NCBI GenBank assembly: GCA_037783545.1
Contig: JBBELK010001574.1
Coordinates: 1 to 64,000 of the forward strand
From: Henricia sp. BOLD:AAB3569
Lineage: Eukaryota > Echinodermata > Asteroidea > Spinulosida > Echinasteridae
Length of the DNA: 64,000 bases
Direction: 5' to 3'
The position numbers and the translations under genes are program-made. This document shows positions 1 through 64,000 of the stretch, piece after piece. The first letter of the stretch is position 1, and every line of letters starts with the position of its first letter. The notes below the pieces were generated by a model, which did not search any database, was not told the DNA's origin, and worked only from the letters and a program-made list of their open reading frames with translations.

Positions 1-297
1 AAACGTCGGCAAATTTGGAGGTCGAAAAATGTTCCGACGAACTTCAAATTTTGCATGCCCTAAACTCTCTATATTGCGCACTTGTCATAAAAAATTGACA
101 GACTTTCGCCGGGAAATGGCAGAGAAATTTCAAAGTTTAGAAAAAACTGGGTTGAGGCTTCCTGACTGCTCTCACGCAAACCGTGGCTGTCTGTACACAC
201 CTCTTTGGGGTACTCCTGAGTTGTGCGCATGCTCAGTCATTCGGACTGTCGTTAACGCACCGCAGTTTGGCTCGGCAATTTGGTCAAAGTGTGGTCC
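1..297 (+). repeat. Reference satellite monomer (first full copy)
   Basis: This copy serves as the phase reference. It contains a 6-bp inverted repeat, CGTCGG at 4-9 and CCGACG at 34-39, able to form a hairpin with a 24-nt loop. A short internal direct repeat, TCGGCAATTTGG (272-283) and TCGGCAAATTTGG (303-315), crosses the monomer junction 31 bp apart. A six-A run lies near 90 and a second A run near 141-146; both vary in length between copies. One forward frame is open through all 99 codons and would encode a cysteine-rich peptide. Other frames have stops. There is no start context, splice pattern or sign of codon constraint to suggest translation. Confidence 0.95.
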
Positions 298-777
298 AAA
301 CGTCGGCAAATTTGGAGGTCGAAAAATGTTCCGACGAACTTCAAATTTTGCATGCCCTAAACTCTCTATATTGCGCACTTGTCATAAACAATTGACAGAC
401 TTTCGCCGGGAAATGGCAGAGAAATTTCAAAGTTTAGAAAAAACTGGGTTGAGGCTTCCTGACTGCTCTCACGCAAACCGTGGCTGTCTGTACACACCTC
501 TTTGGGGTACTCCTGAGTTGTGCGCATGCTCAGTCATTCGGACTGTCGTTAACGCACCGCAGTTTGGCTCGGCAATTTGGTCAAAGTGTGGTCCAAACGT
601 CGGCAAATTTGGAGGTCGAAAAATGTTCCGACGAACTTCAAATTTTGCATGCCATAAACTCTCTATATTGCGCACTTGTCATAAAAAATTGACAGACTTT
701 CGCCGGGAAATGGCAGAGAAATTTCAAAGTTTAGAAAAAAAATGGGTTGAGGCTTCCTGACTGCTCTCACGCAAACC

Positions 778-2560
778 GTGGCTGTCTGTACACACCTCTT
801 TGGGGTACTCCTGAGTTGTGCGCATGCTCAGTCATTCGGACTGTCGTTAACGCACCGCAGTTTGGCTCGGCAATTTGGTCAAAGTGTGGTCCAAACGTCG
901 GCAAATTTGGAGGTAGAAAAATGTTCCGACGAACTTCAAATTTTGCATGCCCTAAACTCTCTATATTGCGCACTTGTCATAAAAAATTGACAGACTTTCG
1001 CCGGGAAATGGCAGAGAAATTTCAAAGTTTAGAAAAAACTGGGTTGAGGCTTCCTGACTGCTCTCACGCAAACCGTGGCTGTCTGTACACACCTCTTTGG
1101 GGTACTCCTGAGTTGTGCGCATGCTCAGTCATTCGGACTGTCGTTAACGCACCGCAGTTTGGCTCGGCAATTTTGTCAAAGTGTGGTCCAAACGTCGGCA
1201 AATTTGGAGGTCGAAAAATGTTCCGACGAACTTCAAATTTTGCATGCCCTAAACTCTCTATATTGCGCACTTGTCATACAAAATTGACAGACTTTCGCCG
1301 GGAAATGGCAGAGAAATTTCAAAGTTTAGAAAAAACTGGGTTGAGGCTTCCTGACTGCTCTCACGCAAACCGTGGCTGTCTGTACACACCTCTTTGGGGT
1401 ACTCCTGAGTTGTGCGCATGCTCAGTCATTCGGACTGTCGTTAACGCACCGCAGTTTGGCTCGGCAATTTGGTCAAAGTGTGGTCCAAACGTCGGCAAAT
1501 TTGGAGGTCGAAAAATGTTCCGACGAACTTCAAATTTTGCATGCCCTAAACTCTCTATATTGCGCACTTGTCATAAAAAATTGACAGACTTTCGCCGGGA
1601 AATGGCAGAGAAATTTCAAAGTTTAGAAAAAAACTGGGTTGAGGCTTCCTGACTGCTCTCACGCAAACCGTGGCTGTCTGTACACACCTCTTTGGGGTAC
1701 TCCTGAGTTGTGCGCATGCTCAGTCATTCGGACTGTCGTTAACGCACCGCAGTTTGGCTCGGCAATTTGGTCAAAGTGTGGTCCAAACGTCGGCAAATTT
1801 GGAGGTAGAAAAATGTTCCGACGAACTTCAAATTTTGCATGCCCTAAACTCTCTATATTGCGCACTTGTCATAAAAAATTGACAGACTTTCGCCGGGAAA
1901 TGGCAGAGAAATTTCAAAGTTTAGAAAAAACTGGGTTGAGGCTTCCTGACTGCTCTCACGCAAACCGTGGCTGTCTGTACACACCTCTTTGGGGTACTCC
2001 TGAGTTGTGCGCATGCTCAGTCATTCGGACTGTCGTTAACGCACCGCAGTTTGGCTCGGCAATTTTGTCAAAGTGTGGTCCAAACGTCGGCAAATTTGGA
2101 GGTCGAAAAATGTTCCAACGAACTTCAAATTTTGCATGCCCTAAACTCTCTATATTGCGCACTTGTCATAAAAAATTGACAGACTTTCGCCGGGAAATGG
2201 CAGAGAAATTTCAAAGTTTAGAAAAAACTGGGTTGATGCTTCCTGACTGCTCTCACGCAAACCGTGGCTGTCTGTACACACCTCTTTGGGGTACTCCTGA
2301 GTTGTGCGCATGCTCAGTCATTCGGACTGTCGTAAACGCACCGCAGTTTGGCTCGGCAATTTGGTCAAAGTGTGGTCCAAACGTCGGCAAATTTGGAGGT
2401 CGAAAAATTTTCCGACGAACTTCAAATTTTGCATGCCCTAAACTCTCTATATTGCCCACTTGTCATACAAAATTGACAGACTTTCGCCAGGAAATGGCAG
2501 AGAAATTTCAAAGTTTAGAAAAAACTGGGTTGAGGCTTCCTGACTGCTCTCACGCAAACC
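778..2560 (+). repeat. Three-monomer higher-order unit, two copies
   Basis: Two consecutive trimers, 778-1669 and 1670-2560, share private variants at an 892-bp offset. GGAGGTAG replaces GGAGGTCG at 915 and 1807, and ATTTTGTC replaces ATTTGGTC at 1174 and 2066. The 892 bp is three monomers plus one extra A. The third monomer of the second unit carries several additional changes (for example GTAAACGC, AATTTTCCG, TTGCCCAC), so it has drifted or been replaced. This is a local tandem duplication of a trimer within the satellite. Confidence 0.8.
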
Positions 2561-4051
2561 GTGGCTGTCTGTACACACCTCTTTGGGGTACTCCTGAGTT
2601 GTGCGCATGCTCAGTCATTCGGACTGTCGTTAACGCACCGCAGTTTGGCTCGGCAATTTGGTCAAAGTGTGGTCCAAACGTCGGCAAATTTGGAGGTCGA
2701 AAAATGTTCCGACGAACTTCAAATTTTGCATGCCCTAAACTCTCTATATTGCGCACTTGTCATTCAAAATTGACAGACTTTCGCCGGGAAATGGCAGAGA
2801 AATTTCAAAGTTTAGAAAAAAACTGGGTTGAGGCTTCCTGACTGCTCTCACGCAAACCGTGGCTGTCTGTACACACCTCTTTGGGGTACTCCTGAGTTGA
2901 GCGCATGCTCAGTCATTCGGACTGTCGTTAACGCACCGCAGTTTGGCTCGGCAATTTGGTCAAAGTGTGGTCCAAACGTCGGCAAATTTGGAGGTCGAAA
3001 AATGTTCCGACGAACTTCAAATTTTGCATGCCCTAAACTCTCTATATTGCGCACTTGTCATAAAAAATTGACAGACTTTCGCCGGGAAATGGCAGAGAAA
3101 TTTCATAGTTTAGAAAAAACTGGGTTGAGGCTTCCTGACTGCTCTCACGCAAACCGTGGCTGTCTGTACACACCTCTTTGGGGTACTCCTGAGTTGTGCG
3201 CATGCTCAGTCATTCGGACTGTCGTTAACGCACCGCAGTTTGGCTCGGCAATTTGGTCAAAGTGTGGTCCAAACGTCGGCAAATTTGGAGGTCGAAAAAT
3301 GTTCCGACGAACTTCAAATTTTGCATGCCCTAAACTCTCTATATTGCGCACTTGTCATAAAAAATTGACAGACTTTCGCCGGGAAATGGCAGAGAAATTT
3401 CAAAGTTTAGAAAAAAACTGGGTTGAGGCTTCCTGACTGCTCTCACGCAAACCGTGGCTGTCTGTACACACCTCTTTGGGGTACTCCTGAGTTGTGCGCA
3501 TGCTCAGTCATTCGGACTGTCGTTAACGCACCGCAGTTTGGCTCGGCAATTTGGTCAAAGTGTGGTCCAAACGTCGGCAAATTTGGAGGTCGAAAAATGT
3601 TCCGACGAACTTCAAATTTTGCATGCCCTAAACTCTCTATATTGCGCACTTGTCATAAAAAATTGACAGACTTTCGCCGGGAAATGGCAGAGAAATTTCA
3701 AAGTTTAGAAAAAACTGGGTTGAGGCTTCCTGACTGCTCTCACGCAAACCGTGGCTGTCTGTACACACCTCTTTGGGGTACTCCTGAGTTGTGCGCATGC
3801 TCAGTCATTCGGACTGTCGTTAACGCACCGCAGTTTGGCTCGGCAATTTGGTCAAAGTGTGGTCCAAACGTCGGCAAATTTGGAGGTCGAAAAATGTTCC
3901 GACGAACTTCAAATTTTGCATGCCCTAAACTCTCTATATTGCGCACTTGTCATAAAAAATTGACAGACTTTCGCCGGGAAATGGCAGAGAAATTTCAAAG
4001 TTTAGAAAAAAACTGGTACGTTGAGGCTTCCTGACTGCTCTCACGCAAACC

Positions 4052-4278
4052 GTGGCTGTCTGTACACACCTCGGCAATTTGGTCAAAGTGTGGTCCAAAC
4101 GTCGGCAAATTTGGAGGTCGAAAAATGTTCCGACGAACTTCAAATTTTGCATGCCCTAAACTCTCTATATTGCGCACTTGTCATAAAAAATTGACAGACT
4201 TTCGCCGGGAAATGGCAGAGAAATTTCAAAGTTTAGAAAAAACTGGGTTGAGGCTTCCTGACTGCTCTCACGCAAACC
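4052..4278 (+). repeat. Truncated satellite monomer (227 bp), copy 1
   Basis: This monomer lacks 70 bp between the CACACCTC segment and the CGGCAATTTGG segment. The missing part includes the TGCGCATGCTCA motif, the GTTAAC palindrome and the GCACCGCAG stretch. The rest matches the consensus. Confidence 0.9.
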
Positions 4279-4576
4279 GTGGCTGTCTGTACACACCTCT
4301 TTGGGGTACTCCTGAGTTGTGCGCATGCTCAGTCATTCGGACTGTCGTTAACGCACCGCAGTTTGGCTCGGCAATTTGGTCAAAGTGTGGTCCAAACGTC
4401 GGCAAATTTGGAGGTCGAAAAATGTTCCGACGAACTTCAAATTTTGCATGCCCTAAACTCTCTATATTGCGCACTTGTCATAAAAAATTGACAGACTTTC
4501 GCCGGGAAATGGCAGAGAAATTTCAAAGTTTAGAAAAAAACTGGGTTGAGGCTTCCTGACTGCTCTCACGCAAACC

Positions 4577-4803
4577 GTGGCTGTCTGTACACACCTCGGC
4601 AATTTGGTCAAAGTGTGGTCCAAACGTCGGCAAATTTGGAGGTCGAAAAATGTTCCGACGAACTTCAAATTTTGCATGCCCTAAACTCTCTATATTGCGC
4701 ACTTGTCATAAAAAATTGACAGACTTTCGCCGGGAAATGGCAGAGAAATTTCAAAGTTTAGAAAAAACTGGGTTGAGGCTTCCTGACTGCTCTCACGCAA
4801 ACC
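4577..4803 (+). repeat. Truncated satellite monomer (227 bp), copy 2
   Basis: It has the same 70-bp deletion and junction as the copy 525 bp upstream, so it is a duplicate rather than an independent deletion. Confidence 0.9.
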
Positions 4804-5101
4804 GTGGCTGTCTGTACACACCTCTTTGGGGTACTCATGAGTTGTGCGCATGCTCAGTCATTCGGACTGTCGTTAACGCACCGCAGTTTGGCTCGGCAAT
4901 TTGGTCAAAGTGTGGTCCAAACGTCGGCAAATTTGGAGGTCGAAAAATGTTCCGACGAACTTCAAATTTTGCATGCCCTAAACTCTCTATATTGCGCACT
5001 TGTCATAAAAAATTGACAGACTTTCGCCGGGAAATGGCAGAGAAATTTCAAAGTTTAGAAAAAAACTGGGTTGAGGCTTCCTGACTGCTCTCACGCAAAC
5101 C

Positions 5102-8100
5102 GTGGCTGTCTGTACACACCTCTTTGGGGTACTCCTGAGTTGTGCGCATGCTCAGTCATTCGGACTGTCGTTAACGCACCGCAGTTTGGCTCGGCAATTT
5201 GGTCAAAGTGTGGTCCAAACGTCGGCAAATTTGGAGGTCGAAAAATGTTCCGACGAACTTCAAATTTTGCATGCCCTAAACTCTCTATATTGCGCACTTG
5301 TCATTCAAAATTGACAGACTTTCGCCGGGAAATGGCAGAGAAATTTCAAAGTTTAGAAAAAAACTGGGTTGAGGCTTCCTGACTGCTCTCACGCAAACCG
5401 TGGCTGTCTGTACACACCTCTTTGGGGTACTCCTGAGTTGAGCGCATGCTAAGTCATTCGGACTGTCGTTAACGCACCGCAGTTTGGCTCGGCAATTTGG
5501 TCAAAGTGTGGTCCAAACGTCGGCAAATTTGGAGGTCGAAAAATGTTCCGACGAACTTCAAATTTTGCATGCCCTAAACTCTCTATATTGCGCACTTGTC
5601 ATAAAAAATTGACAGACTTTCGCCGGGAAATGGCAGAGAAATTTCATAGTTTAGAAAAAACTGGGTTGAGGCTTCCTGACTGCTCTCACGCAAACCGTGG
5701 CTGTCTGTACACACCTCTTTGGGGTACTCCTGAGTTGTGCGCATGCTCAGTCATTCGGACTGTCGTTAACGCACCGCAGTTTGGCTCGGCAATTTGGTCA
5801 AAGTGTGGTCCAAACGTCGGCAAATTTGGAGGTCGAAAAATGTTCCGACGAACTTCAAATTTTGCGTGCCCTAAACTCTCTATATTGCGCACTTGTCATA
5901 AAAAATTGACAGACTTTCGCCGGGAAATGGCAGAGAAATTTCAAAGTTTAGAAAAAACTGGGTTGAGGCTTCCTGACTGCTCTCACGCAAACCGTGGCTG
6001 TCTGTACACACCTCTTTGGGGTACTCCTGAGTTGTGCGCATGCTCAGTCATTCGGACTGTCGTTAACGCACCGCAGTTTGGCTCGGCAATTTAGTCAAAG
6101 TGTGGTCCAAACGTCGGCAAATTTGGAGGTCGAAAAATGTTCCGACGAACTTCAAATTTTGCATGTCCTAAACTCTCTATATTGCGCACTTGTCATAAAA
6201 AATTGACAGACTTTCGCCGGGAAATGGCAGAGAAATTTTAAAATTTAGAAAAAACTGGGTTGAGGCTTCCTGACTGCTCTCACGCAAACCGTGGCTGTCT
6301 GTACACACCTCTTTGGGGTACTCCTGAGTTGTGCGCATGCTCAGTCATTCGGACTGTCGTTAACGCACCGCAGTTTGGCTCGGCAATTTAGTCAAAGTGT
6401 GGTCCAAACGTCGGCAAATTTGGAGGTCGAAAAATGTTCCGACGAACTTCAAATTTTGCATGCCCTAAACTCTCTATATTGCGCACATGTCATAAAAAAT
6501 TGACAGACTTTCGCCGGGAAATGGCAGAGAAATTTCAAAGTTTAGAAAAAACTGGGTTGAGGCTTCCTGACTGCTCTCACGCAAACCGTGGCTGTCTGTA
6601 CACACCTCTTTGGGGTACTCCTGAGTTGTGCGCATGCTCAGTCATTCGGACTGTCGTTAACGCACCGCAGTTTGGCCCGGCAATTTGGTCAAAGTGTGGT
6701 CCAAACGTCGGCAAATTTGGAGGTCGAAAAATGTTCCGACGAACTTCAAATTTTGCATGCCCTAAACTCTCTATATTGCGCACTTGTCATAACAAATTGA
6801 CAGACTTTCGCCGGGAAATGGCAGATAAATTTCAAAGTTTAGAAAAAACTGGGTTGAGGCTTCCTGACTGCTCTCACGCAAACCGTGGCTGTCTGTACAC
6901 ACCTCTTTGGGGTACTCCTGAGTTGTGCGCATGCTCAGTCATTCGGACTGTCGTTAACGCACCGCAGTTTGGCTCGGCAATTTGGTCAAAGTGTGGTCCA
7001 AACGTCGGCAAATTTGGAGGTCGAAAAAAGTTCCGACGAACTTCAAATTTTGCATGCCCTAAACTCTCTATATTGCGCACTTGTCATAAAAAAATTGACA
7101 GACTTTCGCCGGGAAATGGCAGAGAAATTTCAAAGTTTAGAAAAAAACTGGGTTGAGGCTTCCTGACTGCTCTCACGCAAACCGTGGCTGTCTGTACACA
7201 CCTCTTTGGGGTACTCCTGAGTTGTGCGCATGCTCAGTCATTCGGACTGTCGTTAACGCACCGCAGTTTGGCTCGGCAATTTAGTCAAAGTGTGGTCCAA
7301 ACGTCGGCAAATTTGGAGGTCGAAAAATGTTCCGACGAACTTCAAATTTTGCATGCCCTAAACTCTCTATATTGCGCACTTGTCATAAAAAATTGACAGA
7401 ATTTCGCCGGGAAATGGCAGAGAAATTTCAAAATTTAGAAAAAACTGGGTTGAGGCTTCCTGACTGCTCTCACGCAAACCGTGGCTGTCTGTACACACCT
7501 CTTTGGGGTACTCCTGAGTTGTGCGCATGCTCAGTCTTTCGGACTGTCGTTAACGCACCGCAGTTTGGCTCGGCAATTTGGTCAAAGTGTGGTCCAAACG
7601 TCGGCAAATTTGGAGGTCGAAAAATGTTCCGACGAACTTCAAATTTTGCATGCCCTAAACTCTCTATATTGCGCACTTGTCATAACAAATTGACAGACTT
7701 TCGCCGGGAAATGGCAGAGAAATTTCAAAGTTTAGAAAAAACTGGGTTGAGGCTTCCTGACTGCTCTCACGCAAACCGTGGCTGTCTGTACACACCTCTT
7801 TGGGGTACTCCTGAGTTGTGCGCATGCTCAGTCATTCGGACTGTCGTTAACGCACCGCAGTTTGGCTCGGCAATTTGGTCAAAGTGTGGTCCAAACGTCG
7901 GCAAATTTGGAGGTCGAAAAATGTTCCGACGAACTTCAAATTTTGCATGCCCTAAACTCTCTATATTGCGCACTTGTCATAAAAAATTTACAGACTTTCG
8001 CCGGGAAATGGCAGAGAAATTTCAAAGTTTAGAAAAAACTGGGTTGAGGCTTCCTGACTGCTCTCACGCAAACCGTGGCTGTCTGTACACACCTCTTTGG

Positions 8101-9362
8101 GGTACTCCTGAGTTGTGCGCATGCTCAGTCATTCGGACTGTCGTTAACGCACCGCAGTTTGGCTCGGCAATTTGGTCAAAGTGTGGTCCAAACGTCGGCA
8201 AATTTGGAGGTCGAAAAATGTTCCGACGAACTTCAAATTTTGCATGCCCTAAACTCTCTATATTGCGCACTTGTCATACAAAATTGACAGACTTTCGCCG
8301 GGAAATGGCAGAGAAATTTCAAAGTTTAGAAAAAACTGGGTTGAGGCTTCCTGACTGCTCTCACGCAAACCGTGGCTGTCTGTACACACCTCTTTGGGGT
8401 ACTCCTGAGTTGTGCGCATGCTCAGTCATTCGGACTGTCGTTAACGCACCGCAGTTTGACTCGGCAATTTGGTCAAAGTGTGGTCCAAACGTCGGCAAAT
8501 TTGGAGGTCGAAAAATGTTCCGACGAACTTCAAATTTTGCATGCCCTAAACTCTCTGTATTGCGCACTTGTCATAAAAAATTGACAGACTTTCGCCGGGA
8601 AATGGCAGAGAAATTTCAAAGTTTAGAAAAAACTGGGTTGAGGCTTCCTGACTGCTCTCACGCAAACCGTGGCTGTCTGTACACACCTCTTTAGGGTACT
8701 CCTGAGTTGTGCGCATGCTCAGTCATTCGGACTGTCGTTAACGCACCGCAGTTTGGCTCGGCAATTTGGTCAAAGTGTGGTCCAAACGTCGGCAAATTTG
8801 GAGGTCGAAAAATGTTCCGACGAACTTCAAATTTTGCATGCCCTAAACTCTCTATATTGCGCACTTGTCATAAAAAATTGACAGACTTTCGCCGGGAAAT
8901 GGCAGAGAAATTTCAAAGTTTAGAAAAAAACTGGGTTGAGGCTTCCTGACTGCTCTCACGCAAACCGTGGCTGTCTGTACACACCTCTTTGGGGTACTCC
9001 TGAGTTGTGCGCATGCTCAGTCATTCGGACTGTCGTTAACGCACCGCAGTTTGGCTCGGCAATTTGGTCAAAGTGTGGTCCAAACGTCGGCAAATTTGGA
9101 GGTCGAAAAATGTTCCGACGAACTTCAAATTTTGCATGCCCTAAACTCTCTATATTGCGCACTTGTCATAAAAAATTGACAGACTTTCGCCGGGAAATGG
9201 CAGAGAAATTTCAAAATTTAGAAAAAACTGGGTTGAGGCTTCCTGACTGCTCTCACGCAAACCGTGGCTGTCTGTACACACCTCTTTGGGGTACTCCTGA
9301 GTTATGCGCATGCTCAGTCATTCGGACTGTCGTTAACGCACCGCAGTTTGGCTCGGCAATTT
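5102..9362 (+). repeat. Satellite mosaic block with recurrent variant monomers
   Basis: About 14 monomers lie here. A monomer pair marked by CATTCAAAA (5302), GTTGAGCGC (A at 5441) and TTTCATAG (T at 5647) repeats the pair at 2761-3106. Later monomers carry GCAATTTAGTC (near 6091, 6388 and 7281), CACATGTC (near 6486), TTTGGCCCGG (near 6674), a missing ATG (GAAAAAAGTTCC near 7027) and CTTTAGGGT (A at 8693). The same variants recur in combinations further right, which shows block shuffling within the array. No other sequence type is present. Confidence 0.85.
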
Positions 9363-11987
9363 AGTCAAAGTGTGGTCCAAACGTCGGCAAATTTGGAGGT
9401 CGAAAAATGTTCCGACGAACTTCAAATTTTGCATGCCCTAAACTCTCTATATTGCGCACATGTCATAAAAAATTGACAGACTTTCGCCGGGAAATGGCAG
9501 AGAAATTTCAAAGTTTAGAAAAAACTGGGTTGAGGCTTCCTGACTGCTCTCACGCAAACCGTGGCTGTCTGTACACACCTCTTTGGGGTACTCCTGAGTT
9601 GTGCGCATGCTCAGTCTTTCGGACTGTCGTTAACGCACCGCAGTTTGGCTCGGCAATTTGGTCAAAGTGTGGTCCAAACGTCGGCAAATTTGGAGGTCGA
9701 AAAATGTTCCGACGAACTTTAAATTTTGCATGCCCTAAACTCTCTATATTGCGCACTTGTCATAACAAATTGACAGACTTTCGCCGGGAAATGGCAGAGA
9801 AATTTCAAAGTTTAGAAAAAAACTGGGTTGAGGCTTCCTGACTGCTCTCACGCAAACCGTGGCTGTCTGTACACACCTCTTTGGGGTACTCCTGAGTTGT
9901 GCGCATGCTCAGTCATTCGGACTGTCGTTAACGCACCGCAGTTTGGCTCGGCAATTTGGTCAAAGTGTGGTCCAAACTTCGGCAAATTTGGAGGTCGAAA
10001 AATGTTCCGACGAACTTCAAATTTTGCATGCCCTAAACTCTCTATATTGCGCACTTGTCATAAAAAATTGACAGACTTTCGCCGGGAAATGGCAGAGAAA
10101 ATTCAAAGTTTAGAAAAAACTGGGTTGAGGCTTCCTGACTGCTCTCACGCAAACCGTGGCTGTCTGTACACACCTCTTTGGGGTACTCCTGAGTTGTGCG
10201 CATGCTCAGTCATTCGGACTGTCGTTAACGCACCGCAGTTTGGCTCGGCAATTTGGTCAAAGTGTGGTCCAAACGTCGGCAAATTTGGAGGTCGAAAAAT
10301 GTTCCGACGAACTTCAAATTTTGCATGCCCTAAACTCTCTATATTGCGCACTTGTCATAAAAAATTGACAGACTTTCGCCGGGAAATGGCAGAGAAATTT
10401 CAAAGTTTAGAAAAAACTGGGTTGAGGCTTCCTGACTGCTCTCACGCAAACCGTGGCTGTCTGTACACACCTCTTTGGGGTACTCCTGAGTTGTGCGCAT
10501 GCTCAGTCATTCGGACTGTCGTTAACGCACCGCAGTTTGGCTCGGCAATTTGGTCAAAGTGTGGTCCAAACGTCGGCAAATTTGGAGGTCGAAAAATGTT
10601 CCGACGAACTTCAAATTTTGCATGCCCTAAACTCTCTATATTGCGCACTTGTCATACAAAATTGACAGACTTTCGCCGGGAAATGGCAGAGAAATTTCAA
10701 AGTTTAGAAAAATCTGGGTTGAGGCTTCCTGACTGCTCTCACGCAAACCGTGGCTGTCTGTACACACCTCTTTGGGGTACTCCTGAGTTGTGCGCATGCT
10801 CAGTCATTCGGACTGTCGTTAACGCACCGCAGTTTGGCTCGGCAATTTGGTCAAAGTGTGGTCCAAACGTCGGCAAATTTGGAGGTCGAAAAATGTTCCG
10901 ACGAACTTCAAATTTTGCATGCCCTAAACTCTCTATATTGCGCACTTGTCATAAAAAATTGACAGACTTTCGCCGGGAAATGGCAGAGAAATTTCAAAGT
11001 TTAGAAAAAACTGGGTTGAGGCTTCCTGACTGCTCTCACGCAAACCGTGGCTGTCTGTACACACCTCTTTAGGGTACTCCTGAGTTGTGCGCATGCTCAG
11101 TCATTCGGACTGTCGTTAACGCACCGCAGTTTGGCTCGGCAATTTGGTCAAAGTGTGGTCCAAACGTCGGCAAATTTGGAGGTCGAAAAATGTTCCGACG
11201 AACTTCAAATTTTGCATGCCCTAAACTCTCTATATTGCGCACTTGTCATAAAAAATTTAAAGACTTTCGCCGGGAAATGGCAGAGAAATTTCAAAGTTTA
11301 GAAAAAAACTGGGTTGAGGCTTCCTGACTGCTCTCACGCAAACCGTGGCTGTCTGTACACACCTCTTTGGGGTACTCCTGAGTTGTGCGCATGCTCAGTC
11401 ATTCGGACTGTCGTTAACGCACCGCAGTTTGGCTCGGCAATTTGGTCAAAGTGTGGTCCAAACGTCGGCAAATTTGGAGGTCGAAAAATGTTCCGACGAA
11501 CTTCAAATTTTGCATGCCCTAAACTCTCTATATTGCGCACTTGTCATAAAAAATTGACAGACTTTCGCCGGGAAATGGCAGAGAAATTTCAAAGTTTGGA
11601 AAAAACTGGGTTGAGGCTTCCTGACTGCTCTCACGCAAACCGTGGCTGTCTGTACACACCTCTTTGGGGTACTCCTGAGTTGTGCGCATGCTCAGTCATT
11701 CGGACTGTCGTTAACGCACCGCAGTTTGGCTCGGCAATTTGGTCAAAGTGTGGTCCAAACGTCGGCAAATTTGGAGGTCGAAAAATGTTCCGACGAACTT
11801 CAAATTTTGCATGCCCTAAACTCTCTATATTGCGCACTTGTCATAAAAAAATGACAGACTTTCGCCGGGAAATGGCAGAGAAATTTCAAAGTTTAGAAAA
11901 AACTGGGTTGAGGCTTCCTGACTGGCTCTCACGCAAACCGTGGCTGTCTGTACACACCTCTTTGGGGTACTCCTGAGTTGTGCGCAA
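9363..11987 (+). repeat. Long intra-array duplication, copy 1
   Basis: At least 2.6 kb of satellite shares a series of private variants with 15910-18534 at a constant offset of 6,547-6,548 bp. Matched pairs are A at 9363/15910, A at 9460/16007, T at 9617/16165, T at 9720/16268, T at 9978/16526, A at 10101/16649, A at 11071/17619, G at 11598/18146 and A at 11987/18534. The two copies also have private differences, such as CTTTATAAAG-like changes near 11258 and an inserted G near 11925, so they have started to diverge. The offset equals 22 monomers plus small length changes. Confidence 0.9.
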
Positions 11988-14900
11988 GCTCAGTCATTCG
12001 GACTGTCGTTAACGCACCGCAGTTTGGCTCGGCAATTTGGTCAAAGTGTGGTCCAAACGTCGGCAAATTTGGAGGTCGAAAAATGTTCCGACGAACTTCA
12101 AATTTTGCATGCCCTAAACTCTCTATATTGCGCACTTGTCATAACAAATTGACAGACTTTCGCCGGGAAATGGCAGAGAAATTTCAAAGTTTAGAAAAAA
12201 ACTGGGTTGAGGCTTCCTGACTGCTCTCACGCAAACCGTGGCTGTCTGTATATACACCTCTTTGGGGTACTCCTGAGTTGTGCGCATGCTCAGTCATTCG
12301 GACTGTCGTTAACGCACCGCAGTTTGGCTCGGCAATTTGGTCAAAGTGTGGTCCAAACGTCGGCAAATTTGGAGGTCGAAAAATGTTCCGACGAACTTCA
12401 AATTTTGCATGCCCTAAACTCTCTATATTGCGCACTTGTCATAAAAAATTGACAGACTTTCGCCGGGAAATGGCAGAGAAATTTCAAAATTTAGAAAAAA
12501 CTGGGTTGAGGCTTCCTGACTGCTCTCACGCAAACCGTGGCTGTCTGTACACACCTCTTTGGGGTACTCCTGAGTTGTGCGCATGCTCAGTCATTCGGAC
12601 TGTCGTTAACGCACCGCAGTTTGGCTCGGCAATTTAGTCAAAGTGTGGTCCAAACGTCGGCAAAATTGGAGGTCGAAAAATGTTCCGACGAACTTCAAAT
12701 TTTGCATGCCCTAAACTCTCTATATTGCGCACATGTCATAAAAAATTGACAGACTTTCGCCGGGAAATGGCAGAGAAATTTCAAAGTTTAGAAAAAACTG
12801 GGTTGAGGCTTCCTGACTGCTCTCACGCAAACCGTGGCTGTCTGTACACACCTCTTTGGGGTACTCCTGAGTTGTGCGCATGCTCAGTCATTCGGACTGT
12901 CGTTAACGCACCGCAGTTTGGCCCGGCAATTTGGTCAAAGTGTGGTCCAAACGTCGGCAAATTTGGAGGTCGAAAAATGTTCCGACGAACTTCAAATTTT
13001 GCATGCCCTAAACTCTCTATATTGCGCACTTGTCATAACAAATTGACAGACTTTCGCCGGGAAATGGCAGATAAATTTCAAAGTTTAGAAAAAACTGGGT
13101 TGAGGCTTCCTGACTGCTCTCACGCAAACCGTGGCTGTCTGTACACACCTCTTTGGGGTACTCCTGAGTTGTGCGCATGCTCAGTCATTCGGACTGTCGT
13201 TAACGCACCGCAGTTTGGCTCGGCAATTTGGTCAAAGTGTGGTCCAAACGTCGGCAAATTTGGAGGTCGAAAAATGTTCCGACGAACTTCAAATTTTGCA
13301 TGCCCTAAACTCTCTATATTGCGCACTTGTCATAAAAAATTGACAGACTTTCGCCGGGAAATGGCAGAGAAATTTCAAAGTTTAGAAAAAACTGGGTTGA
13401 GGCTTCCTGACTGCTCTCACGCAAACCGTGGCTGTCTGTACACACCTCTTTGGGGTACTCCTGAGTTGTGCGCAAGCTCAGTCATTCGGACTGTCGTTAA
13501 CGCACCGCAGTTTGGCTCGGCAATTTGGTCAAAGTGTGGTCCAAACGTCGGCAAATTTGGAGGTCGAAAAATGTTCCGACGAACTTCAAATTTTGCATGC
13601 CCTAAACTCTCTATATTGCGCACTTGTCATAACAAATTGACAGACTTTCGCCGGGAAATGGCAGAGAAATTTCAAAGTTTAGAAAAAAACTGGGTTGAGG
13701 CTTCCTGACTGCTCTCACGCAAACCGTGGCTGTCTGTATATACACCTCTTTGGGGTACTCCTGAGTTGTGCGCATGCTCAGTCATTCGGACTGTCGTTAA
13801 CGCACCGCAGTTTGGCTCGGCAATTTGGTCAAAGTGTGGTCCAAACGTCGGCAAAATTGGAGGTCGAAAAATGTTCCGACGAACTTCAAATTTTGCATGC
13901 CCTAAACTCTCTATATTGCGCACATGTCATAAAAAATTGACAGACTTTCGCCGGGAAATGGCAGAGAAATTTCAAAGTTTAGAAAAAACTGGGTTGAGGC
14001 TTCCTGACTGCTCTCACGCAAACCGTGGCTGTCTGTACACACCTCTTTGGGGTACTCCTGAGTTGTGCGCATGCTCAGTCATTCGGACTGTCGTTAACGC
14101 ACCGCAGTTTGGCTCGGCAATTTGGTCAAAGTGTGGTCCAAACGTCGGCAAATTTGGAGGTCGAAAAATGTTCCGACGAACTTCAAATTTTGCATGCCCT
14201 AAACTCTCTATATTGCGCACTTGTCATAAAAAATTGACAGACTTTCGCCGGGAAATGGCAGAGAAATTTCAAAGTTTAGAAAAAACTGGGTTGAGGCTTC
14301 CTGACTGCTCTCACGCAAACCGTGGCTGTCTGTATATACACCTCTTTGGGGTACTCCTGAGTTGTGCGCATGCTCAGTCATTCGGACTGTCGTTAACGCA
14401 CCGCAGTTTGGCTCGGCAATTTGGTCAAAGTGTGGTCCAAACGTCGGCAAATTTGGAGGTCGAAAAATGTTCCGACGAACTTCAAATTTTGCATGCCCTA
14501 AACTCTCTATATTGCGCACTTGTCATAAAAAATTGACAGACTTTCGCCGGGAAATGGCAGAGAAATTTCAAAATTTAGAAAAAACTGGGTTGAGGCTTCC
14601 TGACTGCTCTCACGCAAACCGTGGCTGTCTGTACACACCTCTTTGGGGTACTCCTGAGTTGTGCGCATGCTCAGTCATTCGGACTGTCGTTAACGCACCG
14701 CAGTTTGGCTCGGCAATTTAGTCAAAGTGTGGTCCAAACGTCGGCAAATTTGGAGGTCGAAAAATGTTCCGACGAACTTCAAATTTTGCATGCCCTAAAC
14801 TCTCTATATTGCGCACATGTCATAAAAAATTGACAGACTTTCGCCGGGAAATGGCAGAGAAATTTCAAAGTTTAGAAAAAACTGGGTTGAGGCTTCCTGA

Positions 14901-15909
14901 CTGCTCTCACGCAAACCGTGGCTGTCTGTACACACCTCTTTGGGGTACTCCTGAGTTGTGCGCATGCTCAGTCATTCGGACTGTCGTTAACGCACCGCAG
15001 TTTGGCCCGGCAATTTGGTCAAAGTGTGGTCCAAACGTCGGCAAATTTGGAGGTCGAAAAATGTTCCGACGAACTTCAAATTTTGCATGCCCTAAACTCT
15101 CTATATTGCGCACTTGTCATAACAAATTGACAGACTTTCGCCGGGAAATGGCAGATAAATTTCAAAGTTTAGAAAAAACTGGGTTGAGGCTTCCTGACTG
15201 CTCTCACGCAAACCGTGGCTGTCTGTACACACCTCTTTGGGGTACTCCTGAGTTGTGCGCATGCTCAGTCATTCGGGACTGTCGTTAACGCACCGCAGTT
15301 TGGCTCGGCAATTTGGTCAAAGTGTGGTCCAAACGTCGGCAAATTTGGAGGTCGAAAAATGTTCCGACGAACTTCAAATTGTGCATGCCCTAAACTCTCT
15401 ATATTGCGCACTTGTCATAAAAAAATTGACAGACTTTCGCCGGGAAATGGCAGAGAAATTTCAAAGTTTAGAAAAAAACTGGGTTGAGGCTTCCTGACTG
15501 CTCTCACGCAAACCGTGGCTGTCTGTACACACCTCTTTGGGGTACTCCTGAGTTGTGCGCATGCTCAGTCATTCGGACTGTCGTTAACGCACCGCAGTTT
15601 GGCTCGGCAATTTAGTCAAAGTGTGGTCCAAACGTCGGCAAATTTGGAGGTCGAAAAATGTTCCGACGAACTTCAAATTTTGCATGCCCTAAACTCTCTA
15701 TATTGCGCACTTGTCATAAAAAATTGACAGACTTTCGCCGGGAAATGGCAGAGAAATTTCAAATTTAGAAAAAACTGGGTTGAGGCTTCCTGACTGCTCT
15801 CACGCAAACCGTGGCTGTCTGTACACACCTCTTTGGGGTACTCCTGAGTTGTGCGCATGCTCAGTCATTCGGACTGTCGTTAACGCACCGCAGTTTGGCT
15901 CGGCAATTT
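11988..15909 (+). repeat. Satellite block with TATATA-insertion monomers and a seven-monomer repeat
   Basis: Three monomers here carry GTATATACACC in place of GTACACACC (near 12250, 13738 and 14333). The run of monomers starting at 12239 (TATATA plus AAAATTTAG, then TTTAGTC plus CACATGTC, then TTTGGCCCGG plus GCAGATAAA) recurs in the same order from 14323, an offset of 2,084 bp or seven monomers. Private changes include CGGGACTG near 15277 and a shortened TTTCAAATTTAG near 15763. Confidence 0.85.
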
Positions 15910-18534
15910 AGTCAAAGTGTGGTCCAAACGTCGGCAAATTTGGAGGTCGAAAAATGTTCCGACGAACTTCAAATTTTGCATGCCCTAAACTCTCTATATT
16001 GCGCACATGTCATAAAAAATTGACAGACTTTCGCCGGGAAATGGCAGAGAAATTTCAAAGTTTAGAAAAAAACTGGGTTGAGGCTTCCTGACTGCTCTCA
16101 CGCAAACCGTGGCTGTCTGTACACACCTCTTTGGGGTACTCCTGAGTTGTGCGCATGCTCAGTCTTTCGGACTGTCGTTAACGCACCGCAGTTTGGCTCG
16201 GCAATTTGGTCAAAGTGTGGTCCAAACGTCGGCAAATTTGGAGGTCGAAAAATGTTCCGACGAACTTTAAATTTTGCATGCCCTAAACTCTCTATATTGC
16301 GCACTTGTCATAACAAATTGACAGACTTTCGCCGGGAAATGGCAGAGAAATTTCAAAGTTTAGAAAAAAACTGGGTTGAGGCTTCCTGACTGCTCTCACG
16401 CAAACCGTGGCTGTCTGTACACACCTCTTTGGGGTACTCCTGAGTTGTGCGCATGCTCAGTCATTCGGACTGTCGTTAACGCACCGCAGTTTGGCTCGGC
16501 AATTTGGTCAAAGTGTGGTCCAAACTTCGGCAAATTTGGAGGTCGAAAAATGTTCCGACGAACTTCAAATTTTGCATGCCCTAAACTCTCTATATTGCGC
16601 ACTTGTCATAAAAAATTGACAGACTTTCGCCGGGAAATGGCAGAGAAAATTCAAAGTTTAGAAAAAACTGGGTTGAGGCTTCCTGACTGCTCTCACGCAA
16701 ACCGTGGCTGTCTGTACACACCTCTTTGGGGTACTCCTGAGTTGTGCGCATGCTCAGTCATTCGGACTGTCGTTAACGCACCGCAGTTTGGCTCGGCAAT
16801 TTGGTCAAAGTGTGGTCCAAACGTCGGCAAATTTGGAGGTCGAAAAATGTTCCGACGAACTTCAAATTTTGCATGCCCTAAACTCTCTATATTGCGCACT
16901 TGTCATAAAAAATTGACAGACTTTCGCCGGGAAATGGCAGAGAAATTTCAAAGTTTAGAAAAAACTGGGTTGAGGCTTCCTGACTGCTCTCACGCAAACC
17001 GTGGCTGTCTGTACACACCTCTTTGGGGTACTCCTGAGTTGTGCGCATGCTCAGTCATTCGGACTGTCGTTAACGCACCGCAGTTTGGCTCGGCAATTTG
17101 GTCAAAGTGTGGTCCAAACGTCGGCAAATTTGGAGGTCGAAAAATGTTCCGACGAACTTCAAATTTTGCATGCCCTAAACTCTCTATATTGCGCACTTGT
17201 CATACAAAATTGACAGACTTTCGCCGGGAAATGGCAGAGAAATTTCAAAGTTTAGAAAAAACTGGGTTGAGGCTTCCTGACTGCTCTCACGCAAACCGTG
17301 GCTGTCTGTACACACCTCTTTGGGGTACTCCTGAGTTGTGCGCATGCTCAGTCATTCGGACTGTCGTTAACGCACCGCAGTTTGGCTCGGCAATTTGGTC
17401 AAAGTGTGGTCCAAACGTCGGCAAATTTGGAGGTCGAAAAATGTTCCGACGAACTTCAAATTTTGCATGCCCTAAACTCTCTATATTGCGCACTTGTCAT
17501 AAAAAATTGACAGACTTTCGCCGGGAAATGGCAGAGAAATTTCAAAGTTTAGAAAAAACTGGGTTGAGGCTTCCTGACTGCTCTCACGCAAACCGTGGCT
17601 GTCTGTACACACCTCTTTAGGGTACTCCTGAGTTGTGCGCATGCTCAGTCATTCGGACTGTCGTTAACGCACCGCAGTTTGGCTCGGCAATTTGGTCAAA
17701 GTGTGGTCCAAACGTCGGCAAATTTGGAGGTCGAAAAATGTTCCGACGAACTTCAAATTTTGCATGCCCTAAACTCTCTATATTGCGCACTTGTCATAAA
17801 AAATTGACAGACTTTCGCCGGGAAATGGCAGAGAAATTTCAAAGTTTAGAAAAAAACTGGGTTGAGGCTTCCTGACTGCTCTCACGCAAACCGTGGCTGT
17901 CTGTACACACCTCTTTGGGGTACTCCTGAGTTGTGCGCATGCTCAGTCATTCGGACTGTCGTTAACGCACCGCAGTTTGGCTCGGCAATTTGGTCAAAGT
18001 GTGGTCCAAACGTCGGCAAATTTGGAGGTCGAAAAATGTTCCGACGAACTTCAAATTTTGCATGCCCTAAACTCTCTATATTGCGCACTTGTCATAAAAA
18101 ATTGACAGACTTTCGCCGGGAAATGGCAGAGAAATTTCAAAGTTTGGAAAAAACTGGGTTGAGGCTTCCTGACTGCTCTCACGCAAACCGTGGCTGTCTG
18201 TACACACCTCTTTGGGGTACTCCTGAGTTGTGCGCATGCTCAGTCATTCGGACTGTCGTTAACGCACCGCAGTTTGGCTCGGCAATTTGGTTAAAGTGTG
18301 GTCCAAACGTCGGCAAATTTGGAGGTCGAAAAATGTTCCGACGAACTTCAAATTTTGCATGCCCTAAACTCTCTATATTGCGCACTTGTCATAAAAAATT
18401 GACAGACTTTCGCCGGGAAATGGCAGAGAAATTTCAAAGTTTAGAAAAAACTGGGTTGAGGCTTCCTGACTGCTCTCACGCAAACCGTGGCTGTCTGTAC
18501 ACACCTCTTTGGGGTACTCCTGAGTTGTGCGCAA
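15910..18534 (+). repeat. Long intra-array duplication, copy 2
   Basis: This is the partner of 9363-11987. It carries the same nine diagnostic variants in the same order and spacing. Its own differences include a seven-A run after 16060 and TTAAAGTG near 18292. Shared order over nine or more monomers argues for a single segmental duplication or unequal crossover rather than repeated independent mutation. Confidence 0.9.
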
Positions 18535-20996
18535 GCTCAGTCATTCGGAGTGTCGTTAACGCACCGCAGTTTGGCTCGGCAATTTGGTCAAAGTGTGGTC
18601 CAAACGTCGGCAAATTTGGAGGTCGAAAAATGTTCCGACGAACTTCAAATTTTGCATGCCCTAAACTCTCTATATTGCGCACTTGTCATAAAAAATTGAC
18701 AGACTTTCGCCGGGAAATGGCAGAGAAATTTCAAAGTTTAGAAAAAAACTGGGTTGAGGCTTCCTGACTGCTCTCACGCAAACCGTGGCTGTCTGTACAC
18801 ACCTCTTTGGGGTACTCCTGAGTTGTGCGCATGCTCAGTCATTCGGACTGTCGTTAACGCACCGCAGTTTGGCTCGGCAATTTGGTCAAAGTGTGGTCCA
18901 AACGTCGGCAAATTTGGAGGTCGAAAAATGTTCCGACGAACTTCAAATTTTGCATGCCCTAAACTCTCTATATTGCGCACTTGTCATAAAAAATTGACAG
19001 ACTTTCGCCGGGAAATGGCAGAGAAATTTCAAAGTTTAGAAAAAACTGGGTTGAGGCTTCCTGACTGCTCTCACGCAAACCGTGGCTGTCTGTACACACC
19101 TCTTTGGGGTACTCCTGAGTTGTGCGCAAACTCAGTCATTCGGACTGTCGTTAACGCACCGCAGTTTGGCTCGGCAATTTGGTCAAAGTGTGGTCCAAAC
19201 GTCGGCAAATTTGGAGGTCGAAAAATGTTCCGACGAACTTCAAATTTTGCATGCCCTAAACTCTCTATATTGCGCACTTGTCATAACAAATTGACAGACT
19301 TTCGCCGGGAAATGGCAGAGAAATTTCAAAGTTTAGAAAAAAACTGGGTTGAGGCTTCCTGACTGCTCTCACGCAAACCGTGGCTGTCTGTATATACACC
19401 TCTTTGGGGTACTCCTGAGTTGTGCGCATGCTCAGTCATTCGGACTGTCGTTAACGCACCGCAGTTTGGCTCGGCAATTTGGTCAAAGTGTGGTCCAAAC
19501 GTCGGCAAATTTGGAGGTCGAAAAATGTTCCGACGAACTTCAAATTTTGCATGCCCTAAACTCTCTATATTGCGCACTTGTCATAAAAAATTGACAGACT
19601 TTCGCCGGGAAATGGCAGAGAAATTTTAAAGTTTAGAAAAAAACTGGGTTGAGGCTTCCTGACTGCTCTCACGCAAACCGTGGCTATCTGTACACACCTC
19701 TTTGGGGTACTCCTGAGTTGTGCGCATGCTCAGTCATTCGGACTGTCGTTAACGCACCGCAGTTTGGCTCGGCAATTTGGTCAAAGTGTGGTCCAAACGT
19801 CGGCAAATTTGGAGGTCGAAAAATGTTCCGACGAACTTCAAATTTTGCATGCCCTAAACTCTCTATATTGCGCACTTGTCATAAAAAATTGACAGACTTT
19901 CGCCGGGAAATGGCAGAGAAATTTCAAAGTTTAGAAAAAACTGGGTTGAGGCTTCCTGACTGCTCTCACGCAAACCGTGGCTGTCTGTACACACCTCTTT
20001 GGGGTACTCCTGAGTTGTGCGCAAGCTCAGTCATTCGGACTGTCGTTAACGCACCGCAGTTTGGCTCGGCAATTTGGTCAAAGTGTGGTCCAAACGTCGG
20101 CAAATTTGGAGGTCGAAAAATGTTCCGACGAACTTCAAATTTTGCATGCCCTAAACTCTGTATATTGCGCACTTGTCATAAAAAAATTGACAGACTTTCG
20201 CCGGGAAATGGCAGAGAAATTTCAAAGTTTAGAAAAAACTGGGTTGAGGCTTCCTGACTGCTCTCACGCAAACCGTGGCTGTCTGTACACACCTCTTTGG
20301 GGGTACTCCTGAGTTGTGCGCATGCTCAGTCATTCGGACTGTCGTTAACGCACCGCAGTTTGGCTCGGCAATTTGGTCAAAGTGTGGTCCAAACGTCGGC
20401 AAATTTGGAGGTCGAAAAATGTTCCGACGAACTTCAAATTTTGCATGCCCTAAACTCTCTATATTGCGCACTTGTCATAACAAATTGACAGACTTTCGCC
20501 GGGAAATGGCAGAGAAATTTCAAAGTTTAGAAAAAAACTGGGTTGAGGCTTCCTGACTGCTCTCACGCAAACCGTGGCTGTCTGTATATACACCTCTTTG
20601 GGGTACTCCTGAGTTGTGCGCGTGCTCAGTCATTCGGACTGTCGTTAACGCACCGCAGTTTGGCTCGGCAATTTGGTCAAAGTGTGGTCCAAACGTCGGC
20701 AAATTTGGAGGTCGAAAAATGTTCCGACGAACTTCAAATTTTGCATGCCCTAAACTCTCTATATTGCGCACTTGTCATAAAAAATTGACAGACTTTCGCC
20801 GGGAAATGGCAGAGAAATTTCAAAGTTTGGAAAAAAATGGGTTGAGGCTTCCTGACTGCTCTCACGCAAACCGTGGCTGTCTGTACACACCTCTTTGGGG
20901 TACTCCTGAGTTGTGCGCATGCTCAGTCATTCGGACTGTCGTTAACGCACCGCAGTTTGGCTCGGCAATTTGGTCAAAGTGTGGTCCAAACGTCGG
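18535..20996 (+). repeat. Satellite block left of the first SINE
   Basis: About eight monomers lie here. They include two further TATATA-insertion monomers (19391 and 20584), GCAAACTC (near 19129), GCAAGCTC (near 20024), a seven-A run near 20176, an extra G giving TTTGGGGGT near 20299, and GCGCGTGC near 20620. The block ends at CGTCGG (20991-20996), where the monomer is interrupted by the inserted element. Confidence 0.85.
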
Positions 20997-20998
20997 GT

Positions 20999-21009
20999 TG
21001 GCGTACGGG
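20999..21009 (+). promoter_or_regulatory. Pol III A box of SINE copy 1
   Basis: TGGCGTACGGG fits the A-box consensus at every fixed position and starts two bases into the element, as expected for a tRNA-derived internal promoter. Confidence 0.75.
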
Positions 21010-21041
21010 TTCTTTCCTCGCCTTTCACCTCTGGGGTCCCG

Positions 21042-21052
21042 GGTTCGAATCC
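21042..21052 (+). promoter_or_regulatory. Pol III B box of SINE copy 1
   Basis: GGTTCGAATCC is the canonical B box / T-loop sequence. The flanking CCGGG and CCGGG can pair at four of five positions, as a decayed tRNA T stem. Confidence 0.85.
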
Positions 21053-21212
21053 GGGGCGTGTATGTGGATTGGGTTTGCAGTCCCTACTTGACCGCGTGGG
21101 TTTTCCCCTGGGGCATTTCTCTGGGGGTTTTCCTCCCACTTCTAAAACTGTAACTCCTTCTTCGACATCTCAAGTTGATAATATAGTATAGTTAGCTAAA
21201 ACCGTATAGTTG

Positions 21213-21247
21213 ATGGCATAAAGGGCTTTAGTTGCCGAAGATGCCAT
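21213..21247 (+). repeat. 3' hairpin of SINE copy 1
   Basis: The inverted repeat ATGGCAT (21213-21219) and ATGCCAT (21241-21247) encloses a 21-nt loop just upstream of the CAA tail. Such 3' stem-loops are where the reverse transcriptase of a partner LINE can recognise SINE RNA; that role here is inference. Confidence 0.6.
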
Positions 21248-21270
21248 AAAATATACAACAACAACAACAA

Positions 21271-22107
21271 CTCTCTATATTGCGCACTTGACATAAAAAA
21301 TTGACAGACTTTCGCCGGGAAATGGCAGAGAAATTTCAAAGTTTAGAAAAAACTGGGTTGAGGCTTCCTGACTGCTCTCACGCAAACCGTGGCTGTCTGT
21401 ACACACCTCTTTGGGGTACTCCTGAGTTGTGCGCATGCTCAGTCATTCGGACTGTCGTTAACGCACCGCAGTTTGGCTCGGCAATTTGGTCAAAGTGTGG
21501 TCCAAACGTCGGCAAATTTGGAGGTCGAAAAATGTTCCGACGAACTTCAAATTTTGCATGCCCTAAACTCTCTATATTGCGCACTTGTCATAAAAAAATT
21601 GACAGACTTTCGCCGGGAAATGGCAGAGAAATTTCAAAGTTTAGAAAAAACTGGGTTGAGGCTTCCTGACTGCTCTCACGCAAACCGTGGCTGTTTGTAC
21701 ACACCTCTTTGGGGTACTCCTGAGTTGTGCGCATGCTCAGTCATTCGGACTGTTGTTAACGCACCGCAGTTTGGCTCGGCAATTTGGTCAAAGTGTGGTC
21801 CAAACGTCGGCAAATTTGGAGGTCGAAAAATGTTCCGACGAACTTCAAATTTTGCATGCCCTAAACTCTCTATATTGCGCACTTGTCATAAAAAATTGAC
21901 AGACTTTCGCCGGGAAATGGCAGAGAAATTTCAAAGTTTAGAAAAAACTGGGTTGAGGCTTCCTGACTGCTCTCACGCAAACCGTGGCTGTCTGTACACA
22001 CCTCTTTGGGGTACTCCTGAGTTGTGCGCATGCTCAGTCATTCGGACTGTCGATAACGCACCGCAGTTTGGCTCGGCAATTTGGTCAAAGTGTGGTCCAA
22101 ACGTCGG
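21271..22107 (+). repeat. Satellite segment between the two SINE copies
   Basis: It is 837 bp long, corresponding to three monomers minus the 55 bp replaced by the element, plus one extra A near 21590. It starts at CTCTCTATATTG and ends at CGTCGG. The variant CACTTGACAT (A near 21291) immediately right of the SINE replaces CACTTGTCAT and is found elsewhere only right of the second SINE. The monomer before the second SINE carries TCGATAACG (near 22052). Confidence 0.92.
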
Positions 22108-22109
22108 GT

Positions 22110-22120
22110 TGGCGTACGGG
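22110..22120 (+). promoter_or_regulatory. Pol III A box of SINE copy 2
   Basis: TGGCGTACGGG is identical to the A box of copy 1. Confidence 0.75.
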
Positions 22121-22152
22121 TTCTTTCCTCGCCTTTCACCTCTGGGGTCCCG

Positions 22153-22163
22153 GGTTCGAATCC
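22153..22163 (+). promoter_or_regulatory. Pol III B box of SINE copy 2
   Basis: GGTTCGAATCC is identical to the B box of copy 1. Confidence 0.85.
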
Positions 22164-22322
22164 GGGGCGTGTATGTGGATTGGGTTTGCAGTCCCTACTT
22201 GACCGCGTGGGTTTTCCCCTGGGGCATTTCTCTGGGGTTTTCCTCCCACTTCTAAAACTGTAACTCCTTCTTCGTCATCTCAAGTTGATAATATAGTATA
22301 GTTAGCTAAAACCGTATAGTTG

Positions 22323-22357
22323 ATGGCATAAAGGGCTTTAGTTGCCGAAGATGCCAT
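22323..22357 (+). repeat. 3' hairpin of SINE copy 2
   Basis: ATGGCAT (22323-22329) and ATGCCAT (22351-22357) are conserved exactly from copy 1. Confidence 0.6.
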
Positions 22358-22380
22358 AAAATATACAACAACACCAACAA

Positions 22381-25300
22381 CTCTCTATATTGCGCACTTG
22401 ACATAAAAAATTGACAGACTTTCGCCGGGAAATGGCAGAGAAATTTCAAAGTTTAGAAAAAACTGGGTTGAGGCTTCCTGACTGCTCTCACGCAAACCGT
22501 GGCTGTCTGTACACACCTCTTTGGTGTACTCCTGAGTCGTGCGCATGCTCAGTCCTTCGGACTGTCGTTGACGCACCACAGTTTGGCTCGGCAATTTGGT
22601 CAAAGTGTGGTCCAAACGTCGGCAAATTTGGAGGTCGAAAAATGTTCCGAAGAACTTCAAATTTTGCATGCCCTAAACTCTCTATATTGCGCACTTGTCA
22701 TAAAAATTTGACAGACTTTCGCCGGGAAATGGCAGAGAAATTTCAAAGTTTAGAAAAAACTGGGTTGAGGCTTCCTGACTGCTCTCACGCAAACCGTGGC
22801 TGTCTGTACACACCTCTTTGGGGTACTCCTGAGTTGTGCGCATGCTCAGTCATTCGGACTGTCGTTAACGCACCGCAGTTTGGCTCGGCAATTTGGTCAA
22901 AGTGTGGTCCAAACGTCGGCAAATTTGGAGGTCGAAAAATGTTCCGACGAACTTCAAATTTTGCATGCCCTAAACTCTCTATATTGCGCACTTGTCATAA
23001 AAAATTGACAGACTTTCGCCGGGAAATGGCAGAGAAATTTCAAAGTTTAGAAAAAACTGGGTTGAGGCTTCCTGACTGCTCTCACGCAAACCGTGGCTGT
23101 CTGTACACACCTCTTTGGGGTACTCCTGAGTTGTGCGCATGCTCAGTCATTCGGACTGTCGTTAACGCACCGCAGTTTGGCTCGGCAATTTGGTCAAAGT
23201 GTGGTCCAAACGTCGGCAAATTTGGAGGTCGAAAAATGTTCCGACGAACTTCAAATTTTGCATGCCCTAAACTCTCTATATTGCGCACTTGTCATAACAA
23301 ATTGACAGACTTTCGCCGGGAAATGGCAGATAAATTTCAAAGTTTAGAAAAAACTGGGTTGAGGCTTCCTGAATGCTCTCACGCAAACCGTGGCTGTCTG
23401 TACACACCTCTTTGGGGTACTCCTGAGTTGTGCGCATGCTCAGTCATTCGGACTGTCGATAACGCACCGCAGTTTGGCTCGGCAATTTGGTCAAAGTGTG
23501 GTCCAAACGTCGGCAAATTTGGAGGTCGAAAAATGTTCCGACGAACTTCAAATTTTGCATGCCCTAAACTCTCTATATTGCGCACTTGTCATAAACAATT
23601 GACAGACTTTCGCCGGGAAATGGCAGAGAAATTTCAAAGTTTAGAAAAAACTGGGTTGAGGCTTCCTGACTGCTCTCACGCAAACCGTGGCTGTCTGTAC
23701 ACACCTCTTTGGGGTACTCCTGAGTTGTGCGCATGTTCAGTCATTCGGACTGTCGTTAACGCACCGCAGTTTGGCTCGGCAATTTGGTCAAAGTGTGGTC
23801 CAAACGTCGGCAAATTTGGAGGTCGAAAAATGTTCCGACGAACTTCAAATTTTGCATGCCCTAAACTCTCTATATTGCGCACTTGTCATAAAAAAATGAC
23901 AGACTTTCGCCGGGAAATGGCAGAGAAATTTCAAAGTTTAGAAAAAACTGGGTTGAGGCTTCCTGACTGCTCTCACGCAAACCGTGGCTGTCTGTACACA
24001 CCTCTTTGGGGTACTCCTGAGTTGTGCGCATGCTCAGTCATTCGGACTGTCGTTAACGCACCGCAGTTTGGCTGGGCAATTTGGTCAAAGTGTGGTCCAA
24101 ACGTCGGCAAATTTGGAGGTCGAAAAATGTTCAGACGAACTTCAAATTTTGCATGCCCTAAACTCTCTATATTGCGCACTTGTCATAAAAAATTGACAGA
24201 CTTTCGCCGGGAAATGGCAGAGAAATTTCAAAGTTTAGAAAAAACTGGGTTGAGGTTTCCTGACTGCTCTCACGCAAACCGTGGCTGTCTGTACACACCT
24301 CTTTGGGGTACTCCTGAGTTGTGCGCATGCTCAGTCATTCGGACTGTCGTTAACGCACCGCAGTTTGGCTCGGCAATTTGGTCAAAGTGTGGTCCAAACG
24401 TCGGCAAATTTGGAGGTCGAAAAATGTTCCGACGAACTTCAAATTTTGCATGCTCTAAACTCTCTATATTGCGCACTTGTCATAAAAAAATTGACAGACT
24501 TTCGCCGGGAAATGGCAGAGAAATTTCAAAGTTTGGAAAAAACTGGGTTGAGGCTTCCTGACTGCTCTCACGCAAACCGTGGCTGTCTGTACACACCTCT
24601 TTGGGGTACTCCTGAGTTGTGCGCATGCTCAGTCATTCGGACTGTCGTTAACGCACCGCAGTTTGGCTCGGCAATTTGGTCAAAGTGTGGTCCAAACGTC
24701 GGCAAATTTGGAGGTCGAAAAATGTTCCGACGAACTTCAAATTTTGCATGCCCTAAACTCTCTATATTGCGCACTTGTCATAAAAAATTGACAGACTTTC
24801 GCCGGGAAATGGCAGAGAAATTTCAAAGTTTAGAAAAAACTGGGTTGAGGCTTCCTGACTGCTCTCACGCAAACCGTGGCTGTCTGTACACACCTCTTTG
24901 GGGTACTCCTGAGTTGTGCGCATGCTCAGTCATTCGGACTGTCGTTAACGCACCGCAGTTTGGCTCGGCAATTTGGTCAAAGTGTGGTCCAAACGTCGGC
25001 AAATTTGGAGGTCGAAAAATGTTCCGACGAACTTCAAATTTTGCATGCCCTAAACTCTCTATATTGCGCACTTGTCATAAAAAATTGACAGACTTTCGCC
25101 GGGAAATGGCAGAGAAATCTCAAAGTTTAGAAAAAACTGGGTTGAGGCTTCCTGACTGCTCTCACGCAAACCGTGGCTGTCTGTACACACCTCTTTGGGG
25201 TACTCCTGAGTTGTGCGCATGCTCAGTCATTCGGTCTGTCGTTAACGCACCGCAGTTTGGCTCGGCAATTTGGTCAAAGTGTGGTCCAAACGTCGGCAAA

Positions 25301-26657
25301 TTTGGAGGTCGAAAAATGTTCCGACGAACTTCAAATTTTGCATGCCCTAAACTCTCTATATTGCGCACTTGTCATAAAAAATTGACAGACTTTCGCCGGG
25401 AAATGGCAGAGAAATTTCAAAGTTTAGAAAAAACTGGGTTGAGGCTTCCTGACTGCTCTCACGCAAACCGTGGCTGTCTGTACACACCTCTTTGGGGTAC
25501 TCCTGAGTTGTGCGCATGCTCAGTCATTCGGACTGTCGTTAACGCACCGCAGTTTGGCTCGGCAATTTGGTCAAAGTGTGGTCCAAACGTCGGCAAATTT
25601 GGAGGTCGAAAAATGTTCCGACGAACTTCAAATTTTGCATGCCCTAAACTCTCTATATTGCGCACTTGTCATAAAAAATTGACAGACTTTCGCCGGGAAA
25701 TGGCAGAGAAAGTTCAAAGTTTAGAAAAAACTGGGTTGAGGCTTCCTGACTGCTCTCACGCAAACCGTGGCTGTCTGTACACACCTCTTTGGGGTACTCC
25801 TGAGTTGTGCGCATGCTCAGTCATTCGGACTGTCGTTAACGCACCGCAGTTTGGCTCGGCAATTTGGTCAAAGTGTGGTCCAAACGTCGGCAAATTTGGA
25901 GGTCGAAAAATGTTCCGAAGAACTTCAAATTTTGCATGCCCTAAACTCTCTATATTGCGCACTTGTCATAAAAAATTGACAGACTTTCGCCGGGAAATGG
26001 CAGAGAAATTTCAAAGTTTAGAAAAAACTGGGTTGAGGCTTCCTGACTGCTCTCACGCAAACCGTGGCTGTCTGTACACACCTCTTTGGGGTACTCCTGA
26101 GTTGTGCGCATGCTCAGTCATTCGGACTGTCGATAACGCACCGCAGTTTGGCTCGGCAATTTGGTCAAAGTGTGGTCCAAACGTCGGCAAATTTGGAGGT
26201 CGAAAAATGTTCCGACGAACTTCAAATTTTGCATGCCCTAAACTCTCTATATTGCGCACTTGTCATAAAAAATTGACAGACTTTCGCCGGGAAATGGCAG
26301 AGAAATTTCAAAGTTTAGAAAAAACTGGGTTGAGGCTTCCTGACTGCTCTCACGCAAACCGTGGCTGTCTGTACACACCTCTTTGGGGTACTCCTGAGTT
26401 GTGCGCATGCTCAGTCATTCGGACTGTCGTTAACGCACCGCAGTTTGGCTCGGCAATTTGGTCAAAGTGTGGTCCAAACGTCGGCAAATTTGGAGGTCGA
26501 AAAATGTTCCGACGAACTTCAAATTTTGCATGCCCTAAACTCTCTATATTGCGCACTTGTCATAAAAAATTGACAGACTTTCGCCGGGAAATGGCAGAGA
26601 AATTTCAAAGTTTAGAAAAAACTGGGTTGAGGCTTCCTGACTGCTCTCACGCAAACC
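22381..26657 (+). repeat. Satellite block right of the second SINE
   Basis: About 14 monomers lie here. The first full one (22499-22795) is among the most divergent in the window, with seven substitutions (22525, 22538, 22555, 22570, 22578, 22651 and 22707). Other marks are GCAGATAAA (near 23331), TCGATAACG (near 23459 and 26132), GCATGCTCT (near 24452), TCGGTCTG (near 25234) and CCGAAGAAC (near 25919). Only satellite sequence is present. Confidence 0.88.
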
Positions 26658-29034
26658 GTGGCTGTCTGTACACACCTCTTTGGGGGTACTCCTGAGTTGT
26701 GCGCATGCTCAGTCATTCGGACTGTCGTTAACGCACCGCAGTTTGGCTCGGCAATTTGGTCAAAGTGTGGTCCAAACGTCGGCAAATTTGGAGGTCGAAA
26801 AATGTTCCGAAGAACTTCAAATTTTGCATGCCCTAAACTCTCTATATTGCGCACTTGTCATAAAAATTTGACAGACTTTCGCCGGGAAATGGCAGAGAAA
26901 TTTCAAAGTTTAGAAAAAACTGGGTTGAGGCTTCCTGACTGCTCTCACGCAAACCGTGGCTGTCTGTACACACCTCTTTGGGGTACTCCTGAGTTGTGCG
27001 CATGCTCAGTCATTCGGACTGTCGTTAACGCACCGCAGTTTGGCTCGGCAATTTGGTCAAAGTGTGGTACAAACGTCGGCAAATTTGGAGGTCGAAAAAT
27101 GTTCCGACGAACTTCAAATTTTGCATGCCCTAAACTCTCTATATTGCGCACTTGTCATAAAAAATTGACAGACTTTCGCCGGGAAATGGCAGAGAAATTT
27201 CAAAGTTTAGAAAAAACTGGGTTGAGGCTTCCTGACTGCTCTCACGCAAACCGTGGCTGTCTGTACACACCTCTTTGGGGTACTCCTGAGTTGTGCGCAT
27301 GCTCAGTCATTCGGACTGTCGTTAACGCACCGCAGTTTGGCTCGGCAATTTGGTCAAAGTGTGGTCCAAACGTCGGCAAATTTGGAGGTCGAAAAATGTT
27401 CCGAAGAACTTCAAATTGTGCATGCCCTAAACTCTCTATATTGCGCACTTGTCATAAAAAATTGACAGACTTTCGTCGGGAAATGGCAGAGAAATTTCAA
27501 AGTTTAGAAAAAACTTGGTTGAGGCTTCCTGACTGCTCTCACGCAAACCGTGGCTGTCTGTACACACCTTTTTGGGGTACTCCTGAGTTGTGCGCATGCT
27601 CAGTCATTCGGACTGTCGATAACGCACCGCAGTTTGGCTCGGCAATTTGGTCAAAGTGTGGTCCAAACGTCGGCAAATTTGGAGGTCGAAAAATGTTCCG
27701 ACGAACTTCAAATTTTGCATGCCCTAAACTCTCTATATTGCGCACTTGTCATAAAAAATTGACAGACTTTCGCCGGGAAATGGCAGAGAAATTTCAAAGT
27801 TTAGAAAAAACTGGGTTGAGGCTTCCTGACTGCTCTCACGCAAACCGTGGCTGTCTGTACACACCTCTTTGGGGTACTCCTGAGTTGTGCGCATGCTCAG
27901 TCATTCGGACTGTCGTTAACGCACCGCAGTTTGGCTCGGCAATTTGGTCAAAGTGTGGTCCAAACGTCGGCAAATTTGGAGGTCGAAAAATGTTCCGAAG
28001 AACTTCAAATTTTGCATGCCCTAAACTCTCTATATTGCGCACTTGTCATAAAAATTTGACAGACTTTCGCCGGGAAATGGCAGAGAAATTTCAAAGTTTA
28101 GAAAAAACTGGGTTGAGGCTTCCTGACTGCTCTCACGCAAACCGTGGCTGTCTGTACACACCTCTTTGGGGTACTCCTGAGTTGTGCGCATGCTCAGTCA
28201 TTCGGACTGTCGTTAACGCACCGCAGTTTGGCTCGGCAATTTGGTCAAAGTGTGGTCCAAACGTCGGCAAATTTGGAGGTCGAAAAATGTTCCGACGAAC
28301 TTCAAATTTTGCATGCCCTAAACTCTCTATATTGCGCACTTGTCATAAAAAATTGACAGACTTTCGCCGGGAAATGGCAGAGAAATTTCAAAGTTTAGAA
28401 AAAACTGGGTTGAGGCTTCCTGACTGCTCTCACGCAAACCGTGGCTGTCTGTACACACCTCTTTGGGGTACTCCTGAGTTGTGCGCATGCTCAGTCATTC
28501 GGACTGTCGTTAACGCACCGCAGTTTGGCTCGGCAATTTGGTCAAAGTGTGGTCCAAACGTCGGCAAATTTGGAGGTCGAAAAATGTTCCGAAGAACTTC
28601 AAATTGTGCATGCCCTAAACTCTCTATATTGCGCACTTGTCATAAAAAATTGACAGACTTTCGCCGGGAAATGGCAGAGAAATTTCAAAGTTTAGAAAAA
28701 ACTTGGTTGAGGCTTCCTGACTGCTCTCACGCAAACCGTGGCTGTCTGTACACACCTCTTTGGGGTACTCCTGAGTTGTGCGCATGCTCAGTCATTCGGA
28801 CTGTCGATAACGCACCGCAGTTTGGCTCGGCAATTTGGTCAAAGTGTGGTCCAAACGTCGGCAAATTTGGAGGTCGAAAAATGTTCCGACGAACTTCAAA
28901 TTTTGCATGCCCTAAACTCTCTATATTGCGCACTTGTCATAAAAAATTGACAGACTTTCGCCGGGAAATGGCAGAGAAATTTCAAAGTTTAGAAAAAACT
29001 GGGTTGAGGCTTCCTGACTGCTCTCACGCAAACC
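26658..29034 (+). repeat. Four-monomer higher-order unit, two copies
   Basis: Two consecutive tetramers (26658-27846 and 27847-29034) match at an offset of 1,188 bp. Shared marks are CCGAAGAAC (A at 26811 and 27999), AAAAATTTGAC at the end of the first monomer, CCGAAGAAC plus AATTGTGC (G at 27418 and 28606), AACTTGG (T at 27516 and 28704) and TCGATAAC (A at 27619 and 28807). Copy 1 has private changes: an extra G near 26683, GTACAAAC near 27069, CGTCGG near 27475 and CTTTTTGG near 27570. This is the clearest higher-order repeat in the window. Confidence 0.9.
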
Positions 29035-32000
29035 GTGGCTGTCTGTACACACCTCTTTGGGGTACTCCTGAGTTGTGCTCATGCTCAGTCATTCGGACTG
29101 TCGTTAACGCACTGCAGTTTGGCTCGGCAATTTGGTCAAAGTGTGATCCAAACGTCGGCAAATTTGGAGGTCGAAAAATGTTCCGACGAACTTCAAATTT
29201 TGCATGCCCTAAACTCTCTATATTGCGCACTTGTCATAAAAAATTGACAGACTTTCGCCGGGAAATGGCAGAGAAATTTCAAAGTTTAGAAAAAACTGGG
29301 TTGAGGCTTCCTGACTGCTCTCACGCAAACCGTGGCTGTCTGTACACACCTCTTTGGGGTACTCCTGAGTTGTGCGCATGCTCAGTCATTCGGACTGTCG
29401 TTAACGCACCGCAGTTTGGCTCGGCAATTTGGTCAAAGTGTGGTCCAAACGTCGACAAATTTGGAGGTCGAAAAATGTTCCGACGAACTTCAAATTTTGC
29501 ATGTCCTAAACTCTCTATATTGCGCACTTGTCATAAAAATTGACAGACTTTCGCCGGGAAATGGCAGAGAAATTTCAAAGTTTAGAAAAAACTGGGTTGA
29601 GGCTTCCTGACTGCTCTCACGCAAACCGTGGCTGTCTGTACACACCTCTTTGGGGTACTCCTGAGTTGTGCGCATGCTCAGTCATTCGGACTGTCGTTAA
29701 CGCACCGCAGTTTGGCTCGGCAATTTGGTCAAAGTGTGGTCCAAACGTCGGCAAATTTGGAGGTCGAAAAATGTTCCGACGAACTTCAAATTTTGCATGC
29801 CCTAAACTCTCTATATTGCGCACTTGTCATACAAAATTGACAGACTTTCGCCGGGAAATGGCAGAGAAATTTCAAAGTTTAGAAAAAACTGGGTTGAGGC
29901 TTCCTGACTGCTCTCACGCAAACCGTGGCTGTCTGTACACACCTCTTTGGTGTACTCCTGAGTTGTGCGCATGCTCAGTCATTCGGACTGTCGTTAACGC
30001 ACCGCAGTTTGGCTCGGCAATTTGGTCAAAGTGTGGTCCAAACGTCGGCAAATTTGGAGGTCGAAAAATGTTCCGACGAACTTCAAATTTTGCATGCCCT
30101 AAACTCTCTATATTGCGCACTTGTCATAAAAAATTGACAGACTTTCGCCGGGAAATGGCAGAGAAATTTCAAAGTTTAGAAAAAACTGGGTTGAGGCTTC
30201 CTGACTGCTCTCACGCAAACCGTGGCTGTCTGTACACACCTCTTTGGGGTACTCCTGAGTTGTGCGCATGCTCAGTCATTCGGACTGTCGTTAACGCACC
30301 GCAGTTTGGCTCGGCAATTTGGTCATAGTGTGGTCCAAACGTCGGCAAATTTGGAGGTCGAAAAATATTCCGACGAACTTCAAATTTTGCATGCCCTAAA
30401 CTCTCTATATTGCGCACTTGTCATAAAAAATTGACAGACTTTCGCCGGGAAATGGCAGAGAAATTTCAAAGTTTGGAAAAAACTGGGTTGAGGCTTCCTG
30501 ACTGCTCTCACGCAAACCGTGGCTGTCTGTACACACCTCTTTGGGGTACTCCTGAGTTGTGCGCATGCTCAGTCATTCGGACTGTCGTTAACGCACCGCA
30601 GTTTGGCTCGGCAATTTGGTCAAAGTGTGGTCCAAACGTCGGCAAATTTGGAGGTCGAGAAATGTTCCGACGAACTTCAAATTTTGCATGCCCTAAACTC
30701 TCTATATTGCGCACTTGTCATAAAAAATTGACAGACTTTCGCCGGGAAATGGCAGAGAAATTTCAAAGTTTAGAAAAAACTGGGTTGAGGCTTCCTGACT
30801 GCTCTCACGCAAACTGTGGCTGTCTGTACACACCTCTTTGGGGTACTCCTGAGTTGTGCGCATGCTCAGTCTTTCGGACTGTCGTTAACGCACCGCAGTT
30901 TGGCTCGGCAATTTGGTCAAAGTGTGGTCCAAACGTCGGCAAATTTGGAGGTCGAAAAATGTTCCGACGAACTTCAAATTTTGCATGCCCTAAACTCTCT
31001 ATATTGCGCACTTGTCATAAAAAATTGACAGACTTTCGCCGGGAAATGGCAGAGAAATTTCAAAGTTTAGAAAAAAACTGGGTTGAGGCTTCCTGACTGC
31101 TCTCACGCAAACCGTGGCTGTCTGTACACATCTCTTTGGGGTACTCCTGAGTTGTGCGCATGCTCAGTCATTCGGACTGTCGTTAACGCACCGCAGTTTG
31201 GCTCGGCAATTTGGTCAAAGTGTGGTCCAAACGTCGGCAAATTTGGAGGTCGAAAAATGTTCCGACGAACTTCAAATTTTGCATGCCCTAAACTCTCTAT
31301 ATTGCGCACTTGTCATGAAAAAATGACAGACTTTCGCCGGGAAATGGCAGAGAAATTTCAAAGTTTAGAAAAAAACTGGGTTGAGGCTTCCTGACTGCTC
31401 TCACGCAAACCGTGGCTGTCTTTACACACCTCTTTGGGGTACTCCTGAGTTGTGCGCATGCTCAGTCATTCGGACTGTCGTTAACGCACCGCAGTTTGGC
31501 TCGGCAATTTGGTCAAAGTGTGGTCCAAACGTCGGCAAATTTGGAGGCGAAAAATGTTCCGACGAACTTCAAATTTTGCATGCCCTAAACTCTCTATATT
31601 GCGCACTTGTCATAAAAAATTGACAGACTTTCGCCGGGAAATGGCAGAGAAATTTCAAAGTTTAGAAAAAACTGGGTTGAGGCTTCCTGACTGCTCTCAC
31701 GCAAACCGTGGCTGTCTGTACACACCTCTTTGGGGTACTCCTGAGTTGTGCGCATGCTCAGTCATTCGGACTGTCGTTAACGCACCGCAGTTTGGCTCGG
31801 CAATTTGGTCAAAGTGTGGTCCAAACGTCGGCAAATTTGGAGGTCGAAAAATGTTCCGACGAACTTCAAATTTTGCATGCCCTAAACTCTCTATATTGCG
31901 CACTTGTCATAAAAAATTGACAGACTTTCGCCGGGAAATGGCAGAGAAATTTCAAAGTTTGGAAAAAACTGGGTTGAGGCTTCCTGACTGCTCTCACGCA

Positions 32001-35000
32001 AACCGTGGCTGTCTGTACACACCTCTTTGGGGTACTCCTGAGTTGTGCGCATGCTCAGTCATTCGGACTGTCGTTAACGCACCGCAGTTTGGCTCGGCAA
32101 TTTGGTCAAAGTGTGGTCCAAACGTCGGCAAATTTGGAGGTCGAAAAATGTTCCGACGAACTTCAAATTTTGCATGCCCTAAACTCTCTATATTGCGCAC
32201 TTGTCATAAAAAATTGACAGACTTTCGCCGGGAAATGGCAGAGAAATTTCAAAGTTTAGAAAAAACTGGGTTGAGGCTTCCTGACTGCTCTCACGCAAAC
32301 TGTGGCTGTCTGTACACACCTCTTTGGGGTACTCCTGAGTTGTGCGCATGCTCAGTCTTTCGGACTGTCGTTAACGCACCGCAGTTTGGCTCGGCAATTT
32401 GGTCAAAGTGTGGTCCAAACGTCGGCAAATTTGGAGGTCGAAAAATGTTCCGACGAACTTCAAATTTTGCATGCCCTAAACTCTCTATATTGCGCACTTG
32501 TCATACAAAATTGACAGACTTTCGCCGGGAAATGGCAGAGAAATTTCAAAGTTAAGAAAAAACTGGGTTGAGGCTTCCTGACTGCTCTCACGCAAACCGT
32601 GGCTGTCTGTACACACCTCTTTGGGGTACTCCTGAGTTGTGCGCATGCTCAGTCATTCGGACTGTCGTTAACGCACCGCAGTTTGGCTCGGCAATTTGGT
32701 CAAAGTGTGGTCCAAACGTCGGCAAATTTGGAGGCGAAAAATGTTCCGACGAACTTCAAATTTTGCATGCCCTAAACTCTCTATATTGCGCACTTGTCAT
32801 AAAAAATTGACAGACTTTCGCCGGGAAATGGCAGAGAAATTTCAAAGTTTAGAAAAAACTGGGTTGAGGCTTCCTGACTGCTCTCACGCAAACCGTGGCT
32901 GTCTGTACACACCTCTTTGGGGTACTCCTGAGTTGTGCGCATGCTCAGTCATTCGGACTGTCGTTAACGCACCGCAGTTTGGCTCGGCAATTTGGTCAAA
33001 GTGTGGTCCAAACGTCGGCAAATTTGGAGGTCGAAAAATGTTCCGACGAACTTCAAATTTTGCATGCCCTAAACTCTCTATATTGCGCACTTGTCATAAA
33101 AAATTGACAGACTTTCGCCGGGAAATGGCAGAGAAATTTCAAAGTTTGGAAAAAACTGGGTTGAGGCTTCCTGACTGCTCTCACGCAAACCGTGGCTGTC
33201 TGTACACACCTCTTTGGGGTACTCCTGAGTTGTGCGCATGCTCAGTCATTCGGACTGTCGTTAACGCACCGTAGTTTGGCTCGGCAATTTGGTCAAAGTG
33301 TGGTCCAAACGTCGGCAAATTTGGAGGTCGAAAAATGTTCCGACGAACTTCAAATTTTGCATGCCCTAAACTCTCTATATTGCGCACTTGTCATAAAAAA
33401 TTGACAGACTTTCGCCGGGAAATGGCAGAGAAATTTCAAAGTTTAGAAAAAACTGGGTTGAGGCTTCCTGACTGCTCTCACGCAAACCGTGGCTGTCTGT
33501 ACACACCTCTTTGGGGTACTCCTGAGTTGTGCGCATGCTCAGTCATTCGGTCTGTCGTTAACGCACCGCAGTTTGGCTCGGCAATTTGGTCAAAGTGTGG
33601 TCCAAACGTCGGCAAATTTGGAGGTCGAAAAATGTTCGGACGAACTTCAAATTTTGCATGCCCTAAACTCTCTATATTGCGCACTTGTCATAAAAAATTG
33701 ACAGACTTTCGCCGGGAAATGGCAGAGAAATTTCAAAGTTTAGAAAAAACTGGGTTGAGGCTTCCTGACTGCTCTCACGCAAACCGTGGCTGTCTGTACA
33801 CACCTCTTTGGGGTACTCCTGAGTTGTGCGCATGCTCAGTCATTCGGACTGTCGTTAACGCACCGCAGTTTGGCTCGGCAATTTGGTCAAAGTGTGGTCC
33901 AAACGTCGGCAAATTTGGAGGTCGAAAAATGTTCCGACGAACTTCAAATTTTGCATGCCCTAAACTCTCTATATTGCGCACTTGTCATAAAAAATTGACA
34001 GACTTTCGCCGGGAAATGGCAGAGAAATTTCAAAGTTTAGAAAAAACTGGGTTGAGGCTTCCTGACTGCTCTCACGCAAACCGTGGCTGTCTGTACACAC
34101 CTCTTTGGGGTACTCCTGAGTTGTGCGCATGCTCAGTCATTCGGACTGTCGTTAACGCACCGCAGTTTGGCTCGGCAATTTGGTCAAAGTGTGGTCCAAA
34201 CGTCGGCAAATTTGGAGGTCGAAAAATGTTCCGACGAACTTCAAATTTTGCATGCCCTAAACTCTCTATATTGCGCACTTGTCATAAAAAATTGACAGAC
34301 TTTCGCCGGGAAATGGCAGAGAAATTTCAAAGTTTAGAAAAAACTGGGTTGAGGCTTCCTGACTGCTCTCACGCAAACTGTGGCTGTCTGTACACACCTC
34401 TTTGGGGTACTCCTGAGTTGTGCGCATGCTCAGTCTTTCGGACTGTCGTTAACGCACCGCAGTTTGGCTCGGCAATTTGGTCAAAGTGTGGTCCAAACGT
34501 CGGCAAATTTGGAGGTCGAAAAATGTTCCGACGAACTTCAAATTTTGCATGCCCTAAACTCTCTATATTGCGCACTTGTCATAAAAAATTGACAGACTTT
34601 CGCCGGGAAATGGCAGAGAAATTTCAAAGTTTAGAAAAAACTGGGTTGAGGCTTCCTGACTGCTCTCACGCAAACCGTGGCTGTCTGTACACACCTCTTT
34701 GGGGTACTCCTGAGTTGTGCGCATGCTCAGTCATTCGGACTGTCGTTAACGCACCGCAGTTTGGCTCGGCAATTTGGTCAAAGTGTGGTCCAAACGTCGG
34801 CAAATTTGGAGGTCGAAAAATGTTCCGACGAACTTCAAATTTTGCATGCCCTAAACTCTCTATATTGCGCACTTGTCATAAAAAATTGACAGACTTTCGC
34901 CGGGAAATGGCAGAGAAATTTCAAAGTTTAGAAAAAACTGGGTTGAGGCTTCCTGACTGCTCTCACGCAAACCGTGGCTGTCTGTACACACCTCTTTGGG

Positions 35001-36160
35001 GTACTCCTGAGTTGTGCGCATGCTCAGTCATTCGGACTGTCGTTAACGCACCGCAGTTTGGCTCGGCAATTTGGTCAAAGTGTGGTCCAAACGTCGGCAA
35101 ATTTGGAGGTCGAAAAATTTTCAGACGAACTTCAAATTTTGCATGCCCTAAACTCTCTATATTGCGCACTTGTCATACAAAATTTACAGACTTTCGCCGG
35201 GAAATGGCAGAGAAATTTCAAAGTTTAGAAAAAACTGGGTTGAGGCTTCCTGACTGCTCTCACGCAAACCGTGGCTGTCTGTACACACCTCTTTGGGGTA
35301 CTCCTGAGTTGTGCGCATGCTCAGTCATTCGGACTGTCGTTAACGCACCGCAGTTTGGCTCGGCAATTTGGTCAAAGTGTGGTCCAAACGTCGGCAAATT
35401 TGGAGGTCGAAAAATGTTCCGACGAACTTCAAATTTTGCATGCCCTAAACTCTCTATATTGCGCACTTGTCATAAAAAATTGACAGACTTTCGCCGGGAA
35501 ATGGCAGAGAAATTTCAAAGTTTGGAAAAAACTGGGTTGAGGCTTCCTGACTGCTCTCACGCAAACCGTGGCTGTCTGTACACACCTCTTTGGGGTACTC
35601 CTGAGTTGTGCGCATGCTCAGTCATTCGGACTGTCGTTAACGCACCGCAGTTTGGCTCGGCAATTTGGTCAAAGTGTGGTCCAAACGTCGGCAAATTTGG
35701 AGGTCGAAAAATGTTCCGACGAACTTCAAATTTTGCATGCCCTAAACTCTCTATATTGCGCACTTGTCATAAAAAATTGACAGACTTTCGCCGGGAAATG
35801 GCAGAGAAATTTCAAAGTTTAGAAAAACTGGGTTGAGGCTTCCTGACTGCTCTCACGCAAACCGTGGCTGTCTGTACACACCTCTTTGGGGTACTCCTGA
35901 GTTGTGCGCATGCTCAGTCATTCGGTCTGTCGTTAACGCACCGCAGTTTGGCTCGGCAATTTGGTCAAAGTGTGGTCCAAACGTCGGCAAATTTGGAGGT
36001 CGAAAAATGTTCCGACGAACTTCAAATTTTGCATGCCCTAAACTCTCTATATTGCGCACTTGTCATAAAAAATTGACAGACTTTCGCCGGGAAATGGCAG
36101 AGAAATTTCAAAGTTTAGAAAAAACTGGGTTGAGGCTTCCTGACTGCTCTCACGCAAACC
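29035..36160 (+). repeat. Satellite block with recurring variant tetramers
   Basis: About 24 monomers lie here. A one-base loss giving GGAGGCGAAA occurs at about 31547 and 32734, followed in both cases by AGTTTGG (31961 and 33148), an offset of 1,187 bp or four monomers. A monomer with two linked changes, AAACTGTGG and GTCTTTCGG exactly 57 bp apart, appears three times (30815/30872, 32301/32358, 34379/34436). TCGGTCTG recurs near 33551 and 35926. Near 35117 the ATG of the usual AAAAATG is lost (AAATTTTCAG). Confidence 0.86.
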
Positions 36161-37944
36161 GTGGCTGTCTGTACACACCTCTTTGGGGTACTCCTGAGTT
36201 GTGCGCATGCTCAGTCATTCGGACTGTCGTTAACGCACCGCAGTTTGGCTTGGCAATTTGGTCAAAGTGTGGTCCAAACGTCGGCAAATTTGGAGGTCGA
36301 AAAATGTTCCGACGAACTTCAAATTTTGCATGCCCTAAACTCTCTATATTGCGCACTTGTCATAAAAAAATTGACAGACTTTCGCCAGGAAATGGCAGAG
36401 AAATTTCAAAGTTTAGAAAAAACTGGGTTGAGGCTTCCTGACTGCTCTCACGCAAACCGTGGCTGTCTGTACACACCTCTTTGGGGTACTCCTGAGTTGT
36501 GCGCATGCTCAGTCATTCGGACTGTCGTTAACGCACCGCAGTTTGGCTCGGCAATTTTGTCAAAGTGTGGTCCAAACGTCGGCAAATTTGGAGGTCGAAA
36601 AATGTTCCGACGAACTTCAAATGTTGCATGCCCTAAACTCTCTATATTGCGCACTTGTCATAAAAAAATGACAGACTTTCGCCGGGAAATGGCAGAGAAA
36701 TTTCAAAGTTTAGAAAAAACTGGGTTGAGGCTTCCTGACTGCTCTCACGCAAACCGTGGCTGTCTGTACACACCTCTTTGGGGTACTCCTGAGTTGTGCG
36801 CATGCTCAGTCATTCGGACTGTCGTTAACGCACCGCAGTTTGGCTCGGCAATTTGGTCAAAGTGTGGTCCAAACGTCGGCAAATTTGGAGGTCGAAAAAT
36901 GTTCCGACGAACTTCAAATTTTGCATGCCCTAAACTCTCTATATTGCGCACTTGTCATAAAAAATTGACAGACTTTCGCCGGGAAATGGCAGAGAAATTT
37001 CAAAGTTTAGAAAAAACTGGGTTGAGGCTTCCTGACTGCTCTCACGCAAACCGTGGCTGTCTGTACACACCTCTTTGGGGTACTTCTGAGTTGTGCGCAT
37101 GCTCAGTCATTCGGACTGTCGTTAACGCACCGCAGTTTGGCTTGGCAATTTGGTCAAAGTGTGGTCCAAACGTCGGCAAATTTGGAGGTCGAAAAATGTT
37201 CCGACGAACTTCAAATTTTGCATGCCCTAAACTCTCTATATTGCGCACTTGTCATAAAAAAATTGACAGACTTTCGCCAGGAAATGGCAGAGAAATTTCA
37301 AAGTTTAGAAAAAACTGGGTTGAGGCTTCCTGACTGCTCTCACGCAAACCGTGGCTGTCTGTACACACCTCTTTGGGGTACTCCTGAGTTGTGCGCATGC
37401 TCAGTCATTCGGACTGTCGTTAACGCACCGCAGTTTGGCTCGGCAATTTTGTCAAAGTGTGGTCCAAACGTCGGCAAATTTGGAGGTCGAAAAATGTTCC
37501 GACGAACTTCAAATGTTGCATGCCCTAAACTCTCTATATTGCGCACTTGTCATAAAAAATGACAGACTTTCGCCGGGAAATGGCAGAGAAATTTCAAAGT
37601 TTAGAAAAAACTGGGTTGAGGCTTCCTGACTGCTCTCACGCAAACCGTGGCTGTCTGTACACACCTCTTTGGGGTACTCCTGAGTTGTGCGCATGCTCAG
37701 TCATTCGGACTGTCGTTAACGCACCGCAGTTTGGCTCGGCAATTTGGTCAAAGTGTGGTCCAAACGTCGGCAAATTTGGAGGTCGAAAAATGTTCCGACG
37801 AACTTCAAATTTTTGCATGCCCTAAACTCTCTATATTGCGCACTTGTCATAAAAAATTGACAGACTTTCGCCGGGAAATGGCAGAGAAATTTCAAAGTTT
37901 AGAAAAAACTGGGTTGAGGCTTCCTGACTGCTCTCACGCAAACC
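36161..37944 (+). repeat. Three-monomer higher-order unit, two copies
   Basis: The trimers 36161-37052 and 37053-37944 share four private variants at an 892-bp offset: GGCTTGGC (36251/37143), CGCCAGG (36387/37279), ATTTTGTC (36558/37450) and AAATGTTGC (36623/37515). Both also carry a seven-A run after CAT in the first monomer. Private changes are TACTTCTG near 37085, a shortened A run near 37557 and an extra T near 37812. Confidence 0.9.
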
Positions 37945-38836
37945 GTGGCTGTCTGTACACACCTCTTTGGGGTACTCCTGAGTTGTGCGCATGCTCAGTC
38001 ATTCGGACTGTCGTTAACGCACCGCAGTTTGGCTCGGCAATTTGGTCAAAGTGTGGTCCAAACGTCGGCAAATTTGGAGGTCGAAAAATGTTCCGACGAA
38101 CTTCAAATTTTGCATGCCCTAAACTCTCTATATTGCGCACTTGTCATAACAAATTGACAGACTTTCGCCGGGAAATGGCAGAGAAATTTCAAAGTTTAGA
38201 AAAAACTGGGTTGAGGCTTCCTGACTGCTCTCACGCAAACCGTGGCTGTCTGTACACACCTCTTTGGGGTACTCCTGAGTTGTGCGCATGCTCAGTCATT
38301 CGGACTGTCGTTAACGCACCGCAGTTTGGCTCGGCAATTTGGTCAAAGTGTGGTCCAAACGTCGGCAAATTTGGAGGTCGAAAAATGTTCCGACGAACTT
38401 CAAATTTTGCATGCCCTAAACTCTCTATATTGCGCACTTGTCATAAAAAATTGACAGACTTTCGCCGGGAAATGGCAGAGAAATTTCAAAGTTTAGAAAA
38501 AAACTGGGTTGAGGCTTCCTGACTGCTCTCACGCAAACCGTGGCTGTCTGTACACACCTCTTTGGGGTACTCCTGAGTTGAGCGCATGCTCAGTCATTCG
38601 GACTGTCGTTAACGCACCGCAGTTTGGCTCGGCAATTTGGTCAAAGTGTGGTCCAAACGTCGGCAAATTTGGAGGTCGAAAAATGTTCCGACGAACTTCA
38701 AATTTTGCATGCCCTAAACTCTCTATATTGCGCACTTGTCATAAAAAATTGACAGACTTTCGCCGGGAAATGGCAGAGAAATTTCATAGTTTAGAAAAAA
38801 CTGGGTTGAGGCTTCCTGACTGCTCTCACGCAAACC
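37945..38836 (+). repeat. Satellite trimer with a rare variant monomer
   Basis: Three monomers lie here. The last carries GTTGAGCGC (A at 38581) and TTTCATAG (T at 38787), the same pair of changes 206 bp apart as at 2900/3106 and 5441/5647. The first carries CATAACAAATTG. Confidence 0.85.
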
Positions 38837-41800
38837 GTGGCTGTCTGTACACACCTCTTTGGGGTACTCCTGAGTTGTGCGCATGCTCAGTCATTCGGAC
38901 TGTCGTTAACGCACCGCAGTTTGGCTCGGCAATTTGGTCAAAGTGTGGTCCAAACGTCGGCAAATTTGGAGGTCGAAAAATGTTCCGACGAACTTCAAAT
39001 TTTGCATGCCCTAAACTCTCTATATTGCGCACTTGTCATAAAAAATTGACAGACTTTCGCCGGGAAATGGCAGAGAAATTTCAAAGTTTAGAAAAAACTG
39101 GGTTGAGGCTTCCTGACTGCTCTCACGCAAACCGTGGCTGTCTGTACACACCTCTTTGGGGTACTCCTGAGTTGTGCGCATGCTCAGTCATTCGGACTGT
39201 CGTTAACGCACCGCAGTTTGGCTCGGCAATTTGGTCAAAGTGTGGTCCAAACGTCGGCAAATTTGGAGGTCGAAAAATGTTCCGACGAACTTCAAATTTT
39301 GCATGCCCTAAACTCTCTATATTGCGCACTTGTCATAAAAAAATTGACAGACTTTCGCCGGGAAATGGCAGAGAAATTTCAAAGTTTAGAAAAAACTGGG
39401 TTGAGGCTTCCTGACTGCTCTCACGCAAACCGTGGCTGTCTGTACACACCTCTTTGGGGTACTCCTGAGTTGTGCGCATGCTCAGTCATTCGGACTGTCG
39501 TTAACGCACCGCAGTTTGGCTCGGCAATTTGGTCAAAGTGTGGTCCAAACGTCGGCAAATTTGGAGGTCGAAAAATGTTCCGACGAACTTCAAATTTTGC
39601 ATGCCCTAAACTCTCTATATTGCGCACTTGTCATAAAAAAATTGACAGACTTTCGCCGGGAAATGGCAGAGAAATTTCAAAGTTTAGAAAAAACTGGGTT
39701 GAGGCTTCCTGACTGCTCTCACGCAAACCGTGGCTGTCTGTACACACCTCTTTGGGGTACTCCTGAGTTGTGCGCATGCTCAGTCATTCGGACTGTCGTT
39801 AACGCACCGCAGTTTGGCTCGGCAATTTGGTCAAAGTGTGGTCCAAACGTCGGCAAATTTGGAGGTCGAAAAATGTTCCGACGAACTTCAAATTTTGCAT
39901 GCCCTAAACTCTCTATATTGCGCACTTGTCATAAAAAATTGACAGACTTTCGCCGGGAAATGGCAGAGAAATTTCAAAGTTTAGAAAAAACTGGGTTGAG
40001 GCTTCCTGACTGCTCTCACGCAAACCGTGGCTGTCTGTACACACCTCTTTGGGGTACTCCTGAGTTGTGCGCATGCTCAGTCATTCGGACTGTCGTTAAC
40101 GCACCGCAGTTTGGCTCGGCAATTTGGTCAAAGTGTGGTCCAAACGTCGGCAAATTTGGAGGTCGAAAAATGTTCCGACGAACTTCAAATTTTGCATGCC
40201 CTAAACTCTCTATATTGCGCACTTGTCATAAAAAATTGACAGACTTTCGCCGGGAAATGGCAGAGAAATTTCAAAGTTTAGAAAAAACTGGGTTGAGGCT
40301 TCCTGACTGCTCTCACGCAAACCGTGGCTGTCTGTACACACCTCTTTGGGGTACTCCTGAGTTGTGCGCATGCTCAGTCATTCGGACTGTCGTTAACGCA
40401 CCGCAGTTTGGCTCGGCAATTTGGTCAAAGTGTGGTCCAAACGTCGGCAAATTTGGAGGTCGAAAAATGTTCCGACGAACTTCAAATTTTGCATGCCCTA
40501 AACTCTCTATATTGCGCACTTGTCATAAAAAATTGACAGACTTTCGCCGGGAAATGGCAGAGAAATTTCAAAGTTTAGAAAAAACTGGGTTGAGGCTTCC
40601 TGACTGCTCTCACGCAAACCGTGGCTGTCTGTACACACCTCTTTGGGGTACTCCTGAGTTGTGCGCATGCTCAGTCATTCGGACTGTCGTTAACGCACCG
40701 CAGTTTGGCTCGGCAATTTGGTCAAAGTGTGGTCCAAACGTCGGCAAATTTGGAGGTCGAAAAATGTTCCGACGAACTTCAAATTTTGCATGCCCTAAAC
40801 TCTCTATATTGCGCACTTGTCATAAAAAATTGACAGACTTTCGCCGGGAAATGGCAGAGAAATTTCAAAGTTTAGAAAAAACTGGGTTGAGGCTTCCTGA
40901 CTGCTCTCACGCAAACCGTGGCTGTCTGTACACACCTCTTTGGGGTACTCCTGAGTTGTGCGCATGCTCAGTCATTCGGACTGTCGTTAACACACCGCAG
41001 TTTGGCTCGGCAATTTGGTCAAAGTGTGGTCCAAACGTCGGCAAATTTGGAGGTCGAAAAATGTTCCGACGAACTTCAAATTTTGCATGCCCTAAACTCT
41101 CTATATTGCGCACTTGTCATAAAAAATTGACAGACTTTCGCCGGGAAATGGCAGAGAAATTTCAAAGTTTAGAAAAAACTGGGTTGAGGCTTCCTGACTG
41201 CTCTCACGCAAACCGTGGCTGTCTGTACACACCTCTTTGGGGTACTCCTGAGTTGTGCGCATGCTCAGTCATTCGGACTGTCGTTAACGCACCGCAGTTT
41301 GGCTCGGCAATTTGGTCAAAGTGTGGTCCAAACGTCGGCAAATTTGGAGGTCGAAAAATGTTCCGACGAACTTCAAATTTTGCATGCCCTAAACTCTCTA
41401 TATTGCGCACTTGTCATAAAAAATTGACAGACTTTCGCCGGGAAATGGCAGAGAAATTTCAAAGTTTAGAAAAAACTGGGTTGAGGCTTCCTGACTGCTC
41501 TCACGCAAACCGTGGCTGTCTGTACACACCTCTTTGGGGTACTCCTGAGTTGTGCGCATGCTCAGTCATTCGGACTGTCGTTAACGCACCGCAGTTTGGC
41601 TCGGCAATTTGGTCAAAGTGTGGTCCAAACGTCGGCAAATTTGAGGTCGAAAATTTTCCGACGAACTTCAAATTTTGCATGCCCTAAACTCTCTATATTG
41701 CGCACTTGTCATAAAAAATTGACAGACTTTCGCCGGGAAATGGCAGAGAAATTTCAAAGTTTAGAAAAAACTGGGTTGAGGCTTCCTGACTGCTCTCACG

Positions 41801-44800
41801 CAAACCGTGGCTGTCTGTACACACCTCTTTGGGGTACTCCTGAGTTGTGCGCATGCTCAGTCATTCGGACTGTCGTTAACGCACCGCAGTTTGGCTCGGC
41901 AATTTGGTCAAAGTGTGGTCCAAACGTCGGCAAATTTGGAGGTCGAAAATGTTCCGACGAACTTCAAATTTTGCATGCCCTAAACTCTCTATATTGCGCA
42001 CTTGTCATAAAAAATTGACAGACTTTCGCCGGGAAATGGCAGAGAAATTTCAAAGTTTAGAAAAAACTGGGTTGAGGCTTCCTGACTGCTCTCACGCAAA
42101 CCGTGGCTGTCTGTACACACCTCTTTGGGGTACTCCTGAGTTGTGCGCATGCTCAGTCATTCGGACTGTCGTTAACGCACCGCAGTTTGGCTCGGCAATT
42201 TGGTCAAAGTGTGGTCCAAACGTCGGCAAATTTGGAGGTCGAAAAATGTTCCGACGAACTTCAAATTTTGCATGCCCTAAACTCTCTATATTGCGCACTT
42301 GTCATAAAAAATTGACAGACTTTCGCCGGGAAATGGCAGAGAAATTTCAAAGTTTAGAAAAAACTGGGTTGAGGCTTCCTGACTGCTCTCACGCAAACCG
42401 TGGCTGTCTGTACACACCTCTTTGGGGTACTCCTGAGTTGTGCGCATGCTCAGTCATTCGGACTGTCGTTAACGCACCGCAGTTTGGCTCGGCAATTTGG
42501 TCAAAGTGTGGTCCAAACGTCGGCAAATTTGGAGGTCGAAAAATGTTCCGACGAACTTCAAATTTTGCATGCCCTAAACTCTCTATATTGCGCACTTGTC
42601 ATAAAAAATTGACAGACTTTCGCCGGGAAATGGCAGAGAAATTTCAAAGTTTAGAAAAAACTGGGTTGAGGCTTCCTGACTGCTCTCACGCAAACCGTGG
42701 CTGTCTGTACACACCTCTTTGGGGTACTCCTGAGTTGTGCGCATGCTCAGTCATTCGGACTGTCGTTAACGCACCGCAGTTTGGCTCGGCAATTTGGTCA
42801 AAGTGTGGTCCAAACGTCGGCAAATTTGGAGGTCGAAAAATGTTCCGACGAACTTCAAATTTTGCATGCCCTAAACTCTCTATATTGCGCACTTGTCATA
42901 AAAAATTGACAGACTTTCGCCGGGAAATGGCAGAGAAATTTCAAAGTTTAGAAAAAACTGGGTTGAGGCTTCCTGACTGCTCTCACGCAAACCGTGGCTG
43001 TCTGTACACACCTCTTTGGGGTACTCCTGAGTTGTGCGCATGCTCAGTCATTCGGACTGTCGTTAACGCACCGCAGTTTGGCTCGGCAATTTGGTCAAAG
43101 TGTGGTCCAAACGTCGGCAAATTTGGAGGTCGAAAAATGTTCCGACGAACTTCAAATTTTGCATGCCCTAAACTCTCTATATTGCGCACTTGTCATAAAA
43201 AATTGACAGACTTTCGCCGGGAAATGGCAGAGAAATTTCAAAGTTTAGAAAAAACTGGGTTGAGGCTTCCTGACAGCTCTCACGCAAACCGTGGCTGTCT
43301 GTACACACCTCTTTGGGGTACTCCTGAGTTGTGCGCATGCTCAGTCATTCGGACTGTCGTTAACGCACCGCAGTTTGGCTCGGCAATTTGGTCAAAGTGT
43401 GGTCCAAACGTCGGCAAATTTGGAGGTCGAAAAATGTTCCGACGAACTTCAAATTTTGCATGCCCTAAACTCTCTATATTGCGCACTTGTCATAAAAAAT
43501 TGACAGACTTTCGCCGGGAAATGGCAGAGAAATTTCAAAGTTTAGAAAAAACTGGGTTGAGGCTTCCTGACTGCTCTCACGCAAACCGTGGCTGTCTGTA
43601 CACACCTCTTTGGGGTACTCCTGAGTTGTGCGCATGCTCAGTCATTCGGACTGTCGTTAACGCACCGCAGTTTGGCTCGGCAATTTGGTCAAAGTGTGGT
43701 CCAAACGTCGGCAAATTTGGAGGTCGAAAAATGTTCCGACGAACTTCAAATTTTGCATGCCCTAAACTCTCTATATTGCGCACTTGTCATAAAAAATTGA
43801 CAGACTTTCGCCGGGAAATGGCAGAGAAATTTCAAAGTTTAGAAAAAACTGGGTTGAGGCTTCCTGACTGCTCTCACGCAAACCGTGGCTGTCTGTACAC
43901 ACCTCTTTGGGGTACTCCTGAGTTGTGCGCATGCTCAGTCATTCGGACTGTCGTTAACGCACCGCAGTTTGGCTCGGCAATTTGGTCAAAGTGTGGTCCA
44001 AACGTCGGCAAATTTGGAGGTCGAAAAATGTTCCGACGAACTTCAAATTTTGCATGCCCTAAACTCTCTATATTGCGCACTTGTCATAAAAAATTGACAG
44101 ACTTTCGCCGGGAAATGGCAGAGAAATTTCAAAGTTTAGAAAAAACTGGGTTGAGGCTTCCTGACTGCTCTCACGCAAACCGTGGCTGTCTGTACACACC
44201 TCTTTGGGGTACTCCTGAGTTGTGCGCATGCTCAGTCATTCGGACTGTCGTTAACGCACCGCAGTTTGGCTCGGCAATTTGGTCAAAGTGTGGTCCAAAC
44301 GTCGGCAAATTTGGAGGTCGAAAAATGTTCCGACGAACTTCAAATTTTGCATGCCCTAAACTCTCTATATTGCGCACTTGTCATAAAAAATTGACAGACT
44401 TTCGCCGGGAAATGGCAGAGAAATTTCAAAGTTTAGAAAAAACTGGGTTGAGGCTTCCTGACTGCTCTCACGCAAACCGTGGCTGTCTGTACACACCTCT
44501 TTGGGGTACTCCTGAGTTGTGCGCATGCTCAGTCATTCGGACTGTCGTTAACGCACCGCAGTTTGGCTCGGCAATTTGGTCAAAGTGTGGTCCAAACGTC
44601 GGCAAATTTGGAGGTCGAAAAATGTTCCGACGAACTTCAAATTTTGCATGCCCTAAACTCTCTATATTGCGCACTTGTCATAAAAAATTGACAGACTTTC
44701 GCCGGGAAATGGCAGAGAAATTTCAAAGTTTAGAAAAAACTGGGTTGAGGCTTCCTGACTGCTCTCACGCAAACCGTGGCTGTCTGTACACACCTCTTTG

Positions 44801-47800
44801 GGGTACTCCTGAGTTGTGCGCATGCTCAGTCATTCGGACTGTCGTTAACGCACCGCAGTTTGGCTCGGCAATTTGGTCAAAGTGTGGTCCAAACGTCGGC
44901 AAATTTGGAGGTCGAAAAATGTTCCGACGAACTTCAAATTTTGCATGCCCTAAACTCTCTATATTGCGCACTTGTCATAAAAAATTGACAGACTTTCGCC
45001 GGGAAATGGCAGAGAAATTTCAAAGTTTAGAAAAAACTGGGTTGAGGCTTCCTGACTGCTCTCACGCAAACCGTGGCTGTCTGTACACACCTCTTTGGGG
45101 TACTCCTGAGTTGTGCGCATGCTCAGTCATTCGGACTGTCGTTAACGCACCGCAGTTTGGCTCGGCAATTTGGTCAAAGTGTGGTCCAAACGTCGGCAAA
45201 TTTGGAGGTCGAAAAATGTTCCGACGAACTTCAAATTTTGCATGCCCTAAACTCTCTATATTGCGCACTTGTCATAAAAAATTGACAGACTTTCGCCGGG
45301 AAATGGCAGAGAAATTTCAAAGTTTAGAAAAAACTGGGTTGAGGCTTCCTGACTGCTCTCACGCAAACCGTGGCTGTCTGTACACACCTCTTTGGGGTAC
45401 TCCTGAGTTGTGCGCATGCTCAGTCATTCGGACTGTCGTTAACGCACCGCAGTTTGGCTCGGCAATTTGGTCAAAGTGTGGTCCAAACGTCGGCAAATTT
45501 GGAGGTCGAAAAATGTTCCGACGAACTTCAAATTTTGCATGCCCTAAACTCTCTATATTGCGCACTTGTCATAAAAAATTGACAGACTTTCGCCGGGAAA
45601 TGGCAGAGAAATTTCAAAGTTAGAAAAAACTGGGTTGAGGCTTCCTGACTGCTCTCACGCAAACCGTGGCTGTCTGTACACACCTCTTTGGGGTACTCCT
45701 GAGTTGTGCGCATGCTCAGTCATTCGGACTGTCGTTAACGCACCGCAGTTTGGCTCGGCAATTTGGTCAAAGTGTGGTCCAAACGTCGGCAAATTTGGAG
45801 GTCGAAAAATGTTCCGACGAACTTCAAATTTTGCATGCCCTAAACTCTCTATATTGCGCACTTGTCATAAAAAATTGACAGACTTTCGCCGGGAAATGGC
45901 AGAGAAATTTCAAAGTTTAGAAAAAACTGGGTTGAGGCTTCCTGACTGCTCTCACGCAAACCGTGGCTGTCTGTACACACCTCTTTGGGGTACTCCTGAG
46001 TTGTGCGCATGCTCAGTCATTCGGACTGTCGTTAACGCACCGCAGTTTGGCTCGGCAATTTGGTCAAAGTGTGGTCCAAACGTCGGCAAATTTGGAGGTC
46101 GAAAAATGTTCCGACGAACTTCAAATTTTGCATGCCCTAAACTCTCTATATTGCGCACTTGTCATAAAAAATTGACAGACTTTCGCCGGGAAATGGCAGA
46201 GAAATTTCAAAGTTTAGAAAAAACTGGGTTGAGGCTTCCTGACTGCTCTCACGCAAACCGTGGCTGTCTGTACACACCTCTTTGGGGTACTCCTGAGTTG
46301 TGCGCATGCTCAGTCATTCGGACTGTCGTTAACGCACCGCAGTTTGGCTCGGCAATTTGGTCAAAGTGTGGTCCAAACGTCGGCAAATTTGGAGGTCGAA
46401 AAATGTTCCGACGAACTTCAAATTTTGCATGCCCTAAACTCTCTATATTGCGCACTTGTCATAAAAAATTGACAGACTTTCGCCGGGAAATGGCAGAGAA
46501 ATTTCAAAGTTTAGAAAAAACTGGGTTGAGGCTTCCTGACTGCTCTCACGCAAACCGTGGCTGTCTGTACACACCTCTTTGGGGTACTCCTGAGTTGTGC
46601 GCATGCTCAGTCATTCGGACTGTCGTTAACGCACCGCAGTTTGGCTCGGCAATTTGGTCAAAGTGTGGTCCAAACGTCGGCAAATTTGGAGGTCGAAAAA
46701 TGTTCCGACGAACTTCAAATTTTGCATGCCCTAAACTCTCTATATTGCGCACTTGTCATAAAAAATTGACAGACTTTCGCCGGGAAATGGCAGAGAAATT
46801 TCAAAGTTTAGAAAAACTGGGTTGAGGCTTCCTGACTGCTCTCACGCAAACCGTGGCTGTCTGTACACACCTCTTTGGGGTACTCCTGAGTTGTGCGCAT
46901 GCTCAGTCATTCGGACTGTCGTTAACGCACCGCAGTTTGGCTCGGCAATTTGGTCAAAGTGTGGTCCAAACGTCGGCAAATTTGGAGGTCGAAAAATGTT
47001 CCGACGAACTTCAAATTTTGCATGCCCTAAACTCTCTATATTGCGCACTTGTCATAAAAAATTGACAGACTTTCGCCGGGAAATGGCAGAGAAATTTCAA
47101 AGTTTAGAAAAAACTGGGTTGAGGCTTCCTGACTGCTCTCACGCAAACCGTGGCTGTCTGTACACACCTCTTTGGGGTACTCCTGAGTTGTGCGCATGCT
47201 CAGTCATTCGGACTGTCGTTAACGCACCGCAGTTTGGCTCGGCAATTTGGTCAAAGTGTGGTCCAAACGTCGGCAAATTTGGAGGTCGAAAAATGTTCCG
47301 ACGAACTTCAAATTTTGCATGCCCTAAACTCTCTATATTGCGCACTTGTCATAAAAAATTGACAGACTTTCGCCGGGAAATGGCAGAGAAATTTCAAAGT
47401 TTAGAAAAAACTGGGTTGAGGCTTCCTGACTGCTCTCACGCAAACCGTGGCTGTCTGTACACACCTCTTTGGGGTACTCCTGAGTTGTGCGCATGCTCAG
47501 TCATTCGGACTGTCGTTAACGCACCGCAGTTTGGCTCGGCAATTTGGTCAAAGTGTGGTCCAAACGTCGGCAAATTTGGAGGTCGAAAAATGTTCCGACG
47601 AACTTCAAATTTTGCATGCCCTAAACTCTCTATATTGCGCACTTGTCATAAAAAATTGACAGACTTTCGCCGGGAAATGGCAGAGAAATTTCAAAGTTTA
47701 GAAAAAACTGGGTTGAGGCTTCCTGACTGCTCTCACGCAAACCGTGGCTGTCTGTACACACCTCTTTGGGGTACTCCTGAGTTGTGCGCATGCTCAGTCA

Positions 47801-50800
47801 TTCGGACTGTCGTTAACGCACCGCAGTTTGGCTCGGCAATTTGGTCAAAGTGTGGTCCAAACGTCGGCAAATTTGGAGGTCGAAAAATGTTCCGACGAAC
47901 TTCAAATTTTGCATGCCCTAAACTCTCTATATTGCGCACTTGTCATAAAAAATTGACAGACTTTCGCCGGGAAATGGCAGAGAAATTTCAAAGTTTAGAA
48001 AAAACTGGGTTGAGGCTTCCTGACTGCTCTCACGCAAACCGTGGCTGTCTGTACACACCTCTTTGGGGTACTCCTGAGTTGTGCGCATGCTCAGTCATTC
48101 GGACTGTCGTTAACGCACCGCAGTTTGGCTCGGCAATTTGGTCAAAGTGTGGTCCAAACGTCGGCAAATTTGGAGGTCGAAAAATGTTCCGACGAACTTC
48201 AAATTTTGCATGCCCTAAACTCTCTATATTGCGCACTTGTCATAAAAAATTGACAGACTTTCGCCGGGAAATGGCAGAGAAATTTCAAAGTTTAGAAAAA
48301 ACTGGGTTGAGGCTTCCTGACTGCTCTCACGCAAACCGTGGCTGTCTGTACACACCTCTTTGGGGTACTCCTGAGTTGTGCGCATGCTCAGTCATTCGGA
48401 CTGTCGTTAACGCACCGCAGTTTGGCTCGGCAATTTGGTCAAAGTGTGGTCCAAACGTCGGCAAATTTGGAGGTCGAAAAATGTTCCGACGAACTTCAAA
48501 TTTTGCATGCCCTAAACTCTCTATATTGCGCACTTGTCATAAAAAATTGACAGACTTTCGCCGGGAAATGGCAGAGAAATTTCAAAGTTTAGAAAAAACT
48601 GGGTTGAGGCTTCCTGACTGCTCTCACGCAAACCGTGGCTGTCTGTACACACCTCTTTGGGGTACTCCTGAGTTGTGCGCATGCTCAGTCATTCGGACTG
48701 TCGTTAACGCACCGCAGTTTGGCTCGGCAATTTGGTCAAAGTGTGGTCCAAACGTCGGCAAATTTGGAGGTCGAAAAATGTTCCGACGAACTTCAAATTT
48801 TGCATGCCCTAAACTCTCTATATTGCGCACTTGTCATAAAAAATTGACAGACTTTCGCCGGGAAATGGCAGAGAAATTTCAAAGTTTAGAAAAAACTGGG
48901 TTGAGGCTTCCTGACTGCTCTCACGCAAACCGTGGCTGTCTGTACACACCTCTTTGGGGTACTCCTGAGTTGTGCGCATGCTCAGTCATTCGGACTGTCG
49001 TTAACGCACCGCAGTTTGGCTCGGCAATTTGGTCAAAGTGTGGTCCAAACGTCGGCAAATTTGGAGGTCGAAAAATGTTCCGACGAACTTCAAATTTTGC
49101 ATGCCCTAAACTCTCTATATTGCGCACTTGTCATAAAAAATTGACAGACTTTCGCCGGGAAATGGCAGAGAAATTTCAAAGTTTAGAAAAAACTGGGTTG
49201 AGGCTTCCTGACTGCTCTCACGCAAACCGTGGCTGTCTGTACACACCTCTTTGGGGTACTCCTGAGTTGTGCGCATGCTCAGTCATTCGGACTGTCGTTA
49301 ACGCACCGCAGTTTGGCTCGGCAATTTGGTCAAAGTGTGGTCCAAACGTCGGCAAATTTGGAGGTCGAAAAATGTTCCGACGAACTTCAAATTTTGCATG
49401 CCCTAAACTCTCTATATTGCGCACTTGTCATAAAAAATTGACAGACTTTCGCCGGGAAATGGCAGAGAAATTTCAAAGTTTAGAAAAAACTGGGTTGAGG
49501 CTTCCTGACTGCTCTCACGCAAACCGTGGCTGTCTGTACACACCTCTTTGGGGTACTCCTGAGTTGTGCGCATGCTCAGTCATTCGGACTGTCGTTAACG
49601 CACCGCAGTTTGGCTCGGCAATTTGGTCAAAGTGTGGTCCAAACGTCGGCAAATTTGGAGGTCGAAAAATGTTCCGACGAACTTCAAATTTTGCATGCCC
49701 TAAACTCTCTATATTGCGCACTTGTCATAAAAAATTGACAGACTTTCGCCGGGAAATGGCAGAGAAATTTCAAAGTTTAGAAAAAACTGGGTTGAGGCTT
49801 CCTGACTGCTCTCACGCAAACCGTGGCTGTCTGTACACACCTCTTTGGGGTACTCCTGAGTTGTGCGCATGCTCAGTCATTCGGACTGTCGTTAACGCAC
49901 CGCAGTTTGGCTCGGCAATTTGGTCAAAGTGTGGTCCAAACGTCGGCAAATTTGGAGGTCGAAAAATGTTCCGACGAACTTCAAATTTTGCATGCCCTAA
50001 ACTCTCTATATTGCGCACTTGTCATAAAAAATTGACAGACTTTCGCCGGGAAATGGCAGAGAAATTTCAAAGTTTAGAAAAAACTGGGTTGAGGCTTCCT
50101 GACTGCTCTCACGCAAACCGTGGCTGTCTGTACACACCTCTTTGGGGTACTCCTGAGTTGTGCGCATGCTCAGTCATTCGGACTGTCGTTAACGCACCGC
50201 AGTTTGGCTCGGCAATTTGGTCAAAGTGTGGTCCAAACGTCGGCAAATTTGGAGGTCGAAAATGTTCCGACGAACTTCAAATTTTGCATGCCCTAAACTC
50301 TCTATATTGCGCACTTGTCATAAAAAATTGACAGACTTTCGCCGGGAAATGGCAGAGAAATTTCAAAGTTTAGAAAAAACTGGGTTGAGGCTTCCTGACT
50401 GCTCTCACGCAAACCGTGGCTGTCTGTACACACCTCTTTGGGGTACTCCTGAGTTGTGCGCATGCTCAGTCATTCGGACTGTCGTTAACGCACCGCAGTT
50501 TGGCTCGGCAATTTGGTCAAAGTGTGGTCCAAACGTCGGCAAATTTGGAGGTCGAAAAATGTTCCGACGAACTTCAAATTTTGCATGCCCTAAACTCTCT
50601 ATATTGCGCACTTGTCATAAAAAATTGACAGACTTTCGCCGGGAAATGGCAGAGAAATTTCAAAGTTTAGAAAAAACTGGGTTGAGGCTTCCTGACTGCT
50701 CTCACGCAAACCGTGGCTGTCTGTACACACCTCTTTGGGGTACTCCTGAGTTGTGCGCATGCTCAGTCATTCGGACTGTCGTTAACGCACCGCAGTTTGG

Positions 50801-51306
50801 CTCGGCAATTTGGTCAAAGTGTGGTCCAAACGTCGGCAAATTTGGAGGTCGAAAAATGTTCCGACGAACTTCAAATTTTGCATGCCCTAAACTCTCTATA
50901 TTGCGCACTTGTCATAAAAAATTGACAGACTTTCGCCGGGAAATGGCAGAGAAATTTCAAAGTTTAGAAAAAACTGGGTTGAGGCTTCCTGACTGCTCTC
51001 ACGCAAACCGTGGCTGTCTGTACACACCTCTTTGGGGTACTCCTGAGTTGTGCGCATGCTCAGTCATTCGGACTGTCGTTAACGCACCGCAGTTTGGCTC
51101 GGCAATTTGGTCAAAGTGTGGTCCAAACGTCGGCAAATTTGGAGGTCGAAAAATGTTCCGACGAACTTCAAATTTTGCATGCCCTAAACTCTCTATATTG
51201 CGCACTTGTCATAAAAAATTGACAGACTTTCGCCGGGAAATGGCAGAGAAATTTCAAAGTTTAGAAAAAACTGGGTTGAGGCTTCCTGACTGCTCTCACG
51301 CAAACC
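38837..51306 (+). repeat. Highly homogenised satellite core, about 42 monomers
   Basis: Over about 12.5 kb the monomers are nearly identical. By eye I find only about ten changes: extra A near 39345 and 39640, AACACACC near 40992, a small cluster near 41643-41655, a lost A near 41949 and 50263, GACAGCTC near 43275, a lost T near 45620 and a lost A near 46815. The neighbouring blocks carry several changes per kilobase. The lost-A monomer at 41807-42102 recurs at 50120-50415, 28 monomers away. The pattern fits recent amplification or gene conversion. An assembly artefact in a near-identical repeat cannot be excluded. Confidence 0.85.
41904..45623 (+). other. Longest satellite open frame (1,239 codons), judged non-coding
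   Basis: One forward frame stays open because the monomer is 99 codons long and has no stop in that frame. The translation is about 12.5 copies of the same 99-residue unit, with about eight cysteines each. The start is arbitrary (a GTG within the repeat). It ends where a single T is missing at about 45620. Comparable frames occur at 26658-29543, 46822-50331, 51812-54853 and 54573-57581 and end at one-base length changes. Frequent frameshifts, in-frame stops in sister monomers (TTTAGTC, CTTTAGGG) and mostly amino-acid-changing substitutions argue against a protein. Confidence 0.85.
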
Positions 51307-54300
51307 GTGGCTGTCTGTACACACCTCTTTGGGGTACTCCTGAGTTGTGCGCATGCTCAGTCATTCGGACTGTCGTTAACGCACCGAAGTTTGGCTCGGC
51401 AATTTGGTCAAAGTGTGGTCCAAACGTCGGCAAATTTGGAGGTCGAAAAATGTTCCGACGAACTTCAAATTTTGCATGCCCTAAACTCTCTATATTGCGC
51501 ACTTGTCATAAAAAATTGACAGACTTTCGCCGGGAAATGGCAGAGAAATTTCAAAGTTTAGAAAAAACTGGGTTGAGGCTTCCTGACTGCTCTCACGCAA
51601 ACCGTGGCTGTCTGTACACACCTCTTTGGGGTACTCCTGAGTTGTGCGCATGCTCAGTCATTCGGACTGTCGTTAACGCACCGCAGTTTGGCTCGGCAAT
51701 TTGGTCAAAGTGTGGTCCAAACGTCGGCAAATTTGGAGGTCGAAAAATGTTCCGACGAACTTCAAATTGTGCATGCCCTAAACTCTCTATATTGCGCACT
51801 TGTCATAAAAATTGACAGACTTTCGCCGGGAAATGGCAGAGAAATTTCAAAGTTTAGAAAAAACTGGGTTGAGGCTTCCTGACTGCTCTCACGCAAACCG
51901 TGGCTGTCTGTACACACCTCTTTGGGGTACTCCTGAGTTGTGCGCATGCTCAGTCATTCGGACTGTCGTTAACGCACCGCAGTTTGGCTCGGCAATTTGG
52001 TCAAAGTGTGGTCCAAACGTCGGCAAATTTGGAGGTCGAAAAATGTTCCGACGAACTTCAAATTTTGCATGCCCTAAACTCTCTATATTGCGCACTTGTC
52101 ATAAAAAATTGACAGACTTTCGCCGGGAAATGGCAGAGAAATTTCAAAGTTTAGAAAAAACTGGGTTGAGGCTTCCTGACTGCTCTCACGCAAACCGTGG
52201 CTGTCTGTACACACCTATTTGGGGTACTCCTGAGTTGTGCGCATGCTCAGTCATTCGGACTGTCGTTAACGCACCGAAGTTTGGCTCGGCAATTTGGTCA
52301 AAGTGTGGTCCAAACGTCGGCAAATTTGGAGGTCGAAAAATGTTCCGACGAACTTCAAATTTTGCATGCCCTAAACTCTCTATATTGCGCACTTGTCATA
52401 AAAAATTGACAGACTTTCGCCGGGAAATGGCAGAGAAATTTCAAAGTTTAGAAAAAACTGGGTTGAGGCTTCCTGACTGCTCTCACGCAAACCGTGGCTG
52501 TCTGTACACACCTCTTTGGGGTACTCCTGAGTTGTGCGCATGCTCAGTCATTCGGACTGTCGTTAACGCACCGCAGTTTGGCTCGGCAATTTGGTCAAAG
52601 TGTGGTCCAAACGTCGGCAAATTTGGAGGTCGAAAAATGTTCCGACGAACTTCAAATTGTGCATGCCCTAAACTCTCTATATTGCGCACTTGTCATAAAA
52701 AATTGACAGACTTTCGCCGGGAAATGGCAGAGAAATTTCAAAGTTTAGAAAAAACTGGGTTGAGGCTTCCTGACTGCTCTCACGCAAACCGTGGCTGTCT
52801 GTACACACCTCTTTGGGGTACTCCTGAGTTGTGCGCATGCTCAGTCATTCGGACTGTCGTTAACGCACCGCAGTTTGGCTCGGCAATTTGGTCAAAGTGT
52901 GGTCCAAACGTCGGCAAATTTGGAGGTCGAAAAATGTTCCGACGAACTTCAAATTTTGCATGCCCTAAACTCTCTATATTGCGCACTTGTCATAAAAAAT
53001 TGACAGACTTTCGCCGGGAAATGGCAGAGAAATTTCAAAGTTTAGAAAAAACTGGGTTGAGGCTTCCTGACTGCTCTCACGCAAACCGTGGCTGTCTGTA
53101 CACACCTCTTTGGGGTACTCCTGAGTTGTGCGCATGCTCAGTCATTCGGACTGTCGTTAACGCACCGCAGTTTGGCTCGGCAATTTGGTCAAAGTGTGGT
53201 CCAAACGTCGGCAAATTTGGAGGTCGAAAAAAGTTCCGACGAACTTCAAATTTTGCATGCCCTAAACTCTCTATATTGCGCACTTGTCATAAAAAATTGA
53301 CAGACTTTCGCCGGGAAATGGCAGAGAAATTTCAAAGTTTAGAAAAAACTGGGTTGAGGCTTCCTGACTGCTCTCACGCAAACCGTGGCTGTCTGTACAC
53401 ACCTCTTTGGGGTACTCCTGAGTTGTGCGCATGCTCAGTCATTCGGACTGTCGTTAACGCACCGCAGTTTGGCTCGGCAATTTGGTCAAAGTGTGGTCCA
53501 AACGTCGGCAAATTTGGAGGTCGAAAAATGTTCCGACGAACTTCAAATTTTGCATGCCCTAAACTCTCTATATTGCGCACTTGTCATAAAAAATTGACAG
53601 ACTTTCGCCGGGAAATGGCAGAGAAATTTCAAAGTTTAGAAAAAACTGGGTTGAGGCTTCCTGACTGCTCTCACGCAAACCGTGGCTGTCTGTACACACC
53701 TCTTTGGGGTACTCCTGAGTTGTGCGCATGCTCAGTCATTCGGACTGTCGTTAACGCACCGCAGTTTGGCTCGGCAATTTGGTCAAAGTGTGGTCCAAAC
53801 GTCGGCAAATTTGGAGGTCGAAAAATGTTCCGACGAACTTCAAATGTTGCATGCCCTAAACTCTCTATATTGCGCACTTGTCATAAAAAATTGACAGACT
53901 TTCGCCGGGAAATGGCAGAGAAATTTCAAAGTTTAGAAAAAACTGGGTTGAGGCTTCCTGACTGCTCTCACGCAAACCGTGGCTGTCTGTACACACCTCT
54001 TTGGGGTACTACTGAGTTGTGCGCATGCTCAGTCATTCGGACTGTCGTTAACGCACCGCAGTTTGGCTCGGCAATTTGGTCAAAGTGTGGTCCAAACGTC
54101 GGCAAATTTGGAGGTCGAAAAATGTTCCGACGAACTTCAAATTGTGCATGCCCTAAACTCTCTATATTGCGCACTTGTCATAAAAAATTGACAGACTTTC
54201 GCCGGGAAATGGCAGAGAAATTTCAAAGTTTAGAAAAAACTGGGTTGAGGCTTCCTGACTGCTCTCACGCAAACCGTGGCTGTCTGTACACACTTCTTTG

Positions 54301-56058
54301 GGGTACTCCTGAGTTGTGCGCATGCTCAGTCATTCGGACTGTCGTTAACGCACCGCAGTTTGGCTCGGCAATTTGGTCAAAGTGTGGTCCAAACGTCGGC
54401 AAATTTGGAGGTCGAAAAATGTTCCAACGAACTTCAAATTTTGCATGCCCTAAACTCTCTATATTGCGCACTTGTCATAAAAAATTGACAGACTTTCGCC
54501 GGGAAATGGCAGAGAAATTTCAAAGTTTAGAAAAAACTGGGTTGAGGCTTCCTGACTGCTCTCACGCAAACCGTGGCTGTCTGTACACACCTCTTTTGGG
54601 TACTCCTGAGTTGTGCGCATGCTCAGTCATTCGGACTGTCGTTAACGCACCGAAGTTTGGCTCGGCAATTTGGTCAAAGTGTGGTCCAAACGTCGGCAAA
54701 TTTGGAGGTCGAAAAATGTTCCGACGAACTTCAAATTTTGCATGCCCTAAACTCTCTATATTGCGCACTTGTCATAAAAAAATTGACAGACTTTCGCCGG
54801 GAAATGGCAGAGAAATTTCAAAGTTTAGAAAAAACTGGGTTGAGGCTTCCTGACTGCTCTCACGCAAACCGTAGCTGTCTGTACACACCTCTTTGGGGTA
54901 CTCCTGAGTTGTGCGCATGCTCAGTCATTCGGACTGTCGTTAACGCACCGCAGTTTGGCTCGGCAATTTGGTCAAAGTGTGGTCCAAACGTCGGCAAATT
55001 TGGAGGTCGAAAAATGTTCCGACGAACTTCAAATTGTGCATGCCCTAAACTCTCTATATTGCGCACTTGTCATAAAAAATTGACAGACTTTCGCCGGGAA
55101 ATGGCAGAGAAATTTCAAAGTTTAGAAAAAACTGGGTTGAGGCTTCCTGACTGCTCTCACGCAAACCGTGGCTGTCTGTACACACCTCTTTGGGGTACTC
55201 CTGAGTTGTGCGCATGCTCAATCATTCGGACTGTCGTTAACGCACCGCAGTTTGGCTCGGCAATTTGGTCAAAGTGTGGTCCAAACGTCGGCAAATTTGG
55301 AGGTCGAAAAATGTTCCGACGAACTTCAAATTTTGCATGCCCTAAACTCTCTATATTGCGCACTTGTCATAAAAAATTGACAGACTTTCGCCGGGAAATG
55401 GCAGAGAAATTTCAAAGTTTAGAAAAAACTGGGTTGAGGCTTCCTGACTGCTCTCACGCAAACCGTGGCTGTCTGTACACACCTCTTTGGGGTACTCCTG
55501 AGTTGTGCGCATGCTCAGTCATTCGGACTGTCGTTAACGCACCGAAGTTTGGCTCGGCAATTTGGTCAAAGTGTGGTCCAAACGTCGGCAAATTTGGAGG
55601 TCGAAAAATGTTCCGACGAACTTCAAATTTTGCATGCCCTAAACTCTCTATATTGCGCACTTGTCATAAAAAATTGACAGACTTTCGCCGGGAAATGGCA
55701 GAGAAATTTCAAAGTTTAGAAAAAACTGGGTTGAGGCTTCCTGACTGCTCTCACGCAAACCGTGGCTGTCTGTACACACCTCTTTGGGGTACTCCTGAGT
55801 TGTGCGCATGCTCAGTCATTCGGACTGTCGTTAACGCACCGCAGTTTGGCTCGGCAATTTGGTCAAAGTGTGGTCCAAACGTCGGCAAATTTGGAGGTCG
55901 AAAAATGTTCCGACGAACTTCAAATTGTGCATGCCCTAAACTCTCTATATTGCGCACTTGTCATAAAAAATTGACAGACTTTCGCCGGGAAATGGCAGAG
56001 AAATTTCAAAGTTTAGAAAAAACTGGGTTGAGGCTTCCTGACTGCTCTCACGCAAACC
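51307..56058 (+). repeat. Satellite block with three-monomer pattern
   Basis: A monomer with CCGAAGTTT is followed by one with AATTGTGC and then a plain one. This order occurs four times: CCGAAGTTT at 51387, 52277, 54653 and 55545, with AATTGTGC at 51769, 52659, 55036 and 55927. The distance between the two marks is always 382-383 bp, and adjacent trimers are 890-892 bp apart. A further AATTGTGC lies at 54144. Between the trimer pairs are monomers with GAAAAAAGTTCC (near 53230), AAATGTTGC (near 53846) and TACTACTG (near 54010). Confidence 0.88.
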
Positions 56059-59000
56059 GTGGCTGTCTGTACACACCTCTTTGGGGTACTCCTGAGTTGT
56101 GCGCATGCTCAGTCATTCGGGCTGTCGTTAACGCACCGCAGTTTGGCTCGGCAATTCGGTCAAAGTGTGGTCCAAACGTCGGCAAATTTGGAGGTCGAAA
56201 AATGTTCCGACGAACTTCAAATTTTGCATGCCCTAAACTCTCTATATTGCGCACTTGTCATAAAAAATTGACAGACTTTCGCCGGGAAATGGCAGAGAAA
56301 TTTCAAAGTTTAGAAAAAACTGGGTTGAGGCTTCCTGACTGCTCTCACGCAAACCGTGGCTGTCTGTACACACCTCTTTGGGGTACTCCTGAGTTGTGCG
56401 CATGCTCAGTCATTCGGACTGTCGTTAACGCACCGCAGTTTGGCTCGGCAATTTGGTCAAAGTGTGGTCCAAACGTCGGCAAATTTGGAGGTCGAAAAAT
56501 GTTCCGACGAACTTCAAATTTTGCATGCCCTAAACTCTCTATATTGCGCACTTGTCATAAAAAATTGACAGACTTTCGCCGGGAAATGGCAGAGAAATTT
56601 CAAAGTTTAGAAAAAACTGGGTTGAGGCTTCCTGACTGCTCTCACGCAAACCGTGGCTGTCTGTACACACCTCTTTGGGGTACTCCTGAGTTGTGCGCAT
56701 GCTCAGTCATTCGGACTGTCGTTAACGCACCGCAGTTTGGCTCGGCAATTTGGTCAAAGTGTGGTCCAAACGTCGGCAAATTTGGAGGTCGAAAAATGTT
56801 CCGACGAACTTCAAATTTTGCATGCCCTAAACTCTCTATATTGCGCACTTGTCATAAAAAATTGACAGACTTTCGCCGGGAAATGGCAGAGAAATTTCAA
56901 AGTTTAGAAAAAACTGGGTTGAGGCTTCCTGACTGCTCTCACGCAAACCGTGGCTGTCTGTACACACCTCTTTGGGGTACTCCTGAGTGGTGCGCATGCT
57001 CAGTCATTCGGACTGTCGTTAACGCACCGCAGTTTGGCTCGGCAATTTGGTCAAAGTGTGGTCCAAACGTCGGCAAATTTGGAGGTCGAAAAATGTTCCG
57101 ACGAACTTCAAATTTTGCATGCCCTAAACTCTCTATATTGCGCACTTGTCATAACAAATTGACAGACTTTCGCCGGGAAATGGCAGAGAAATTTCAAAGT
57201 TTAGAAAAAACTGGGTTGAGGCTTCCTGACTGCTCTCACGCAAACCGTGGCTGTCTGTACACACCTCTTTGGGGTACTCCTGAGTTGTGCGCATGCTCAG
57301 TCATTCGGACTGTCGTTAACGCACCGCAGTTTGGCTCGGCAATTTGGTCAAAGTGTGGTCCAAACGTCGGCAAATTTGGAGGTCGAAAAATGTTCCGACG
57401 AACTTCAAATTTTGCATGCCCTAAACTCTCTATATTGCGCACTTGTCATAAAAAATTGACAGACTTTCGCCGGGAAATGGCAGAGAAATTTCAAAGTTCA
57501 GAAAAAACTGGGTTGAGGCTTCCTGACTGCTCTCACGCAAACCGTGGCTGTCTGTACACACCTCTTTGGGGGTACTCCTGAGTTGTGCGCATGCTCAGTC
57601 ATTCGGACTGTCGTTAACGCACCGCAGTTTGGCTAGGCAATTTGGTCAAAGTGTGGTCCAAACGTCGGCAAATTTGGAGGTCGAAAAATGTTCCGACGAA
57701 CTTCAAATTTTGCATGCTCTAAACTCTCTATATTGCGCACTTGTCATAAAAAATTGACAGACTTTCGCCGGGAAATGGCAGAGAAATTTCAAAGTTTAGA
57801 AAAAACTGGGTTGAGGCTTCCTGACTGCTCTCACGCAAACCGTGGCTGTCTGTACACACCTCTTTGGGGTACTCCTGAGTTGTGCGCATGCTCAGTCATT
57901 CGGACTGTCGTTAACGCACCGCAGTTTGGCTCGGCAATTTGGTCAAAGTGTGGTCCAAACGTCGGCAAATTTGGAGGTCGAAAAATGTTCCGACGAACTT
58001 CACATTTTGCATGCCCTAAACTCTCTATATTGCGCACTTGTCATAAAAAATTGACAGACTTTCGCCGGGAAATGGCAGAGAAATTTCAAAGTTTAGAAAA
58101 AACTGGGTTGAGGCTTCCTGACAGCTCTCACGCAAACCGTGGCTGTCTGTACACACCTCTTTGGGGTACTCCTGAGTTGTGCGCATGCTCAGTCATTCGG
58201 ACTGTCGTTAACGCACCGCAGTTTGGCTCGGCAATTTGGTCAAAGTGTGGTCCAAACGTCGGCAAATTTGGAGGTCGAAAAATGTTCCGACGAACTTCAA
58301 ATTTTGCATGCCCTAAACTCTCTATATTGCGCACTTGTCATAAAAAATTGACAGACTTTCGCCGGGAAATGGCAGAGAAATTTCAAAGTTTAGAAAAAAC
58401 TGGGTTGAGGCTTCCTGACTGCTCTCACGCAAACCGTGGCTGTCTGTACACACCTCTTTGGGGTACTCCTGAGTTGTGCGCATGCTCAGTCATTCGGACT
58501 GTCGTTAACGCACCGCAGTTTGGCTCGGCAATTTGGTCAAAGTGTGGTCCAAACGTCGGCAAATTTGGAGGTCGAAAAATGTTCCGACGAACTTCAAATT
58601 TTGCATGCCCTAAACTCTCTATATTGCGCACTTGTCATAACAAATTGACAGACTTTCGCCGGGAAATGGCAGAGAAATTTCAAAGTTTAGAAAAAACTGG
58701 GTTGAGGCTTCCTGACTGCTCTCACGCAAACCGTGGCTGTCTGTACACACCTCTTTGGGGTACTCCTGAGTTGTGCGCATGCTCAGTCATTCGGACTGTC
58801 GTTAACGCACCGCAGTTTGGCTCGGCAATTTGGTCAAAGTGTGGTCCAAACGTCGGCAAATTTGGAGGTCGAAAAATGTTCCGACGAACTTCAAATTTTG
58901 CATGCCCTGAACTCTCTATATTGCGCACTTGTCATAAAAAATTGACAGACTTTCGCCGGGAAATGGCAGAGAAATTTCAAAGTTTAGAAAAAAACTGGGT

Positions 59001-62000
59001 TGAGGCTTCCTGACTGCTCTCACGCAAACCGTGGCTGTCTGTACACACCTCTTTGGGGTACTCCTGAGTTGTGCGCATGCTCAGTCATTCGGACTGTCGT
59101 TAACGCACCGCAGTTTGGCTCGGCAATTTGGTCAAAGTGTGGTCCAAACGTCGGCAAATTTGGAGGTCGAAAAATGTTCCGACGAACTTCAAATTTTGCA
59201 TGCCCTAAACTCTCTATATTGCGCACTTGTCATAAAAAATTGACAGACTTTCGCCGGGAAATGGCAGAGAAATTTCAAAGTTTAGAAAAAAACTGGGTTG
59301 AGGCTTCCTGACTGCTCTCACGCAAACCGTGGCTGTCTGTACACACCTATTTGGGGTACTCCTGAGTTGTGCGCATGCTCAGTCATTCGGACTGTCGTTA
59401 ACGCACCGCAGTTTGGCTCGGCAATTTGGTCAAAGTGTGGTCCAAACGTCGCCAAATTTGGAGGTCGAAAAATGTTCCGACGAACTTCAAATTTTGCATG
59501 CCCTAAACTCTCTATATTGCGCACTTGTCATTAAAAATTGACAGACTTTCGCCGGGAAATGGCAGAGAAATTTCAAAGTTTAGAAAAAACTGGGTTGAGG
59601 CTTCCTGACTGCTCTCACGCAAACCGTGGCTGTCTGTACACACCTCTTTGGGGTACTCCTGAGTTGTGCGCATGCTCAGTCATTCGGACTGTCGTTAACG
59701 CACCGCAGTTTGGCTCGGCAATTTTGTCAAAGTGTGGTCCAAACGTCGGCAAATTTGGAGGTCGAAAAATGTTCCGACGAACTTCAAATTTTGCATGCCC
59801 TAAACTCTCTATATTGCGCACTTGTCATAAAAAATTGACAGACTTTCGCCGGGAAATGGCAGAGAAATTTCAAAGTTTAGAAAAAAACTGGGTTGAGGCT
59901 TCCTGACTGCTCTCACGCAAACCGTGGCTGTCTGTACACACCTCTTTGGGGTACTCCTGAGTTGTGCGCATGCTCAGTCATTCGGACTGTCGTTAACGCA
60001 CCGCAGTTTGGCTCGGCAATTTGGTCAAAGTGTGGTCCAAACGTCGGCAAATTTGGAGGTCGAAAAATGTTCCGACGAACTTCAAATTTTGCATGCCCTA
60101 AACTCTCGTATATTGCGCACTTGTCATAAAAAAATGACAGACTTTCGCCGGGAAATGGCAGAGAAATTTCAAAGTTTAGAAAAAACTGGGTTGAGGCTTC
60201 CTGACTGCTCTCACGCAAACCGTGGCTGTCTGTACACACCTCTTTGGGGTACTCCTGAGTTGTGCGCATGCTCAGTCATTCGGACTGTCGTTAACGCACC
60301 GCAGTTTGGCTCGGCAATTTGGTCAAAGTGTGGTCCAAACGTCGGCAAATTTGGAGGTCGAAAAATGTTCCGACGAACTTCAAATTTTGCATGCCCTAAA
60401 CTCTCTATATTGCGCACTTGTCATAAAAAATTGACAGACTTTCGCCGGGAAATGGCAGAGAAATTTCAAAGTTTAGAAACAACTGGGTTGAGGCTTCCTG
60501 ACTGCTCTCACGCAAACCGTGGCTGTCTGTACACACCTCTTTGGGGTACTCCTGAGTTGTGCGCATGCTCAGTCATTCGGACTGTCGTTAACGCACCGCA
60601 GTTTGGCTCGGCAATTTGGTCAAAGTGTGGTCCAAACGTCGGCAAATTTGGAGGTCGAAAAATGTTCCGACGAACTTCAAATTTTGCATGCCCTAAACTC
60701 TCTATATTGCGCACTTGTCATAAAAAATTGACAGACTTTCGCCGGGAAATGGCAGAGAAATTTCAAAGTTTAGAAAAAACTGGGTTAATGCTTCCTGACT
60801 GCTCTCACGCAAACCGTGGCTGTCTGTACACACCTCTTTGGGGTACTCCTGAGTTGTGCGCATGCTCAGTCATTCGGACTGTCGTTAACGCACCGCAGTT
60901 TGGCTCGGCAATTTGGTCAAAGTGTGGTCCAAACGTCGGCAAATTTGGAGGTCGAAAAATGTTCCGACGAACTTCAAATTTTGCATGCCCTAAACTCTCT
61001 ATATTGCGCACTTGTCATAAAAAATTGACAGACTTTCGCCGGGAAATGGCAGAGAAATTTCAAAGTTTAGAAAAAACTGGGTTGAGGCTTCCTGACTGCT
61101 CTCACGCAAACCGTGGCTGTCTGTACACACCTCTTTGGGGTACTCCTGAGTTGTGCGCATGCTCAGTCATTCGGACTGTCGTTAACGCACCGCAGTTTGG
61201 CTCGGCAATTTTGTCAAAGTGTGGTCCAAACGTCGGCAAATTTGGAGGTCGAAAAATGTTCCGACGAACTTCAAATTTTGCATGCCCTAAACTCTCTATA
61301 TTGCGCACTTGTCATAAAAAATTGACAGACTTTCGCCGGGAAATGGCAGAGAAATTTCAAAGTTTAGAAAAAAACTGGGTTGAGGCTTCCTGACTGCTCT
61401 CACGCAAACCGTGGCTGTCTGTACACACCTCTTTGGGGTACTCCTGAGTTGTGCGCATGCTCAGTCATTCGGACTGTCGTTAACGCACCGCAGTTTGGCT
61501 CGGCAATTTGGTCAAAGTGTGGTCCAAACGTCGGCAAATTTGGAGGTCGAAAAATGTTCCGACGAACTTCAAATTTTGCATGCCCTAAACTCTCTATATT
61601 GCGCACTTGTCATAAAAAATTGACAGACTTTCGCCGGGAAATGGCAGAGAAATTTCAAAGTTTAGGAAAAAACTGGGTTGAGGCTTCCTGACTGCTCTCA
61701 CGCAAACCGTGGCTGTCTGTACACACCTCTTTTGGGTACTCCTGAGTTGTGCGCATGTTCAGTCATTCGGACTGTCGTTAACGCACCGCAGTTTGGCTCG
61801 GCAATTTGGTCAAAGTGTGGTCCAAACGTCGGCAAATTTGGAGGTCGAAAAATGTTCCGACGAACTTCAAATTTTGCATGCCCTAAACTCTCTATATTGC
61901 GCACTTGTCATAAAAAATTGACAGACTTTCGCCGGGAAATGGCAGAGAAATTTCAAAGTTTAGAAAAAACTGGGTTGAGGCTTCCTGACTGCTCTCACGC

Positions 62001-64000
62001 AAACCGTGGCTGTCTGTACACACCTCTTTGGGGTACTCCTGAGTTGTGCGCATGCTCAGTCATTCGGACTGTCGTTAACGCACCGCAGTTTGGCTCGGCA
62101 ATTTGGTCAAAGTGTGGTCCAAACGTCGGCAAATTTGGAGGTCGAAAAATGTTCCGACGAACTTCAAATTGTGCATGCCCTAAACTCTCTATATTGCGCA
62201 CTTGTCATAAAAAATTGACAGACTTTCGCCGGGAAATGGCAGAGAAATTTCAAAGTTTAGAAAAAACTGGGTTGAGGCTTCCTGACTGCTCTCACGCAAA
62301 CCGTGGCTGTCTGTACACACCTCTTTGGGGGTACTCCTGAGTTGTGCGCATGCTCAGTCATTCGGACTGTCGTTAACGCACCGCAGTTTGGCTCGGCAAT
62401 TTGGTCAAAGTGTGGTCCAAACGTCGGCAAATTTGGAGGTCGAAAAATGTTCCGACGAACTTCAAATTTTGCATGCTCTAAACTCTCTATATTGCGCACT
62501 TGTCATAAAAAATTGACAGACTTTCGCCGGGAAATGGCAGAGAAATTTCAAAGTTTAGAAAAAACTGGGTTGAGGCTTCCTGACTGCTCTCACGCAAACC
62601 GTGGCTGTCTGTACACACCTCTTTGGGGTACTCCTGAGTTGTGCGCATGCTCAGTCATTCGGACTGTCGTTAACGCACCGCAGTTTGGCTCGGCAATTTG
62701 GTCAAAGTGTGGTCCAAACGTCGGCAAATTTGGAGGTCGAAAAATGTTCCGACGAACTTCAAATTTTGCATGCCCTAAACTCTCTATATTGCGCACTTGT
62801 CATAAAAAATTGACAGACTTTCGCCGGGAAATGGCAGAGAAATTTCAAAGTTTAGAAAAAACTGGGTTGAGGCTTCCTGACTGCTCTCACGCAAACCGTG
62901 GCTGTCTGTACACACCTCTTTGGGGTACTCCTGAGTTGTGCGCATGCTCAGTCATTCGGACTGTCGTTAACGCACCGCAGTTTGGCTCGGCAATTTGGTC
63001 AAAGTGTGGTCCAAACGTCGGCAAATTTGGAGGTCGAAAAATGTTCCGACGAACTTCAAATTGTGCATGCCCTAAACTCTCTATATTGCGCACTTGTCAT
63101 AAAAAATTGACAGACTTTCGCCGGGAAATGGCAGAGAAATTTCAAAGTTTAGAAAAAACTGGGTTGAGGCTTCCTGACTGCTCTCACGCAAACCGTGGCT
63201 GTCTGTACACACCTCTTTGGGGTACTCCTGAGTTGTGCGCATGCTCAGTCATTCGGACTGTCGTTAACGCACCGCAGTTTGGCTCGGCAATTTGGTCAAA
63301 GTGTGGTCCAAACGTCGCCAAATTTGGAGGTCGAAAAATGTTCCGACGAACTTCAAATTTTGCATGCCCTAAACTCTCTATATTGCGCACTTGTCATAAA
63401 AAATTGACAGACTTTCGCCGGGAAATGGCAGAGAAATTTCAAAGTTTAGAAAAAACTGGGTTGATGCTTCCTGACTGCTCTCACGCAAACCGTGGCTGTC
63501 TGTACACACCTCTTTGGGGTACTCCTGAGTTGTGCGCATGCTCAGTCATTCGGACTGTCGTTAACGCACCGCAGTTTGGCTCGGCAATTTGGTCAAAGTG
63601 TGGTCCAAACGTCGGCAAATTTGGAGGTCGAAAAATGTTCCGACGAACTTCAAATTGTGCATGCCCTAAACTCTCTATATTGCGCACTTGTCATAAAAAA
63701 TTGACAGACTTTCGCCGGGAAATGGCAGAGAAATTTCAAAGTTTAGAAAAAACTGGGTTGAGGCTTCCTGACTGCTCTCACGCAAACCGTGGCTGTCTGT
63801 ACACACCTCTTTGGGGTACTCCTGAGTTGTGCGCATGCTCAGTCATTCGGACTGTCGTTAACGCACCGCAGTTTGGCTCGGCAATTTGGTCAAAGTGTGG
63901 TCCAAACGTCGGCAAATTTGGAGGTCGAAAAATGTTCCGACGAACTTCAAATTTTGCATGCCCTAAACTCTCTATATTGCGCACTTGTCATAAAAAATTG
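56059..64000 (+). repeat. Satellite block at the right edge
   Basis: About 27 monomers with scattered variants run past the end of the window. Monomers at 57544-57841 and 62304-62600 share an extra G (TTTGGGGGT) and GCATGCTCT. GTCGCCAAAT occurs near 59451 and 63317, ATTTTGTC near 59724 and 61211, and TCTTTTGGG near 61731, as at 54594. AATTGTGC recurs at 62171, 63063 and 63657. Single-copy changes include an inserted G at 60108, GAAACAACTG near 60480 and GTTAATGC near 60786. No other element or boundary is present. Confidence 0.88.

Follow-up and report, generated by a model that had tools for sequence, protein, structure and literature searches.

Mobile elements within satellite DNA have been described from several organisms. 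The satellite DNA of Messor ants holds a mariner-like element (PMC9659126), and general statements exist about transposable element (TE) insertions in satellite arrays (PMC12628747). The salamander Hy/Pol III and the Xenopus Satellite 1 repeats are listed as SINE-derived satellites, originating from the tRNA-related region of a SINE (PMC9659126). In rye subtelomeres tandem repeats and adjacent TEs co-amplify, accompanied by illegitimate recombination, and the TEs flank the arrays (PMC4857426).

The window analysed here, a stretch of 64,000 nucleotides from Henricia sp., contains SINE copies within a 297-bp satellite. As in Messor, a mobile element lies within the satellite unit, but here it is a SINE, and empty, full and deleted states as well as several insertion positions share one genome. 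As in Hy/Pol III and Satellite 1, tRNA-type SINE sequence has turned tandem; in contrast to both, the satellite was there first and received the SINE as an insertion, and the sampled arrays are mostly SINE-free. The joint expansion of tandem repeats and TEs is common to rye and to this array, whereas the SINE lies inside the unit. Retroelement-bearing units have reportedly also been amplified within satellites or at centromeres in the case of the bovine 1.711 satellite inserts and the LAVA expansions of gibbons; the elements differ from the present one, and to our knowledge no comparable step series exists for either. Capture of TEs by satellites is already known; the present case is new and unusually complete.

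The host array and two composite units

The whole window segments end to end as satellite, nearly all of it plain monomers, and the mean pairwise divergence among the window monomers is 0.74 % (3,000 random pairs; 141 monomers of exactly 297 bp). Two SINEs were found in it by BLAST (E 1e-5), both in the deleted (short) form, which is the only form within the window (Table 1). An earlier note had described two insertions with identical junctions and a longer satellite unit made up of a 516-bp composite plus two normal monomers. The observation was confirmed: the monomer is left at the same base and re-entered at the same base in both copies, and the units of 516 and 515 bp are separated by two plain monomers. 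The three differing sites that it counted all lie within the SINE (21123 G/-, 21165 A/T, 21264 A/C), and one more was found in the monomer (20942 T/A). Both composites read TTGACAT and the plain monomers around them TTGTCAT; the former is not private to the pair, as had been supposed, but is present in 29 of 29 short copies read and in copy X on C530. Two independent insertions were rejected as a source of the window pair on account of the same junction, the same deletion and the same private states.

Table 1 Features of the satellite array and the two composite units in the window
Feature	Position	Strand	Length or basis
297-bp satellite, head-to-tail array	1..64000	+	TRF and gap-free segmentation (no gap >20 bp)
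Composite unit 1, short (deleted) form, monomer with SINE	20891..21406	+	516 bp
SINE copy 1, without the first five head bases (GGGCG) relative to the form A alignment	20992..21270	+	
GTCGG, microhomology at the monomer/SINE-head deletion junction	20992..20996	+	5 bp
A-box-like TGGCGTACGGG, retained through the deletion	20999..21009	+	motif search
B-box sequence GGTTCGAATCC	21042..21052	+	motif search
CTCTCTATATTGCG, remaining target-site duplication copy on the 3' side	21271..21284	+	full forms have both copies
Short-form marker T>A, TTGTCAT to TTGACAT	21291..21291	+	
Two plain monomers between the composites	21407..22001	+	298 + 297 bp (21407-21704, 21705-22001)
Composite unit 2, short form	22002..22516	+	515 bp
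SINE copy 2	22103..22380	+	
T>A marker, copy 2	22401..22401	+	

The SINE family

The SINE unit is about 284 bp long and belongs to a dispersed multicopy family of less than 600 bp; an internal 39-mer, with up to 3 mismatches allowed and satellite copies included, has 4,688 matches genome-wide (2,339 forward, 2,349 reverse). Target-site duplications of variable sequence accompany its copies, including the satellite forms A, B, C and D. Among 13 loci outside the main arrays, duplications of 12-13 bp are clear at five (C23, C326, C375, C481, C132) and doubtful at two (C130, C206), and none was found at six (C3, C37, C43, C226, C298, C328). The C37 copy is a truncated SINE within a relict monomer, and the C3 and C43 SINEs have flanks identical to each other.

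At the sequence level the SINE carries a putative internal Pol III promoter consisting of TGGCGTACGGG and GGTTCGAATCC, which we take, from the consensus motifs, to be an A-box-like element and a B box. Its centre presumably resembles the V domain, of the GTGGGTTTTCC...TTTTCCTCCCAC type; V-domain SINEs are recognized by a conserved V domain of about 120 bp. A tRNA-like head is common to this SINE and the V-domain SINEs (PMC6887750), from which its (AAC)n tail sets it apart. ARAGORN found no tRNA gene, and no Rfam match reached the gathering score; a loose threshold, applied to positions 20890-21400 only, gave one sub-threshold anti-hemB match (E 0.078), which was taken as chance, and identity with a tRNA gene or an Rfam family was discarded. 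The idea of a satellite-specific head variant absent from the dispersed copies was dropped as well: 2,377 exact matches to this variant exist, and the search pattern that yielded the dispersed sample had biased that sample.

Origin and spread of the deleted form

A survey for junctions of the single assembly that provides all evidence (740.7 Mb) yielded 184 related junctions on 38 contigs, a count that leaves out C412 and includes the non-satellite C132 among its 97 form B rows. Sequences were read for 29 of 29 short copies, 13 of 19 of form A, 26 of 97 of form B (including C132) and 5 of 39 of form B3 (all on C1166). Together with copy X and forms C and D this gives 79 satellite copies read; the remaining copies are junction matches only.

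The 19 junction matches of form A lie on 13 contigs, and all 13 copies read have both copies of a target-site duplication of 14-16 bp in a full composite of 595 bp. The short form equals the form A unit minus 79 bp, joined at GTCGG, plus linked substitutions. Taking every possible deletion of 30-200 bp in the unit, just 0.6 % would show a microhomology of at least 5 bp, and the loss has the character of a microhomology-mediated deletion. The figure of 55 missing monomer bases is correct in net terms; these bases belong to the 79-bp deletion from an intermediate that exists on other contigs, and their loss did not go with the insertion, as the window alone would imply. 166T and the loss of AA at 210-211 are common to the A and short SINEs and absent in the compared B, C and D copies; 245T is a further state added in the short form. 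In a tree of 85 rows (74 of them satellite copies; C1166 copies and SINE fragments of <240 aligned bases excluded) form A, the short form and copy X group together (86/84), as do the short form and X (87/84), both values lying below the 95/80 that the tool stars. Form A is likely the parent of the short form in the window. Copy X speaks against a simple course of events: it combines a full 5' flank with the short-form markers, which makes it a recombinant or else the missing intermediate; local exchange is favoured because 107A is confined to X and its two short neighbours. Some composite copies carry exchanged flanks, and satellite SINEs at two further positions (forms C and D), each with its own duplication, are separate insertions. 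Different breakpoints and duplications, which the earlier note had set against its proposal, do occur elsewhere (forms A, B, C, D); they leave the capture standing and make its history richer.

The earlier note had also assumed that the composite was amplified once, which falls well short of what is seen: among 82 rows, 29 carry the 5' short junction (28 exactly, one with one mismatch), and they are spread over 8 contigs. C313 holds ten short copies in a run, in which a spacing pair of 813/1407 is repeated, and a pair nearly identical to that of the window. The private variant of window copy 2 stands at the end of this run; the tail CAACACCAACAA is common to SINE copy 2 and one C313 copy and to no other among 56 satellite copies compared. 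Therefore the window pair need not have arisen in the window; the preferred reading makes it a fragment of an expansion that was both older and larger. Short-form spacings below 6 kb fit 516 + k × 297 within 6 bp in 16 of 21 cases, with 0.9 expected, and five are off this simple rule. The corresponding fits are 37/65 in form B (28 off), 16/36 in B3 (20 off) and 3/3 in form A.

The strict higher-order test is clearly passed by C1226 only, which has five 1,188-bp units with 98.99-99.92 % identity; its same-phase monomers are 99.46 % identical (20 pairs) compared to 98.66 % for different phases (25 pairs). C661 has just a slight excess (98.7 vs 98.43 %), and C1883 and C1585 showed no same-phase excess in the strict phase test. 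Nor did the SINE-plus-E unit of C313, for which the test is weak because it took in a third, incomplete unit. On C313 a spacing of 2,220 bp repeats, and its two complete units are 99.46 % identical. The composite-plus-two-monomers pattern of the window is represented by two composites.

It is very probable that the SINE was captured by the 297-bp satellite, underwent the 79-bp deletion and afterwards spread as the 516-bp unit to at least 29 copies. Retroelement capture followed by co-amplification, the core of the earlier proposal, is thereby supported. In this order of events, a dispersed SINE would have entered one monomer by target-primed reverse transcription, duplicating about 14-16 bp (AACTCTCTATATTGCG), and the resulting 595-bp composite would have spread. 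In one copy a deletion across GTCGG, presumably by repair of the end-joining type, would then have removed 55 monomer bases, the 5' duplication copy and the first SINE bases. Its product, the 516-bp unit, also with C>T in the SINE and T>A in the 3' flank, would have spread together with adjoining plain monomers via the exchange that homogenizes satellites; its copies now number at least 29, distributed over 8 contigs, with two in the window. For this step we infer unequal exchange and not amplification through rolling circles or replication slippage.

Alternative explanations and meaning of the composite units

Repeated entry of the SINE at one and the same nucleotide, owing to a target-site preference, would make forms A, B1, B2, B3 and the C1116 form partly separate insertions, an explanation whose chances we put somewhat below even. 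All three composites read in the C1116 subfamily, which is about 87 % identical, have flanks of the subfamily type at 31 of 31 diagnostic columns and of the main type at none, a pattern that extends to both duplication copies. The same three composites have the SINE allele CTGGCGTCCC (1,034 exact matches genome-wide) instead of CTGGGGTCCC, which is found in the compared A, B1, B2, D and short copies. The same target combined with subfamily flanks hints at repeated insertion at one site; however, a single insertion with gene conversion by plain monomers could yield the same flank pattern. On C1166 the duplication takes yet another form, which is found on either side of the SINE, but the full-length SINE read there has the common CTGGGGTCCC allele. 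The 5' junction letters vary as well (CG, G, A, GA). Outside the satellite, the SINE on C132 has this target too, and its duplication of 12 bp, TTCTCTATATTG, is perfect; yet the C132 target belongs to a repeat family that gave 81 matches, and the other four dispersed copies with clear duplication share no target. That the SINE machinery prefers CTCTATATTG|CG, and that a satellite with this site in nearly every monomer is a landing pad, is a tentative and rather unlikely extension. If true, repeated same-base entries in different subfamilies would each seed their own composite array, and exchange inside the SINEs would later join units of different phase; a sequence-preferring SINE would repeatedly found new higher-order satellite units.

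A selective or meiotic advantage of the SINE Pol III promoter or of the new unit, instead of neutral exchange, is improbable as the cause of the spread. The candidate A-box-like and B-box sequences outlast the deletion and more than one composite form has expanded, but neither a tRNA gene nor an Rfam match at gathering score was obtained, the search for a CENP-B core in the 297-bp monomer gave a best score of 7/9 positions, which excluded a CENP-B box there, and the window array is almost entirely plain monomer. Even less credit is due to a local mis-duplication during assembly as the source of the second window copy: near-identical arrays assemble with difficulty and one assembly was used, but the two copies have private differences, the variant of copy 2 recurs on C313, and the form lies on eight contigs with differing spacings. 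Least probable is an insertion with simultaneous 55-bp target deletion and no duplication, to which the sole presence of the deleted form in the window might point, and which was rejected because form A exists. In form A both duplication copies are present, the head is intact and the private SINE states are those of the short form, whose junction is accounted for by the GTCGG microhomology.

Capture, deletion and subsequent spread remain the preferred history. The origin of higher-order satellite units is usually inferred from end products. Here, one genome combines plain monomers, an inserted SINE still flanked by its duplication, the microhomology deletion derived from this state and the spread of the derivative; SINEs at further positions and copies whose flanks were exchanged also persist in it. 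As a unique marker in a near-identical array, the SINE allows satellite exchange to be traced copy by copy.

Short-form composites in the window and across the assembly

Segmentation shows the 297-bp satellite from end to end of the window. Its monomers diverge from one another by 0.74% on average (3,000 random pairs among the 141 window monomers that measure exactly 297 bp). BLAST with the SINE as query found two copies in the window, each inside a composite monomer of the short form (see table). The two composites are separated by two plain monomers, which lack the SINE. Four sites distinguish the composites, three in the SINE and one in the monomer. They have the same 5' and 3' junctions and the TTGACAT flank, which confirms the observation of the earlier note. 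The pair is not a private duplication, since the short junction occurs 29 times on eight contigs.

The whole assembly (740.7 Mb, 2,104 contigs) contains 82 rows matching the 5' short junction with at most two mismatches. Twenty-nine are short junctions in satellite (28 exact, one with one mismatch), and all 29 copies were read as sequence. The remaining 53 rows have different letters 5' of the SINE; of the 12 fetched, 11 are dispersed SINEs and the other, on C37, is a relict monomer containing a truncated SINE, and a few unfetched ones (C1116, C1166, C1796) are on contigs with other satellite forms. All copy counts refer to one assembly whose contigs may hold both haplotypes, so that alleles may be counted twice.

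Contig C313 contains a 1,628-bp block near-identical to the window pair (2,893 bits vs 2,933 for the window itself). The last of the ten short-form copies in C313 also has the private CAACACCAACAA tail of copy 2, and between the last two lies a monomer with the GACTGTTGTTAACG variant. The SINE of the penultimate C313 copy is not the same as that of window copy 1, and nine alignment columns differ between the first monomer downstream of the last C313 copy and its window counterpart. The likeliest reading of the window pair is that it derives, as a shuffled fragment, from an older expansion.

The monomer directly 3' of copy 2 carries a variant cluster (GGTGTACTCC, GAGTCGTG, CCTTCGG, GTTGACGCACCACAG). 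Several of these variants are the same as in the diverged monomers of the C1116 type, a match which suggests that satellite subfamilies exchanged sequence where the composite block ends. Elsewhere in the window, two truncated monomers lack positions 1-70 and begin at position 71; they lie at a distance of 525 bp, separated by one plain monomer. Neither contains a SINE; they are a second deletion derivative present twice.

Features and their positions in the window and on other contigs, with short-form counts
Feature	Position	Count
Composite unit 1, short form	window 20891-21406	
Composite unit 2, short form	window 22002-22516	
Truncated monomers	window 4070-4296; 4595-4821	
Monomer 3' of copy 2	window 22517-22813	
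Deletion derivatives (L058)	C1166:39600-40400	
SINE heads, minus strand	G000:C62 ~849344-940242	
TTCTCTATATTGCGCAATGCACCTGCAG repeat	G000:C132:1537574	
Short-form copies		C313 10; C530 6; C623 3; C331, C661, C897, C969, C1574 (window contig) 2 each

The full composite and the 79-bp deletion

Form A, the full composite, has 19 junction matches on 13 contigs, and 13 copies read as sequence run from the whole monomer up to CTCTCTATATTGCG through the full SINE to CTCTCTATATTGCG again. The structure is that of an ordinary insertion flanked by a target-site duplication of 14-16 bp, the AA of the tail being ambiguous. Aligned with the window unit (516 bp), the A unit (595 bp) differs by a single 79-bp deletion, whose ends share the 5-bp microhomology GTCGG; microhomology of at least 5 bp occurs in 0.6% of all 81,685 possible deletions of 30-200 bp in the unit. 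The deletion accounts for 55 bases of unique monomer sequence, the 5' copy of the duplication (14 bp), five bases of the head and a single GTCGG.

The SINE states 166T and loss of AA at 210-211 are common to form A and the short form and absent in the B, C and D copies compared; the short form additionally has 245T and a T>A change in the flank. A tree groups A, short and copy X (86/84) and, within these, short and X (87/84), consistent with the shared states, both values lying below the level starred by the tool. Copy X (C530) combines the full 5' flank with the short-form 245T and TTGACAT and is either the intermediate or a recombinant; an origin by local exchange is no less probable, because 107A is shared only with its two short neighbours.

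The internal 39-mer of the SINE has 4,688 matches (2,339 forward, 2,349 reverse; satellite copies included). No ARAGORN match and no Rfam match at the gathering score were obtained for the element. It contains A-box-like and B-box sequences, both retained despite the deletion, and its centre may resemble the V domain.

Further captures and the number of insertions

Form B uses the same target as form A, but its monomer stops at ATATTG, with G, A or GA standing between this and GGGCGG. It accounts for 97 junction rows (at most two mismatches; the non-satellite locus C132 included), of which 26 were read as sequence; 39 further GA rows (B3; five read) were found via the A pattern. Form C has the duplication CAAACGTCGGCA (two copies 2,969 bp apart in C661) and form D the duplication CATGCTCAGTCATTC (C1855). 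Two copies join a left D flank to a right B flank (C1855 at 4216; C1506) and one shows the reverse (C715); the two arrangements are consistent with exchange within the SINE between units that are out of phase, each being the opposite product of the other. All forms together give 184 counted junctions on 38 contigs, C132 included, and 79 satellite SINE copies were read.

A 668-bp element E is found in the same satellite, twice in C313 and, in the stretches read, twice in C1303 (L010, L022). Its first 31 bases are as in the SINE, followed by unrelated sequence with internal repeats, and about 3-5 monomer bases are missing at its site; it is possibly a template-switch chimera. L058 and L057 show more deletion derivatives: SINE 1-82 fused to about monomer position 209, and composites that follow one another directly at 574-575 bp, no plain monomer intervening.

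C1116, C1166 and C132 bear on whether the SINE entered the satellite separately, more than once, at the same site. In C1116, where monomers have about 87% identity to the main type, three composites are main-type at none of 31 diagnostic flank columns, and the subfamily base is present in both duplication copies; however, conversion with plain monomers could mimic this flank pattern. The allele of the C1116 SINEs is CTGGCGTCCC, for which the whole assembly has 1,034 exact matches; none of the A, B1, B2, D and short copies compared has it. Among the C1166 composites read, a different duplication variant stands on either side, but the full-length SINE read there is the common CTGGGGTCCC allele. 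Repeated entry is a tentative reading, somewhat short of an even chance.

Outside the satellite, the SINE at C132 is flanked by a perfect duplication of 12 bp (TTCTCTATATTG), and its target matches that of the satellite over 15 bp (TCTCTATATTGCGCA). However, this site lies within a repeat family, and among the 13 SINE loci examined outside the main arrays, five of which have clear 12-13-bp duplications, the other four such copies have no common target. A general target preference of the SINE is rather unlikely. The C1166 allele has no bearing on the C1116 case and alters neither estimate. The interspersed family itself (TTCTCTATATTGCGCAATGCACCTGCAG; C132 and 80 other places, 81 matches with at most three mismatches) has 15 bp in common with the satellite at the SINE target.

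Spacing, higher-order structure and precedents

Spacings below 6 kb were compared with the length of a composite plus k × 297 bp, within 6 bp. This rule fits 16 of 21 short-form spacings (0.9 expected), all three of form A (0.1), 37 of 65 of form B (2.8) and 16 of 36 of B3 (1.6). Of the arrays tested, only C1226 shows strict higher-order structure, with five 1,188-bp units of 98.99-99.92% identity and monomers 99.46% identical in the same phase vs 98.66% in different phases, because the phase test gave no same-phase excess in C1883 (98.77 vs 98.73), C1585 or the C313 SINE-plus-E unit and a slight one in C661 (98.7 vs 98.43). A spacing pair of 813/1407 (2,220 bp) recurs in C313, where two complete units are 99.46% identical. 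On C62, among the matches listed, SINE heads are all on one strand and several are 3,296-3,297 bp apart; this stretch is probably a further tandem array containing SINEs, built from a unit that is both different and longer.

Satellite arrays are described as receiving TE insertions (PMC12628747), co-amplification is described in rye (PMC4857426), and both mariner inside Messor satellite DNA and SINE-derived satellites are on record (PMC9659126). No paper among the open-access matches listed described a satellite-captured SINE together with its full, deleted and recombinant states. TE capture by a satellite is already known as a kind, and it is the completeness of the series here that is notable.
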